This document shows positions 1-48,302 of a stretch of 48,302 nucleotides of DNA, piece after piece. The stretch is taken from positions 1 to 48,302 of the forward strand of contig JAPUKU010000222.1 in assembly GCA_027295505.1 (NCBI GenBank), given 5' to 3'. The translations under genes and the position numbers were made by a program. The notes beneath the pieces were generated by a model. That model had not been told where the DNA came from, did no database searches, and saw only the letters and a program-made list of their open reading frames with translations. Positions within the stretch are counted from its first letter, which is position 1. Each line of letters begins with the position of its first letter. Source of the stretch: Acidobacteriota bacterium (GTDB lineage Bacteria; Acidobacteriota; Polarisedimenticolia; JAPUKU01).

Positions 1-177
1 GACGTCCATGATGGTTGCGTCCTTGCTGACCGATTCGGGTGCCGCGCTCATCGCCCGATCTATCTTCCCGCGCTTCGATTCCTCTGCCGCACGAGGTGAG
101 AATTCCACGGCTGCAATTGATGCCAGCACCACCGCAATCCACAAAACCCCGGGGCTCACAATTTTCTTCACGTTCAT
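1..177 (-). CDS. Partial exported protein of unknown function (N-terminal 59 codons)
   Basis: The reading frame starts at the ATG at 177-175 and stays open to the window edge, so only the N-terminus is seen. A strong ribosome binding site, CAGGAGG, lies just upstream. The protein begins with a short basic segment (MNVKKIV) and a hydrophobic stretch of about 15 residues ending near an alanine-rich site, which looks like a signal peptide. After it comes a mixed charged segment containing RAMSAAP and SKDATIMD. Similar wording occurs in small exported proteins of Acidobacteriota and related phyla, but I cannot assign a function. A weak -10-like TACAAT lies on the minus strand near 201-206. Confidence 0.6.
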   Translation of the reverse strand, partial: MNVKKIVSPGVLWIAVVLASIAAVEFSPRAAEESKRGKIDRAMSAAPESVSKDATIMDV

Positions 178-254
178 GTCCTCCTGTTTAGATTTGGTTC
201 GATTGTAACAGGAGCCGGGAGGATTCTGCGTCTCTCCTTCCCGAACGGCCGATT

Positions 255-998
255 TCACAGCAGCAGCCGGGCGGCCGAGATGAGCATCGCGGCGCCGATG
301 ACCCGGCTGAACCAGAGTTCCGATATCCGGAATAATAATCGATCTCCGCAGTAGAGCCCGGTCAGAACCAGGGGTATGGCGCCGGCAGCCAGCAGAAGGA
401 TATTCAGCGAGTACATGCCGGTGGCCGTGTAGGTGATCACACGGATGGTCGCCGACACCAGCAGGACACGCACAAGCACCCGGCGGAGGACCTCCTTGGT
501 GAGAAAGCTGCCCAGGTAGGTAGCGATCAGGATGCCGGTGAGCCCGAAGAAGCCGCCGAAGATGCCGGTAGAGAGGGCGACCACCGTGTCTTTCGGTTGG
601 GTCTTCACGGGCAGCTCGGCCATCAAGGTTTTTCCTTGTCTGCTGATCCTGCCGAACAGGAACCACACTCCTGTGAGAGCGACTACGACCGCCAGAAGGA
701 AGGAAAAATCCCGGGGCGGCACAAGCTTGAGAAACAGTCCCCCGATGAGGCTTCCCGCCCCCATGGCGACTGCGATCGGGATCCAGAAGCCAGGACTGAT
801 CGAGGTGCGGTCCTTGCAGGCGATCAGAGTGTTGCTCACAAGGTCCAGGAACGCGATCAGGAGCACCGCCTCCTGAGCGCCGATCAGCACCGCGGCAACC
901 GGCACGATCAGAAGACCCGGTCCGAACCCGGTCAGACCCTTCAGCACGAAGGCGAGAAAGACGACGGGCAAGACCGCAAGAAATTCAGGGGTGGTCAA
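255..998 (-). CDS. TauE/SafE family membrane permease
   Basis: The protein is 247 residues and almost entirely hydrophobic, with about eight predicted membrane spans. It opens with a stretch containing KGLTGFGPGLL, typical of the TauE/SafE (DUF81) family of putative sulfite, sulfonate or organic-anion exporters. A second half-repeat near residue 150 (GIFGGFFGLTGI) mirrors the first, as expected for this duplicated fold. The start is a TTG at 998 that overlaps the stop of the upstream amidohydrolase (TTGA), so the two genes are probably translationally coupled. The substrate cannot be read from the sequence. Confidence 0.85.
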   Translation of the reverse strand: MTTPEFLAVLPVVFLAFVLKGLTGFGPGLLIVPVAAVLIGAQEAVLLIAFLDLVSNTLIACKDRTSISPGFWIPIAVAMGAGSLIGGLFLKLVPPRDFSFLLAVVVALTGVWFLFGRISRQGKTLMAELPVKTQPKDTVVALSTGIFGGFFGLTGILIATYLGSFLTKEVLRRVLVRVLLVSATIRVITYTATGMYSLNILLLAAGAIPLVLTGLYCGDRLLFRISELWFSRVIGAAMLISAARLLL

Positions 999-2659
999 CG
1001 AGTGGGGGCCTGGGGTTCAGCCGTTCTGGCGTCCGCCACGATCCGGCGCACGTCCTCGAGAAGAGATCGGGCGTCGTAGATGATCCCGTCCTTCAGCGTC
1101 CAGCGTACTCCCCCGACACGCCGGACTTTTCCGGTCTCATCGTCCAGATGGATGGCTCCCGTTCCGTAAAGAGTCTTGAAGTTGGCAAGAGGGTTCTCAT
1201 CAACGATCAATAGATCCGCACGCTTTCCGACCTCGACAGAGCCAATCTCGTCCTCCATGCCGAGCAGCTCCGCCCCGCTCAGGGTCGCCGCGCGCACGAC
1301 CTCGAGCGGGTGAAAACCGGCTTCCTGAAGAAGCTCCAGCTCGCGGATGTACGCGAACCCGAACAGCTTGTAGATGAATCCGGCATCATCACCCACCGCT
1401 ACCCGGCCACCCTTGTTCTTGAAATCGTTCAGGAAGGCCATCCAGCGGCGGTAGTTGCGCTTCCAGGCGATCTCGTCGGTGGTTGTCCAGTTGAACCAGT
1501 AAGCACCGTGGGCCTCGCGGCTGGGCTGGTACCAGCGCCAGAGGCTCGGCAACGTGTAATCGTCGTGCCACTCCGCGCGCATGGCTCGCATCAGATCACG
1601 GCTCGCTTCGTAGATGGTGAGCGTCGGGACGAGCGTGAAGTCGCGCTCGAGAAGCCTGTCGATGACTTCGTTCCACCGCTGGCTTCCCGGAGTGGCTGCC
1701 TGTTCCCACAACCTTCCCGCCTCACCGAAACGGTGCTGCTCGTCGTTGTAGTTGTAATCTGCCGGATAGTCCTGAAGCGTGCGGTCGGTGAAGAGCGCTT
1801 CAGGCAGGCCGTACCAGTGCTCCATGCTGGTCAGCCCCCAGCTCGAGGTATCGAGGACATTCATGCGCGCAACCGCCAGCTGGGCGTGGTGGCAGGCAGT
1901 CTCGAGGCCGCGCTTTTTGGCCTCGTCCAGAGCGGCCTGCATCACCTCCGGCGGAGCGCCGACAAACTTGATCCCGTCGGCACCTCTGACGGCGATTGCT
2001 TTCACCCACATCCGCGCCTCCTCGGGGGTCGTGATACTGCCAGGTAACTCGACATCGACCGGGAAGAATGCGTAGGCGGCGATACGCGGCGCTGTGATCT
2101 CTCCGGCAGCGCTGCGGCGCTTGTGCGCGAGCGTCCAATCGAGACCGTTGAATGAGCCTGCCTCCCGAACCGTGGTGATACCGTGTCCCAGCCAGAGCTT
2201 GAAGACGTACTCGGCCGGGGGCACCTCACCGGCAAGTCCATGCTGCGGAGTGGCAATGTGGGCGTGCGCGTTGATGAAACCCGGCAGCACGTACATCCCG
2301 TGGGCGTCGATCTCATGGTCTCCGCCGGCGGGCCGCCGGTTCTCGCGAATCGGCACCTTCGGATACCCGACGCTCACGATCTGGGTGATCCGTCCCCCCT
2401 CGATGACAATGTCCACCGGCCCCACAGGCGGCGCTCCGGCACCGTCGATCAGTGTTCCGCCGCGGATCACCAGCCGGGGGAACGGCCCCCGCCCTTCCTG
2501 TTTCGACGGCGCGGCGGCACCGGGAGTGAGCCCACTGGCCGCCATGAAATCACTGTATTCCTCACCAGGCTCCGGTGTGTCTTTCACCTCGTCCGCCCCG
2601 GCCGGCACAATCATCAGCCAAGAACAAAGAATGCACACCCCAAAAAACATCGGCTTCAT
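995..2659 (-). CDS. Secreted amidohydrolase-family metal-dependent hydrolase
   Basis: This is an amidohydrolase-superfamily protein (imidazolonepropionase/prolidase-like type) of 554 residues. An N-terminal signal peptide (MKPMFFGVCILCSW) points to export. A beta-sandwich segment (GGTLIDGAG) leads to the first metal site NAHAHIA. Later histidines (ACHHAQ, SMEHWYG) and the aspartate in VGDDAGF fit the rest of the binuclear metal site. The C-terminal block (GSVEVGKRADLLIVDENP) is typical of the superfamily. An ATG lies 21 bases further upstream, but the start at 2659 has a GGAG five bases before it and directly precedes the signal peptide. It sits in a run with a beta-lactamase-like lipoprotein upstream and a permease downstream. 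The substrate is unknown. Confidence 0.85.
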   Translation of the reverse strand: MKPMFFGVCILCSWLMIVPAGADEVKDTPEPGEEYSDFMAASGLTPGAAAPSKQEGRGPFPRLVIRGGTLIDGAGAPPVGPVDIVIEGGRITQIVSVGYPKVPIRENRRPAGGDHEIDAHGMYVLPGFINAHAHIATPQHGLAGEVPPAEYVFKLWLGHGITTVREAGSFNGLDWTLAHKRRSAAGEITAPRIAAYAFFPVDVELPGSITTPEEARMWVKAIAVRGADGIKFVGAPPEVMQAALDEAKKRGLETACHHAQLAVARMNVLDTSSWGLTSMEHWYGLPEALFTDRTLQDYPADYNYNDEQHRFGEAGRLWEQAATPGSQRWNEVIDRLLERDFTLVPTLTIYEASRDLMRAMRAEWHDDYTLPSLWRWYQPSREAHGAYWFNWTTTDEIAWKRNYRRWMAFLNDFKNKGGRVAVGDDAGFIYKLFGFAYIRELELLQEAGFHPLEVVRAATLSGAELLGMEDEIGSVEVGKRADLLIVDENPLANFKTLYGTGAIHLDDETGKVRRVGGVRWTLKDGIIYDARSLLEDVRRIVADARTAEPQAPTR

Positions 2660-2672
2660 GATGGCTCCATGG

Positions 2673-3845
2673 TCACTCATGCGTGGTCTTCACAGCCTCC
2701 AGAACATGGTCGAACAGAATGTGTGCGGAGATCGATTCGATGTCGTAGATGTTCCATCCCGTGAAAACCGCGATCAGATCATCTTCAGGAACGACGAAGA
2801 GCCGCTGCCCTCCATACCCCCAGGCCGAGTAAATGTGCGCCTTGCCGGGGTTCGTGTACGGCAGCAACCACCACTTGTACCCGTAGCCATAGACAAGACC
2901 TGAGTGAGGTAGTTCGGTCACATGGTACCGGGTCGATTCCTGGACCCACCCTTCGGGCAGCAGCCGCTCATCGTCCCAGACACCATCTTTCAGGTACAGG
3001 TACCCGAACTTCGCCAGGTCGTGGGGAGTCAGGTACAGGCCTCCTTCCGTATCCGGGAGACCCGTCGGGATACGTTTCCAATAATATTCACGGATGCCGA
3101 GCGGCGTGAAAAGATGACGCTCGGCGTATTCATCAACGTAGGAGCCGGTGGCTTCCCAGATGATATGTGAGAGAAGCTGCGTGGCCCCGCTGTTATAGAC
3201 AAAAACCGTGCCCGGCTCATGAGCCATGGGACGGCTCAGGACAAACTCTATCCAGTCCTCGCTGTGCTCCATCTGCCCACACGTATTCCGCGCGTCGGTA
3301 TACGGATAGGTGTCCTCGTCCCAGTCGATCCCGGCCCTCATGGTCAGGAGATCCTCGAGAGTAATTCGCTGCTTTGCCTGCTCGCTGTCCTGAGCTGGGT
3401 AGTTCTCGAAAAAGCTCTGGATCTCGACATCCACTCCGGGAAGCTCCTGGCGGCCGATGGCAATTCCGATCAGTGCGGAGGTCAGGGTCTTGGTGGCCGA
3501 TTGAATCGTGTGAAGCGGTGTGTCCCTGTAGTACGGGTGCCAGTCAGGGTCGTAGTAGTTATACATGCCTCTCGGAGCATCCAGCCCGGCGTTGATGTGC
3601 TCATAGTCGTGCATGTACGACCTGTCATAAACCATGTGGCCGTGGCGGATGATCAACATGTGATCGATGTAGCCATGCTTTCCGTCAACGAACTCCTGGT
3701 CCAGCCGAGCAAGCACTGCCGCGTCCATCCCCTGCTCCTCAGGGGATGAAACCGGCCATCCGTTCGTCGGCCAGATTTCCTGTTTATCGCCGCCCGCCTG
3801 ACACGAAACGCACAGGACGAGCACGCCCAGCAGATGGAATTTCAA
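2673..3845 (-). CDS. Beta-lactamase-family serine hydrolase, probable lipoprotein
   Basis: This protein of about 390 residues belongs to the class C beta-lactamase/penicillin-binding-protein fold family (COG1680). The catalytic SxxK is SATK at residues 116-119, and a YNS motif follows near residue 225. The start is a TTG at 3845, preceded by AGGAGG with seven bases spacing. This start gives a short hydrophobic leader ending in CVSCQAGG, so the protein is probably lipidated at Cys15, although the lipobox is imperfect. The frame stays open further upstream, but that part is antisense-like and arginine-rich and is not credible. The TTG overlaps the TGA of the upstream gene (TTGA). The role may be esterase or peptidase rather than antibiotic resistance. 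Confidence 0.85.
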   Translation of the reverse strand: MKFHLLGVLVLCVSCQAGGDKQEIWPTNGWPVSSPEEQGMDAAVLARLDQEFVDGKHGYIDHMLIIRHGHMVYDRSYMHDYEHINAGLDAPRGMYNYYDPDWHPYYRDTPLHTIQSATKTLTSALIGIAIGRQELPGVDVEIQSFFENYPAQDSEQAKQRITLEDLLTMRAGIDWDEDTYPYTDARNTCGQMEHSEDWIEFVLSRPMAHEPGTVFVYNSGATQLLSHIIWEATGSYVDEYAERHLFTPLGIREYYWKRIPTGLPDTEGGLYLTPHDLAKFGYLYLKDGVWDDERLLPEGWVQESTRYHVTELPHSGLVYGYGYKWWLLPYTNPGKAHIYSAWGYGGQRLFVVPEDDLIAVFTGWNIYDIESISAHILFDHVLEAVKTTHE

Positions 3846-4861
3846 CAGGATCCCTCCTTGCCGTCTTTCGTTCCGGCCGGGGCCTCCGGTGGCGCAGGCT
3901 CCTGAGGTGTCGTTGATCCCTGGCGCATCTTCCTGTGATCCGGAAGGAGCAGCAGCACCGCGTTGATGGCCGGAATGCCCCAGAGGATCAGTGCCACGAT
4001 CAGGCGATCCCGCCACGCGTGGCCGTTCACGCTCTTTGAAAGCTCCCACCAGTGCGGGGATAGCAGTAGCGCCGGGACCATCGCCAGGAGTACAGCCAGG
4101 CGGAAAGGCCCCCGCTTGCGGCGCACCAAAGGCGCGGTCACCGGTCCCGCCTGGAGAACCAGCAGGCTCGCCATGGGCAGGCCGGCGGAGAACGGGCCCG
4201 AGGCTCGCTCGAGCATGCTCACGATTGCGGCGTGCGGGATGAGCAGGCCCAGTCCGGGTTGGAGCACCCACGCCGCCGCCACCAGGAAGAATGCGCTGCT
4301 CCAGGTGAGGAGCGTCCAGAGCGCCGAGACGACGCGCGGCCAGCGCTTCGGTGGCCGGCGGTACAGGCACCAGCGGTGAGGCGCGGCGGCCTGGTGCGGT
4401 GACGGAGTCCGGCTCCGGAACTCGTCGGGCGCCTCGTGCGGGATGACGCCCGTCACCAGTTCGGGTGTGACATCGTCCGGCCACTGGGGGAAGTCCAGGA
4501 AATGGCCCATGAGGTAAGGCAGCCGCCGGCCGTTCTCGAGCACCAGCGTGAAAACGGTGAAACGCTGCCACGATTCCCCGGCGCGGTATAGCCGGGTCGC
4601 GAACCTCGCCGGCAGCCGCGTCGGGCTATCGTCCACGTCCACGATCGAATCGAGCGGAAGGTCGCGGCGCGAAGGATCCTTCTTCGGGTGGATCTTCCAC
4701 TGGCGCAGGTAGGGCACCTCCTCGACCAGATAGACCCGGTCCAGCCAGCGGCCATCCCTGAGAAGAACGCGGCACGGCCTCAGATCCAGGGAGCCGTCGC
4801 GGGAGGAACGCACACGCCTGAGGCGTCGCCAGAGAGGGCGGCTTAGGGTCGGGGGCTTCAT
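3842..4861 (-). CDS. Membrane protein of unknown function
   Basis: The product is 339 residues. The first 170 are soluble, rich in arginine and proline, with a beta-rich pattern (RVYLVEEVPYLRQW, FTVFTLVLENGRRL). The second half has about four hydrophobic segments (near residues 180-200, 225-245, 255-275 and 290-305), and the C-terminus is proline- and charge-rich. I do not recognise a family. It is the first gene of the leftward run with the serine hydrolase, amidohydrolase and permease, and its stop overlaps the next gene's TTG start. No Shine-Dalgarno sequence precedes the ATG, and a candidate promoter lies only a few bases upstream. Confidence 0.7.
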   Translation of the reverse strand: MKPPTLSRPLWRRLRRVRSSRDGSLDLRPCRVLLRDGRWLDRVYLVEEVPYLRQWKIHPKKDPSRRDLPLDSIVDVDDSPTRLPARFATRLYRAGESWQRFTVFTLVLENGRRLPYLMGHFLDFPQWPDDVTPELVTGVIPHEAPDEFRSRTPSPHQAAAPHRWCLYRRPPKRWPRVVSALWTLLTWSSAFFLVAAAWVLQPGLGLLIPHAAIVSMLERASGPFSAGLPMASLLVLQAGPVTAPLVRRKRGPFRLAVLLAMVPALLLSPHWWELSKSVNGHAWRDRLIVALILWGIPAINAVLLLLPDHRKMRQGSTTPQEPAPPEAPAGTKDGKEGSC

Positions 4862-4876
4862 GGGGTGCGCTCTTCA

Positions 4877-4904
4877 ATTACACCGGCAGGTTCCCGGACG
4901 TCAA
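4877..4904 (-). promoter_or_regulatory. Candidate sigma70-type promoter for the leftward run starting at 4861
   Basis: On the minus strand TTGACG (4904-4899) and TGTAAT (4882-4877) are separated by 16 bases. The predicted transcript start falls about nine bases before the ATG at 4861, leaving almost no leader. This fits the absence of a Shine-Dalgarno sequence there. Confidence 0.4.
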
Positions 4905-4986
4905 GCGAGAACACGCGGAAGCGGCGCGCCCGGCGGCGGCGTGCTACCATGCCCGGAATTATCACAAGTCCACAACCGACGGATTC

Positions 4987-5994
4987 ATGGATCCGAAGCC
5001 GCCCCTCATCCTCAGAGCGTTTGATGCCGCCGCCGCGGCGCTGGAGTCGCTCGGTGTGCAGGGGGCCCGCTGGCAGTGGCGCAAGCAGGTCTGGAGGCAC
5101 CGGCTGGAGGAGAGGATCACCACCGAGCAGAACGTGGAGCGGGCGGAGCAGGTCAGCCTGCGCATGTGCCACGATTGCCGCGCGCTCATTCCCCGCAACC
5201 TGAAGGTCTGCTCGGAGTGTGGTGTCGACCTGAGGCGCCGCATGTCCTCCGGTGGGGGCTTCCTGGAGCTCCTGTTCCCCTCGATGGGGAGCGTGACGGT
5301 CGCCCTCATCACCGCCAACTGCGCCCTCTACCTGCTGATGCTTGCCACCTGGGGAATCCAGGAGCAGGCGGGCGGATTTTTCGGCATGCTGTCTCCCCCG
5401 GGAGAGGCGCTGTTCGTGTTCGGTGGAAAGTGGACCCCCGCAGTCGCCGGCGGGGAGGTCTGGAGGCTGGTCACCGCGAACTTCCTGCACGGCGGCCTCA
5501 TCCATCTGGTGTTCAACTGCTACGCCCTGGCCAATCTGGGCCCCCTGGTCGAGAACTCGTTCGGGCGCAGGAAATTCTTCCTCATCTACCTTGCGACGGG
5601 TGTTTCAGCTTTCGCCGCCAGCGCCCTGTTCAGCCCCCGCACACTCAGCATCGGATCCTCGGGATCGATCTTCGGTCTGCTGGGTCTTGCAATCGTCTTC
5701 GGCAAGTTCCGCAGCGGCCCGCTCGGACAGGAGATCGCCCGCCAGCTCATGCGCTGGGTCTTCCTTGGCCTGATCCTGATCATGGTGCCGGGGATCGATC
5801 ATGCCGCCCACATCGGGGGATTCGCTGCCGGAGCCGGGCTGGCCATGCTCCTGGATCCCGGAGAGCCGCGCCAGGGCCCCCGGGACCAGGTTCTCCGGCT
5901 TCTGACCCTGATCGCGGTGGCGGCCGTGACCCTCTCGTTCGGGGCGATGCTGCTCTCCTACCGCGGCAACGTGGCGGCCATCACCGGCGGCTGA
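4987..5994 (+). CDS. Rhomboid-family intramembrane serine protease with N-terminal zinc ribbon
   Basis: The product is 335 residues. A cytoplasmic N-terminal part carries a CxxC...CxxC zinc ribbon (Cys61, Cys64, Cys75, Cys78). Six or seven membrane spans follow. The rhomboid signatures are all visible: HGGLIHLVFN, the catalytic GSSG serine at residue 225, and the catalytic histidine at residue 275 in DHAAHIGG. The family cleaves membrane proteins within the bilayer. The zinc ribbon probably serves regulation or substrate recruitment; that is an inference. The gene diverges from the membrane-protein gene on its left. Confidence 0.92.
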   Translation: MDPKPPLILRAFDAAAAALESLGVQGARWQWRKQVWRHRLEERITTEQNVERAEQVSLRMCHDCRALIPRNLKVCSECGVDLRRRMSSGGGFLELLFPSMGSVTVALITANCALYLLMLATWGIQEQAGGFFGMLSPPGEALFVFGGKWTPAVAGGEVWRLVTANFLHGGLIHLVFNCYALANLGPLVENSFGRRKFFLIYLATGVSAFAASALFSPRTLSIGSSGSIFGLLGLAIVFGKFRSGPLGQEIARQLMRWVFLGLILIMVPGIDHAAHIGGFAAGAGLAMLLDPGEPRQGPRDQVLRLLTLIAVAAVTLSFGAMLLSYRGNVAAITGG

Positions 5995-6121
5995 GCCGCT
6001 ACATGCCCGGGAGTCATTCTTCAGCCTTTTTTTGGCTCCGGTGCCATTGGCGGCCTTCTGCCGAAACCAGCAACCCCCTCCGGCCGTACCATACGGCGAG
6101 AACAAACTTGAGGAGGATCCC

Positions 6122-7393
6122 ATGAAGCGCAGCCTGACCACAGCTACCGTACTCATCCTTGCCCTCGGTTTCAGCACCGCGTTTATTAGCGCCGAGGTCA
6201 CCCGAACGCTCGAAGCCGACGTCCCTGTTTCAAGGGGCACCGATCTAGTGATCGAGAACCTGATCGGCTCCATGAAGGTGGTGCCCGGCTCGGGCGACAC
6301 GGTTCGCATGGTCGCCATCGTGCACGCCGAGGACGAGGAGCTCGCCGGCCTGGTGAGCATCAGTACGAAGCCAAGGAACGGTAAGACCCACCTGCGGGTC
6401 GAGTATCCGCTCGACAAGCACAGCACCATCCGGGTGCCGGAAGGACTCTCGGTCACTGCCAGCAGCGGGTTCCTGGATCGGTGGTTCGGAGGCGGCGGTA
6501 CCAAGTACGGCGACCATACCGTGAGATTCCGGGACCGAAAGGGCGTCCTGCTCTACGCCGATGTCGAGGTTCAGGTACCGGCGCTCGAGCTGGAGGCGCG
6601 CTTCAGCAACCTGGTCGGCTCGCTCCACGCGGAGCGGGTCAGCGGCAATCTGCAGTTCGAGACCCACCAGGGAGATATCAGGCTCCACTCCCTGAGAGGT
6701 GAGATCTCGACCGACATGGGTTCCGGCAACACCAAGGCGAAGGACATCGAGGGATCGTTCTCCTGTGATAGTGGCAGCGGCGACTGCGACCTGGAGGACA
6801 TGCGGGGCGAGGCGGTGACCTGCGACACCGGATCCGGGCAGATCACCCTGCGCTCGGTCAAGGTGAGCGGCCGGATCCAGGCAGACACGGGCTCCGGTGA
6901 CGTTCATGGTCAAGACCTAGAGGGCTCCTTCGAATGTAACACGGGAAGCGGTGACTGCACGCTCGACGGCCTGTCGGGGAAGACCGTCACCTGCGACACC
7001 GGCTCCGGCACGGTGCGCCTGCGCTCGGTCACGGCGGATCAGATCAGGGTCGACACAGGCTCCGGTGATGTCTTTGCCGACGGCATCAACGCGCGCGAGT
7101 TCAGAGCTGACACCGGCTCCGGCGACGTGCACATCTCGACCTCGGGGGACCGGCTCACCCGGGTCACCGCCGACACCGGAAGCGGGAACGTCAAGGTGGG
7201 ACTGCAGGCGGATGCATCATTCGAGCTGCGCGCCAGCACCGGAAGCGGCGACATCATCAGCCGCTTCGAGGACGCACAGGCCCTGGTCGAGGGCAAGGAA
7301 GTGATCGGGTACCGGCGCGGTGAGGCCAGGATCAAGCTCACGATCGACACCGGAAGCGGAAACGTGATCGTCGAGCCTACCGGAAAGAAATAG
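6122..7393 (+). CDS. DUF4097-type secreted beta-repeat protein
   Basis: The start at 6122 follows a GAGGAGG sequence and gives a clear signal peptide (MKRSLTTATVLILALG). The mature protein is a stack of beta-strand repeats typical of DUF4097/GIN-domain proteins. From about residue 205 the motif [DNS]-[TSM]-G-S-G recurs eleven times to the C-terminus, interleaved with short turns. Six cysteines fall at matched places in neighbouring repeats (SFSC, GDC and VTC, then FEC, GDC and VTC), so stacked disulfides are possible in the periplasm. Family members are often encoded near ECF sigma/anti-sigma pairs, but none is adjacent here. The function is unknown. Confidence 0.85.
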   Translation: MKRSLTTATVLILALGFSTAFISAEVTRTLEADVPVSRGTDLVIENLIGSMKVVPGSGDTVRMVAIVHAEDEELAGLVSISTKPRNGKTHLRVEYPLDKHSTIRVPEGLSVTASSGFLDRWFGGGGTKYGDHTVRFRDRKGVLLYADVEVQVPALELEARFSNLVGSLHAERVSGNLQFETHQGDIRLHSLRGEISTDMGSGNTKAKDIEGSFSCDSGSGDCDLEDMRGEAVTCDTGSGQITLRSVKVSGRIQADTGSGDVHGQDLEGSFECNTGSGDCTLDGLSGKTVTCDTGSGTVRLRSVTADQIRVDTGSGDVFADGINAREFRADTGSGDVHISTSGDRLTRVTADTGSGNVKVGLQADASFELRASTGSGDIISRFEDAQALVEGKEVIGYRRGEARIKLTIDTGSGNVIVEPTGKK

Positions 7394-7507
7394 TCCCCGC
7401 TCTCTGGAACTCTTACCCCGGCTCCGCTATTCTCTGGGCGATGGAGGGTTCCGGTTCGGCAATCGCCGGGCCGGAAACTCTCGCGCTCGAGAAGGAGGCT
7501 AGCGGCG

Positions 7508-8710
7508 ATGCGTAAAGAGATAACGCGACTGGGACGCAGGCAGTTCCTGCGCTGGGCCAGCTCGGCCGGCGCGGTCGCGGGGGCGGCCCCTTTCATTCTT
7601 GCCCACCCTCCCGGAAGCCTCACCGGCCATTCCGGAACCGAGCCGGCCCGTCAGAGCAATCACGGCTCCGAGGTTGTCCCGGCCACGGCCGGGGACACCG
7701 GCTCCGGGGTGATTCGGCTCAACGCCAACGAGAATCCGTACGGGCCCTCTCCCGCCGCACGCCGCGCCATCGAGCAGGCCATCACGGAGTCGAACCGCTA
7801 CCCGATAGCCGAGGAAGTCGAGCTCATCGGCGTCCTGGCCAAAAAGCACGATCTCTCCCGCGATCAGGTACTGCCGGGCTGCGGCTCCACCGAGCTGCTT
7901 CGTGTCGCGGTGGCCGCTCTCGCCTCTCCGGGCCGCCTGATCCTCGCGGAACCAACCTACGAAGACCCAATCTGGTACTCACGTGCCTTCGACATCAAGG
8001 CCGTCAAAGTGCCACTCGATGACCAGGGCGCCCATGACCTGCCGGCCATGGAGCGCGCGGCGGAGAAGGACGCGAGCCTGGTTTACGTTTGCAACCCCAA
8101 CAATCCTACTGGCGTCCTCGCGGACGGCAAGAAGCTGGAGGCGTTCGTGCGCCGCGCCTCTAAACGGGCCACCGTGCTCGTGGACGAGGCGTACCATGAC
8201 TACATCACCGATCCGCGCTACGCCAGCATGGTGCCGCTGGTGGCCGAGGGCCTACCGGTGGTTGTCACCCGGACGTTCTCGAAGATTTACGGCATGGCGG
8301 GCCTGAGACTCGGCTACGCGCTCAGCGACAAGAAAACCATCGAGCGCATGGCCGAGCACATCACCTTCAGCGGAGCGAACATGCTGGCCATCCACGCAGG
8401 TCTTGCGAGCCTGGGCGACCGGGCATTCGTGAAGCACTGCCGCAAGGAAAACGGGCGTGCTCGTGAAGACCTGCAGCACGCTCTCACCGAGCGCGGCTAC
8501 CCCGTATTTCAGTCGCAGACCAACTTCGTGATGTTCAAGCTGGGATCGGACGTGCGGGAGCTGATCGCGGATCTCAAGGAAGAGGGGATCCGCATCGGAC
8601 GGCCATTCCCCCCTCTGACCGACCACTGCCGGATCAGCCTCGGCACACCGGAGCAGATGGAGAGGTTCGTGGAGGCTTTCGATCGCTGGCGTCGAGCCGC
8701 AGCGGCCTGA
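7508..8710 (+). CDS. Tat-exported class I/II PLP aminotransferase (histidinol-phosphate aminotransferase-like)
   Basis: The 400-residue protein starts with a twin-arginine signal (RRQFLRW, then an Ala/Gly hydrophobic region). The catalytic domain is HisC-like: LNANENPYGPSP at the N-terminus, the PLP lysine K259 in TFSKIYGMAGLRLGY, and NPNNPTG near residue 200. Cytosolic HisC enzymes do not carry Tat signals, so histidine biosynthesis is unlikely. Tat-leader HisC-like aminotransferases are known in several phyla with unassigned substrates. The start at 7508 follows a GAAGGAGG site. It converges with the next gene, with stop codons about 22 bases apart. I considered it as the missing MfnC aminotransferase, but export argues against that. 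Confidence 0.85.
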   Translation: MRKEITRLGRRQFLRWASSAGAVAGAAPFILAHPPGSLTGHSGTEPARQSNHGSEVVPATAGDTGSGVIRLNANENPYGPSPAARRAIEQAITESNRYPIAEEVELIGVLAKKHDLSRDQVLPGCGSTELLRVAVAALASPGRLILAEPTYEDPIWYSRAFDIKAVKVPLDDQGAHDLPAMERAAEKDASLVYVCNPNNPTGVLADGKKLEAFVRRASKRATVLVDEAYHDYITDPRYASMVPLVAEGLPVVVTRTFSKIYGMAGLRLGYALSDKKTIERMAEHITFSGANMLAIHAGLASLGDRAFVKHCRKENGRAREDLQHALTERGYPVFQSQTNFVMFKLGSDVRELIADLKEEGIRIGRPFPPLTDHCRISLGTPEQMERFVEAFDRWRRAAAA

Positions 8711-8732
8711 AACCCGGGATTAAATCACCATT

Positions 8733-10124
8733 TCAGGCGGGTCGTACTTCCAAGAAGGCTTCGTCGAGAATTTTCAGGGCCTTGTCCGCATCCTCGTCGG
8801 TGCAGATGAGCGGCGGCGACAGCCGGATCGTCGATTTTCCGCACGGCAGCGTCAGCAGTCCCTTCTCGAACGCCTTGACGATCACCTGCTCGCGCTCCGC
8901 GGTGGCAGGCTCCCGGGTGGAGCGGTCGCGCACGACCTCGATGCCAATCATGAGGCCAAGGCCGCGCACGTCGCCGATCAACGGGTGTTTGTCCATCAAC
9001 CCGCGCAGTTTCTCGATCAGGCGCGTCCCCACACGTCCCGCGTTCTCGGTGAGCCCGCCCCGCAGCAGCTCGAGCGTGGCCAGGGCAGCCCGGCAGGAGA
9101 GCGGGTTGCCGCCGAACGTGCTGCCGTGGCTTCCGTCGTTCCACTTCATGACATCATCGCGCGCGATGACGGCGGAGATCGGCATCCCCGAAGCAATGCC
9201 CTTGGCAAGGATGAACATGTCCGGATCGAGGCCGAAATGCTCGGAAGCGAAGAGCTTCCCGGTGCGGCCCATTCCGCACTGCACCTCGTCAGCGATCAGC
9301 AGGATGCCATTGTCCCTGCACAGCTTCTGCAGCCGCGGCAGGAACTCCGGGTGCGGCGGAATGAAGCCGCCCTCACCCTGGATCGGCTCCACGAGCACCG
9401 CCGCAACCTCCTGCGGCGGGATCGTGTGGTGGAACATCGAATCGGTCAGCAAATCCATGCACTGCACGTCGCACGTATCCGGCTCCCGGTTCACCGGACA
9501 GCGGTAACAGTAGCAGTAGTGGGTGTGGTAGACCTCCGGCAGCAGCGGGCCGCAGTGCAGTCTCTGAACCGGCTTGCTGGCAGTCAGCGTCACGGTGCCG
9601 AGCGTGCGGCCGTGGAAGGCGCCATAGAAGGCGATCACTTTCTGGCGGCCCGTGCGCATGCGCGCCAGCTTGATAGCCGTTTCAACGGCCTCCGCTCCGG
9701 AGTTGGTCAGGAAGACACGCTTGCCTCCGCTCATCGGCGCGGACTCGGCCAGCATCTCGCACAGATCGACGTATGGCGCGTAATGAAAGTCGGTATAGCA
9801 GATGTGGATCAGCTCCTCCGCCTGTTCCTGCACCGCCTTCACAACAGCCGGGTGGCAGTGTCCGGTCGAGACTGTGGAGATCCCGGCCGCGAAATCTAGA
9901 AAACGGTTTCCGTCGAGATCCTCCACGACCATGCCAGAGGCTCGCTTGACGGCTAGGTCGTAGTCACGTGTCAGGTTCTGTGACACCACTCGCCGGTCGC
10001 GCTCGATCAATGCCTTCGCTTGGGGGCCGGGCGGAGGAACGACGATTTTCGGATACTCGCCCGGATACGGCGGCGGCATCACCGAGCTGTTCACAGTTGC
10101 CTGGGAAGATTTATCACGCGCCAT
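8733..10124 (-). CDS. Class III PLP aminotransferase (acetylornithine/4-aminobutyrate type)
   Basis: The product is 463 residues with full class III signatures: NSGAEAVE near residue 141, GAFHGRTLG near 168, IADEVQCGMGRTG near 277, and the PLP lysine K308 in LAKGIASG. It has a cysteine-rich insertion at residues 204-222 (Cys204, 206, 209, 218, 222) that classical GabT and ArgD lack but which recurs in one branch of the family. The substrate is not fixed; ornithine, 4-aminobutyrate or related omega-amino compounds are likely. It lies downstream of the PLP decarboxylase on the same strand, with its own candidate promoter in the gap. It is a weak candidate for the missing furan-phosphate aminotransferase step. 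Confidence 0.88.
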   Translation of the reverse strand: MARDKSSQATVNSSVMPPPYPGEYPKIVVPPPGPQAKALIERDRRVVSQNLTRDYDLAVKRASGMVVEDLDGNRFLDFAAGISTVSTGHCHPAVVKAVQEQAEELIHICYTDFHYAPYVDLCEMLAESAPMSGGKRVFLTNSGAEAVETAIKLARMRTGRQKVIAFYGAFHGRTLGTVTLTASKPVQRLHCGPLLPEVYHTHYCYCYRCPVNREPDTCDVQCMDLLTDSMFHHTIPPQEVAAVLVEPIQGEGGFIPPHPEFLPRLQKLCRDNGILLIADEVQCGMGRTGKLFASEHFGLDPDMFILAKGIASGMPISAVIARDDVMKWNDGSHGSTFGGNPLSCRAALATLELLRGGLTENAGRVGTRLIEKLRGLMDKHPLIGDVRGLGLMIGIEVVRDRSTREPATAEREQVIVKAFEKGLLTLPCGKSTIRLSPPLICTDEDADKALKILDEAFLEVRPA

Positions 10125-10163
10125 CTTCGTAACCCTCTAAGGTTGTAACGTTTGGAGAAACCA

Positions 10164-10193
10164 ACTCTACCACAAGAAGCCGGCGCTTCTCAA
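10164..10193 (-). promoter_or_regulatory. Candidate promoter for the class III aminotransferase
   Basis: On the minus strand TTGAGA (10193-10188) and TAGAGT (10169-10164) are 18 bases apart. The predicted start lies about 30 bases before the ATG at 10124. A small hairpin (AGAAGC, loop GCCG, GCTTCT) lies in the spacer. Confidence 0.4.
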
Positions 10194-10251
10194 AACCCAG
10201 AGTTGACGGAACTGTGCGTTGTGGAAGACCGGCGCGCGACTTGCCTGTGGA

Positions 10252-11715
10252 CTAGTTGAGCTCCCTCGCCAGGCGGCGGAGCGATTTGAGCAAACCGTCT
10301 GCGTCGTCGTTTTCCGCGAGATAGTTCACCACCCCGGCACGCAGGAAAGTCTCACCGCGCAACCGGGTCGTGGACACCCATCCCTCCCCGGAAACCTCGA
10401 GCGCTCGCTGCAGACGGTCCTGGTGCTGATCGAGATCTTCCCCGGGCGGGAGTCCGGCGGGTCGGTGGCGGAAGCAGACAACGCTCAGATCGGGCTCCGG
10501 CGGATTGGCCTCGAAATCGTCCGATTCGCGGATGCGCCCCGACAGATGCGCGGCCAGATCCATGTTGCGATCGACCAGGTGCCCCAGCCCCCGGGATCCC
10601 AGGTGCTTCCACGACATCCACAGCTTTAGGCCCCGGAAGCGGCGCGAACCCTCGATGCCGAACTGGTACCAGTGGAGCGGCTCCTCACCCGGCCTGCCGG
10701 TGCGGTAATACTCGGGACTACTGCGGTACGAGTCGAGGAGGTCCTCGCGCCGCTTCAAGAGCACCGCCCCGATGTCATGGGGTTGAAAAAGCCACTTGTG
10801 GGGATCGAGAGTGACCGAGTCGTAGCGATCGAGGCCGGGCACCCGGTCCCGGTACTTCTGAGAAAGACGGGCGGCGCCGCCGTAGGCGGCGTCAGCGTGC
10901 AGCCACAGACCGTGCCCGGACCCGACCTCAGCAATCTCCACCAGAGGATCGACCGTGCCGGTGTTCGTGGTTCCGGCGTTGGCCACGACGCAGAAGGGGC
11001 GAAGCCCCGCCTCGAGATCCTCGCGGATGGCCTGATCGAGCGCGTCCACCTTGATCCGGAAGCGTTCGTCGCATTTCACCAGGCGCAGTGTCTCGGGCGG
11101 AAAACCGATGACGTCGAGTGAGCGCTTCACGGAGAAGTGCGTCTGCTCGGAGGCATAAAGACGCGCGCGGCGCATGGCGCCGTCGGCGTGCCGATCGGGC
11201 ACCTTGCGATCGCGCGCGACCTTGAGCGCCGTCAGGTTGGCGTTCATGCCACCGCTGGTGAGAATGCCGAAGGACCCTGGCCCATAACCGACCAGGGCGC
11301 CCAGCCAGCGCACGACCTCCTCCTCCACAAAAGCGGCCACCGGAGCAGTGACCCACAGGTCCACGCTCTGGTTGATCACCGAGGCGAGCAGATCTCCCAT
11401 CGCGGCCATCATGAGCGGCGGGGCTGTGAAGTAGCAGAACGCGCGCGGGTGATGGGCGTTCATCCCGTGTGGAAAGAGCCGGGTCCGCACCTCCTCGAGA
11501 ACCTCCCCGGCCGGACGGCCCTCTCCCGGCGCGTTCTCCTGCACACCGAAGGCCTTGCGGAACTCCGCGTAGGTATGCGAGCCGATCGGACGGCGCATCG
11601 CCTCCTCGTACAGGTAGTCGAGGGCCGCCTCAATCGACTCGTGCCCAAGCTTGCGGATCGCTTCCCGGCTCCGGGCCGGATCACGATAAAAAATAAGAGG
11701 GTCGCGCGTGTCCAT
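10252..11715 (-). CDS. Group II PLP-dependent decarboxylase (aromatic/glutamate decarboxylase family), possible tyrosine decarboxylase
   Basis: The 487-residue protein has the group II decarboxylase layout: TSGGMNANLTAL near residue 153, the PLP-stacking histidine H193 in EQTHFS, the pyridine-N aspartate D275 in HADAAYGG, and the PLP lysine K307 in DPHKW. The family decarboxylates aromatic amino acids, glutamate or aspartate. The start is placed at 11715 because the frame upstream is unlike the family and because a minus-strand TATAAT at 11776-11771 would place the transcript start between. It is divergent from the fwd operon. A tyrosine decarboxylase here would provide tyramine for methanofuran, the MfnA step, which is an inference from context. 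The enzyme is longer than archaeal MfnA (about 390 residues). Confidence 0.88.
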   Translation of the reverse strand: MDTRDPLIFYRDPARSREAIRKLGHESIEAALDYLYEEAMRRPIGSHTYAEFRKAFGVQENAPGEGRPAGEVLEEVRTRLFPHGMNAHHPRAFCYFTAPPLMMAAMGDLLASVINQSVDLWVTAPVAAFVEEEVVRWLGALVGYGPGSFGILTSGGMNANLTALKVARDRKVPDRHADGAMRRARLYASEQTHFSVKRSLDVIGFPPETLRLVKCDERFRIKVDALDQAIREDLEAGLRPFCVVANAGTTNTGTVDPLVEIAEVGSGHGLWLHADAAYGGAARLSQKYRDRVPGLDRYDSVTLDPHKWLFQPHDIGAVLLKRREDLLDSYRSSPEYYRTGRPGEEPLHWYQFGIEGSRRFRGLKLWMSWKHLGSRGLGHLVDRNMDLAAHLSGRIRESDDFEANPPEPDLSVVCFRHRPAGLPPGEDLDQHQDRLQRALEVSGEGWVSTTRLRGETFLRAGVVNYLAENDDADGLLKSLRRLARELN

Positions 11716-11770
11716 GATCTGAAAGGGGCAGCCACACCCCGGGACCTGGAACTGGCGTCGGGGACATAGC

Positions 11771-11776
11771 ATTATA
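11771..11776 (-). promoter_or_regulatory. -10 element (TATAAT) for the PLP decarboxylase
   Basis: The minus strand reads TATAAT here within the 8-mer CTATAATG. No good -35 is visible. The predicted start near 11764 gives a leader of about 50 bases to the ATG at 11715. Confidence 0.4.
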
Positions 11777-11804
11777 GAGCACCGCCGGCCTTCGTTCCCG
11801 GGCC

Positions 11805-11834
11805 TTGATGAGGATTGAAGCAGCAGGCTATAAT
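11805..11834 (+). promoter_or_regulatory. Sigma70-type promoter of the fwd/mch operon
   Basis: TTGATG (11805-11810), an 18-base spacer and a consensus TATAAT (11829-11834) precede fwdD. The predicted transcript start near 11841 gives a leader of about 39 bases. The same 8-mer CTATAATG occurs in the opposite direction at the decarboxylase promoter, about 50 bases away. Confidence 0.6.
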
Positions 11835-11879
11835 GTTGTGAATTCGTCATAACCCAGGTTTCTGGAGCAACAATTCCCC

Positions 11880-12218
11880 TTGGGCAAAGCCCCCAGTCTG
11901 GTCCTGATCACCGGCCGCTCGACCGCTCAGGGGAAGTTTCTGCACCTGGGCAAGGATTCCGAGGAATTCCAGGAGGAGGTCCTGCGGGTGAACATGAACG
12001 CTGAGGACATGGCCCGACGGGGGCTCGAGGGCGGAGCTGAAGTTCGGGTGCGCTCGGCCCATGGCGAGATGAAGGGCCGCTGTGTGCAGGCCGATCTGCC
12101 CGAGGGACTGGTGTTCATTCCCTACTCCGTGTACTGCAACCAGCTCATCGGCGGCGACACGGAGGGAAGCGGGATGCCGGATTCGAAGGGCCTTCAGGTC
12201 GAGGTGGAGGAAGCATGA
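11880..12218 (+). CDS. fwdD: Formylmethanofuran dehydrogenase subunit D (molybdopterin dinucleotide-binding domain)
   Basis: The 112-residue protein opens with LVLITGRSTAQGK, the hallmark of archaeal FwdD/FmdD, and ends with IPYSVYCNQLIGGDTEGSGMPDSKG, the region that contacts the metal-pterin dinucleotide. In archaea this small double-psi barrel completes the W/Mo-pterin site together with FwdB. The start is a TTG at 11880, because an in-frame stop lies just upstream and no ATG is available before the conserved part. A GGAG sits about 13 bases upstream. It is the first gene of the operon and its ATGA stop overlaps fwdB. Methylotrophic proteobacterial clusters, as I recall, lack this subunit, so its presence is informative. 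Confidence 0.85.
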   Translation: MGKAPSLVLITGRSTAQGKFLHLGKDSEEFQEEVLRVNMNAEDMARRGLEGGAEVRVRSAHGEMKGRCVQADLPEGLVFIPYSVYCNQLIGGDTEGSGMPDSKGLQVEVEEA

Positions 12219-13552
12219 CAGAGGTTTTCAAGAACGTCACCTGTCCGTTTTGCGGCGTGGTGTGCGACGATCTGCAGGTCAAGGTGGAGAACGGCGTCAT
12301 CACCGAGGCCAAGCGCGGCTGTGTGCTCGGTCGCTACACGTTCCTGAAGTACGATGGCGACCGTGCCACCATGCGCATTGACGGCAAGCCGGCCACGCTC
12401 GACGAGTGCATCGAGGCAGCGGTGGAGATCCTGGACGAGTCCACATTCCCCCTCATCTACGGACTGGCGTCGACCGAGTGCGATGCCCAGCGCAAGGCGG
12501 TCGAGCTCGCCGATCTGATCGGCTCCACAATCGACACCACTTCCTCCGTTTGCCATTCACCAACGCTGCAGGCGATCCAGCACATGGGAGACAGCACCTG
12601 CACCGTGGGCGAGATCAAGAACCGCTCGCGCCTGCTCATCTTCTGGGGCTGCAACCCGGCCGAATCGCACCCGCGACACTTCAGCCGTTACTCGGTGACT
12701 CCGGTCGGCAGGTTCGTACCGGAAGGGCGCAAGGGCCGCTACGTGGTGAACGTGGACGTGCGCAAGACCCCGAGTGCGCGTGCAGCCGATCTGTTCATTC
12801 AGGTTCCGCCCGGCAAGGATTACGAGGTGATCTCGACGCTCCGCGCCCTGGTCAACGGACGACCGGTCGACGCCGCGGAGGTGGCTGGAGTCAAGATCGA
12901 GATCCTGCGTGACCTCGCGGAGCGCATGAAATCGGTCAAGTTCGGTTCTCTGTTCTGGGGCATGGGGCTCACCATGAGCCGCGGCAAGCACATGAACGTC
13001 ATGGCCATGCTCCAGCTGGCGCGCGACCTGAACCAGTACACCAAGTTCACGGCCTCGCCCATGCGCGGCCACGGGAACGTGGTGGGCGCGGCCACGGTGC
13101 TGAGCTATACAACGGGCTACCCGTTCGGCATCAACCTGGGCCGAGGCTACCCCCAGTACGGTCCGGGCGAGTTCACCTCGGTCGACGTGCTGGCCCGGGG
13201 CGAGGCGGACGCGGCCCTGATCATCGCGGCGGATGCTGTGGGGAACTTCCCAGCCGCTGCGGCCAGCCACCTGAAGAAAATCCCGACCATCGCCATCGAT
13301 CCGAAAGAGAGCATGACAACCAAGACTGCCAACATTGTCATCGCCACTGCCGTCTCCGGTATCGAGACCGGTGGCACCGTGTACCGGATGGACGGTATCC
13401 CCCTTCCGCTCACGAAGATCATGGATTCCGACTACCCTTCCGACCTCGATGTCCTGAGCCGCATCATCGCGGGTATCCGGCGCCGGAGAGGACTCACGGA
13501 GACCGAGACACTCCATGCCGACGCTGAGAATCACCAACGGACGAGTCTTTGA
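12215..13552 (+). CDS. fwdB: Formylmethanofuran dehydrogenase subunit B (FwdB/FhcB), catalytic metal-pterin-type subunit
   Basis: The 445-residue protein aligns with archaeal FwdB from end to end. Cys10, Cys13, Cys17 (CPFCGVVCDD) and Cys36 form the [4Fe-4S] site. The active-site metal ligand is expected at Cys113 with His114 in SSVCHSPT, matching Cys118/His119 of the archaeal enzyme. Arg284 in PMRGHGNV matches the third active-site residue. Further conserved blocks are WGCNPAESHPRH and GMGLTMSRGKH. The methylotroph FhcB, as I recall, has lost these residues and the metal. This copy looks competent to bind both centres, so it may oxidise formyl-methanofuran to CO2 or work in reverse. The start has GGAGG before it. 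It overlaps fwdA by 38 bases. Confidence 0.93.
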   Translation: MTEVFKNVTCPFCGVVCDDLQVKVENGVITEAKRGCVLGRYTFLKYDGDRATMRIDGKPATLDECIEAAVEILDESTFPLIYGLASTECDAQRKAVELADLIGSTIDTTSSVCHSPTLQAIQHMGDSTCTVGEIKNRSRLLIFWGCNPAESHPRHFSRYSVTPVGRFVPEGRKGRYVVNVDVRKTPSARAADLFIQVPPGKDYEVISTLRALVNGRPVDAAEVAGVKIEILRDLAERMKSVKFGSLFWGMGLTMSRGKHMNVMAMLQLARDLNQYTKFTASPMRGHGNVVGAATVLSYTTGYPFGINLGRGYPQYGPGEFTSVDVLARGEADAALIIAADAVGNFPAAAASHLKKIPTIAIDPKESMTTKTANIVIATAVSGIETGGTVYRMDGIPLPLTKIMDSDYPSDLDVLSRIIAGIRRRRGLTETETLHADAENHQRTSL

Positions 13553-15161
13553 TCCCTCGCGGAAGCTGCGCGGGGATATTTCCGACCTCTGCATCAAGGA
13601 CGGCAAGATTGTCGAGTCGCTGCCCGGCGACGCGCCCGTTCTCGACGCCAAGAACCTGATCGTCTTTCCGGGCGGCGTTGACATCCACAGCCACATCGCC
13701 GGGCCCAAGGTGAACATCGGCCGCGCCCTGAGGCCGGAGGATCACCGGCACGATCCTGTGCCGCGCACCAAGATCCGCCGCTCCGGCACCGGAGGCAGCG
13801 TGCCCAGCGTTTTCGCCACCGGCTATCGGTATGCGGAAATGGGCTACACCACGGTCATGGAGGCCGCCGTCCCACCGATCGGCGCGCGCCATGCTCATGA
13901 GGAGCTCAACGACACGCCCATGTTCGACAAGGGCATCTACACCCTCATGGGCTCCAACGAGTTCGTGCTCAAGTACATTCGCGAGAAGCGCCCTGACAAG
14001 GTTCGCGACTTCGTGTCCTGGCTGCTACGCGCCACGCGCGGCTACGCCATCAAGCTCGTCAATCCAGGGGGCGTCGAGAACTGGAAGTACGGGCAGGATG
14101 TCACTGGACTCGACGATCTGGTCAACGACTTTGATGTCACGCCCCGGCAGATCCTCACCACGATGGCCTGGGTCAACGAGGAGCTCGGATTGCCCCACAC
14201 GATCCATTTGCACTGCAACAACCTGGGCGTTCCGGGCAACTACTCCCTGACGCTCGAGACCATGAAGGCCTTCGAGAAGCAGCGCGTGCACCTGACACAC
14301 ATGCAGTTTCACTGCTACGGCGGAAAATCGTGGGCCGGTTTCTCTACCAAGGCGGCCGAGATCGCCGAGTACATCAATTCGCATCCCAACTTCACCCTCG
14401 ACGTGGGACAGATCATCTTCGGCGACACCACGACGATGACCGCTGATGGACCCTGGCAGTACCGCCTCCACGGCCTTAACCACCGCAAGTGGTACAACGC
14501 CGACGTGGAGCTGGAATCCTCCTGCGGCGTCGTGCCGTACGTTTTCAAGGAGAACAACTACGTCAACGCCATGCAGTGGGCGATCGGCCTCGAGCTGTTC
14601 CTGCTGGTACGCGACCCCTGGCGCATCTACCTGACCACCGATCATCCGAACGGGGGCTCGTTCATCTTTTACCCTCATATCATCCGCATGCTGATGGATC
14701 GCGAGTACCGCCAGGACTGCCTGAAGAAGGTCCATCCCCGCGTGCTCCGTGACACGGCGTTGCAGCACCTCGACAGGGAGTACACGCTCGAGGAGATCTG
14801 CATCATCACACGCTCGGGGCCCGCGCGCGCCCTGGGCCTCAGGCACAAGGGCCACCTCGGCCCGGGCGCCGACGCAGACGTGGCCATCTACAAGGAAGAC
14901 TCGAACCGCGAGGCCATGTTCGAGGGCCCGATCTACGTTCTCAAGGGAGGCGAACTGGTTCTCAAGGATGGAGAGATCGTGAAGCATGTCTTCGGGCGCA
15001 CGCTGTTTGTGGACACGCCCGAGCCAGCGGAACTTCTCGGCGAGATCCGTGATGACTTCGAGAAGTATTACACGGTGCAGTTCGATAACTATTCGCTCCC
15101 GGTTGAGGCGCTTCGCAGCTATCAGCCGGTTGCCACCCGTGCGAAAGCCCGGACATCCTGA
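13515..15161 (+). CDS. fwdA: Formylmethanofuran dehydrogenase subunit A (FwdA/FhcA), binuclear-metal amidohydrolase
   Basis: The 548-residue protein is an amidohydrolase-fold FwdA/FhcA that interconverts formyl-methanofuran and formate plus methanofuran. His58 and His60 in DIHSH give the first metal site, and Lys180 in GYAIKLVNPGG is the expected carboxylated bridging lysine. The catalytic aspartate lies in TTDHPNGGSF, with further histidines at HLHCNN and THMQFHCYG. The length matches the family. The start ATG at 13515 lies inside fwdB and opens with the conserved LRITNGRVFDPS. In archaea FwdA passes formate through an internal channel to FwdB, and the co-occurrence of both competent subunits here fits that. 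Confidence 0.94.
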   Translation: MPTLRITNGRVFDPSRKLRGDISDLCIKDGKIVESLPGDAPVLDAKNLIVFPGGVDIHSHIAGPKVNIGRALRPEDHRHDPVPRTKIRRSGTGGSVPSVFATGYRYAEMGYTTVMEAAVPPIGARHAHEELNDTPMFDKGIYTLMGSNEFVLKYIREKRPDKVRDFVSWLLRATRGYAIKLVNPGGVENWKYGQDVTGLDDLVNDFDVTPRQILTTMAWVNEELGLPHTIHLHCNNLGVPGNYSLTLETMKAFEKQRVHLTHMQFHCYGGKSWAGFSTKAAEIAEYINSHPNFTLDVGQIIFGDTTTMTADGPWQYRLHGLNHRKWYNADVELESSCGVVPYVFKENNYVNAMQWAIGLELFLLVRDPWRIYLTTDHPNGGSFIFYPHIIRMLMDREYRQDCLKKVHPRVLRDTALQHLDREYTLEEICIITRSGPARALGLRHKGHLGPGADADVAIYKEDSNREAMFEGPIYVLKGGELVLKDGEIVKHVFGRTLFVDTPEPAELLGEIRDDFEKYYTVQFDNYSLPVEALRSYQPVATRAKARTS

Positions 15162-15172
15162 TTCCCGATTCC

Positions 15173-16087
15173 GTGAAGCTCAACAACGTCGAAATTGAGG
15201 ACACCTACGCCGAGGCCTTCGGCATGCGGGCCGCGCGGCTGCTGATCACCGCCGCTGACGTCGAGTGGGCGCGCACGGCGGCCTCGGTCATGACCGGCTT
15301 CGGTACCTCCGTCATCGGCTGCAACTGCGAGACCGGCATCGAGGGTCCGCTGCCCGAATCGACACCGGACGGACGGCCCGGCGTGCGCGTGCTGTTGTTT
15401 GCCACTTCCTCGAAGCAGCTCGAGCAGCAGCTCGTGCTGCGCGTCGGCCAGTGCGTCATGACCTGTCCGACCACCGCGTGTTTTGACGATCTGCCGTCGG
15501 AGGAACGCCTCAAGGTCGGATCCAAGCTGCGCTTCTTCGGCGACGGTCACCAGATCAGCAAGCGCATCGAGTCGTCGCTGTCGGAAAACGGCGCCACCCC
15601 TCGACGCCTGTGGCGCATTCCCGTCATGGATGGCGAGTTCGTGGTGGAAGACAAGGTCGGGACACGGAAGGCCGTGGCGGGCGGCAACTTCTTCATCATG
15701 GGCCGCACCGAGGAGGATACCTCCAGAGCGGCCCGGGCCGCGGTGCGCGCCATGCGCGAGATCCCTGGAATCATCATGCCGTTTCCGGGTGGCGTCGTTC
15801 GCAGCGGCAGCAAGATTGGCTCCAAGTACAGGAAGTTGATTGCCTCCACAAACTCGCCGTACTGTCCCACCCTCAGGGGACAGGTCGAGAGCGCCCTGCC
15901 GCCCGGAGCGTCCTGCTGCCTGGAGATCGTCGTGGATGGCCTTGACGAGGAGTCGATTGGCCGTGCCATGGCCGTGGGGATCCGCGCCGCCTGCACACGC
16001 GGCGTGGTGCGCATTTCGGCCGGAAACTACGGTGGCAAGCTCGGCAAGTTCCACTTCCATCTGTTACAGCTTCTGGAGAAAAACTGA
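15173..16087 (+). CDS. fhcD: Formylmethanofuran:H4MPT formyltransferase (Ftr/FhcD)
   Basis: The 304-residue protein matches Ftr along its full length, beginning with NNVEIEDTYAEAFGM and including GCNCETGIEGPL, VMTCPTTACFD and GGNFFIMGRTEEDT. It moves the formyl group between formyl-H4MPT and formyl-methanofuran. The start is a GTG at 15173, eleven bases after fwdA. In methylotrophs it is a subunit of the Fhc complex, and its place between fwdA and fwdC here keeps that bacterial arrangement. Archaea usually encode Ftr elsewhere. Confidence 0.95.
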   Translation: MKLNNVEIEDTYAEAFGMRAARLLITAADVEWARTAASVMTGFGTSVIGCNCETGIEGPLPESTPDGRPGVRVLLFATSSKQLEQQLVLRVGQCVMTCPTTACFDDLPSEERLKVGSKLRFFGDGHQISKRIESSLSENGATPRRLWRIPVMDGEFVVEDKVGTRKAVAGGNFFIMGRTEEDTSRAARAAVRAMREIPGIIMPFPGGVVRSGSKIGSKYRKLIASTNSPYCPTLRGQVESALPPGASCCLEIVVDGLDEESIGRAMAVGIRAACTRGVVRISAGNYGGKLGKFHFHLLQLLEKN

Positions 16088-16088
16088 A

Positions 16089-17039
16089 TTGGCCTCTCCT
16101 TCAGCGGCGCGCAAGCCACGACGCAAGGAGGCGCCCCGCAAGCCGGCCCGGCGCCGATCCTCGGCCAGCGCTGTGAAAGGCTCCGGAAAATCCGCCCGGC
16201 ACGCTGATGCTGGCCCGGCCACCCGGCTTATGCTGAAGGACTACACCTCCATACCTGTGGAGGCCGATTCTCTGCGACCGGACAAGATCACCGGCCTCAG
16301 CCGCGACCAGATTCTGGCGCTTCCGCTTTACCATGGCAACAAGACGGTCACCGTTGGCGATTTCTTCGAGGTACAGGAAACCGGAGGAGACACCCTCGTC
16401 ATCGAGGGCGATCTCTCGAAGTTCAAGAAGCTGGGACAGGAGATGGAAGGCGGCCGGCTCGTCGTGCGCGGCAACGCGGGCATGCATCTGGGCGCCTATC
16501 TTCGCGGCGGGACGATCGAGGTTTTCGGCGACACTGCTGACTGGGCAGGCGCCGAGATGAAAGGCGGCCTCATCCACATTCACGGAAACACCGGCCACCG
16601 GGCGGGCGCCGTCTACCGGGGAAGCGAAGTCGGCATGCACGGCGGCGTCATCCTCGTCGACGGCAACGCCGGGCTGGAGATCGGATCGTTCATGCGCCGC
16701 GGGCTGATCGCGGTGGGAGGCAACGCTGGTGATTTCGCGGGCGCACACATGATCGCCGGCTCGATCCTGGTGATGGGAGAGATGGGCGTGCGCGCAGGAG
16801 CCTCCATGCGGCGCGGCACGCTGGTGACGCTGAAGCCGTTTGAACCGCTTCCCACGTTCCGCGACTCAGGAGCGTACCGCTTCCCCTTCCTGCGGCTCTT
16901 CACGGATCGGCTGCACAGCAGGGGCTTCCGCGTGCCGGCCGACGTCGAGCAGTCCCTGTTCCGCCGCTTCGTGGGAGACATGAATGAGATCGGTCTTGGT
17001 GAAATCCTGATCCTCGAAGGTAGGGATCATGATGGATGA
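16089..17039 (+). CDS. fwdC: Formylmethanofuran dehydrogenase subunit C (FwdC/FhcC) with basic N-terminal tail
   Basis: The conserved part begins near MLKDYTSIPVEAD (codon at 16228) and is a right-handed beta-helix of repeats such as GGRLVVRGNAG, GGTIEVFGDTA and GGLIHIHGNTG, as in FwdC and the GltS C-terminal domain. An open frame continues upstream to a TTG at 16089, directly after the ftr stop. It would add about 46 residues, very rich in Arg, Lys and Ser (KPRRKEAPRKPARRR). The frame, composition and tight spacing favour the long form, but a GTG near 16171 or the ATG at 16228 are possible starts. The gene overlaps mch by 11 bases. It scaffolds the Fhc/Fwd complex. Confidence 0.88.
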   Translation: MASPSAARKPRRKEAPRKPARRRSSASAVKGSGKSARHADAGPATRLMLKDYTSIPVEADSLRPDKITGLSRDQILALPLYHGNKTVTVGDFFEVQETGGDTLVIEGDLSKFKKLGQEMEGGRLVVRGNAGMHLGAYLRGGTIEVFGDTADWAGAEMKGGLIHIHGNTGHRAGAVYRGSEVGMHGGVILVDGNAGLEIGSFMRRGLIAVGGNAGDFAGAHMIAGSILVMGEMGVRAGASMRRGTLVTLKPFEPLPTFRDSGAYRFPFLRLFTDRLHSRGFRVPADVEQSLFRRFVGDMNEIGLGEILILEGRDHDG

Positions 17040-18003
17040 AGCACGGCTGGGAGCCGAGGTCAAGATGCTGAATCCGGCGGCATGGGAGATCGTCGATCGC
17101 CTCGCTGCACATCCGGTCCCGAAGGGTGTTTCGGTTTGCACTCTTGACGGAGGCACGCGCGTCATCGACTGCGGCGTCAACGCTGCCGGAGGCCTGGTGA
17201 CGGGGGTCGAGTTCGCGCGCGCCTGCCTGGGCGGTCTGGCAGACGTCGAGATCGTGCCCTGGCGCCTGGGAGATCTGCCCCTGCTGGCCTGTCGGGTGGT
17301 GACGGACCACCCGCTGGCGTCGTGCATCGGTTCGCAGTACGCCGGCTGGAAGATCGAGAAAGGGAAGTTCTTCGCCATGGGCTCGGGGCCGGCCCGTGCG
17401 GCGGCGGCAGTGGAGCCTCTTTACCAGAAGTACCCGATCCGGGTGCGGGCGAAACAGGTCGTGCTTCTGCTCGAGGCTTCGGCCCTGCCCGGAGCCGAGG
17501 TGGCGGCCGAGGTGGCCCAGCGATGCGGCGTTGAGCCGCAGGATTTGATGCTGCTGGTCGCCGCCACTGGCAGCCCCGTTGGTTCGGTCCAGATCGCGGC
17601 GCGCAGCGTCGAGACAGCGCTTCACAAGCTCATGGAGCTGGGCTTTGACCTCCACCAGGTGCGCTCCGGCGTGGGCCTGTGCCCCATCGCCCCCGTCATC
17701 GGCGATGCGCTCAAGGCGATCGGCCGCACCAACGACGCCGTGCTCTATGGCAGCGAGGTGCACCTGGTCGTCGATGCCGAGGACGATCAGCTTGCGGATC
17801 TGGCGCCCCGCGTGCCCTCCAGCGCCAGCCGCGATTACGGGAAGCTGTTCCATGACCTGTTCAAGCAGTACGGTGACTTCTACAAGATCGACCCGATGTT
17901 ATTCAGCCCGGCCAGCGTCAGCATCGCCAACACCCGAAGCGGCCGGGTCTTTCACGCCGGCAAGCTATCCCCCGACCTGCTCAGAAAATCATTCGGCTGT
18001 TGA
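17029..18003 (+). CDS. mch: Methenyltetrahydromethanopterin cyclohydrolase
   Basis: The 324-residue protein is Mch, which hydrolyses methenyl-H4MPT to 5-formyl-H4MPT in the cytosol. Diagnostic blocks are DCGVNAAGGL, GSQYAGWKI, FFAMGSGPARA, SVQIAARSVETALHKL and RSGVGLCPIAPV. Two ATG codons at 17029 and 17032 overlap the end of fwdC. It links MtdB (upstream reaction) and Ftr/Fwd (downstream) and closes the conserved core of the plus-strand operon. A 75-base gap separates it from the next gene. Confidence 0.96.
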   Translation: MMDEARLGAEVKMLNPAAWEIVDRLAAHPVPKGVSVCTLDGGTRVIDCGVNAAGGLVTGVEFARACLGGLADVEIVPWRLGDLPLLACRVVTDHPLASCIGSQYAGWKIEKGKFFAMGSGPARAAAAVEPLYQKYPIRVRAKQVVLLLEASALPGAEVAAEVAQRCGVEPQDLMLLVAATGSPVGSVQIAARSVETALHKLMELGFDLHQVRSGVGLCPIAPVIGDALKAIGRTNDAVLYGSEVHLVVDAEDDQLADLAPRVPSSASRDYGKLFHDLFKQYGDFYKIDPMLFSPASVSIANTRSGRVFHAGKLSPDLLRKSFGC

Positions 18004-18078
18004 GCCGAACCCCGTTCTTGGGATAGCATCCCCTCCGCGGCGCGCCTGAGTGGGGGGACGGCGCCAGCCGGCTCCACC

Positions 18079-18981
18079 ATGACCCGCATCGCAATCCTGA
18101 GCTCGGGTACCGGCTACCACCTCACGCGCCTGATCGAGGCGTTTGCTGCACAGGGCGCCGAGGCGAGACCCCTTCCCATCCCGCGCCTGATCGGATCGAC
18201 CAGCTCCGGGCCCATTCTTTCTTCGAAGGGTGAGTCCCTCGTCGACTTCGACGCGGTCGTGGTGCGCGTCATCCCGCTGGGATCGCTCGAGCAGATCATC
18301 TTTCGGATGGACGCCCTCCACCTTCTGGAACGGCTGGGAGTGCCAATCTTCAACCCCCCGCGAGCCATCGAGCGCACGGTGGACAAGTTCTGGACCTCGT
18401 CCCTCCTCGAGGAGGAAGGCCTGCCGACCCCGCGCACGGTGGCGGCGGAGTCGTTCCAGGACGCCATGGAGGCGTTTGCAAAGCTGGGCGGCAACGTCGT
18501 CGTGAAGCCGCTGTTCGGATCGGGCGGCCGGGGGATCTTCCGGCTCAACGACGAGGAGATGGCCTACCGGGCCTTCCGCACCATGGAGATGCACCGCTGG
18601 ATCTACTACCTCCAGGAGTTCATTCCGCGCGGCCTGCACGATGTGCGCGCTTTCGTCATCGGCGAGCGGATCGTCGCCTGCTGCAAACGCTCGGCGTTCG
18701 ACTGGCGCCGCAACGTGGCCCGAGGAGCCATGGTGCGGCCCTTCCAGCTCTCTGAGGCCCAGCAAGAGCTGGTACTGCACACCTGCAGCGCCCTGCAGGT
18801 CGAGTACGCGGGCGTCGATCTGATCGAGGACGCGGAAGGAAAGACCTGGATCCTGGAGGCGAACAGCATCCCGGGCTGGGTGGGACTCCAGGAGAGCACC
18901 TCCATCGACATCGCCGCCGAAATCGCCGGCCACGTTCTGGCTCGCGCCCGCGGCTCCCGCCGGACCCTGGCCGCGGGCTGA
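18079..18981 (+). CDS. RimK-like ATP-grasp ligase, candidate H4MPT:glutamate ligase (MptN-like)
   Basis: The 300-residue protein has the RimK/ATP-grasp fold. The pre-ATP domain opens with RIAILSSGTGYHLTRLIEAF, the glycine-rich loop is KPLFGSGGRGIF, and the metal-binding end is WILEANSIPGW. Close relatives occur in the H4MPT gene clusters of methylotrophs and in archaea, where MptN adds L-glutamate to tetrahydromethanopterin to form the sarcinapterin type. From context I infer glutamylation of the pterin cofactor; glutamylation of the furan cofactor is the alternative. It lies 75 bases after mch on the same strand. Confidence 0.85.
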   Translation: MTRIAILSSGTGYHLTRLIEAFAAQGAEARPLPIPRLIGSTSSGPILSSKGESLVDFDAVVVRVIPLGSLEQIIFRMDALHLLERLGVPIFNPPRAIERTVDKFWTSSLLEEEGLPTPRTVAAESFQDAMEAFAKLGGNVVVKPLFGSGGRGIFRLNDEEMAYRAFRTMEMHRWIYYLQEFIPRGLHDVRAFVIGERIVACCKRSAFDWRRNVARGAMVRPFQLSEAQQELVLHTCSALQVEYAGVDLIEDAEGKTWILEANSIPGWVGLQESTSIDIAAEIAGHVLARARGSRRTLAAG

Positions 18982-18991
18982 CGCCGGGCTG

Positions 18992-19975
18992 ATGCCGCTC
19001 GCCCGGCCCCCCCGACATTCTCTCTCCCGCCGCACCGGGCCACGGCACAGGCCCTCTTCGAGTCGGCGCCGCATCCGATCTCCGTTCAAGGCCACGCGCG
19101 CGGCGGTCAAATCGATCCCCGAACGCTCCCGGTTCTCGTTCCCCCTCAGGCCGCGCCAGGCGGCAGATCTGGCCGCCTTCGCCTGCCTGGCCGAGGTCGC
19201 CTCCGAGAAACCTGGAAACGTCACCCTGCGCCGCGGACTGCCGGGTCTCTCCCCGTTCGATTTCCTGCACAGTGCCTCGGCTCTGCGCGCCGGCTTCTCC
19301 TCGTCGGGCGCCCGCAGCGTGGGCCGCCTGGTCCTGACCACGATCCGGCGTACCCGCCGTCGCGTGAGCACGAACACGAACCTCGGCCTTGCCCTCATCC
19401 TGGCCCCTCTCGCGGTCGCCAGCACGCGCGCACGATCCACTTCCCTCAGAAAGAGCCTCCGCCAGACGCTGCGCGGGCTCACGCGACACGACGCCGAGCA
19501 GGTCTACGAGGCGATCCGGCTGGCCGGGCCCGGCGGCCTGGGGAAGGTGAAGAAGCAGGACGTGTCACAGAGACCGGACAGGAACCTGCGCGAGTGCATG
19601 GTGCTGGCGCGGCGCCGCGACTCAATTGCCGCCGAGTATTCCTCCGGCTACACGCTCACGTTCGGGACAGGGGCTCCCGCGCTGAAGCGCGCCCTGGATC
19701 AGGGGTTTTCAATCAGACAGGCGATCGTCATGGCGTACCTGAAGCTCCTGTCGGTGCGGCCCGATTCGCTCATCTCCCGCAAGCACGGATCGCAAACCGC
19801 CAGGCGCGTCTCACGCCTCGCCGCTGACGTTCTCAAGAGTGGCGGTATCTCTACCGCTGCCGGCCGCTGCAGAACCATCGCCCTCGACCGCACGCTGCGC
19901 TCATCCTGCCTGAATCCTGGCACCACCGCGGATCTCACCGCTGCGGCTGTTTACGTCACGCTCGTCTCGGACTGA
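18992..19975 (+). CDS. CitG-like (triphosphoribosyl-dephospho-CoA synthase family) protein of H4MPT clusters
   Basis: The 327-residue protein belongs to the CitG/MdcB superfamily, seen in EVASEKPGNVTLRRG and TNTNLGLALILAPLA. CitG makes a phosphoribosyl-CoA prosthetic group, but there is no citrate or malonate lyase here. A subgroup of this family is a regular member of bacterial H4MPT clusters and needed for the pathway, with no proven reaction. A phosphoribosyl-transfer step in building the H4MPT side chain is an attractive inference. The first 50 or so residues are Arg/Ser-rich and outside the conserved domain, so a later start is possible. The stop lies six bases from the stop of the convergent beta-RFAP synthase. 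Confidence 0.8.
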   Translation: MPLARPPRHSLSRRTGPRHRPSSSRRRIRSPFKATRAAVKSIPERSRFSFPLRPRQAADLAAFACLAEVASEKPGNVTLRRGLPGLSPFDFLHSASALRAGFSSSGARSVGRLVLTTIRRTRRRVSTNTNLGLALILAPLAVASTRARSTSLRKSLRQTLRGLTRHDAEQVYEAIRLAGPGGLGKVKKQDVSQRPDRNLRECMVLARRRDSIAAEYSSGYTLTFGTGAPALKRALDQGFSIRQAIVMAYLKLLSVRPDSLISRKHGSQTARRVSRLAADVLKSGGISTAAGRCRTIALDRTLRSSCLNPGTTADLTAAAVYVTLVSD

Positions 19976-19981
19976 GATTTA

Positions 19982-20941
19982 TTAAGGACAGGGGTTCAGA
20001 TCGACTTCAGCACCGTGGTTGCGGGGGCGGAGGAGGCGCACGTCGTACCTGGCGCCGGAGGGCCCGTCTTCGAGCAGGCGTTCCGCCAGATCCTGTGCCG
20101 AAGCCGGGTCCGGTGTCAGCGCGTAGACACAGGGACCCCACGAGCTCTGGCCAACGCCGTGCGCTCCGGCCTGCCTGAGCCAGCGGACGAGCGGCTCCGC
20201 CTGAGAATGGTAGAGGTCCCCCTGGGCTTCCCGGAAAACGGCTCCCACTGCGTCCTGGATCTTCTCCAGTGAGGCTCCGAACATCTTCAGGTCCCGCTCG
20301 AGGAGCGCGGGAAGCAGCCGCATCAGGATCATCCCGGAGAGATGCTCGAGGAGAGCCTCAGACGGATCGGGTTGCTTGGAAAAGATGCGCTCCTCCTCGT
20401 GGCCGCTGACGCCCCTGCCTTCGCGCGGGATGGCTGCGATGATTCCCCACTCTTCGGGAAAAGGCTGGCGGAAGATGAGCGGTGGCGGGGAGGGTCGACC
20501 CTCGGCGTGTCCCGCATCGAGAAGAAACCCCCCGAGCCGGAACGCGTGCACGCCGATTCCGGAGCGCCGCCCACGTCCGAGCGAATTGCACCAACTGTAA
20601 ACATCCTCAGGACGATCGTGAAGGCGTGACAGCGCTGCCGCCACCGCCAGCGACATCTGCGTTCCTGATCCGAGGCCGACGTGATCCGGGATCGCCTGCC
20701 GCACCCGGATGCGGGCGCCGCCCCGCAGCCTCGATGTGTCGAGGAAGGCAGCCGCGACCCGCCTGACCCTTTCCGCCTGCATGCCTTCTACTTCCAGGTC
20801 ATCGGATGGCTCGGCTTCGAGGACCCACGCCGGTCCCTCGATCGCCAGGCCCAGGCTTCCGAAGCGCACGCCCTTGCCGGGGCGCACGTTCATGAGACCG
20901 AAGTGCAGACGTGCGGAAGCCTTGACGGTGACCCGCGGCAT
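19982..20941 (-). CDS. Beta-ribofuranosylaminobenzene 5'-phosphate synthase (beta-RFAP synthase)
   Basis: The 319-residue GHMP-kinase-fold protein condenses p-aminobenzoate with phosphoribosyl pyrophosphate, the committed step of H4MPT synthesis. Visible motifs are ASARLHFGLMNV at the N-terminus, VGLGSGTQMSLAVAAAL for the phosphate loop, and GRGRRSGIGVHAF. The ATG at 20941 overlaps the TGA of the DUF447 gene (TGATG). The frame extends 54 codons further upstream, but that part is antisense-like. pabB, which helps make p-aminobenzoate, lies in the mfn operon at 35-36.5 kb. This is the last gene of the leftward H4MPT biosynthesis operon. Confidence 0.92.
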   Translation of the reverse strand: MPRVTVKASARLHFGLMNVRPGKGVRFGSLGLAIEGPAWVLEAEPSDDLEVEGMQAERVRRVAAAFLDTSRLRGGARIRVRQAIPDHVGLGSGTQMSLAVAAALSRLHDRPEDVYSWCNSLGRGRRSGIGVHAFRLGGFLLDAGHAEGRPSPPPLIFRQPFPEEWGIIAAIPREGRGVSGHEEERIFSKQPDPSEALLEHLSGMILMRLLPALLERDLKMFGASLEKIQDAVGAVFREAQGDLYHSQAEPLVRWLRQAGAHGVGQSSWGPCVYALTPDPASAQDLAERLLEDGPSGARYDVRLLRPRNHGAEVDLNPCP

Positions 20942-21525
20942 CACTTCACGCCCGCCGCGCCGGAACCCGTCTTTCCTGACAGGTGTTTCCGCACGTACTC
21001 GGTCAGAAACGCGAATGCCTCGCGCTCCTGCGGTCCCGCGGTCTTGTCGATGAGCGGAGTGAGGTTCTCCACCTGGCGACCCACTTCCTCGGCGCCCAAC
21101 CACGGGATGCGACTGGCCGCGATAGCAGCCTCGATCACCGCGTGCTTGGCCCGGTTCAGACCCACGAAATCACGCACCCGCCCCTCACCGACGCACCGGC
21201 ACAGGAAACGCGCCCGGTCGCCGCCCCGTTCAGCGGTCTCGACCTCAAACTCACGCCAGTGGCAGGTATCGGAAAGCACCGCCCCGCGCACACTTCGCGC
21301 CGGGAAGGTGGAGAACGGTTTCTCGCCCACGGCGCAGTGTGCGAAGACAAGCACGCTGTCGGTGAAGTTCACGACACCCTGTCCGTTGAGAGTCAGATTG
21401 CGGAATGTGGCGGAATCACGATAGGGCCGCATCAGCAGGCGCTCATCCTCCCATGAAATCCCCATGGGAGCGAGGTTGACTTCCCCTTTCTCGTTCAGCG
21501 TACTGACAATGACTTCGAGGATCAT
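20941..21525 (-). CDS. DUF447 family protein of H4MPT clusters
   Basis: The 194-residue protein matches DUF447, a split-barrel flavin-binding-like family found in methanogens and in bacteria with H4MPT. It begins ILEVIVSTLNEKGEVNLAPMG and includes NFTDSVLVFAHCAVG, patterns reminiscent of flavoredoxin-type FMN proteins. Its reaction is not established. A reductive or aromatic-ring step in H4MPT synthesis is plausible from context. It overlaps both neighbours (ATGA with the FolB-like gene and TGATG with beta-RFAP synthase), so it is tightly co-translated with the pathway. Confidence 0.85.
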   Translation of the reverse strand: MILEVIVSTLNEKGEVNLAPMGISWEDERLLMRPYRDSATFRNLTLNGQGVVNFTDSVLVFAHCAVGEKPFSTFPARSVRGAVLSDTCHWREFEVETAERGGDRARFLCRCVGEGRVRDFVGLNRAKHAVIEAAIAASRIPWLGAEEVGRQVENLTPLIDKTAGPQEREAFAFLTEYVRKHLSGKTGSGAAGVK

Positions 21526-21923
21526 GCGGCGGAGACCTCGCTGCGATCGAACGTCATCTCAACCGCCACATGCTCGACCTGCGGAAGCACAAACTTGTAG
21601 AAACGTATGAACACACGCCGGGCGTTACTGTTTGCGAAGATCACCCGCGCCAGCCCCAACGAGGCGGCCTCGATGAGGACAAAACGTCCCGATTCCAGGT
21701 AGTGGCGCACCCACACCCTGACATCACGCGAGAGAGCCCGCCGCGATTCATCGGCAGGGATCCTCTCGAGCACCAGATCGACCACAACGCGCTGTCGCAC
21801 GGAGCGTTCCTCCTCATCGACGCCGATGTGCACGCGGCATTCGATGTTATCGACCTCCAGAATTCCCCCGGCGCCCTCCGAGAGGCGCCGCTTCTTCACC
21901 GTCCTGCTCGAAACGCGCTTCAT
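21522..21923 (-). CDS. Dihydroneopterin aldolase-like protein (FolB family)
   Basis: The 133-residue protein resembles FolB/FolX: an N-terminal strand ILEVDNIECRVHIGVDEEER like the family's opening, RQRVVVDLVLE as the second strand, and a C-terminal VEHVAVEMTFDR. It should cleave dihydroneopterin to the hydroxymethyl pterin used for the H4MPT head group. The classical lysine-proline motif is replaced by FYKFVLP, so catalysis needs checking. The first 20 residues are basic. It overlaps the DHPS-like gene by four bases (ATGA). Confidence 0.8.
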   Translation of the reverse strand: MKRVSSRTVKKRRLSEGAGGILEVDNIECRVHIGVDEEERSVRQRVVVDLVLERIPADESRRALSRDVRVWVRHYLESGRFVLIEAASLGLARVIFANSNARRVFIRFYKFVLPQVEHVAVEMTFDRSEVSAA

Positions 21924-23341
21924 GAGTCAGTCTTTCCCTTTCGCTGGCGCGGACGTCGGCGGTGGCGCTCCGGATCCTCGTCCTCCGGGTAGGTCAGGTA
22001 CCCCCAGTCAAGCGGCTCGCCCTGGTGGTACTTCTTGCCGAGCCTCAGACAGATCTGTGCCTTCATCAGCTCCCGCCCCAGGTAGAACGAATGGGAGGCG
22101 TCGTCGTCCACTCCCAGGCGCGTGTAGAGCTCACGGATGTTTGTGCCCTTGACAAAGACATCGCGGTTGAACACGTAGATGTGCCGCCCGTCAGTGTCGA
22201 TGCGGAAATTGAGATCACGGATCTTGCGCTGCATGGAGCTGAGCTCTCCTTCGCTCGCGTACCGGGCGTTTCGATCACGAACCGTCAGAAGCGCCACGTT
22301 GATCCCCTTCGGAATCGCTTTGTGCTTGCGGGCGTAGTACATGATGCGGCGCCCCTCGTCAAGCTCGCGCACGCTTCCGCGGGCCCAGTTGGCGACCTCG
22401 GTGGTGAGCACGTACCGAATGTGAAGCTCGCTCATGAGGCCGAGAAAAACGGCGTTAACACCAGTTGAATCGGCCTCGGTGAGCTCGGTCAAGTTTCCGA
22501 CTCCCATGAGGATCTCGTCATCCGGGAAGCGCTCCCGGGTCTCAACGTAGCGGCGCAGCGCAGCTGCCAGCCCGAAGTGGATCGGTTCGAGGACGGGATC
22601 GAGGATGATCTTCGAGGCACCTGCGTCCCGCGCGCGCTCTGCGTTGGCGGCCAGTGAGTCGACACCTTCTCCGGCCTCCGGAAGGATCACAGGAACCGCG
22701 CGAATCCGGCCGGCAAGATCCATGTTGCTCGAGTTCAGGCTGAGAACATAATCGACGCCCGCCTCGTCGGCTCTCAGGATCTCCTCCCGATTGAACGTAT
22801 CCACGCTCAGCTTGAACCCGCGCTCCTTGAGCGCGTGGATCACCGCGCCGATAGCGTCGAACGTTCTCCCGGGCGTGCAGCCGATGTCGATAATGTCGGC
22901 GCCGCAGCGTCGGTAGCGTTCAGCCGCCTCGAGAATCTGCTCCACCGATAGCTCGGGGGCGTCATTGATCTCTGCAAGTATCTGCAGATCGTAGGCGCCG
23001 TAATCCTCTCCCGGCGGCCGCTGCCCGAAATGCACCGGCAGATCGCGCAGGTCCTTGGGCCCGGTCTGGACCGGCACTCCCAGCTGTGAGCTCGCGCCCT
23101 CGAGATCTACCTTGCACAAGCCGGGAAGGAGCACGCTCTCGCCCACAGCACAGCGCAGCGACCGCACCAGGAAGCGGGTCGTGATGAGAGCCGCCACGGT
23201 AATCGGCATCTCCGCCACGCGGTACTTCACCGGCAGCTTGGTCGATTCGAGGACCTGTTCTAGAGACTCCCGGGCCAGAGATCCGGTCACGAAGACCCAG
23301 GTTTCCTTGCTGGCCGTCCGGGCTTCCTGCACTACAGCCAC
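21920..23341 (-). CDS. Dihydropteroate synthase-like protein of H4MPT biosynthesis
   Basis: The 473-residue protein has three parts. Residues 1-115 form an N-terminal domain found only in the H4MPT-type enzymes. The TIM-barrel DHPS core begins near ILAEINDAP and includes DIIDIGCTPG, LSVDTFN and ILDPVLEP. The C-terminal 130 residues end with LGRELMKAQICLRLGKKYHQ and a basic tail. Homologues occur in methanogens and methylotrophs. It is expected to join the hydroxymethyl-dihydropterin to the beta-RFAP-derived arylamine. The GTG start at 23341 overlaps the SDR gene by 10 bases. Confidence 0.88.
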   Translation of the reverse strand: MAVVQEARTASKETWVFVTGSLARESLEQVLESTKLPVKYRVAEMPITVAALITTRFLVRSLRCAVGESVLLPGLCKVDLEGASSQLGVPVQTGPKDLRDLPVHFGQRPPGEDYGAYDLQILAEINDAPELSVEQILEAAERYRRCGADIIDIGCTPGRTFDAIGAVIHALKERGFKLSVDTFNREEILRADEAGVDYVLSLNSSNMDLAGRIRAVPVILPEAGEGVDSLAANAERARDAGASKIILDPVLEPIHFGLAAALRRYVETRERFPDDEILMGVGNLTELTEADSTGVNAVFLGLMSELHIRYVLTTEVANWARGSVRELDEGRRIMYYARKHKAIPKGINVALLTVRDRNARYASEGELSSMQRKIRDLNFRIDTDGRHIYVFNRDVFVKGTNIRELYTRLGVDDDASHSFYLGRELMKAQICLRLGKKYHQGEPLDWGYLTYPEDEDPERHRRRPRQRKGKTDS

Positions 23342-24132
23342 AATCCTCCATCCACATGCAGGATGGCACCCGAAATGTAACGCGCTCGCTCGGAGACCAG
23401 AAAGGCGACCGCTTCAGCGACATCGTCCGGTTTGCCGAAGTGTCCGAGCGGGATCCCCTGCTCCCAGGTGCGGCGCAACCTCGCCGGCAGTCCCCGGTAG
23501 TTCTCGGTCTCGATGAACCCCGGGCTGACCGCATTGACGCGCACGCCGTGCTTGCCCTCAGATCCGGCCAGCACGCGCGTCAGCATCATGAGCGCCGCTT
23601 TTGCGGCGTAGTAGACGGGAGCGTCGAGGACGCCTCCCGGTGAGATGTCGGAATGAAGCGCGCCGATGTTGAGGATCTGCCCGCTCTTCTGGCGGCGCAT
23701 CTGGCGCAGCGCCACGCGCATACAGTGCGCCGGGCCGGAGAGGTTCCCGTCCAGGATCTCCTGCCATCCGTCGGCGCTCAGACGGCTGAAGTCGTGCACC
23801 CAGAACGGGCCGACGTTGTTGACGAGAAGATCAAGGCGTCCAAAATGCAGCACCACCCGACGGATGAGCCTCTCACACTGGGCTGACGACAGCAGGTCGC
23901 CCCGAACGGTGATCGATTGCGGGCTCAGCCGGCGCACGCGCTGCAGGGCCCGGCGAGCGGGCGGCTCGCGGCGCCGGTAGTTGAGCACCAGCACATGCCC
24001 CTCGCCCGCCAGGCGCAGGGCAATCGCCAGTCCAATCCCGCGCGTGGCGCCGGTGACAATGGTCACGGGAGGATGCTTGCCGGCCGTCTTGCGTCTGGCA
24101 CGCGAGGAGGATCCCGTCTTTTTTCGTTGCAT
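23332..24132 (-). CDS. Short-chain dehydrogenase/reductase, candidate pteridine reductase
   Basis: The 266-residue protein has a classical SDR fold: TGATRGIG for NAD(P) binding near residue 27, NNVGPFW, the catalytic serine 13 residues before the YYAAK tyrosine-lysine pair, and NAVSPGFIETENY. The ATG at 24132 has CAAGGAG before it. Its N-terminus is basic (QRKKTGSSSRARRK). Pteridine reductases and FolM share this fold, and no dihydrofolate-reductase-like DmrA gene is seen in the window. It is therefore a good candidate to reduce dihydromethanopterin or the pterin head group. That role is inferred from its place inside the operon. Confidence 0.85.
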   Translation of the reverse strand: MQRKKTGSSSRARRKTAGKHPPVTIVTGATRGIGLAIALRLAGEGHVLVLNYRRREPPARRALQRVRRLSPQSITVRGDLLSSAQCERLIRRVVLHFGRLDLLVNNVGPFWVHDFSRLSADGWQEILDGNLSGPAHCMRVALRQMRRQKSGQILNIGALHSDISPGGVLDAPVYYAAKAALMMLTRVLAGSEGKHGVRVNAVSPGFIETENYRGLPARLRRTWEQGIPLGHFGKPDDVAEAVAFLVSERARYISGAILHVDGGLWL

Positions 24133-24184
24133 GGGGGCTCCTTGTTTCCAGTTCAGTGAGACCACGGAAAGTAAAAAAATGGTA

Positions 24185-25420
24185 TCACGAAGCGGACCGG
24201 ATTCGGCTCTGAAACCCTGAAAGCTGGCGCACGGCACACCCGCATTGTTTCAACGCCTCCCGGCACTTCGCAGCAGTGGCCCCGGTTGCGTAGACGGTGC
24301 AGACCGGCCAGCTCTGCCTGAGCAGGGTCCCGGATCCGGGCACGTCGCGCGCTCCCACTTTCTGGAGCTGTCCGGGCGGCCCGGCGATCGTACGCTCGAG
24401 CGCGTACACGATCCCCTTGCCCCGCCAGCGCTGGCGGTGGGATCCTCGAGAAAAGCCTTTGCATCCAAGTCCCGTTACATCTTCACCCGGAAGGCGCCCG
24501 CGCTCGCAGGCGGCGCGGTGCAGCGCGAACAGGGATTGCCCCGACGCTTCCTCGATCAGCTCCATCGATGCGGTGAAGCGCGGGTTGATCTCGAGGATCC
24601 GTGGCACGCCGCGATCGAGCACGAAATCAATCCCGTTGAGCCCGCGGAGATCGAACGCTTGCGTGGCCGCCCCCGCGGCCCGCTCGAGAGTTCTCCGGGC
24701 ACGCGTCGACAGCCACTCTTCCGGAGGGCCCAGGAGGCTTCCGCCGTAGGCATGGCCGGGGATCTTCAGGACCACCGGATCGTGCAACGCCTGCGAGTAC
24801 CCGAGCACACGGTACCGGTGGCTATCGGCGACAAACGACACCGATCCGGAAACACCTCGAATCTTCTCCTGCAGGTAACCGCGACGAGGCAGCGCACCGA
24901 TCCATCCGCGCTCCGGACACACGTCCCGAATGCGCACTCCTCCTCCACCATGGCGCGGCTTCCATAGCAGGCGGCCCTGTCGCGCCAGCCTCACGGCCGC
25001 CACCGGAATGGGGCGCCCGGGTTCCGGGAGAACCCAGGTGCGTGGATACGGCAGCTCGTGACAACCGAGGAACCGGAGAAACGTGTCGAGGTTTCCGAGC
25101 GCGTCCACGCTTCCGGCGCTGTTGCCGATCACTCGAGAACGCTCCTGCAGACGCGCAAGAAGACGCGGATGGTTCTCCATGCCGCCGGAGAACATCACGG
25201 CGCCTGGCTCTAGCGCGATGGCTGCGCGAAGGAGCACCCCCGTCGTCAAAGGCCCCGGGACGTCGCGGCCCAGAGCCAGGCGGCGGCAGCGCAGGGGATG
25301 ATCCGTGTCAGCGAAGAAATCGAGCGTGAGGAGCGGACCACGGTATCCGGAGCGGCAGACGGATGCAGCCAGCGCCCGGGTACTGACACCGACCAGCAGG
25401 AGCGTTCGTGAGTTATCCAA
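24185..25420 (-). CDS. ATP-grasp ligase of the H4MPT gene cluster
   Basis: The 411-residue protein is an ATP-grasp (DUF201/PylC-like) ligase. Visible parts are a Rossmann-like N-terminus (LLLVGVSTRALA), the glycine-rich loop WKPRHGGGGVRIR, and the metal-binding LEINPRFTASMELIEE. Members of this family recur in bacterial H4MPT clusters, where they are needed for the pathway but have no proven reaction. The start is set at a TTG at 25420 that overlaps the mtdB stop by eight bases; the frame upstream of it is antisense to mtdB. It may join an amino acid or hydroxyglutarate-type unit to the H4MPT side chain. The last 80 residues contain several cysteines and are less conserved. Confidence 0.82.
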   Translation of the reverse strand: MDNSRTLLLVGVSTRALAASVCRSGYRGPLLTLDFFADTDHPLRCRRLALGRDVPGPLTTGVLLRAAIALEPGAVMFSGGMENHPRLLARLQERSRVIGNSAGSVDALGNLDTFLRFLGCHELPYPRTWVLPEPGRPIPVAAVRLARQGRLLWKPRHGGGGVRIRDVCPERGWIGALPRRGYLQEKIRGVSGSVSFVADSHRYRVLGYSQALHDPVVLKIPGHAYGGSLLGPPEEWLSTRARRTLERAAGAATQAFDLRGLNGIDFVLDRGVPRILEINPRFTASMELIEEASGQSLFALHRAACERGRLPGEDVTGLGCKGFSRGSHRQRWRGKGIVYALERTIAGPPGQLQKVGARDVPGSGTLLRQSWPVCTVYATGATAAKCREALKQCGCAVRQLSGFQSRIRSAS

Positions 25421-26303
25421 GAAGGTGTGTGGCGCGCTCGAAGGCGGCCTGCGGATCGATGACGACCCGCTGATCCGGGTCACGCAGGGTGCCGAGCAGG
25501 GCGGCCTCGGTACGGAACTTGAGATCGCCCACGGCCAGAGGCCCGAGGCCGAAGACACCCGGCGCGATCTCCGTACCGTCATCATGGGGCTTGAGTCCTT
25601 CGATGCCGGCCGGCGGCACTGCGTTGACATCGGCAACCACGCGCGGGCCGCCAAGCTTCTGGAGTGAGGCCTGGGATAGAAGCTTCACTCCGACCGCGGC
25701 GGTAGCGAGGACCACCTCGGCCTCGGAGGCGAGCTTGGCGAACACCTCTTCCGATCCCGCCTGGCGGGCCTCCACCTGGGTGCCGAACAGGCCGCGCACC
25801 TCGTCGACCGCTTCCTGAGCACCTTCCAGCCGGCGCGAGGTGAGCACCACCTGCGCGCCTTCGCGGACCGCCAGCGCTGCGGCCACGCGTCCCACGGTGC
25901 CGGTGCCTCCGAGAACCGCGACCCTCCGGCCCTTGAGGCCGCCGAGTCCGTGGTCCTTGCTGGCCTTCCGCACCTTGGCAACCAGCGCAGCCGCCGTAGT
26001 GAAGGCGCCCCTGGGGTCGACCATGACGCTGAGGCGGAAAGGATCGAAAAACGACTTCCTCGCAGCCTCCAGCATGCGCAGCGAGAGCGACAGGCTGCTT
26101 CCACCAATGAAGATCGCGGTGTGCTGTGCGCCCCTGGGGCCCCGCGAGAACATGGCGTCCTGTACCAGTGGCACGAACTCCTTCTCGCTCACGCCAGAAT
26201 ACGGGATCACCGCGTCGAAGCCCGCGTCATAGGCCATGTTGACGTCGAACGGGCTGACCTGCGGGTCGGCGGAGATCAGATGCAGAAGGTCTTTGCGTTC
26301 CAT
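25413..26303 (-). CDS. mtdB: NAD(P)-dependent methylene-H4MPT dehydrogenase
   Basis: The 296-residue protein is MtdB/MtdA-like, with SPFDVNMAYDAGFD at the N-terminus, AIFIGG, FTTAAALVAKV, the dinucleotide fold VLGGTGTVGR and VADVNAVPPAGIEG. It oxidises methylene-H4MPT to methenyl-H4MPT, feeding Mch. Its position next to fae suits MtdB, which prefers H4MPT; MtdA also acts on tetrahydrofolate. No Shine-Dalgarno sequence precedes the ATG at 26303. Instead a T-rich tract directly follows a large hairpin, so expression probably depends on readthrough of that structure. Confidence 0.93.
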   Translation of the reverse strand: MERKDLLHLISADPQVSPFDVNMAYDAGFDAVIPYSGVSEKEFVPLVQDAMFSRGPRGAQHTAIFIGGSSLSLSLRMLEAARKSFFDPFRLSVMVDPRGAFTTAAALVAKVRKASKDHGLGGLKGRRVAVLGGTGTVGRVAAALAVREGAQVVLTSRRLEGAQEAVDEVRGLFGTQVEARQAGSEEVFAKLASEAEVVLATAAVGVKLLSQASLQKLGGPRVVADVNAVPPAGIEGLKPHDDGTEIAPGVFGLGPLAVGDLKFRTEAALLGTLRDPDQRVVIDPQAAFERATHLLG

Positions 26304-26306
26304 TCA

Positions 26307-26364
26307 AAAAGAAAAGGCGGTGTGCAGGCCGGAGCGCCAGGCGTTCCGGCCCGCACATGCCGCC
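26307..26364 (-). terminator. Intrinsic terminator or attenuator between fae and mtdB
   Basis: The bases at 26316-26364 form a long hairpin of about 20 base pairs: GGCGG/CCGCC at the base, TGTGC/GCACA, then GGCCGGA/TCCGGCC, with a three-base loop near 26338-26340. On the transcribed minus strand it is followed at once by TTTTCTTTTTG (26315-26305). This is the classical shape of a rho-independent terminator, and it ends only a few bases before the mtdB start codon. Confidence 0.75.
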
Positions 26365-26383
26365 ATGGGTGCAGGAGTAGGGA

Positions 26384-26884
26384 TCAGGCGTAGGGGTGCT
26401 TCTCTCTCGCGGACTCCTTACCCTTGAGCACTTCCTCAATCGTGGGCTCCGACTTCATGGCGCGCGCGATTGCTTCCTTGGTCGCCTGGTGGTTGAACTT
26501 GAAGATCTTATCCTTGTCCTTGGCATCCCAGTGGATGAAGATACTCACGATGCAGACGAGATTCTCGGCCTCGGACTTGGGGATGATGTTGTCAGCGACG
26601 CAATCCGCCACCGCCTTGCCAACGGCCGCCTGCGCCGGGCCGAACATCAGGAGCGCCTGGTCCGCGCCCTTGATCGTGACCTTGTTCTGAATGATGGTCG
26701 CCGGCTTGGCGAGCAGGTTGGGCGCCAGCACCGCGAGCAGCGCCGTGTGGCCCGCGTTCTGGTTCACCAGCGCATTGCAGAACGCGGCTCCGACCGGGCC
26801 ATCCTTCTCCCCGATGAGCAGATCGATGTGGGCAATCTCGTTGCCCTCACCGATCAGCGATTCCCCAATCAGTACTCGACTCAT
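26384..26884 (-). CDS. fae: Formaldehyde-activating enzyme
   Basis: The 166-residue protein is a full-length Fae, which speeds the condensation of formaldehyde with H4MPT to methylene-H4MPT. The opening VLIGESLIGEGNEIAHIDLLIG carries the catalytic histidine (His19; His17 in Methylobacterium). FCNALVNQNAGHTALLAVLAPN, MFGPAQAAVGKAVAD and FIHWDAKDKDKI are also conserved. The ATG at 26884 has a strong GGAGG with seven bases spacing. It is first in the leftward operon and is followed by a terminator-like hairpin, as expected for a gene that must be made in excess. Confidence 0.97.
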   Translation of the reverse strand: MSRVLIGESLIGEGNEIAHIDLLIGEKDGPVGAAFCNALVNQNAGHTALLAVLAPNLLAKPATIIQNKVTIKGADQALLMFGPAQAAVGKAVADCVADNIIPKSEAENLVCIVSIFIHWDAKDKDKIFKFNHQATKEAIARAMKSEPTIEEVLKGKESAREKHPYA

Positions 26885-26978
26885 AATGTGTCCTCCTCCC
26901 ATGCACTCCTGGCCCGCCACCCGCACCCGCCAGCCGGACACGGCAGGGTTCCAGATAAACTGCTATGGAAACAACTGA

Positions 26979-27007
26979 TTGGAAGATTTGTAACACAACG
27001 ATAGAAT
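26979..27007 (+). promoter_or_regulatory. Promoter of mfnB
   Basis: TTGGAA (26979-26984) and TAGAAT (27002-27007) are separated by 17 bases. The predicted start lies about two bases before the ATG at 27016, so the message would be leaderless, which fits the lack of a Shine-Dalgarno sequence. Confidence 0.55.
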
Positions 27008-27016
27008 CCGGGTCAA
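26987..27016 (-). promoter_or_regulatory. Promoter of the fae operon, interleaved with the mfnB promoter
   Basis: On the minus strand TTGACC (27016-27011) and TACAAA (26992-26987) are 18 bases apart. The -35 touches the first base of the mfnB start codon. The leader to fae would be about 95 bases and holds a G-rich stretch (three GGG runs within 20 bases near 26925-26940) before the Shine-Dalgarno sequence. Confidence 0.5.
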
Positions 27017-27732
27017 TGCGCCGGGTACGATTGCTGGTAAGCGTGACCAACGGCCACGAAGGTGCCGAGGCTATTGCTGGTGGCGCCGACATCATCGACG
27101 CCAAGGACCCCTCGAAAGGGGCTCTGGGAGCGGTCGGTCCGGACGCCTGGGCTGAAATCCGCCGGGCCTGCCCAAAGGAAACCCCCACGAGTGTGGCGCT
27201 CGGCGACCTGGGCGGCCATCCACCCATCGTCCCCCTGATGGGGGCGGGCGTCGAGCCGCCCACATACATCAAGGTAGGCCTGGCCGGTATTCCCGGTCCC
27301 AGCCTGGCTCTGAGCGCCCTAAGAGCCTTTGTGGCTGGCGGTTCCGAACCTTCTGCGGGGCTGATCGTGTCCGCTTACGCCGATCACGACCGAGCCAACT
27401 CCCCTCCTCCGGAGGCGCTCCCGGAGCTGGCCCTTACCATGGGTGCCAGCGGCTGTCTTCTCGACACCTACCTCAAGGACGGATCCTGCCTGCTCGACTG
27501 GATTGACGCCGCTCGTCTGAGATGTTTTGTCAACGATTGTCGCTCCCGCGATCTGCTGTGCGCTCTTGCCGGATCGCTCAAGGCCGATCACCTTCCCCAG
27601 GTTGCCGCCCTGGCCCCTGACTTCATCGGCGTTCGCGGAGCCGCCTGCAACGGTGATCGCGTTGGCGGCCGTGTCACCCGCGCCCGCGTCTCGGCGCTGG
27701 CCGCCGCCCTGAACAGCGCCCACGCCGCCTAG
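27016..27732 (+). CDS. mfnB: (5-Formylfuran-3-yl)methyl phosphate synthase (DUF556)
   Basis: The 238-residue TIM-barrel protein makes the furan ring of methanofuran from two glyceraldehyde 3-phosphates. The start chosen at 27016 opens with RLLVSVTNGHEGAEAI. Lys30 in IIDAKDPSKGALGA matches the archaeal Schiff-base lysine and Lys86 in YIKVGLAG the second active-site lysine. An alternative ATG at 26965 lies upstream of the predicted promoter -35, so it is unlikely. The gene diverges from fae and is the only mfn gene not in the 32-37 kb operon. Confidence 0.92.
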   Translation: MRRVRLLVSVTNGHEGAEAIAGGADIIDAKDPSKGALGAVGPDAWAEIRRACPKETPTSVALGDLGGHPPIVPLMGAGVEPPTYIKVGLAGIPGPSLALSALRAFVAGGSEPSAGLIVSAYADHDRANSPPPEALPELALTMGASGCLLDTYLKDGSCLLDWIDAARLRCFVNDCRSRDLLCALAGSLKADHLPQVAALAPDFIGVRGAACNGDRVGGRVTRARVSALAAALNSAHAA

Positions 27733-27805
27733 CTCTTCTCAGCTTCTCACCTGCGCAAGCCGCGGTCGATGGAGGGTCGGGTCTGGGATCCATCGGGTCG
27801 ATTGT

Positions 27806-27892
27806 TTACGGGGCAGGTGGGCGGTAGCCCAGAGCACTGTGCGGCCTCTCTGTGTTGAAGTGTTTCCTCCATTCTTCAATGATGATCTGCGC
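27806..27892 (-). mobile_element. Remnant of an IS3-family transposase (OrfB C-terminus)
   Basis: The minus strand encodes EEWRKHFNTERPHSALGYRP, the C-terminal end of IS3-family OrfB (rve integrase), followed by a TAA stop. The frame extends further upstream, but that part is antisense to the S41 protease and not transposase. Only about 28 codons survive, with no DDE residues and no visible inverted repeats, so this is a dead fragment. Confidence 0.8.
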
Positions 27893-27894
27893 CT

Positions 27895-29634
27895 CTACTC
27901 CTTCCGCGCGAACTCGGTGATTCGCCCGTCGTCGAACTTCAGCTGCAAGTGGGTGCTCGCGCCTCCTGGACCCCGAAACGCTACCCGGAAGACTCTTCGT
28001 TCTTCCTTGGCTTCTTCGACCATGAAGATGTCTTCGGTCAGCGGGTACAACTTCCTCCACCGCTCGCCAGACCCCGCCAACTGAAGGGAGAGAGACTCAT
28101 TCACTACCGCCACCTTGGCGTTTCCGTAGTCTCCAGCGATGTCAGCCTTGAACTCATTGGAGATCTCCGCCGGAAACACCATGGCACGCTTCACATCATG
28201 GATGTACTGAATGCTTTTGCACTCCCAAACCTCGCAGTCAGTCAGGCGCCGCTCAAGGGCAAGAATGTGAGCTCTATCGAGCGCCTCGGCCGCCGGGCAG
28301 GACACGTCGACCTCCACACCGACTCCATCCCAGCTCGTGCCGGTGATCGAGTCGACGCCTTTTGCGACGGGCACCTTGGCGACGAAACCCTGGACCAGAG
28401 GAAAGTACTCAATCGAGTTTGCACCGCCCGAGGAGGTCTGGCCGACAATCGTCGCCCGCCCGCGGACTTTCAGGGCATAGGCAACGGCCTCTGCGGCAGA
28501 GTACGTAGGCTCGGCGGTCAAAATGAACGCGTGTTGTTCCAGTAGCCGTTTTCCCGGTAGATCATCCCGGGTCCAATTATCCTCGTTCAGGGACTCGTCC
28601 CGGTAGTAGAAGTTGTTTATATGTACCTTGGGCTTGGCGGGGAAGAAGTAGGAAATGAGCGCTTCCTCCACCGGGTAATAGCCACCACCATTTTCGCGCA
28701 AGTCGATGATAATCTCCTCGCAATCTTCGAGATAAGCCATTGCGGCATACGCCTTCTCGATAGCCTTGGGCTCGCTGTTGAACTCGTCGAGCTTCAGGTA
28801 GCCGATGTTTCCGGGAAGGATCTCGATTTTCGCGAAGCCAAAGTTGTTCGCTATCGCTTTACGTGCTCTGACTTCCGGCTTCTCAGCGACCTCCCCGGCT
28901 CCAACCGTGTTCAGGAAATCAAATTTTTCGGGCTCGAAGGTGATGCGGTAGTGCGAGTCCTTGCTGACGTCGATCAAGTGTCCGGTCAGTGATCTCGCCA
29001 GTGCGGCGGAGGACATCATTCCATCGTAGTCTCCCTTGCCAAGGTGCTCAGAAACCAGGCCGACGGTGCGAAGGGCGACCTCTTCGTCATAGAAGTTCTC
29101 GACCACCACTTCGATCAAGCTGTCGACGACTTCAGCCACGCTAAAGTCCTGGTAGCGGGTGCCGGAAAGGGAAGCACCGTCGTCGACCTCATTTTCAAGA
29201 ACCACACCCGCGGTGGATACCGGAACGGTGATTCCCTGGTATCTGGCTATTTCCAGGTAGGGTTCGGTGGCGCTTTGATAGTAGACCAAGTCAAAGTCAA
29301 CAGCCGTGGCTGCAGGCAATGGCAATGTAAGAGTCAGGGCACCCGCACTTGCCCCGAGAGTCATGTCATAGTCTCCATCACTGACGGCTAACCAGCTACC
29401 GCCCTTGCGGACGATAGTGATCCAGTCATCCGACTTCGGGGTAACGGCCGTGACATCAAAGCCAAAGGTAATGGAACCGTTGGTGACCACCGCATCGACG
29501 CTGGAAAAAGTAACCTGGGGAACACCATAGGGTTGGGATAGGTCGCCAGACTCCTCGGTCTGCCCACAAGTTAAACACCCAAGAGCCAGGAAAGTTAGAA
29601 TCAGCGTTGTGCTGATTTCTTTTGAATTACCCAA
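27895..29634 (-). CDS. S41-family peptidase, probable lipoprotein
   Basis: The product is about 579 residues. After a hydrophobic leader (TTLILTFLALGCLTC) with a likely lipidated cysteine come about 120 residues of beta-rich N-terminal domain. A tail-specific-protease (S41, IRBP-like) domain follows: IGYLKLDEFN, IIIDLRENGGGY, and the catalytic serine in TYSAAEAVAYAL near residue 390. A TTG at 29634 with GGAGG five bases before it is the best start. Its GC content is clearly lower (about 55% in two lines I counted) than the surrounding genes. Its last codons run into the transposase fragment, so the C-terminus may have been reset by that insertion. Confidence 0.82.
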   Translation of the reverse strand: MGNSKEISTTLILTFLALGCLTCGQTEESGDLSQPYGVPQVTFSSVDAVVTNGSITFGFDVTAVTPKSDDWITIVRKGGSWLAVSDGDYDMTLGASAGALTLTLPLPAATAVDFDLVYYQSATEPYLEIARYQGITVPVSTAGVVLENEVDDGASLSGTRYQDFSVAEVVDSLIEVVVENFYDEEVALRTVGLVSEHLGKGDYDGMMSSAALARSLTGHLIDVSKDSHYRITFEPEKFDFLNTVGAGEVAEKPEVRARKAIANNFGFAKIEILPGNIGYLKLDEFNSEPKAIEKAYAAMAYLEDCEEIIIDLRENGGGYYPVEEALISYFFPAKPKVHINNFYYRDESLNEDNWTRDDLPGKRLLEQHAFILTAEPTYSAAEAVAYALKVRGRATIVGQTSSGGANSIEYFPLVQGFVAKVPVAKGVDSITGTSWDGVGVEVDVSCPAAEALDRAHILALERRLTDCEVWECKSIQYIHDVKRAMVFPAEISNEFKADIAGDYGNAKVAVVNESLSLQLAGSGERWRKLYPLTEDIFMVEEAKEERRVFRVAFRGPGGASTHLQLKFDDGRITEFARKE

Positions 29635-29733
29635 GATCGCCTCCAAAATTTAGGGAATGGCATCACCCCTTTCTCGGCCTGTCGCGGAGGTCAACTTCTA
29701 ACCCTGAAGCTGGACCGATTTAAGGGGAGCAGG

Positions 29734-30324
29734 TCAGTCGGCCGACTCCGATTCCTTGCGATCCTGGACCGCGCGGTACAGGAGGTAGGCGCCGATGAGG
29801 ATGGGGATAACGGGCCACCAGTACTCGAGCCAGTCGAGCGAGACGCCGAAGAGGGTGTTGAGGAGCAACATGATGCCGACGATCACCAGGACCCATCCAC
29901 CGAGGATCGAGCCCTTTATCCCCTTGAAGTTGAAATCCTCCGGGAGCTCGATGCCGGGCCGTCCGGCGAGCGCCTCGTTGTACAGCGTGGCCCGGCGCGC
30001 GGCATCGATCATGTTGTAGAGCCAGAAGAAGGCCATGAACAGGCCGAACAGCGGGGTCAGCGCCCACAGAATCCCGCTCGACAGCAGCGAGATGAGGCTG
30101 CCAACCACGAGAATGTGAATAAACCCTCTCTGGTAGTAGCCGACATAGACCTGTCCCAGCCCCGGCAGCATTGACAGTATGGCCGCGATGGTCGGTGACT
30201 TGGCGCGCAGATCCCTTGCCTGTGCGTGACCTGGCTGACCCTGAGGCAGGGGTGCGGTCTGAGTGGACGTCGCCGGTATACCCTGCTCCAAGCTCTGACC
30301 GGATTCCGTCTGAGTCGTGTTCAT
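29734..30324 (-). CDS. Membrane protein with TM2-like and LiaF-like (DUF5668) regions
   Basis: The 196-residue protein has a polar N-terminus of about 40 residues, then a TM2-like block (ILSMLPGLGQVYVGYYQRG) with two to three membrane spans. At the C-terminus is a LiaI/LiaF-type pair of helices (GGWVLVIVGIMLLLN and PVIPILIGAYLLYRAV). The start ATG at 30324 overlaps the anti-sigma stop (ATGA), so it is the third gene of the sigma/anti-sigma unit. LiaF-like proteins take part in envelope-stress sensing, and a similar role in this unit is an inference. Confidence 0.82.
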   Translation of the reverse strand: MNTTQTESGQSLEQGIPATSTQTAPLPQGQPGHAQARDLRAKSPTIAAILSMLPGLGQVYVGYYQRGFIHILVVGSLISLLSSGILWALTPLFGLFMAFFWLYNMIDAARRATLYNEALAGRPGIELPEDFNFKGIKGSILGGWVLVIVGIMLLLNTLFGVSLDWLEYWWPVIPILIGAYLLYRAVQDRKESESAD

Positions 30325-31448
30325 GGTTTCTCTCCTTCATCCGGGCCGGATTGATCCGCCGGCTGCTTTGTATCGTCCTTCTCCCGCATTAACGGGAGAC
30401 TCTCCCAGAAGGTTTCAAGAGCCTCTCTGGCGGCTTCGAGAGCCTCTCTGGCGGTTCCGAGACTTTCCCGAGTGGTTCCGAGAGTTTCCCGGGTGGTTTC
30501 GAGGGTCCCTCGGGTAGTTCCGAGACTCTCCCTGGCGGCTTCGAGATTCTCTCGATCGGCTTCGAATTTCTCTCGGGCGGTTTCGAAACTTTCCCGAGTG
30601 GTTCCGAGGCTTTCCCTGGCGGCTTCGAGATTCTCTCGATCGGCTTCAAGAGCCTCCCTGGCGATTCCAAGTGTTTTCCTGGCGGCTTCGAAATTCTCTC
30701 TGGCGGCTTCGAAAGTCTCCCTGGCGGTTTCAAAGACAGTGGACGAGCGTCGCCTGACATCGAATGCAAGCTCGCTCGATGTTTCGATGACATTTCCTCG
30801 TGTGGTCACCCACACGGAGCCGATCGATGATCTGACTTGAGGTGCGACTTCCTTGGCCTTCTGAGGGACGCTCGCGAGGGGTGCGTTGGAAGTTCCGAAG
30901 ATCAGCATCAACAGGAACGCTCCGACGTAGGCTCCCTCCCAAGCAAAACGAGGACGTTTGATCAAGTTGCGCCACTCCTCCGCAAATCTCTCGATCCAGG
31001 CGGGTCTCGATCGACTGCGCGGGCGCGTCCTTGCAAGCACATCACCGACGAACTCCACATCGGGGTCCAGCTCGGCCAGCAAGGGAAGATCAACGCGCAG
31101 GCTGGAGAGGATTGAAGAGAGGCCGGCGCACTCCGCGCAATCCCGAAGGTGCAGGCTCACCAGTGCATCGCCGGTCGGATCGAGCAACCCCTCCACATGG
31201 TCACAGAGTCGCCCGCGAGCGCTCGCGCAGACCGGCCCGCTCGTGCGGCTCAGAATTGATTCGGTCAGATCGGCGGGCGCCACAACTTCCTGATCACCTG
31301 GCTCCCCGCCGGCCATCGTGTAAAGCTCCCGGCAACGGACACACTGGCTCATGTGCTCATCCATCGCCCGGCGTTCTTTGAGGCTGAGGAGCCCCTCGAC
31401 GAAGTCCCCGAATCGTTCGCTGAATTTTCGGCAGTCCATTCTCTTCAC
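30321..31448 (-). CDS. Anti-sigma factor with two zinc-finger (zf-HC2) domains and a heptad-repeat tail
   Basis: The 375-residue protein has two anti-sigma zinc fingers. The first uses Cys6, His32, Cys36 and Cys39 (HMSQCVRC). The second uses Cys82, His100, Cys104 and Cys107 (HLRDCAEC). One membrane span lies near residues 172-186. The external part ends in sixteen uninterrupted seven-residue repeats (240-351) of the form xTARExL/EAARExL, a likely coiled coil. A GTG at 31448 directly follows the sigma stop; an ATG nine bases on is an alternative. It should hold the ECF sigma factor at the membrane until an envelope signal arrives. Confidence 0.88.
   Translation of the reverse strand: MKRMDCRKFSERFGDFVEGLLSLKERRAMDEHMSQCVRCRELYTMAGGEPGDQEVVAPADLTESILSRTSGPVCASARGRLCDHVEGLLDPTGDALVSLHLRDCAECAGLSSILSSLRVDLPLLAELDPDVEFVGDVLARTRPRSRSRPAWIERFAEEWRNLIKRPRFAWEGAYVGAFLLMLIFGTSNAPLASVPQKAKEVAPQVRSSIGSVWVTTRGNVIETSSELAFDVRRRSSTVFETARETFEAARENFEAARKTLGIAREALEADRENLEAARESLGTTRESFETAREKFEADRENLEAARESLGTTRGTLETTRETLGTTRESLGTAREALEAAREALETFWESLPLMREKDDTKQPADQSGPDEGEKP
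30396..30731. repeat. 21-bp tandem repeat, 16 units, coding for heptads
   Basis: The DNA repeats every 21 bases for 336 bases (plus-strand pattern close to GGCGGCTTCGAGATTCTCTCG, given here for orientation only). Units are imperfect but strictly in frame and encode the heptads of the anti-sigma factor. The period and coding sense rule out a CRISPR array. Confidence 0.9.
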
Positions 31449-32012
31449 TCAGGTCCCGTAGGAGGGATCGAGCCTCCGTATCCTCGTGGCCAGCTCGATC
31501 CGCGCCCGGTTGCAGCGCGATTTCACGGTGCCGGTTGGAATCCCCAGAAGATTTGAGACCTCCTCGACCTTCAGACCCTGGATCTCCTTGAGCAGGAGGA
31601 TCTCCCGGTCCGACTCGCTCATCCTGTCCATGGCGCGATAGAGTAATTGCCGTGTGGAGCGGGCGGAGGCCGAATCCTCCGGCGTGGGGCCCATGGCTGC
31701 CATTCGGAGCGTTTCGTCTCCCGTCTCGCTCGATGCGGGGGGTCTCGCTTTTCGCCTTCTCAGCGAATCGATGCAGACGTTGCGTGCCAGGCGGAGCATC
31801 CACGGCATGAACGTCTCGCCCCCCTCGAACGTGTCGAGGCGCTGGTAGATCCGGGTGAATATCTCCTGCGCCACGTCCCTCGCCTCCTCGGCGTTTCGCA
31901 TGTAGTGGTAGGCCAGGCCGAACACCCGCGACTGGAAGCGGCGCACCAGCGCCTCCCAGGCGAGATCATCCCCCTGCCGGCAACGCTCCACCAGCGTGGC
32001 GACGTCTAGCAA
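31449..32012 (-). CDS. ECF-family RNA polymerase sigma factor
   Basis: The 187-residue protein has sigma region 2 (FGLAYHYMRNAEEARDVAQE, then WMLRLARNVCIDSLRR) and region 4 (LLLKEIQGLKVEEVSNLLGI, then GTVKSRCNRAR), with no region 1 or 3, as in RpoE-like ECF factors. The start is a TTG at 32012 with CAGGAG upstream; a GTG seven codons on is possible. The next gene is its anti-sigma factor, and the stop and start are adjacent. It probably drives its own operon, but I could not see a convincing ECF-type promoter in the 118 bases upstream. Confidence 0.93.
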   Translation of the reverse strand: MLDVATLVERCRQGDDLAWEALVRRFQSRVFGLAYHYMRNAEEARDVAQEIFTRIYQRLDTFEGGETFMPWMLRLARNVCIDSLRRRKARPPASSETGDETLRMAAMGPTPEDSASARSTRQLLYRAMDRMSESDREILLLKEIQGLKVEEVSNLLGIPTGTVKSRCNRARIELATRIRRLDPSYGT

Positions 32013-32130
32013 TCCTGGCTCCTGTCCATCACTCGACGCTCCGGGCTTGTCCTGGCCGGCGCCTGTTCCTGCACCCTACAATGGAGACGCATGCGGGCAG
32101 CATAAGGTTCGGGAAAAATCGTCCTGGCTC

Positions 32131-32838
32131 TCAAGTCGGGCGTCCGACCTGGGGCCGGAGGACCCTCTGGGATACGGCCCGGCGGGGGGCACTCCTCCTT
32201 GACCCCACCCTGGTTCCAGCCTGTAGATCGCCCGCCAGCAGGCGGCCGACCGCTCCCGGGCGTTGACCGCTGGTGACCCAGACCTCGGCCGTGCTTCGAA
32301 ACACCCTGTCGAAGGCACGGTCCAGGACACCTGCCTCGATGAGTTCCTTCGCCGTCACGGCACCCGTACCGCTGGGGATCGGTGTGCTCTTGAGGAGGAT
32401 GAGCCGACGGGCACGGGTGCGTCCCGCGATCCATGCCGCGACCGAGTCGGATGTCACTCTCCACGAAGCTGGCAGCTCTTTCGCCGATGCCACCGCCCGG
32501 GCCGCGAGCAGGATCGGCAGCTTTCCCGTTCGTGCCACCTGTCGTGCCCGTGTCAGCGTGTGCACGGCCACGCTTCGGGACTCGAGGTCGGCGAGAAGGA
32601 GCCCGAACTGATCCATGGCGAGCAGCGCCATCCGGTGCGCGCCCTTCTCGCTCAGGCGGAGACGCCTGAAGCTTCGTCGCACCGCATCGGCGAACGGCCC
32701 GCCGCCGGGAATGACCAAGAGGTGTTCAATGCTCGCACGCTCGGCGAGCACGCCAAGAAGACCACGCAGCGTGGGCGAGCTGTGCAGGCTGCCACCAACC
32801 TTGATGACCGCATCCCAGAACTTCTGGGATTGGTTCAC
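32131..32838 (-). CDS. mfnE: Amino-acid-kinase-fold kinase, MfnE-like ([5-(aminomethyl)furan-3-yl]methyl phosphate kinase)
   Basis: The 235-residue protein has the amino acid kinase fold: VIKVGGSLHSSP at the N-terminus, VIPGGGPFADAV, and a later SDSVAAWIAGRTRARRLILLKS. MfnE phosphorylates the aminomethylfuran phosphate to the diphosphate used in methanofuran assembly. The start is a GTG at 32838 that overlaps the TGA of mfnF (GTGA). The frame runs 158 codons further upstream, but that part is antisense to mfnF. The last 25 residues are basic and look unconserved. It is the final gene of the operon, next to the sigma factor gene. Confidence 0.85.
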   Translation of the reverse strand: MNQSQKFWDAVIKVGGSLHSSPTLRGLLGVLAERASIEHLLVIPGGGPFADAVRRSFRRLRLSEKGAHRMALLAMDQFGLLLADLESRSVAVHTLTRARQVARTGKLPILLAARAVASAKELPASWRVTSDSVAAWIAGRTRARRLILLKSTPIPSGTGAVTAKELIEAGVLDRAFDRVFRSTAEVWVTSGQRPGAVGRLLAGDLQAGTRVGSRRSAPRRAVSQRVLRPQVGRPT

Positions 32839-33902
32839 TCGCGCAGCTTCCACATTTCGGGGCCGCGCTCGCCGAGGGCTTCCTCGGCGAGCAGGAGGGC
32901 CACGCAGGTGGCCGGCGCAAGCTGTGGATCGGAGAGCGGAATGAGCTCGGAGAGATCCCGGCACGGGAGTCCCAGGCGGGCCGCAAGATGGGGAACGAGA
33001 AATTTGCCCACTCCGGTTCCGATCAGCACCGGTTCGCGCGTGAAGGTCCCCCAGGAGAGAACCTGTCGGGCGGCTTGCTCGATTTGCCGGATCTGGGCAC
33101 TCTCGAGATGGAGCGCCATCTGCCTGAGTTGGTCCGCCTCGATGTCGGAAGGGTCGGCGCAGACGAGACGGGCCAGCCGCGCGCGCGCGCCCTCCAGCGT
33201 GACCGGCCCGTTGTCCGCCGTGGGCACGGTGATCTGCTTGCTCGAGAGGCGCCCGAGAGCCAGATAGACATCGGCCATGGTCGCGAACAGCTCCGAGCTC
33301 AGGCGGCACCACGTACCGCGAAGAGGGACCTCGGAGCTGACCGCGGCCGGCGGTGTGCGCAGGGCTCCAGTGTAAACCAGCTCGCCCATGGTGAGCCGCC
33401 CCGTGTCATCACGGGACCGCGGACGCGGCCTTCCCGAGACCAGTGGCACGATGTCAGTGGTGGTGCTGCCGATGTCGACCAGCACGCCTTCACCCGTGCA
33501 GCGCGCAGCCACCTCCGCGGTGGCCAGCCAGTTCGAGGCAGCGAAGGCCTCGGGTTCCCGGGCCGCCTCCTGGGCAGAGGCGAACGTCGCGTGGGTGCTC
33601 CACAGGCGCAGCGGCTCCTGGCCCAGCGCCTCGCGGGTCGCGGCAACTATCGCCAGAACCCCTTTGGGCTTAGAGGGAAAGCAGTCGGCCAGTTCGGCCG
33701 TCATGGCAACTGCATGCGAGGCATCGCGCGCCCCGAGATCCCGCGACATGTCGCGTAGCGCCGCGGGCAGTCGATCAGCGGTGCGCCACATCTCAAAGTA
33801 GCGCATGGCTGTACGCGCCTCCGCCAGTCGCCCGTCGCGAAACGACAGGCGCGCCGCCTTCAGATGGACGCCGCCAATGTCCCAGCCGATGAACTCGCGC
33901 AC
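32835..33902 (-). CDS. mfnF: MfnF-like protein of methanofuran synthesis (H4MPT-linked C1 transfer pathway protein, COG1548)
   Basis: The 355-residue protein has an ASKHA-type ATPase/hydantoinase-like fold, with FIGWDIGGVHLKAA as the first phosphate motif and VLVDIGSTTTDIVPL as the second. This family occurs in methanogens and in methylotrophs with H4MPT. In archaea MfnF couples the aminomethylfuran diphosphate with glutamyl-tyramine. The gene overlaps mfnD by 43 bases and mfnE by four, so all three are co-translated. Its presence next to MfnD- and MfnE-like genes makes the assignment strong. Confidence 0.9.
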   Translation of the reverse strand: MREFIGWDIGGVHLKAARLSFRDGRLAEARTAMRYFEMWRTADRLPAALRDMSRDLGARDASHAVAMTAELADCFPSKPKGVLAIVAATREALGQEPLRLWSTHATFASAQEAAREPEAFAASNWLATAEVAARCTGEGVLVDIGSTTTDIVPLVSGRPRPRSRDDTGRLTMGELVYTGALRTPPAAVSSEVPLRGTWCRLSSELFATMADVYLALGRLSSKQITVPTADNGPVTLEGARARLARLVCADPSDIEADQLRQMALHLESAQIRQIEQAARQVLSWGTFTREPVLIGTGVGKFLVPHLAARLGLPCRDLSELIPLSDPQLAPATCVALLLAEEALGERGPEMWKLRE

Positions 33903-34981
33903 GGTAGGGTGAACCTCGCTCTTCCTCTGAGACGCACCTGGCGCGGCAAGCGGCCACTCCGGGCTGCCTCGAGGATCCAGGCCGCGGGGTTGGCGCGCAG
34001 CACCCGTCTCACGGCCACGTACGACGTGGTCAGGCGCGGGTTCACGTCCACCACCCAGGCACCTTTCCGGTCGAGCAACACATCGACTCCGAAATAACCG
34101 CGCAGACCGGGGATGGCGCGCGCCGCGTCACACGCCACGCGAGCGGCCAGAGCCACCTGTGGGTGCTGGAGCGGCACCTCGCCTCCGACATATTCGTAGT
34201 GAGCGCCCTTTTTCAGCCGCTGGCGGTTGACGCTCAGGACCACCACCTGCCTGCCGTTGCCCAGAAGCGACACGCTGGCGTCGGTTCCGTGGAGCCTTTC
34301 CTGAAGAAGAACCTGGGCACGCTTGGAGTGAGTGCGGGCGCTGTTGACAGCATCAGCCAGTTTTCCGCCGCCGCTAAGATCGTGAAGCCCCCGGCAGGCG
34401 TATCCATCCAGCGGCTTGACGATCCACTCGCTGCGGCGGCGCGTGTTCTCCGTTTGCCGGCGGTGCGACGGGCTTGCCGGCGCCGTTGCCGGACGGTTCG
34501 CGATCCACTGGCCGGACAGCGCCTGGCGCGCCTGGATGGGTACGCTCCACGGCTGCGGAACGCCGGCACTTTTAAGCGCACGGTACGTGTGCCACTTATC
34601 GGCCGCTACGCTCACTGCCAGAGAGGAAGATCCCAGATTGATCACGCCGCTCTGTTCCACCTGAAGCGTGAGCTTCTCGAGAACACCTCCCCGCTCCGGT
34701 GCCACAACGAGGGCAGCGTCCACTTGCTCCAGCGCCCGTTTCAGGCTGCCAGCGGAGCCGTGTGCCGCCACGCTGCGTAACTCATGGGGTGGGGGAAGAT
34801 CGAGCGACGTGCCGGGTCTCTGCAGTATGAGGAGGTGGGCGCCCGGCAGCCGCAAAAAATCTTCGGCCAGTGCCGCCAGTATGGCGCGGGCTTCACCTAA
34901 GACAGCAGGATCGATCCGCGTGCCGCCGCCACCGGCACAGAAATACTCGTAGAGCAGGATGCGCAGGCTAGAAGCGCACAC
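33860..34981 (-). CDS. mfnD: ATP-grasp ligase, MfnD-like (tyramine:L-glutamate ligase)
   Basis: The 373-residue ATP-grasp protein begins with RILLYEYFCAGGGGTRIDP, close to the opening of archaeal MfnD. Later blocks are ADKWHTYRALKSAGVPQPW, VKPLDGYACRGLHDL and VVDVNPRLTTSYVAVRR. MfnD forms the gamma-glutamyl bond to tyramine in methanofuran; methylotrophs may use tyrosine instead. The start is a GTG at 34981 that overlaps the pabB stop by 14 bases. Its place between pabB and mfnF supports the role. The acceptor (tyramine or tyrosine) cannot be read from the sequence. Confidence 0.85.
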   Translation of the reverse strand: MCASSLRILLYEYFCAGGGGTRIDPAVLGEARAILAALAEDFLRLPGAHLLILQRPGTSLDLPPPHELRSVAAHGSAGSLKRALEQVDAALVVAPERGGVLEKLTLQVEQSGVINLGSSSLAVSVAADKWHTYRALKSAGVPQPWSVPIQARQALSGQWIANRPATAPASPSHRRQTENTRRRSEWIVKPLDGYACRGLHDLSGGGKLADAVNSARTHSKRAQVLLQERLHGTDASVSLLGNGRQVVVLSVNRQRLKKGAHYEYVGGEVPLQHPQVALAARVACDAARAIPGLRGYFGVDVLLDRKGAWVVDVNPRLTTSYVAVRRVLRANPAAWILEAARSGRLPRQVRLRGRARFTLPCASSSAGTLAASI

Positions 34982-36509
34982 GCTGTCCTAGGGCCTGTAT
35001 CAGCCCGCGTCCTTTCTCCAGTGTTTCACGGTATTCCTCGATCGGATCGGAGTCAGCGACCACAGCTCCCCCCACCTGCAGCCACACGTGATCCGTCTGC
35101 AGGATCAGGGAGCGAATCACCACGTTGAGGTCGAAGCGGCCGTCAAACGAGAAATAGCCCAGGCTGCCTGCATAGATCTCACGGCGGGTGGGCTCGAGGC
35201 GCGAGATCCACTCCATGGCGCTGATCTTCGGGGCTCCGGTCATGGAGCCCGCCGGAAACAGGGCGCGGATCGTATCGACACCGTCGTAGCGGGGATCGAT
35301 CTCAGCCGACACGGTCGACACCAGGTGGTGCACCGAAGGGTGCGTCTCGGTGGTGCACAATGACTCTACCCACACACCACCGGTCTTTGCGATCCGCCCC
35401 AGATCGTTTCGCACCAGATCGACGATCATTACGTTCTCGGCGCGATTCTTAGCACTACTGGCCAGCACCAGCGACTGGTAGGCATCGTCCATGGGCGTGA
35501 ACCCGCGCGGTGCCGTTCCCTTGATCGGGCTGGAAGTGACCACGCGACCGTCGAAGCAGGCGAAGCGCTCGGGAGAGAACGACAGGATCTGCTCCGTCCC
35601 GAGATCGAGATACGCCGAGAACGGCTCGGGGTGCTGGCGGGACAGGACACGGAAGGCTTCGATCGGGTCACCGGCCATGGAACCTTCCAGGCGGTGCGAG
35701 AGGTTGATCTCGTAGATCTCACCCCGTCCAATCGCCTCGAGCGCACGCTCGACCCTGCGTGCGTACGCGCTCTTGTCGAGCGGCGAGACGAGCTGCTCCC
35801 GAAGACGGGGCGCGGCGGTGACGACGCTTCGTCCGGCGGGTGATTCCAGACGGTGCCGTAAAGAGGCCACGGCACGCCGGGCGCTCGCCCCCTGCGCCCG
35901 GGCCGGCGCCCCCCCCACACCAGCGTCGCTTCCGACCAGCACCGCTTCCCCGGAGCGCCGGTCGTAGACTGCGGCAGCGTCATAGAACGCCAGGTAGATC
36001 TCGGGCAGGCCGAGGGCTCCGCCGGGTGGCTCGCCCAGCCTCTCGAGCGTGCGATTGAGGTCATAGGAGAGGTACCCCACCGCCAGTCCCGCCACCGGCA
36101 TGCCGCTGAGCGCGCGTGTGCGTACACCGTAGAGCAGGCTGCGCAGAGTGTGCCAGGGATCGGCCTTCAGCCGGCGGGGAGACTTGCCGGTGATCAGCAC
36201 GCGGCCCGAGCGGTAGCGGAACTCCAGAAACGGGCTGCAGCCGAGGATCGAAAAACGGCCGCGTCCGGCCAGGTCCGATCCACTGTGCAACAGGAACGGG
36301 CGGTACGCGTTGCGCAGAAGCGCCAGATCGTCGAGCGGATCCCGGTCGCGTCCCAGCGGCTCGGCACAGGCGTCAAAAAGACGCTCCTCTTGCGGGGTGG
36401 AGACGGCCGGCCGCTGACGCGAAGTGGCCGGCGTCGCCGGCGACACAGAGGCCGTGTCTCCGGCATCGGGAGGGGTCGGTTCGGGCGAACCGGAACTCAG
36501 CGAACCCAC
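34968..36509 (-). CDS. pabB: Aminodeoxychorismate synthase component I
   Basis: The 513-residue protein belongs to the chorismate-binding family. Lys330 in PIKGTAPRG marks PabB rather than TrpE (which has PIAGT). Other motifs are EIYEINLSHRLEG, NRAENVMIVDLVRNDLGR and GSMTGAPK. It makes aminodeoxychorismate, the precursor of p-aminobenzoate, which beta-RFAP synthase uses. No glutamine amidotransferase (PabA) or lyase (PabC) gene is in the window. The GTG start at 36509 overlaps the pcd gene by 13 bases. The first 40 residues are low-complexity and rich in Pro, Ser and Thr, and could be trimmed by a later start. Confidence 0.92.
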   Translation of the reverse strand: MGSLSSGSPEPTPPDAGDTASVSPATPATSRQRPAVSTPQEERLFDACAEPLGRDRDPLDDLALLRNAYRPFLLHSGSDLAGRGRFSILGCSPFLEFRYRSGRVLITGKSPRRLKADPWHTLRSLLYGVRTRALSGMPVAGLAVGYLSYDLNRTLERLGEPPGGALGLPEIYLAFYDAAAVYDRRSGEAVLVGSDAGVGGAPARAQGASARRAVASLRHRLESPAGRSVVTAAPRLREQLVSPLDKSAYARRVERALEAIGRGEIYEINLSHRLEGSMAGDPIEAFRVLSRQHPEPFSAYLDLGTEQILSFSPERFACFDGRVVTSSPIKGTAPRGFTPMDDAYQSLVLASSAKNRAENVMIVDLVRNDLGRIAKTGGVWVESLCTTETHPSVHHLVSTVSAEIDPRYDGVDTIRALFPAGSMTGAPKISAMEWISRLEPTRREIYAGSLGYFSFDGRFDLNVVIRSLILQTDHVWLQVGGAVVADSDPIEEYRETLEKGRGLIQALGQRVRF

Positions 36510-36850
36510 TTGTTGGGATTCCCCTGAAGGGCGGAGCCGTCCACCGGCTTCCAGATCGCGACCTCTTCAATGCGCTTCGCCATTTCGAAATCGCACTCGG
36601 TGATGCCATTTGAGGAATGGGTGCAGAGCTTGACCCAAATCTTGCCCCAGGTGACCTCGAGATCGGGATGGTGCCAGCCGCCTTCACAGAGAAACCCAAT
36701 GGCGTTGACCAGCATGAGCGTTGTCGGCCATCCGTCCGTGTTGAACTTGCGGCGGATCCACTTTCCTTCCAGGTACCAGTTCGGAAGCTCCGCCTTCAGC
36801 CGTTCAGCAACCTTCTCGTCCGGGATTACCGGAGGTTTCTTCTCAGCCAT
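36497..36850 (-). CDS. Pterin-4a-carbinolamine dehydratase family protein
   Basis: The 117-residue protein has the family signature [EKH]-H-H-P as GWHHPDLEVTWGKIWVKLCTHSSNGIT (His60, His61, Pro62), with a conserved WKPVDGSALQGNPNKW end. The family dehydrates carbinolamine pterins, but some members act as regulators. Homologues recur in H4MPT clusters, so it probably acts on the pterin cofactor here; no aromatic amino acid hydroxylase is nearby. The ATG at 36850 has GGAGGG upstream. It is the first gene of the pcd-pabB-mfnD-mfnF-mfnE operon. Confidence 0.9.
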   Translation of the reverse strand: MAEKKPPVIPDEKVAERLKAELPNWYLEGKWIRRKFNTDGWPTTLMLVNAIGFLCEGGWHHPDLEVTWGKIWVKLCTHSSNGITECDFEMAKRIEEVAIWKPVDGSALQGNPNKWVR

Positions 36851-36923
36851 GGCAAACAACCCTCCTTCCGCCCTCAAAGGGAGTGGAAAGTGTTGTGGAT
36901 GGAACAGATTTCAGGTGGGCGCT

Positions 36924-36952
36924 ATTGTAGCCGCGGTCGCCCGGGTAATCAA
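36924..36952 (-). promoter_or_regulatory. Promoter of the pcd-pabB-mfnDFE operon
   Basis: On the minus strand TTGATT (36952-36947), a 17-base spacer and TACAAT (36929-36924) form a good sigma70-type promoter. The predicted start near 36917 leaves a leader of about 67 bases to the ATG at 36850. The rest of the 155-base gap holds nothing else I can recognise. Confidence 0.6.
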
Positions 36953-37005
36953 TGCCGGCTCACCGGGGTGCGGGCTTGTCGGACCCGCATCAGAAGAAGC
37001 TCGGA

Positions 37006-38595
37006 TCAGGCGTGCAGATCACGGGCGGCGCCGTGGCGGGCAGCAAAAACAGCCGCGGTGCAGAGCCCTCCGAAAAGGGCAAAGCTCAATACTCCCGCGA
37101 GCTTGAGCCAGGCGACCGCCCCGGAGGGAAGGGCGATCTCCAGGAGCGCTCCCAGCAGGTCAAAGCCGCTACCAGGATTATCGGCCAGACCCCTGAGCGC
37201 CGCCATGCTGGCGACACACAGGGCCGACAGGATCAGGCTGACACCGCCACCGATCAGGCCGCGACTGGCAATCGCTGAAGGCGTGAGCCTGCGTTCGTCG
37301 CGCGGTGGCTCGACCTCGAAGCGTGGCTCGCGAACACCCAGCGGCGAGAAACGCTGCAGCAGGATCATTCCTGGAATGCCGGCCAAGATTGTGATCCAGA
37401 AGAACGGTTCCCAGCCCAGCGCGTCGACCGTGAAGCCGCTGATCGGCCCAGACACAATGCGCGGCAGCCCGAACAGGCTCGAGAAGATCGCGTACTGGGT
37501 GGCCGAGAAGCGTTTCTGGGTCATGCGCAGGAGGAGCACGAAGAAGGCGCCCGTGCCCATGCCCTGCGTCAGGGTCTCGAACGTGATCGCACTGTACATC
37601 AGGGGCCGGTGCATGCCCACTCGGGCGATCAAGATGTAGCCGATGTTCGAGAAGATCTGCAGCAGACCGAACACCCAGAGCGCGTTACCCAGCCCGATTG
37701 AGGTGGTCAGAGCGCCGCCCAGGAAAGTCCCGACCAGCGTGGCGATGAGCCCGACCGTGGCGAGCGCCACACCCCGGTCATAGGATGAGAACCCCATGTC
37801 GACCAGGAAGGGCCGCAGGAGCGCTCCGGCCAGATTGTCGGAGAACTTGTAGAAGAAGACGAAAGCCAGGATCTCCAGGGCTCGGCGGCGGCTGAGAAAG
37901 CCCAGAAACGGCAGCCACAACGCCTCGTACAGCGTCTTGGGCTCGGCTGGTTTATCCTCCGGTTCGGGCGCCTTCCAGGTCACGAAAAGCATTGGTAAGT
38001 AGAGGCAGGCCAGGAAGGTGCAGACCACCGGCCACGACGTCATCCCGGCGAGCGTGATGCTCACTCCCCCGGCTACGAACATCGCCGCGCGGTAGAGAGC
38101 AGTGCGCGCACCCACAGCGATTCCGTGCTCCTCGGGTCTCAGCACGTCAACCGCATACGCATCGACGGCGATGTCCTGGCTCGCCGAGGCCACAGCGATG
38201 GCCAGACCGAATGCCAGCACGATCCAGGGCACCTCCGGGTTGTCGCCGACCCCGGCCAGAGCCAGCGTCAGCGAGAACAACGCCACCTGGGCCAGTGCCG
38301 CCCACCCCCGCCGGCGTCCCATGCCCGGCAGGTGGTAGCGATCCATGAGCGGTGACCACAGGACCTTGAAGCTCCACGGAGCCTGAACGAGCGTTACCAG
38401 ACCAATGAAGCGCAGGTCGACACCAGCGCTTCGCAGCCAGTCGGGAATGGCGATCCAGACCAGACCCAGCGGCAGACCTGAGGAGAACGACAGTAGCGAC
38501 ACCGAGGCCGTGCGCCATGAGGTCAGGGCAATCGCCACGCTGGCGATAGCTCCTCGTTTCGGAAGTGGAGAAGGGAGTGAAGAGCTTGTGCTCAC
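37006..38595 (-). CDS. AmpG-like major facilitator superfamily permease
   Basis: The 529-residue protein has about 14 hydrophobic segments and the AmpG/MFS pattern: SSGLPLGLVWIAIPDWLRSAG in the first span, KFLWSPLMDRYHLPG-like sequence after the second (KVLWSPLMDRYHLPG), and AYAVDVLRPEEHGIA between halves. AmpG carries anhydro-muropeptides for cell-wall recycling, and related proteins carry other substrates. The GTG start at 38595 has no Shine-Dalgarno sequence and a -10-like TATAAT lies only 10-15 bases upstream, so the message may be leaderless. Confidence 0.85.
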   Translation of the reverse strand: MSTSSSLPSPLPKRGAIASVAIALTSWRTASVSLLSFSSGLPLGLVWIAIPDWLRSAGVDLRFIGLVTLVQAPWSFKVLWSPLMDRYHLPGMGRRRGWAALAQVALFSLTLALAGVGDNPEVPWIVLAFGLAIAVASASQDIAVDAYAVDVLRPEEHGIAVGARTALYRAAMFVAGGVSITLAGMTSWPVVCTFLACLYLPMLFVTWKAPEPEDKPAEPKTLYEALWLPFLGFLSRRRALEILAFVFFYKFSDNLAGALLRPFLVDMGFSSYDRGVALATVGLIATLVGTFLGGALTTSIGLGNALWVFGLLQIFSNIGYILIARVGMHRPLMYSAITFETLTQGMGTGAFFVLLLRMTQKRFSATQYAIFSSLFGLPRIVSGPISGFTVDALGWEPFFWITILAGIPGMILLQRFSPLGVREPRFEVEPPRDERRLTPSAIASRGLIGGGVSLILSALCVASMAALRGLADNPGSGFDLLGALLEIALPSGAVAWLKLAGVLSFALFGGLCTAAVFAARHGAARDLHA

Positions 38596-38604
38596 GAGGG
38601 GCGC

Positions 38605-38633
38605 ATTATAAACGTTTCGGCAGACATTATAAT
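38605..38633. promoter_or_regulatory. Divergent promoter region with palindromic -10 (ATTATAAT)
   Basis: The 8-base palindrome ATTATAAT (38626-38633) reads as TATAAT on both strands. A second minus-strand TATAAT lies at 38610-38605. It sits between the divergent MFS gene (start 38595, minus) and VWA gene (start 38681, plus). No clear -35 is visible on either side. Confidence 0.45.
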
Positions 38634-38680
38634 GCTAGCGACCTGTGTAATTTGCTGCCCTTGGGGGGTACGATCAAAGC

Positions 38681-40342
38681 ATGGCACGCCTCTTCAGCCT
38701 GACCCTGATGGGGGTATTGCTGGGAGGGTCTGTTCTACCCCCCAGCGCGCCGGATTCTGCAGCCCCCCCAACCACAGAGACCACCTCACCCGCCATCGGT
38801 GAACCGGAAGCCAACCGGGTTTCCAAGGAATTGCCCCTCCAGGTGCGCTTCGAGTCGCCGGCCCCGGGCCGGGTGGTGTTCGGCCCCGCGCGGATCGAGG
38901 TGAGCGTGCTTCCCCCGGGGACGGCGGTGGAGCGAGTCGAGTTCTTCCTGGATGGCGAACGGTGCGCCGAAGATCGAGATTCGCCTTACGCCTACGAGTG
39001 GGACGCGGGGTACGAGTTCTTCTCTCACCACATCGAGGTGGTGGCGCATGTGCCCGGGCGCGCCCCGGCCCGCGCCAGCATGGAGACCACCCGCGTGGCG
39101 GTCCGCGAACGGGTCGAGGTCGAGGATGAGCCGTACGATCTGATCGAGATCAGCTTCGTGGTGACCCGCTCGGACGGACGGCCCGTGCGTGGCCTCGACC
39201 GGGGTGACTTCCAGCTCGAGGTGGACAGAAGCGCCGTCCCCATCGAGACCCTGGTTGAGGAGAGGCGGCGCCGCCCGGCGGACCACGTGCGACAGACCGC
39301 AACGGGCGGACGCCGGAAAGCAGCGGCTGTCTCCGACACCCACGACCGCGGCGTGCGGCGGCCGCTGAGCGTGGCGCTGCTGCTCGACGTCAGCCGCAGC
39401 ATGCGCCTCATCGAGCGCGAGCGCTTCCTTCTTGCGGTCCAGCGTCTCCTCGATCACCTGCGGACCGAAGATGAAATGATGATCATCTCCTTCTCGAACG
39501 ATTACGAGATTCGCACTGATTTCACCAGCGATCCCCGCACGCTACATGACGCCCTGGTCTCCGTACCCGCTCCGGACCTCGGCACGAACCTGTACGATGC
39601 CATCGGGGAGGCGCTCGATCGCCTCGCGAGACGCCGGGGCCGGCGGGTGGTGATCCTATACAGCGACGGCCAGGCCACGGCGGGTCGGTCCTCGCTGACA
39701 GCCACACCGGCTTCACTCAACGTCATGGACCAGACGCGCCGGGCGCCGATCACCCTGTACTGGATCATCCCGCACTTTCAGGACGCGCGTATCGTGCAGA
39801 GCACTCCATCGTTGCGCCGCCTGGCCACCGGCAGCGGCGGCCGATGGATCCTGGAGACGGACGGCATCGAGACCGTGCTGGATGAAATCGGGGAGGAGCT
39901 CAAATCACAGTACTCCGCCTCGTTTTTCGTCGATAAGAAGAAACACCGCCGTCCGTACTACGAGATCAATCTCAAGGCGCGCAGCCCCTCGCTCAAGGTT
40001 CAGGCTCCCACGCTCATCAAGGGTTCGGGATCGCTGGTGCGCCGCCTCGAAGAGATGCTCAACGGCGACGACCTGGAGGAACGCGCGGCCGCGGCGATCC
40101 AGCTTCCCCGTTACGGTTACTCGCAGGCCTACTATGCTTTGAGGAGTCGTTACGGACGCGAGAAGGATCCCGAGGTGCGGGACGCGGTGCTGGCGGCGTT
40201 GCTCGTCGTCCTGCGCGACAAGTGGCAAGAGATTGACAGCCAGCCTCCACAAGAGCGCCAGGATTCCCTACGACACATTGAGCGCCAAATCACACGCCTC
40301 AAAGATCCCCGGGCGCTTGCGCTCCTGAAGACTCTCCACTAG
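38681..40342 (+). CDS. Secreted VWA-domain protein (acidobacterial VWFA-related type)
   Basis: The 553-residue protein has a signal peptide (MARLFSLTLMGVLLGGS), a proline-rich linker and an Ig-like domain (VRFESPAPGRVVFGPARIEV, then VEFFLDGERCAEDRDSPYAYEW). A VWA domain begins near residue 230 with the MIDAS motif DVSRS (Asp236). The C-terminal 110 residues look helical and HEAT-like. Such VWA proteins are very common in Acidobacteriota, where a dedicated family has been named for them. It probably binds a ligand or partner outside the cytoplasm. The partner is unknown. Confidence 0.85.
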   Translation: MARLFSLTLMGVLLGGSVLPPSAPDSAAPPTTETTSPAIGEPEANRVSKELPLQVRFESPAPGRVVFGPARIEVSVLPPGTAVERVEFFLDGERCAEDRDSPYAYEWDAGYEFFSHHIEVVAHVPGRAPARASMETTRVAVRERVEVEDEPYDLIEISFVVTRSDGRPVRGLDRGDFQLEVDRSAVPIETLVEERRRRPADHVRQTATGGRRKAAAVSDTHDRGVRRPLSVALLLDVSRSMRLIERERFLLAVQRLLDHLRTEDEMMIISFSNDYEIRTDFTSDPRTLHDALVSVPAPDLGTNLYDAIGEALDRLARRRGRRVVILYSDGQATAGRSSLTATPASLNVMDQTRRAPITLYWIIPHFQDARIVQSTPSLRRLATGSGGRWILETDGIETVLDEIGEELKSQYSASFFVDKKKHRRPYYEINLKARSPSLKVQAPTLIKGSGSLVRRLEEMLNGDDLEERAAAAIQLPRYGYSQAYYALRSRYGREKDPEVRDAVLAALLVVLRDKWQEIDSQPPQERQDSLRHIERQITRLKDPRALALLKTLH

Positions 40343-40468
40343 AGTCTTGCCACTGCCGCGCACCCTGTCGGCAGATCTGATCCAGGATCCTCCGGAGATC
40401 CGGAACCTGACAGCAGAACTTTTCACCGACACTGTGAAACAACGCCATCCGAGCGGGGCGCCGCGAGC

Positions 40469-41788
40469 ATGAGCTCAGACGCCGGGCTCCAGCAGGAACC
40501 CGCGCGCCCTCGCCTGCTGCGCGCGCTCAGCGCAGGCGACATGCTAGCCGTCGGCATCAATGGCGTCATCGGGGCCGGCATCTTCCTGGCCCCCGCCACT
40601 GTGGCACGCATGGCCGGCGCCGCTTCAACGCTCATCTACCTGTTCGCCGGTGGCCTGGTGGCACTCGTGGCGTTGTGCATCGCCGAGGCGGGAAGCCGCT
40701 TCGACCGCGCGGGCGGACCTTTTCTGTACGCACGTCACGCGTTTGGCCCCCACACAGGATTTCAGATCGCCTGGTTCACCTGGCTGGCACGCATGACGGC
40801 GCTCGCCGCTCTGGCCGATGGCTTCGCCAGGTACTGCGCCTTCTTGTGGCCCGGGCTCGATACTGGCTGGCGCAGAGCGCTCCTGCTCTGCCTGCTGCTC
40901 GGCGGACTGACGTTCATCAATGCCATCGGGGTGCGCCAGGGGGCTCGCACCGTGAACCTGTTCACGCTCGTCAAGCTGGTTCCACTCCTCGTGTTCGTGG
41001 CGGCGGGAGCCTCCTTCGTTGAGGCCGCCCGGATCACGCCTTCATCGCTGCCGACACTCTCTGAGTTCGGCCGCGCCACGCTCTTTCTCTTCTATGTGTA
41101 CGGGGGCTTCGAGGTTCTCACCTTCCCTGCCGAGGAGGTCGTCGCGCCGCAACGCAACATCCCGCGCGCGGTGCTCGGAACCCAGGCGCTGGTGATCGTC
41201 ATCTACCTGGCCGTTCACCTGGTCGCACTGGGGACGCTCCCCGGCATCGCCGCCTCCGCCACCCCGATAGCGGACGCCGCCCAGGGATTTCTCGGCACGT
41301 TCGGAGGCGTCCTGGTCACGGTGGGCGCCGTGATCTCGATCGCGGGCTGCCAGAGCGGCATCATGCTGACCACGCCGCGGCTGCTCTTCGCCGTGGCGCG
41401 GGACGGCCATCTGCCTCGCGCCCTGTCACGCGTTCACCCCCGGTTCCACACCCCGTTCGAAGCGGTGATCGTGCAGGGTGTGGTCGGTCTGGCGCTGGCC
41501 CTCGTGGGGACTTTCGAGGGCATGGCGATCCTCTCCGCCATTGCCCGCATGGTGCCCTACCTGTCGACCATCGCTGTGGTTCTGGTTCTGCGCCGTCGGG
41601 AGGGCGCGGCACCGTTCACGGTGCCCGGAGGAAGCCTGGTGCCGATTGTCGCCGCAGTCCTGTGTATCTGGGTGCTTCTGAGTGGGGATTGGGCGGCACT
41701 GCTGCTCGGCGTGGCGACCGCCGCCATCGGCTCACTGCTCTACGTGTGGACGGGGCGGTACTCAGTTAAACAATCTTCTGACGCCTGA
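40469..41788 (+). CDS. APC-family amino acid permease
   Basis: The 439-residue protein has about 12 membrane spans. The APC signature GDMLAVGINGVIGAGIFLAP lies in the first span, and FYVYGGFEVLTFPAEEV lies in the sixth, where the family binds substrate. ITPSSL and the later HPRFHTPFEAV loop also fit. It probably carries an amino acid or polyamine; the substrate is not visible. Its TGA directly abuts the stop of the convergent hydroxyacid dehydrogenase gene. The 126-base gap upstream contains small hairpins, such as TCCGG-AGAT-CCGGA near 40395, with no U tract. Confidence 0.88.
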   Translation: MSSDAGLQQEPARPRLLRALSAGDMLAVGINGVIGAGIFLAPATVARMAGAASTLIYLFAGGLVALVALCIAEAGSRFDRAGGPFLYARHAFGPHTGFQIAWFTWLARMTALAALADGFARYCAFLWPGLDTGWRRALLLCLLLGGLTFINAIGVRQGARTVNLFTLVKLVPLLVFVAAGASFVEAARITPSSLPTLSEFGRATLFLFYVYGGFEVLTFPAEEVVAPQRNIPRAVLGTQALVIVIYLAVHLVALGTLPGIAASATPIADAAQGFLGTFGGVLVTVGAVISIAGCQSGIMLTTPRLLFAVARDGHLPRALSRVHPRFHTPFEAVIVQGVVGLALALVGTFEGMAILSAIARMVPYLSTIAVVLVLRRREGAAPFTVPGGSLVPIVAAVLCIWVLLSGDWAALLLGVATAAIGSLLYVWTGRYSVKQSSDA

Positions 41789-42763
41789 TCAGTATCCTTT
41801 GCGGAGATTGATGCGGTGCAGGAGGCGGCGTCCCGCCCTGTAACGGCGATAGTTCTCGATGAAGATCGGCGCGATTTGCTCGGGAAACAACTCGGCCGCA
41901 TTGTGCGGCGTGATGTAGACACCCGGTAGCCGCCAGAGCGGGCTCGTGCGCGGCAGGGGTTCCTTGCGGAACACGTCCAGGACCGCCCCGCGCAGCCGGT
42001 GCCGGCGAAGTGCCGCGGCCAGATCCTCCTCCACAACCTGCGCGCCGCGGCCCACGTTGATGAATACGGTTCGCGGATCCATCCGGCTGAAGAAACGGCG
42101 ATCGAAAAATGATTCCGTCTGCGGCGTCATCGGGAGTGTGGCTACCAGATAATCGAGATTCCGCAGGAACTCAGTCATTCTTCCCGGAGAGAAAACCGTC
42201 ACACCCCGCACAGGACGTCCGCTGCGCCGCAGGCCACGCACCCGGATCCCGAAACAGCGGGCTGTGGCCGCCACTTCGACACCGATCGACCCCAGTCCCA
42301 GGATCCCAATCTCGAGCCCACGCAGCGGACGGTAGGGGCGATCGATCCACTGCCGCCTGATCTGCCGGGCTCGCATGTCGAAAAGGCCGCGCTCGATGGC
42401 CAGAACGTAAGCCATCACGTACTCGCTGATCAGCGGTCCGAAGACTTCCTTCACGCCGGTTAGAGCCAGGCGCATCCGGCGGCACGGCTCCACGAGTCTC
42501 TCGACGCCCGCCCAGGTCGACTGCACCCACTCGAGCGCGGACGCGTGAGTCAGGTGGGAGACGATGCGGTGGGGCTCCCCGAGCACGATATGCGCGCGGG
42601 GCAGCAGAACGCGAAATCGGCCGGCGCTCGCCGCCCTCAAGATCCGCAATCCCGGGAGCCGGGCCGCCCGGATGAGACGCGCCAGAGCAGGCCCGTCCTC
42701 GGAGCTGATGAGAAGAGTGCGGGTCTTGCGGTCCATGGCCAATCGCCGGGCAGTGTTCGCCAT
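41789..42763 (-). CDS. D-2-hydroxyacid dehydrogenase family protein
   Basis: The 324-residue protein has the NAD-binding motif GILGLGSIGVEVAATARCFG in the middle, the catalytic arginine region TVFINVGRGAQVVEEDL, and the catalytic histidine in YITPHNAAELFP near the C-terminus. The family reduces 2-keto acids to D-2-hydroxy acids, or acts on glyoxylate, hydroxypyruvate or phosphoglycerate. The N-terminal 100 residues are divergent and arginine-rich, so the substrate is not clear. The ATG at 42763 may be replaced by another nine codons later. It diverges from the outer-membrane protein gene. Confidence 0.88.
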   Translation of the reverse strand: MANTARRLAMDRKTRTLLISSEDGPALARLIRAARLPGLRILRAASAGRFRVLLPRAHIVLGEPHRIVSHLTHASALEWVQSTWAGVERLVEPCRRMRLALTGVKEVFGPLISEYVMAYVLAIERGLFDMRARQIRRQWIDRPYRPLRGLEIGILGLGSIGVEVAATARCFGIRVRGLRRSGRPVRGVTVFSPGRMTEFLRNLDYLVATLPMTPQTESFFDRRFFSRMDPRTVFINVGRGAQVVEEDLAAALRRHRLRGAVLDVFRKEPLPRTSPLWRLPGVYITPHNAAELFPEQIAPIFIENYRRYRAGRRLLHRINLRKGY

Positions 42764-42806
42764 TCCGTGCGCTTTCTTTTACCATATTTTGCGGGAGCCC
42801 ACCTTT

Positions 42807-42818
42807 CCGCAGCTGCGG
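42807..42818. other. 12-bp perfect palindrome in a divergent intergenic region
   Basis: CCGCAGCTGCGG lies between two divergent genes (starts at 42763 and 42942). It could be an operator for a dimeric regulator, but no second copy was seen in the window. Confidence 0.3.
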
Positions 42819-42846
42819 CAAGAAATGCGGGCGGTTGTGGACACCG

Positions 42847-42876
42847 TTGACAGACGGGGCCACCGCGGGGAACAAT
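42847..42876 (+). promoter_or_regulatory. Candidate promoter of the outer-membrane protein gene
   Basis: A perfect TTGACA (42847-42852) is followed after 18 bases by AACAAT (42871-42876). The predicted start is about 60 bases before the ATG at 42942. Confidence 0.45.
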
Positions 42877-42941
42877 TCCTGCCCCCCCGGGGCTCTTAGC
42901 GGCCGCCCGGTGCGCAAGTGAACCCTGATGGATGGCAACTG

Positions 42942-43508
42942 ATGGTCTCGATCCGCACTCGGCTCATCACGTTGGTGCTGACGGCACTGGTGCTGCCCTC
43001 GCCGCTCGAGGCGCGCAACGAGAAGGGCGACTGGGAGATCGGCGTACACCTGGGAAGAACACGCTTCTTCGACAGCGACGTTCTGCAGGACGATGACTTC
43101 TGGGGCGTAAATCTCGGTTACTGCATCAACGACATCTTCGAGCTGGCTGTCAACTATGATGCCATGAGCACCTCCGGCGAGGATCAGATCGAGAATGCCG
43201 ATCTTGATTTCCTGACGATCGACTTCATTTTTAACGGGGGCAAGGACGCGCACCGCCCTTTTTTTCTGGTCGGTGTGGGAATCCGTGACGAGGACATCAT
43301 CGTGAGCACCCCGTCCGGTGACGAACGGACGAGCGTGGTCTCCGAAGTGCTCGACGTGGGCATGGGGTACCGTGCGTACTTCACATACAAGGTCGGTATC
43401 CGCATCGACGCGCGGTTCTCCTTCACCAATGAGAACGGAGACGGCTTTGGCTTCGAAGAAAAGGACTTTAGGGTGTCGTACGGCTTCGTCTTCAACCTGA
43501 AGCCCTGA
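42942..43508 (+). CDS. Outer-membrane beta-barrel protein (OmpW/OmpA-like barrel)
   Basis: The 188-residue protein has a signal peptide (MVSIRTRLITLVLTALVLPS) ending near SPLEA. Eight amphipathic strands follow, including WEIGVHLGRTRFFD, FWGVNLGYCIND, FFLVGVGIRDED and FRVSYGFVFNLKP, which ends in an aromatic-rich strand as outer-membrane barrels do. The GTG at 42918 is an alternative start that would add eight residues before the signal peptide. Its function cannot be assigned more closely. It indicates a cell with an outer membrane. Confidence 0.78.
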   Translation: MVSIRTRLITLVLTALVLPSPLEARNEKGDWEIGVHLGRTRFFDSDVLQDDDFWGVNLGYCINDIFELAVNYDAMSTSGEDQIENADLDFLTIDFIFNGGKDAHRPFFLVGVGIRDEDIIVSTPSGDERTSVVSEVLDVGMGYRAYFTYKVGIRIDARFSFTNENGDGFGFEEKDFRVSYGFVFNLKP

Positions 43509-43701
43509 CCTGCTTCTGCCTCGCAGCCGGGAGTTTCCCTGAGTTTACCGATCCATCTGGCAACGACCCGACCGATTGTGCTAGGTTTGGGGCAAATCAG
43601 GGCAACCCACCGAATAGCACCGTGCGGGCCCAGCCGAGCCGGGTGGCCCGGTTGAGCCCACGCACCCGAGCAGACGCAAACGGGTTGCCGGGGAGGTCTT
43701 C

Positions 43702-44115
43702 ATGGCCGACACGGTTCGCAGGATTGACTATCGATACGCCATCATTGATCACAAACCGGGCGAAGGTTTCAGGATCGCCGGAGCCTTGAAGGAGGCGGGC
43801 GTGAACCTGCTGGCGTTCAGCGCCTTCCCGGCCCAGGAGGGCAGAGCGCAGGCGGTGTTCGTGGCCGAAGCGGAGGAAGCGCTCCTGCGGGCGGCCAGCG
43901 GAAAGGGGTTGGAACTGAGCCCGCGCAAGCATGCATTTCTGATCCAGGGCGACGATCGTCCGGGCGCCCTGGGCGAGGTGTTCCGGAAGCTGGCCGACGA
44001 GAACATCAACGTCGTGGCCACCAACGCCGTGGCCGCGGGGGCGGGACGCTACGGCTGCATCCTGTGGGTCAAGCCGGAGGAGTACGATAGGGCCGCGAAA
44101 GCTCTGGGAGCCTGA
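43702..44115 (+). CDS. Tandem ACT-domain protein
   Basis: The 137-residue protein has two ACT-like halves. The first runs from about residue 8 (DYRYAIIDHKPGEGFRIAGALKEAGVN) and the second from about 75 (FLIQGDDRPGALGEVFRKLADENIN). ACT domains bind amino acids or other small ligands and usually regulate enzymes; no catalytic domain is attached. The start has GGGGAGG upstream. A 193-base gap precedes it, containing a small GC hairpin (CCGGG-TGG-CCCGG near 43640) and no other recognisable feature. Confidence 0.85.
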   Translation: MADTVRRIDYRYAIIDHKPGEGFRIAGALKEAGVNLLAFSAFPAQEGRAQAVFVAEAEEALLRAASGKGLELSPRKHAFLIQGDDRPGALGEVFRKLADENINVVATNAVAAGAGRYGCILWVKPEEYDRAAKALGA

Positions 44116-44181
44116 GCGGAGAAGCCCCGTTCACAGTCCCCGATCCTCCAGCGGACGGGGAATTGATGGAGGGTGACGCGT

Positions 44182-45810
44182 TTGGACATGGAGACGGTTG
44201 CAAGCAAATGGATTGACCGCCACGTAAAGCTGCTGGAGCCGCTTCACCGCAACACCTGCCTGGCCCACTGGACGGCTTCCATCAGCGGCCGTTCCGAGGA
44301 TTATCAGCAGGCGGCGGCACTGCAGATCGAGTTTCGCAAGCTCTACTCTGACACCCAGGAGTTCATCGAGCTCAAGCGACTGCGCGACTCCAGAGAGGTT
44401 ATGGATCCGCTCCTCCGGCGCCAGCTCGATCTGCTGTACCTCGAGTACCTCGGCAACCAGATTCCGCAGAACCTGATGGAGCCGATGGTACGAAAGGCCA
44501 TGGAGGCCGAGAGCGTGTTCAACACGTTCCGGGCCCGGCTGGATGGGCGCGAGGTCACCGATAACCAACTCCGCGACATCCTGCGACACGAGAACAGCTC
44601 GGAGAAGCGCCGGGCAGCCTGGGAGGCCAGCAAGCAGGTCGGGGCCACCGTGGCCGATCTGCTGCGGGAAGTCGTGAAAATGCGCAACCAGGCCGCTCAG
44701 CATCTAGGTTTCAAGAACTTCTACAACATGTCAATTATTCTGCAGGAACAGGATGTGCAGGAGCTCAGCAATCTTTTTGACGAGCTCGCCTCCAACACCG
44801 ATGCTCCCTTCCGGCAGGCCAAATCAGAGATTGATGCCGCTCTCTCCAAACGCTTCGGCGTGCCGGTTGCGGATCTGATGCCGTGGCACTACTCCGACCC
44901 CTTCTTCCAGGAAGCCCCCTTCATTGTTGACTACGACCTTGACAATCCCTTCAAGGGTCGTGACGTAGTAGGTCTGTCGCGCGACTTCTTCCGGCATATC
45001 GGGCTCGCAGCCGATGACGTGCTGGAAGACAGTGATCTCTACGAGAAGAAGGGCAAGGAGCAGCACGCGTACTGTATCGACATCGACCGCCACGGGGACG
45101 TCCGCATACTGGCAAACGTTCGTGACAACGAGCAGTGGATGGGCACCATGCTCCACGAGCTGGGCCACGCGATTTACGACAAGAACATCGACCCGAATCT
45201 GCCGTACGTGCTCAGGATGGCGGCCCACACGCTGACCACCGAGGCAGTGGCCATGTTCTTCGGCCGACGTTCACGGTGCCAGGAGTTCGCCAGGCTTCTT
45301 CTCAAGCTGCCGGCGGCTGAGGCGCGCAAGTATGGTAAAGCGGGGCAGCGCATGCTGCGCTATGACCTGATGGTGCTCTCACGCTGGGTACAGGTGATGA
45401 TGCGCTTCGAGAAGGGCCTCTACGAAAACCCCGATCGCGATCTGAACGCTCTGTGGTGGGACCTCGTGGAGCGGTATCAGGGTCTGCGCCGGCCGAAGAA
45501 TCGTAAAGATGGGGATTGGTCATCCAAGATCCATATCATCAGTCACCCCGTGTATTACCACAACTACATGCTCGGCGAGATGCTCGCCTCGCAGATGCAA
45601 CGCGCGCTGGCAAGACATCTCGCCGGCGGGCCCGCGCAGGAGGAATACGCGCGGGCGTTCGTGGACGAACCGAAGGCCGGCGCCTACCTCAGCCAGCGTA
45701 TGCTGAACCAGGGCGCCCGGATGCACTGGCGCGAGCTCGTGGTTCACGTAACGGGCAAAACGCTGTCGTCCGATTGCTTCGCGGCACAGTTCATGCCGGC
45801 CTCTGCCTGA
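44182..45810 (+). CDS. Zinc metallopeptidase (M2/M3-like gluzincin)
   Basis: The mainly helical protein of about 543 residues carries the zinc motif HELGH (residues 325-329 from this start) and a third ligand glutamate in TLTTEAVAMFFGR about 27 residues later. These place it in the MA clan with peptidyl-dipeptidases (M2, ACE-like) and oligopeptidases (M3). There is no signal peptide, so it is probably cytosolic. A GGAGG at 44168-44172 best serves a TTG at 44182; a GTG at 44173 and an ATG at 44188 are alternatives. It probably trims short peptides. Confidence 0.82.
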   Translation: MDMETVASKWIDRHVKLLEPLHRNTCLAHWTASISGRSEDYQQAAALQIEFRKLYSDTQEFIELKRLRDSREVMDPLLRRQLDLLYLEYLGNQIPQNLMEPMVRKAMEAESVFNTFRARLDGREVTDNQLRDILRHENSSEKRRAAWEASKQVGATVADLLREVVKMRNQAAQHLGFKNFYNMSIILQEQDVQELSNLFDELASNTDAPFRQAKSEIDAALSKRFGVPVADLMPWHYSDPFFQEAPFIVDYDLDNPFKGRDVVGLSRDFFRHIGLAADDVLEDSDLYEKKGKEQHAYCIDIDRHGDVRILANVRDNEQWMGTMLHELGHAIYDKNIDPNLPYVLRMAAHTLTTEAVAMFFGRRSRCQEFARLLLKLPAAEARKYGKAGQRMLRYDLMVLSRWVQVMMRFEKGLYENPDRDLNALWWDLVERYQGLRRPKNRKDGDWSSKIHIISHPVYYHNYMLGEMLASQMQRALARHLAGGPAQEEYARAFVDEPKAGAYLSQRMLNQGARMHWRELVVHVTGKTLSSDCFAAQFMPASA

Positions 45811-45855
45811 ACGGCCGGCGTTACTCGGCTCGGATAGAGCCGAAGGGAGGCGCCC

Positions 45856-46629
45856 ATGGCCGCACACCGCAGCTCACGCAGTCGATCCTCCTCCTCTTCC
45901 CGGAGTCGCAAGCCCAAACGAGCCACCCGCCGGGCCCGGCGCAAACCTCCGCGCTCCACAGCAAAGCGGAAGCGACCGGCAGCCCGTGCGCGGCGCAAGC
46001 CAAAGAAGGCGTCCTCCCGGCGAAAAACTGCCGTCCGGGGCAAGGCGGCTCGCGCGCGAAAAACCACCGTCAAGAAGACCACCGATCGGAAACGCCAGAG
46101 AAAATCCAAGGCCCGCACAGGTTCGCCCGGCCGCGTGTCTAAACCGCCTCCGGTGCAGCGCGCCGTGCATTTCATCGCCTGGTTGCGCGGCCAGAACGTC
46201 CCCTTCCAGAGCCAGAAGCACGCCGAGGTGTACACCGCTCAGGAAGTGGCGGCGGTCATGAAAGTGAGCGGCTACGAGCTTGCCAAGGTCGTGGTGCTCA
46301 ATGTGGACGGCTCCAGCGTCCTGGCCGTACTGCCCGCCCCGCTGCGTGTCGATTTTAGAGTGGCCCGTTCGGCTCTCGGGGCAAAGAAGATTTCTCTGGC
46401 GTCTGAAGCCACAGTCGAGAGACTGTTTCCGGGGTGCGAGCGAGGCGCCATGCCTCCTTTCGGGAACCTCTGGGGGATCAAGACGTACGTCGACGAATCT
46501 CTCGCGACCCATCAGCGGATTGTCTTTAACGCCGGCTCACACATCGAGACGGTGTCGATGGCCTATGCTGACTTCGAGCGACTGGCGCGGTCGGTGCGCA
46601 CGCGACTGGCTCAGGCCGGCCAGACCTGA
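45856..46629 (+). CDS. YbaK/ProX-type aminoacyl-tRNA deacylase domain with histone-like basic tail
   Basis: The 257-residue protein has two parts. The first 95 residues are almost all Arg, Lys, Ser and Ala (such as KPKRATRRARRKPPRSTAKR), resembling eukaryotic histone H1 tails. From about residue 100 comes a YbaK/aaRS-editing domain, with VYTAQEVAAVMKVSGYELAK near its start, KVVVLNVDGSSVLAVLPA in the middle and CERGAMPPFGNLWGI at the ligand pocket. The domain hydrolyses mischarged aminoacyl-tRNA. The basic tail could bind tRNA or DNA; this is an inference. The start has a GAAGGGAGG site nearby. Confidence 0.85.
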   Translation: MAAHRSSRSRSSSSSRSRKPKRATRRARRKPPRSTAKRKRPAARARRKPKKASSRRKTAVRGKAARARKTTVKKTTDRKRQRKSKARTGSPGRVSKPPPVQRAVHFIAWLRGQNVPFQSQKHAEVYTAQEVAAVMKVSGYELAKVVVLNVDGSSVLAVLPAPLRVDFRVARSALGAKKISLASEATVERLFPGCERGAMPPFGNLWGIKTYVDESLATHQRIVFNAGSHIETVSMAYADFERLARSVRTRLAQAGQT

Positions 46630-46649
46630 GCCGCCGAGGGGCCGCGACG

Positions 46650-47072
46650 CTATTCGCCGATCATTTTCACCAACACGCGCTTGTCGCGACGGCCGTCGAA
46701 TTCGCCGTAGAAGATCTGCTCCCAGGGGCCAAAATCAAGTCGCCCTTTGGTGATGGCGACCACGACCTCACGCCCCATGATCTGGCGCTTGTGGTGCGCG
46801 TCGGCATTGTCCTCCCCGGTGCGGTTGTGGTGATAGCGCTCCGGGCTCGGGTCAAAGGGTGCAAGCTCCTCCAGCCAGCGCTTGTAGTCATGGTGCAGGC
46901 CGGGCTCGTCATCGTTGATGAAGACGCTGGCCGTGATGTGCATTGCGTTGACGAGGCACAATCCTTCCTGCACACGGCTCTCCTCGAGAGCTTCCTCCAC
47001 CTGTGACGTGATGTTGATGAAGTCCATTCTCTCCGGAACGCGGAATTTCAGGTAGCGTGTGAGGGATTTCAT
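46650..47072 (-). CDS. yjbQ: YjbQ family protein (UPF0047)
   Basis: The 140-residue protein matches the YjbQ/UPF0047 family along its length, with [13 protein letters not shown], the metal-site histidines in [13 protein letters not shown] and in [10 protein letters not shown]-like sequence ([15 protein letters not shown]), and a [18 protein letters not shown] end. Some members have weak thiamine phosphate synthase activity, but the true role is unsettled. It lies 12 bases after the ureohydrolase on the same strand. Confidence 0.92.
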
Positions 47073-47084
47073 GGCGGATCACCC

Positions 47085-48197
47085 CTATCTTGTTCGCCTG
47101 GCCTTGCGCACGGCCATGCCCTTGAGAACTTCATGGTAGAGGCGGCAGGCCGTCATCAGCCCGAGCCCCATGTGATCGTAGGCGGGACCGATGCAGCACA
47201 TGTCAAACCCGGCAATTGGGGTCTCCGTTGACAGTGTCCGTAGGCCGTCCCGTACCTGCCTCGCGGTGAGGCCGAACGGATCGGGATATTTCTGGGCGGG
47301 AAAGCTAGCGGGCTCGATGACGTCCACGTCGAGCGTGATATAGACACGATCCGTGCCGCGCATGGTAATTTCGATAGAACGACGGATCACTTCTTCCATG
47401 CCAAGCTTCTCGACATCACCAAGCGTGAAGACGCTGATACCGGTTTTCCTGGCGATCTCGTGCATCCGAGGCGAGTTGAAGATTCCCGTGCCCCGGATGC
47501 CGATCATCGCCATGTTTTCCGGCTCGACGCGGCAGGTGTCCAGAATGCGGGCGAACTGGTTACCCGCGTTCAGCCGTGCTCCCCACTCGAGATCGTAGTG
47601 CGAGTCAAAATGGACGATGCCGATCTTGCCCTCGGTCGAGTCGGAGATCCCCTTGACGACCCGGTAGGTGATGGCATGATCCCCGCCGAACACCAGAGGC
47701 ACCGCTCCGGCACGCACGATCTCCGAGACCCGGGCGATCGCCTGGTGCGACATGTCCTCCACATCGGAGGCCCGGAACTCGACGTCCCGGTAATCGGCGA
47801 TCTTCAAGTGATCGCTCAACCTGAAATCGGGGGCCACCTCCGGGCAGTAGCCGCCGGCAAGCTGCAGCGAGTGCTGCATGGACCACTTGCGGATCCACTC
47901 CGGGGCCTGGTGGGCGCCTCCCCTGCCGACAATCGCTCTGGGGTCCGGTTCAGCCGGACTGAAGGAAGTCCAGCTCGACGGTGACAGGAACTTATCCGCT
48001 TCCCAGGGGATACCGAGAAAAACCGCATCCGCACCCTCGAGATCCTTCGGCTCCCAGGCCACGGCTACCTCGAGAAACGACGGAGTGTCTCCGTAAACCC
48101 TGGGCCGCATCATGGTGAGGGCCCGGTCGGCCGGCTCACCGTAGAATTCGGGCCGGGATGCCTCTTCTCTCCAGTGCTTCTTGACTCCCTCGTCCAT
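47085..48197 (-). CDS. Arginase/agmatinase family ureohydrolase
   Basis: The 370-residue protein has the binuclear manganese motifs of the ureohydrolase family: VFGGDHAITY, HFDSHYDLEW and ITLDVDVIEP. These hydrolyse agmatine, arginine, guanidinobutyrate or related guanidino compounds to urea. The spacing and the long N-terminal extension (about 70 residues before LGIPWEAD) fit agmatinase-like enzymes. The ATG at 48197 has CGGAGGGAG upstream; the frame stays open to the window edge but that part is antisense-like. The 105 bases to its right hold no gene I can support. Confidence 0.88.
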   Translation of the reverse strand: MDEGVKKHWREEASRPEFYGEPADRALTMMRPRVYGDTPSFLEVAVAWEPKDLEGADAVFLGIPWEADKFLSPSSWTSFSPAEPDPRAIVGRGGAHQAPEWIRKWSMQHSLQLAGGYCPEVAPDFRLSDHLKIADYRDVEFRASDVEDMSHQAIARVSEIVRAGAVPLVFGGDHAITYRVVKGISDSTEGKIGIVHFDSHYDLEWGARLNAGNQFARILDTCRVEPENMAMIGIRGTGIFNSPRMHEIARKTGISVFTLGDVEKLGMEEVIRRSIEITMRGTDRVYITLDVDVIEPASFPAQKYPDPFGLTARQVRDGLRTLSTETPIAGFDMCCIGPAYDHMGLGLMTACRLYHEVLKGMAVRKARRTR

Positions 48198-48302
48198 CCG
48201 TTGCTCCCTCCGGCACGACACCACGTCTGGTACCGGCGCGACTTTCTTCAGGCCGGAACCCTCAAATAGACACCACCTCGCCGAGCCCCTTCTCCCGGGC
48301 AC

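Follow-up and report, generated by a model that had tools for sequence, protein, structure and literature searches.

Active-site residues of a formylmethanofuran dehydrogenase retained in FwdB of an H4MPT gene cluster from an Acidobacteriota genome, compared with bacterial and archaeal relatives

The formate-making hydrolase of Methylorubrum extorquens, the Fhc complex, is the enzyme usually shown in schemes of bacterial H4MPT pathways. Its FhcB subunit is devoid of the Mo/W cofactor (PMC10100899), in line with the loss of the sites that the preliminary description of the DNA analysed here had given for the methylotroph complex; the accompanying statement that the complex is metal-free has to be withdrawn, because the A subunit carries a binuclear metal site (PMC11656701). 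In 2016, the fmdDBAC operon of a planctomycete was reported to encode a Sec-containing FmdB (PMC4807772), retention of FwdD was described in the same year for NC10, Firmicutes and Synergistetes (PMC5020050), and 149 bacterial FwdB of archaeal origin followed in 2023 (PMC10100899). Intact bacterial Fwd/Fmd, the Sec form included, is already known, and the present locus is a further example. FwdF and FwdG are present in the characterised methanogen complexes and were reported absent from another bacterial Fwd (PMC7325909); for the bacterial Fwd branch, neither they nor an equivalent were taken as a requirement.

The window, i.e., the whole stretch of 48,302 nucleotides that was analysed, contains fwdB at 12215–13552 on the plus strand, an ATG-initiated open reading frame of 445 aa predicted to encode the Mo/W-bisPGD and [4Fe-4S] subunit with Cys113 as the metal ligand. 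The protein scores 527.6 bits with TIGR03129, the model of formylmethanofuran dehydrogenase subunit B (cut-off 327.8), and the E-value of 1.6e-158 indicates that this match did not arise by chance; a PF00384 profile search of the host genome missed this FwdB, which TIGR03129 recovered. Among proteins of solved structure, archaeal FwdB rank first (8rja_B at 1.7e-125, 9sfi_Q, 5t5i_B, 9sw6_J and 7bkb_H) with identities to archaeal FwdB of 36–46%, and Methylorubrum FhcB (6s6y_B) gave a weak match (3.5e-19, 71.9 bits) whose best stretch spans residues 231–420. In a joint alignment that included the window FwdB, the archaeal FwdB of known structure (5T5I, 8RJA, 9SFI, 7BKB and 9SW6) and four FhcB-like proteins, C10, C13, C17 and C36 correspond unambiguously to C9, C12, C16 and C35 of 5T5I (M. 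wolfeii), the four-Cys [4Fe-4S] motif, as does the C113-H114 pair to C118-H119, and R284 and H286 to the active-site Arg and His, R288 and H290. The residues listed in the preliminary description (Cys10/13/17/36, Cys113-His114 and Arg284) are all present and align to functional residues of the five archaeal proteins, and in the comparison that it proposed they match the FwdB of Methanothermobacter, the match to Methylorubrum FhcB being weak. Overall, 66 of the 86 positions identical across the five archaeal structures are kept. Four residues between 12557 and 13162 deviate at nearly invariant positions: S115, which adjoins the Cys-His pair, R139, Y298 and G316 stand where Gly, Asp, Trp and Asn are found in at least 80 of the 83 other intact homologues. 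An AlphaFold2 model (pLDDT 72, pTM 0.71), least confident in the cofactor loops 109–132 and 284–319, had 8rja_B as its top Foldseek match (TM 0.74/0.77), with 5t5i at about 0.75 and 6s6y lower at 0.56. The fold is closest to archaeal FwdB, and the model gains little beyond the sequence evidence.

Together, the surrounding genes make up an almost complete H4MPT and methanofuran module. Upstream of fwdB and overlapping its start lies fwdD (11880–12218, plus) for the molybdopterin-dinucleotide-binding subunit (PF01568, 50 bits; PDB 2ki8, 9sfi_S and 5t5i_D), and downstream lies fwdA (13515–15161, plus; TIGR03121, 773 bits; 570 bits to 8rja_A) for the formyl-MFR hydrolase/condensing subunit, an amidohydrolase in which HxH, the Lys of the IKxVNP stretch, HCN, TH, the Asp of TTDHPN and the gatekeeper Lys of the binuclear site described in PMC11656701 all align. 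The same strand carries ftr for the formyl-MFR:H4MPT formyltransferase (15173–16087; TIGR03119, 424 bits, cut-off 293), fwdC for the beta-helical bridging subunit (16230–17039; TIGR03122, 259 bits, cut-off 131), whose frame opens upstream within ftr with the homologous part beginning near 16227, and mch for the methenyl-H4MPT cyclohydrolase (17029–18003; TIGR03120, 372 bits). These are followed by an MptN-like ATP-grasp ligase of H4MPT tailoring (18079–18981, plus; NF040720 MptN as best model, 239 bits, below the cut-off of 350) and a CitG-like protein standard in H4MPT clusters (18992–19975, plus; PF01874, 221 bits), whose gene adjoins mptN also in NC10, gammaproteobacterial and Chloroflexi loci.

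On the minus strand are encoded the beta-RFAP synthase MptG with a GHMP kinase fold (19982–21103; TIGR00144, 170 bits, cut-off 113.5), the frame of which is probably overlong in its 5' part, a DUF447 protein of H4MPT clusters (20941–21525; PF04289 and PF20766), a FolB-like dihydroneopterin aldolase (21522–21923; PF02152, 44 bits), a DHPS-like pterin protein (DUF6513) of H4MPT synthesis (21920–23341; PF20123; TIGR00284, 179 bits), an MtdB-type methylene-H4MPT dehydrogenase (25413–26303; PF09176 Mpt_N, 112 bits) and the formaldehyde-activating enzyme Fae (26384–26941; TIGR03126, 240 bits, cut-off 118). The methanofuran part comprises the precursor synthase MfnB (26965–27732, plus; PF04476, 203 bits), an MfnE-like kinase matched only in the C-terminal part of its frame (32131–33312, minus; NF040622, 83.5 bits, below cut-off), an H4MPT-linked C1 transfer or MfnF-like protein (32835–33902, minus; TIGR03123, 325 bits, cut-off 244) and an MfnD-like tyramine-glutamate ligase (33860–34981, minus; PF02655; NF040722, 127 bits, below cut-off). 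A PLP decarboxylase divergent from fwdD (10252–11850, minus; PF00282, 233 bits) is possibly a tyrosine decarboxylase of the MfnA type; its role is uncertain because other decarboxylase models outscore TIGR03812 MfnA (104 bits, below cut-off).

FwdA, FwdB, FwdC and FwdD of Fwd/Fmd are all encoded in the window, and the definition of Fhc, an FhcB without Mo/W-ligand residues and no FwdD, does not apply, both the residues and FwdD being present. A redox-capable Fwd, as opposed to an Fhc-type hydrolase, is a well-supported prediction from these sequence features. Neither redox-partner genes nor FwdF/G or an equivalent electron-transfer subunit were found in the window, and the Fer4_7 matches of the genome include no multi-Fer4 polyferredoxin. 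The missing redox partner and the S115, Y298, G316 and R139 substitutions speak against a redox enzyme and for a different arrangement, in which an Fhc-like hydrolase would operate in the host, with FwdA releasing formate, FwdB acting as a scaffold with relict residues and a separate formate dehydrogenase making CO2. Such an enzyme is encoded in the host genome (TIGR01591, about 793 bits), so a formate-releasing hydrolase would be no dead end.

The bacterial setting assumed from the start is borne out by a bacterial RpoB in the host genome, which is 95.5% complete with 0.8% contamination. The RpoB tree groups the genome at 100/99 with its class and at 100/100 with its phylum, separate from NC10 (Methylomirabilota), Planctomycetota, Nitrospirota, Chloroflexota and Pseudomonadota. 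In the FwdB tree, the window protein instead branches with NC10 at a non-decisive 94/91, close to the bacterial base and beside Hadarchaeota. The AU test rejected a clade of the window FwdB and the Sec-containing FwdB from the same phylum (p = 0.0005), which indicates either two or more acquisitions of fwd in the phylum or a loss followed by reacquisition.

The host genome further encodes two aldehyde:ferredoxin oxidoreductases (AOR), two MoeA and one FdxA-type ferredoxin; at its 95.5% completeness, no match was obtained for the CODH/ACS beta subunit (AcsB/CdhC, PF03598), the haem-copper oxidase (COX1, PF00115) or the PQQ methanol dehydrogenase (TIGR03075). This inventory fits neither XoxF/MxaF-type aerobic methylotrophy nor, by AcsB/CdhC, H4MPT-type Wood-Ljungdahl CO2 fixation. 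A mainly CO2-reducing enzyme that supplies formyl-methanofuran for biosynthesis or for an incomplete Wood-Ljungdahl pathway, as in methanogens, would accord with the reversibility of the chemistry in archaea (PMC11656701), and the two AORs together with the missing haem-copper oxidase suggest a low-potential ferredoxin metabolism. We regard this as quite improbable: with no AcsB-type CODH/ACS found, a Wood-Ljungdahl role would be without its other half, the cluster contains Fae and MtdB, and no electron-donating FwdF/G module was seen. The presence of Fae and MtdB in the cluster, together with the negative search for AcsB, favours formyl oxidation over CO2 fixation. The ability to run in either direction, as proposed in the preliminary description, is a chemically plausible prediction for the window enzyme.

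Relatives were sought in one genome collection with an alignment of four bacterial FwdB, which recovered 560 relatives, whereas a search of genome contigs with a single FwdB protein returned none. The loci of the best 80 of these 560 were analysed; most are bacterial, and they belong to Methylomirabilota (NC10), Planctomycetota, Gamma- and Betaproteobacteria, Chloroflexota, Nitrospirota and Hadarchaeota. C10/13/17/36, C/U113, H114, R284, G285 and H286 are invariant in all 84 intact homologues (the best 80, the window and three relatives), the conservation of C10/13/17 being partly due to selection because one of the two search patterns includes CxxCxxxC, which leaves the other positions unaffected. 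The same residues being invariant in the best 80 loci, the intact site is a family trait and not a rarity. The earlier view of a true formylmethanofuran dehydrogenase is supported by every tested ligand and catalytic residue and by the adjacent FwdD, the protein being clearly unlike FhcB; as an oddity, the locus does not stand out, since the 80 best loci are alike.

fwdD lies beside fwdB in 65 of 80 intact loci, in all three Sec loci and in none of the four FhcB-like loci, which have short flanks. Two NC10 loci (L024 and L025) show nearly the whole gene order of the window. In several planctomycete loci (L029, L032, L033, L035, L036, L038, L040 and others), fwdD-fwdB occurs without adjacent fwdA or ftr, the genes of the complex thus being dispersed in these genomes. 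One contig labelled Euryarchaeota (SP207; L067) has its FwdB inside Planctomycetota and is probably from a mislabelled bin. Neighbourhood cluster 5 (16 loci), consisting of minus-strand frames overlapping fwdA/fwdB, and neighbourhood cluster 12 were dismissed as antisense artefacts. Formate dehydrogenase was over cut-off in 10 of 16 intact-FwdB genomes, and its co-occurrence was set aside as uninformative for telling dehydrogenase from hydrolase.

Cys and Sec exchange directly at the ligand position. An in-frame TGA occurs at codon 113 of fwdB in two genomes of the same class (G005 and G024), one of the same phylum (G050) and one locus of Planctomycetia (L088). On its 3' side stands CACGGCCC, then, about 20 bases on, the stem-loop GCCGYCC-AGKT-GGGYGGY. 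This stem-loop beside the TGA of the metal-ligand codon is SECIS-like (loci L005, L006, L007 and L088); for L088, the stem came out as the minimum-energy fold in the longest of the stretches tried and in none of the shorter ones. SelB was over cut-off in all three Sec-FwdB genomes searched, and a profile search of the window's genome, whose FwdB has Cys, found none over cut-off.

Among 41 genomes of the window's class, three have an intact FwdB and four have FhcB-like proteins. The latter keep 149 of 344 cells at the 86 archaeal-identical positions, and C10, C113, H114, R284 and H286 are absent from all four, which makes them a natural negative control. These proteins (L008–L011) are without the Mo/W site and one Fe-S Cys; their CGxPC and CPxC motifs are kept, so that a metal may still be bound. 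That degenerate forms arose in the same class shows that the transition from dehydrogenase to hydrolase occurs, and this adds, with the several substitutions in the window FwdB and the cluster's want of an electron-transfer subunit, to what can be said for a hydrolase in the host. Such a hydrolase is nevertheless unlikely: the degenerate relatives have lost residues that the window FwdB keeps, every tested ligand and catalytic residue as well as FwdD has been kept over a large divergence (about 55–60% identity overall), and Sec at the ligand position in relatives would have no obvious purpose in a scaffold. The within-class series of Cys, Sec and degenerate forms is an addition of the present analysis.

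Neighbours of the other bacterial fwd clusters were identified over the best 80 loci by ORF clustering with Pfam and PDB searches. An FdxA-type ferredoxin is encoded near fwd in 12 loci and an FprA-type NADPH-ferredoxin reductase in 11 (1lqt at 7e-109). The pair fdxA-fprA directly follows fwdC in Gammaproteobacteria and precedes fwdD, in another order, in a betaproteobacterium (L046, 5243–6929); these two arrangements suggest an electron route from formyl-MFR to NADP+. The loci with the pair downstream of fwdC are L042, L066, L069, L071–L073, L075, L077, L080, L097 and L099. In Planctomycetota, 11 fwd loci carry a tungsten-type AOR (1aor at 1.6e-85) near fwdDB, often with moaD-like, moeA and mobA genes (L027, L030, L056, L058, L070, L087, L090, L092, L098, L100 and L102). 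MobA occurs in 10 loci (one of Hadarchaeota), MoaD-like proteins in 10 and MoeA in 8, mainly in Planctomycetota; these genes and AOR lie within about 10 kb of fwd in varying positions and strands. The neighbour genes serve the synthesis or use of Mo/W-pterin or the transfer of ferredoxin electrons; they are concentrated in few lineages and are not independent across all loci, and they point to a Mo/W enzyme handing electrons to ferredoxin. No published report of the association of fdxA-fprA, AOR or Moco genes with fwd was found in the literature searched, which was covered in part, and we present these associations as an addition.

Based on these results, a redox-active formylmethanofuran dehydrogenase of archaeal-side origin likely ends the bacterial H4MPT pathway of C1 oxidation. 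Fae, MtdB and Mch would bring formaldehyde-level carbon to formyl-H4MPT, and Ftr would transfer the formyl group to a methanofuran-type carrier, which FwdA would hydrolyse to formate. Formate would then be channelled inside the complex to the Mo- or W-bisPGD centre of FwdB/FwdD, with Cys113 as a ligand, and converted to CO2, the two electrons leaving via the [4Fe-4S] cluster of FwdB; a soluble ferredoxin would receive them and, in part of the bacteria, hand them on to NADP+ through FprA. For the window organism, we infer the metal, the direction and ferredoxin as the acceptor. In archaea, the F420-reducing enzyme 8RJA (PMC11493965) sets a precedent for an Fwd that works oxidatively with a changed acceptor.

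A wider proposal, which we consider evenly balanced, is that in several bacterial phyla the last step of H4MPT C1 oxidation is catalysed by a Mo/W (Cys/Sec) Fwd feeding ferredoxin and, via FprA, NADPH, that Methylorubrum FhcB without Mo/W is a derived exception, and that the window organism oxidises C1 units without PQQ methanol dehydrogenase, haem-copper oxidase or CODH/ACS. Should the majority of bacterial complexes be redox enzymes, formate would be bypassed and low-potential electrons gained, and the C1 oxidation of uncultured methanotrophs and planctomycetes would come to be limited by W, Mo or Se. A concrete candidate electron acceptor is offered by the fdxA-fprA association, and the Sec/Cys exchange, taken with the degenerate FhcB-like forms of one class, provides a natural series in which to trace the origin of the hydrolase.

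Compared with known systems, Fhc of M. extorquens (6S6Y) has homologous A, B, C and Ftr (D) subunits and performs the same pathway step, but unlike the window it has no FwdD, and its FhcB no Mo/W cofactor. The actinobacterial Fwd of Hakuba (PMC7325909) is likewise encoded in a bacterium, in an fwdDBA-ftr-fwdC operon, with the Fe-S residues and Cys118 kept according to its authors; that genome encodes CODH/ACS and is devoid of genes for H4MPT synthesis, whereas the window genome shows the opposite in what was tested. The FmdB/FwdB of Planctomycetes and NC10 (PMC4807772, PMC5020050, PMC10100899) share the fwdD-B-A(-ftr-C) set and the residues with the window, their ligand being Cys or Sec; the window belongs to another phylum by RpoB, has the Cys form and shows at most 62% identity. 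With the archaeal Fwd/Fmd of M. wolfeii (5T5I), an ethane-oxidising archaeon (8RJA) and M. hungatei (7BKB), the window has FwdA, B, C and D and all Fe-S, Mo/W-ligand and catalytic residues in common, as well as the best fold match, but its cluster is without FwdF/G or an F420-reducing subunit, resides in a bacterial host and is coupled to Fae and MtdB.
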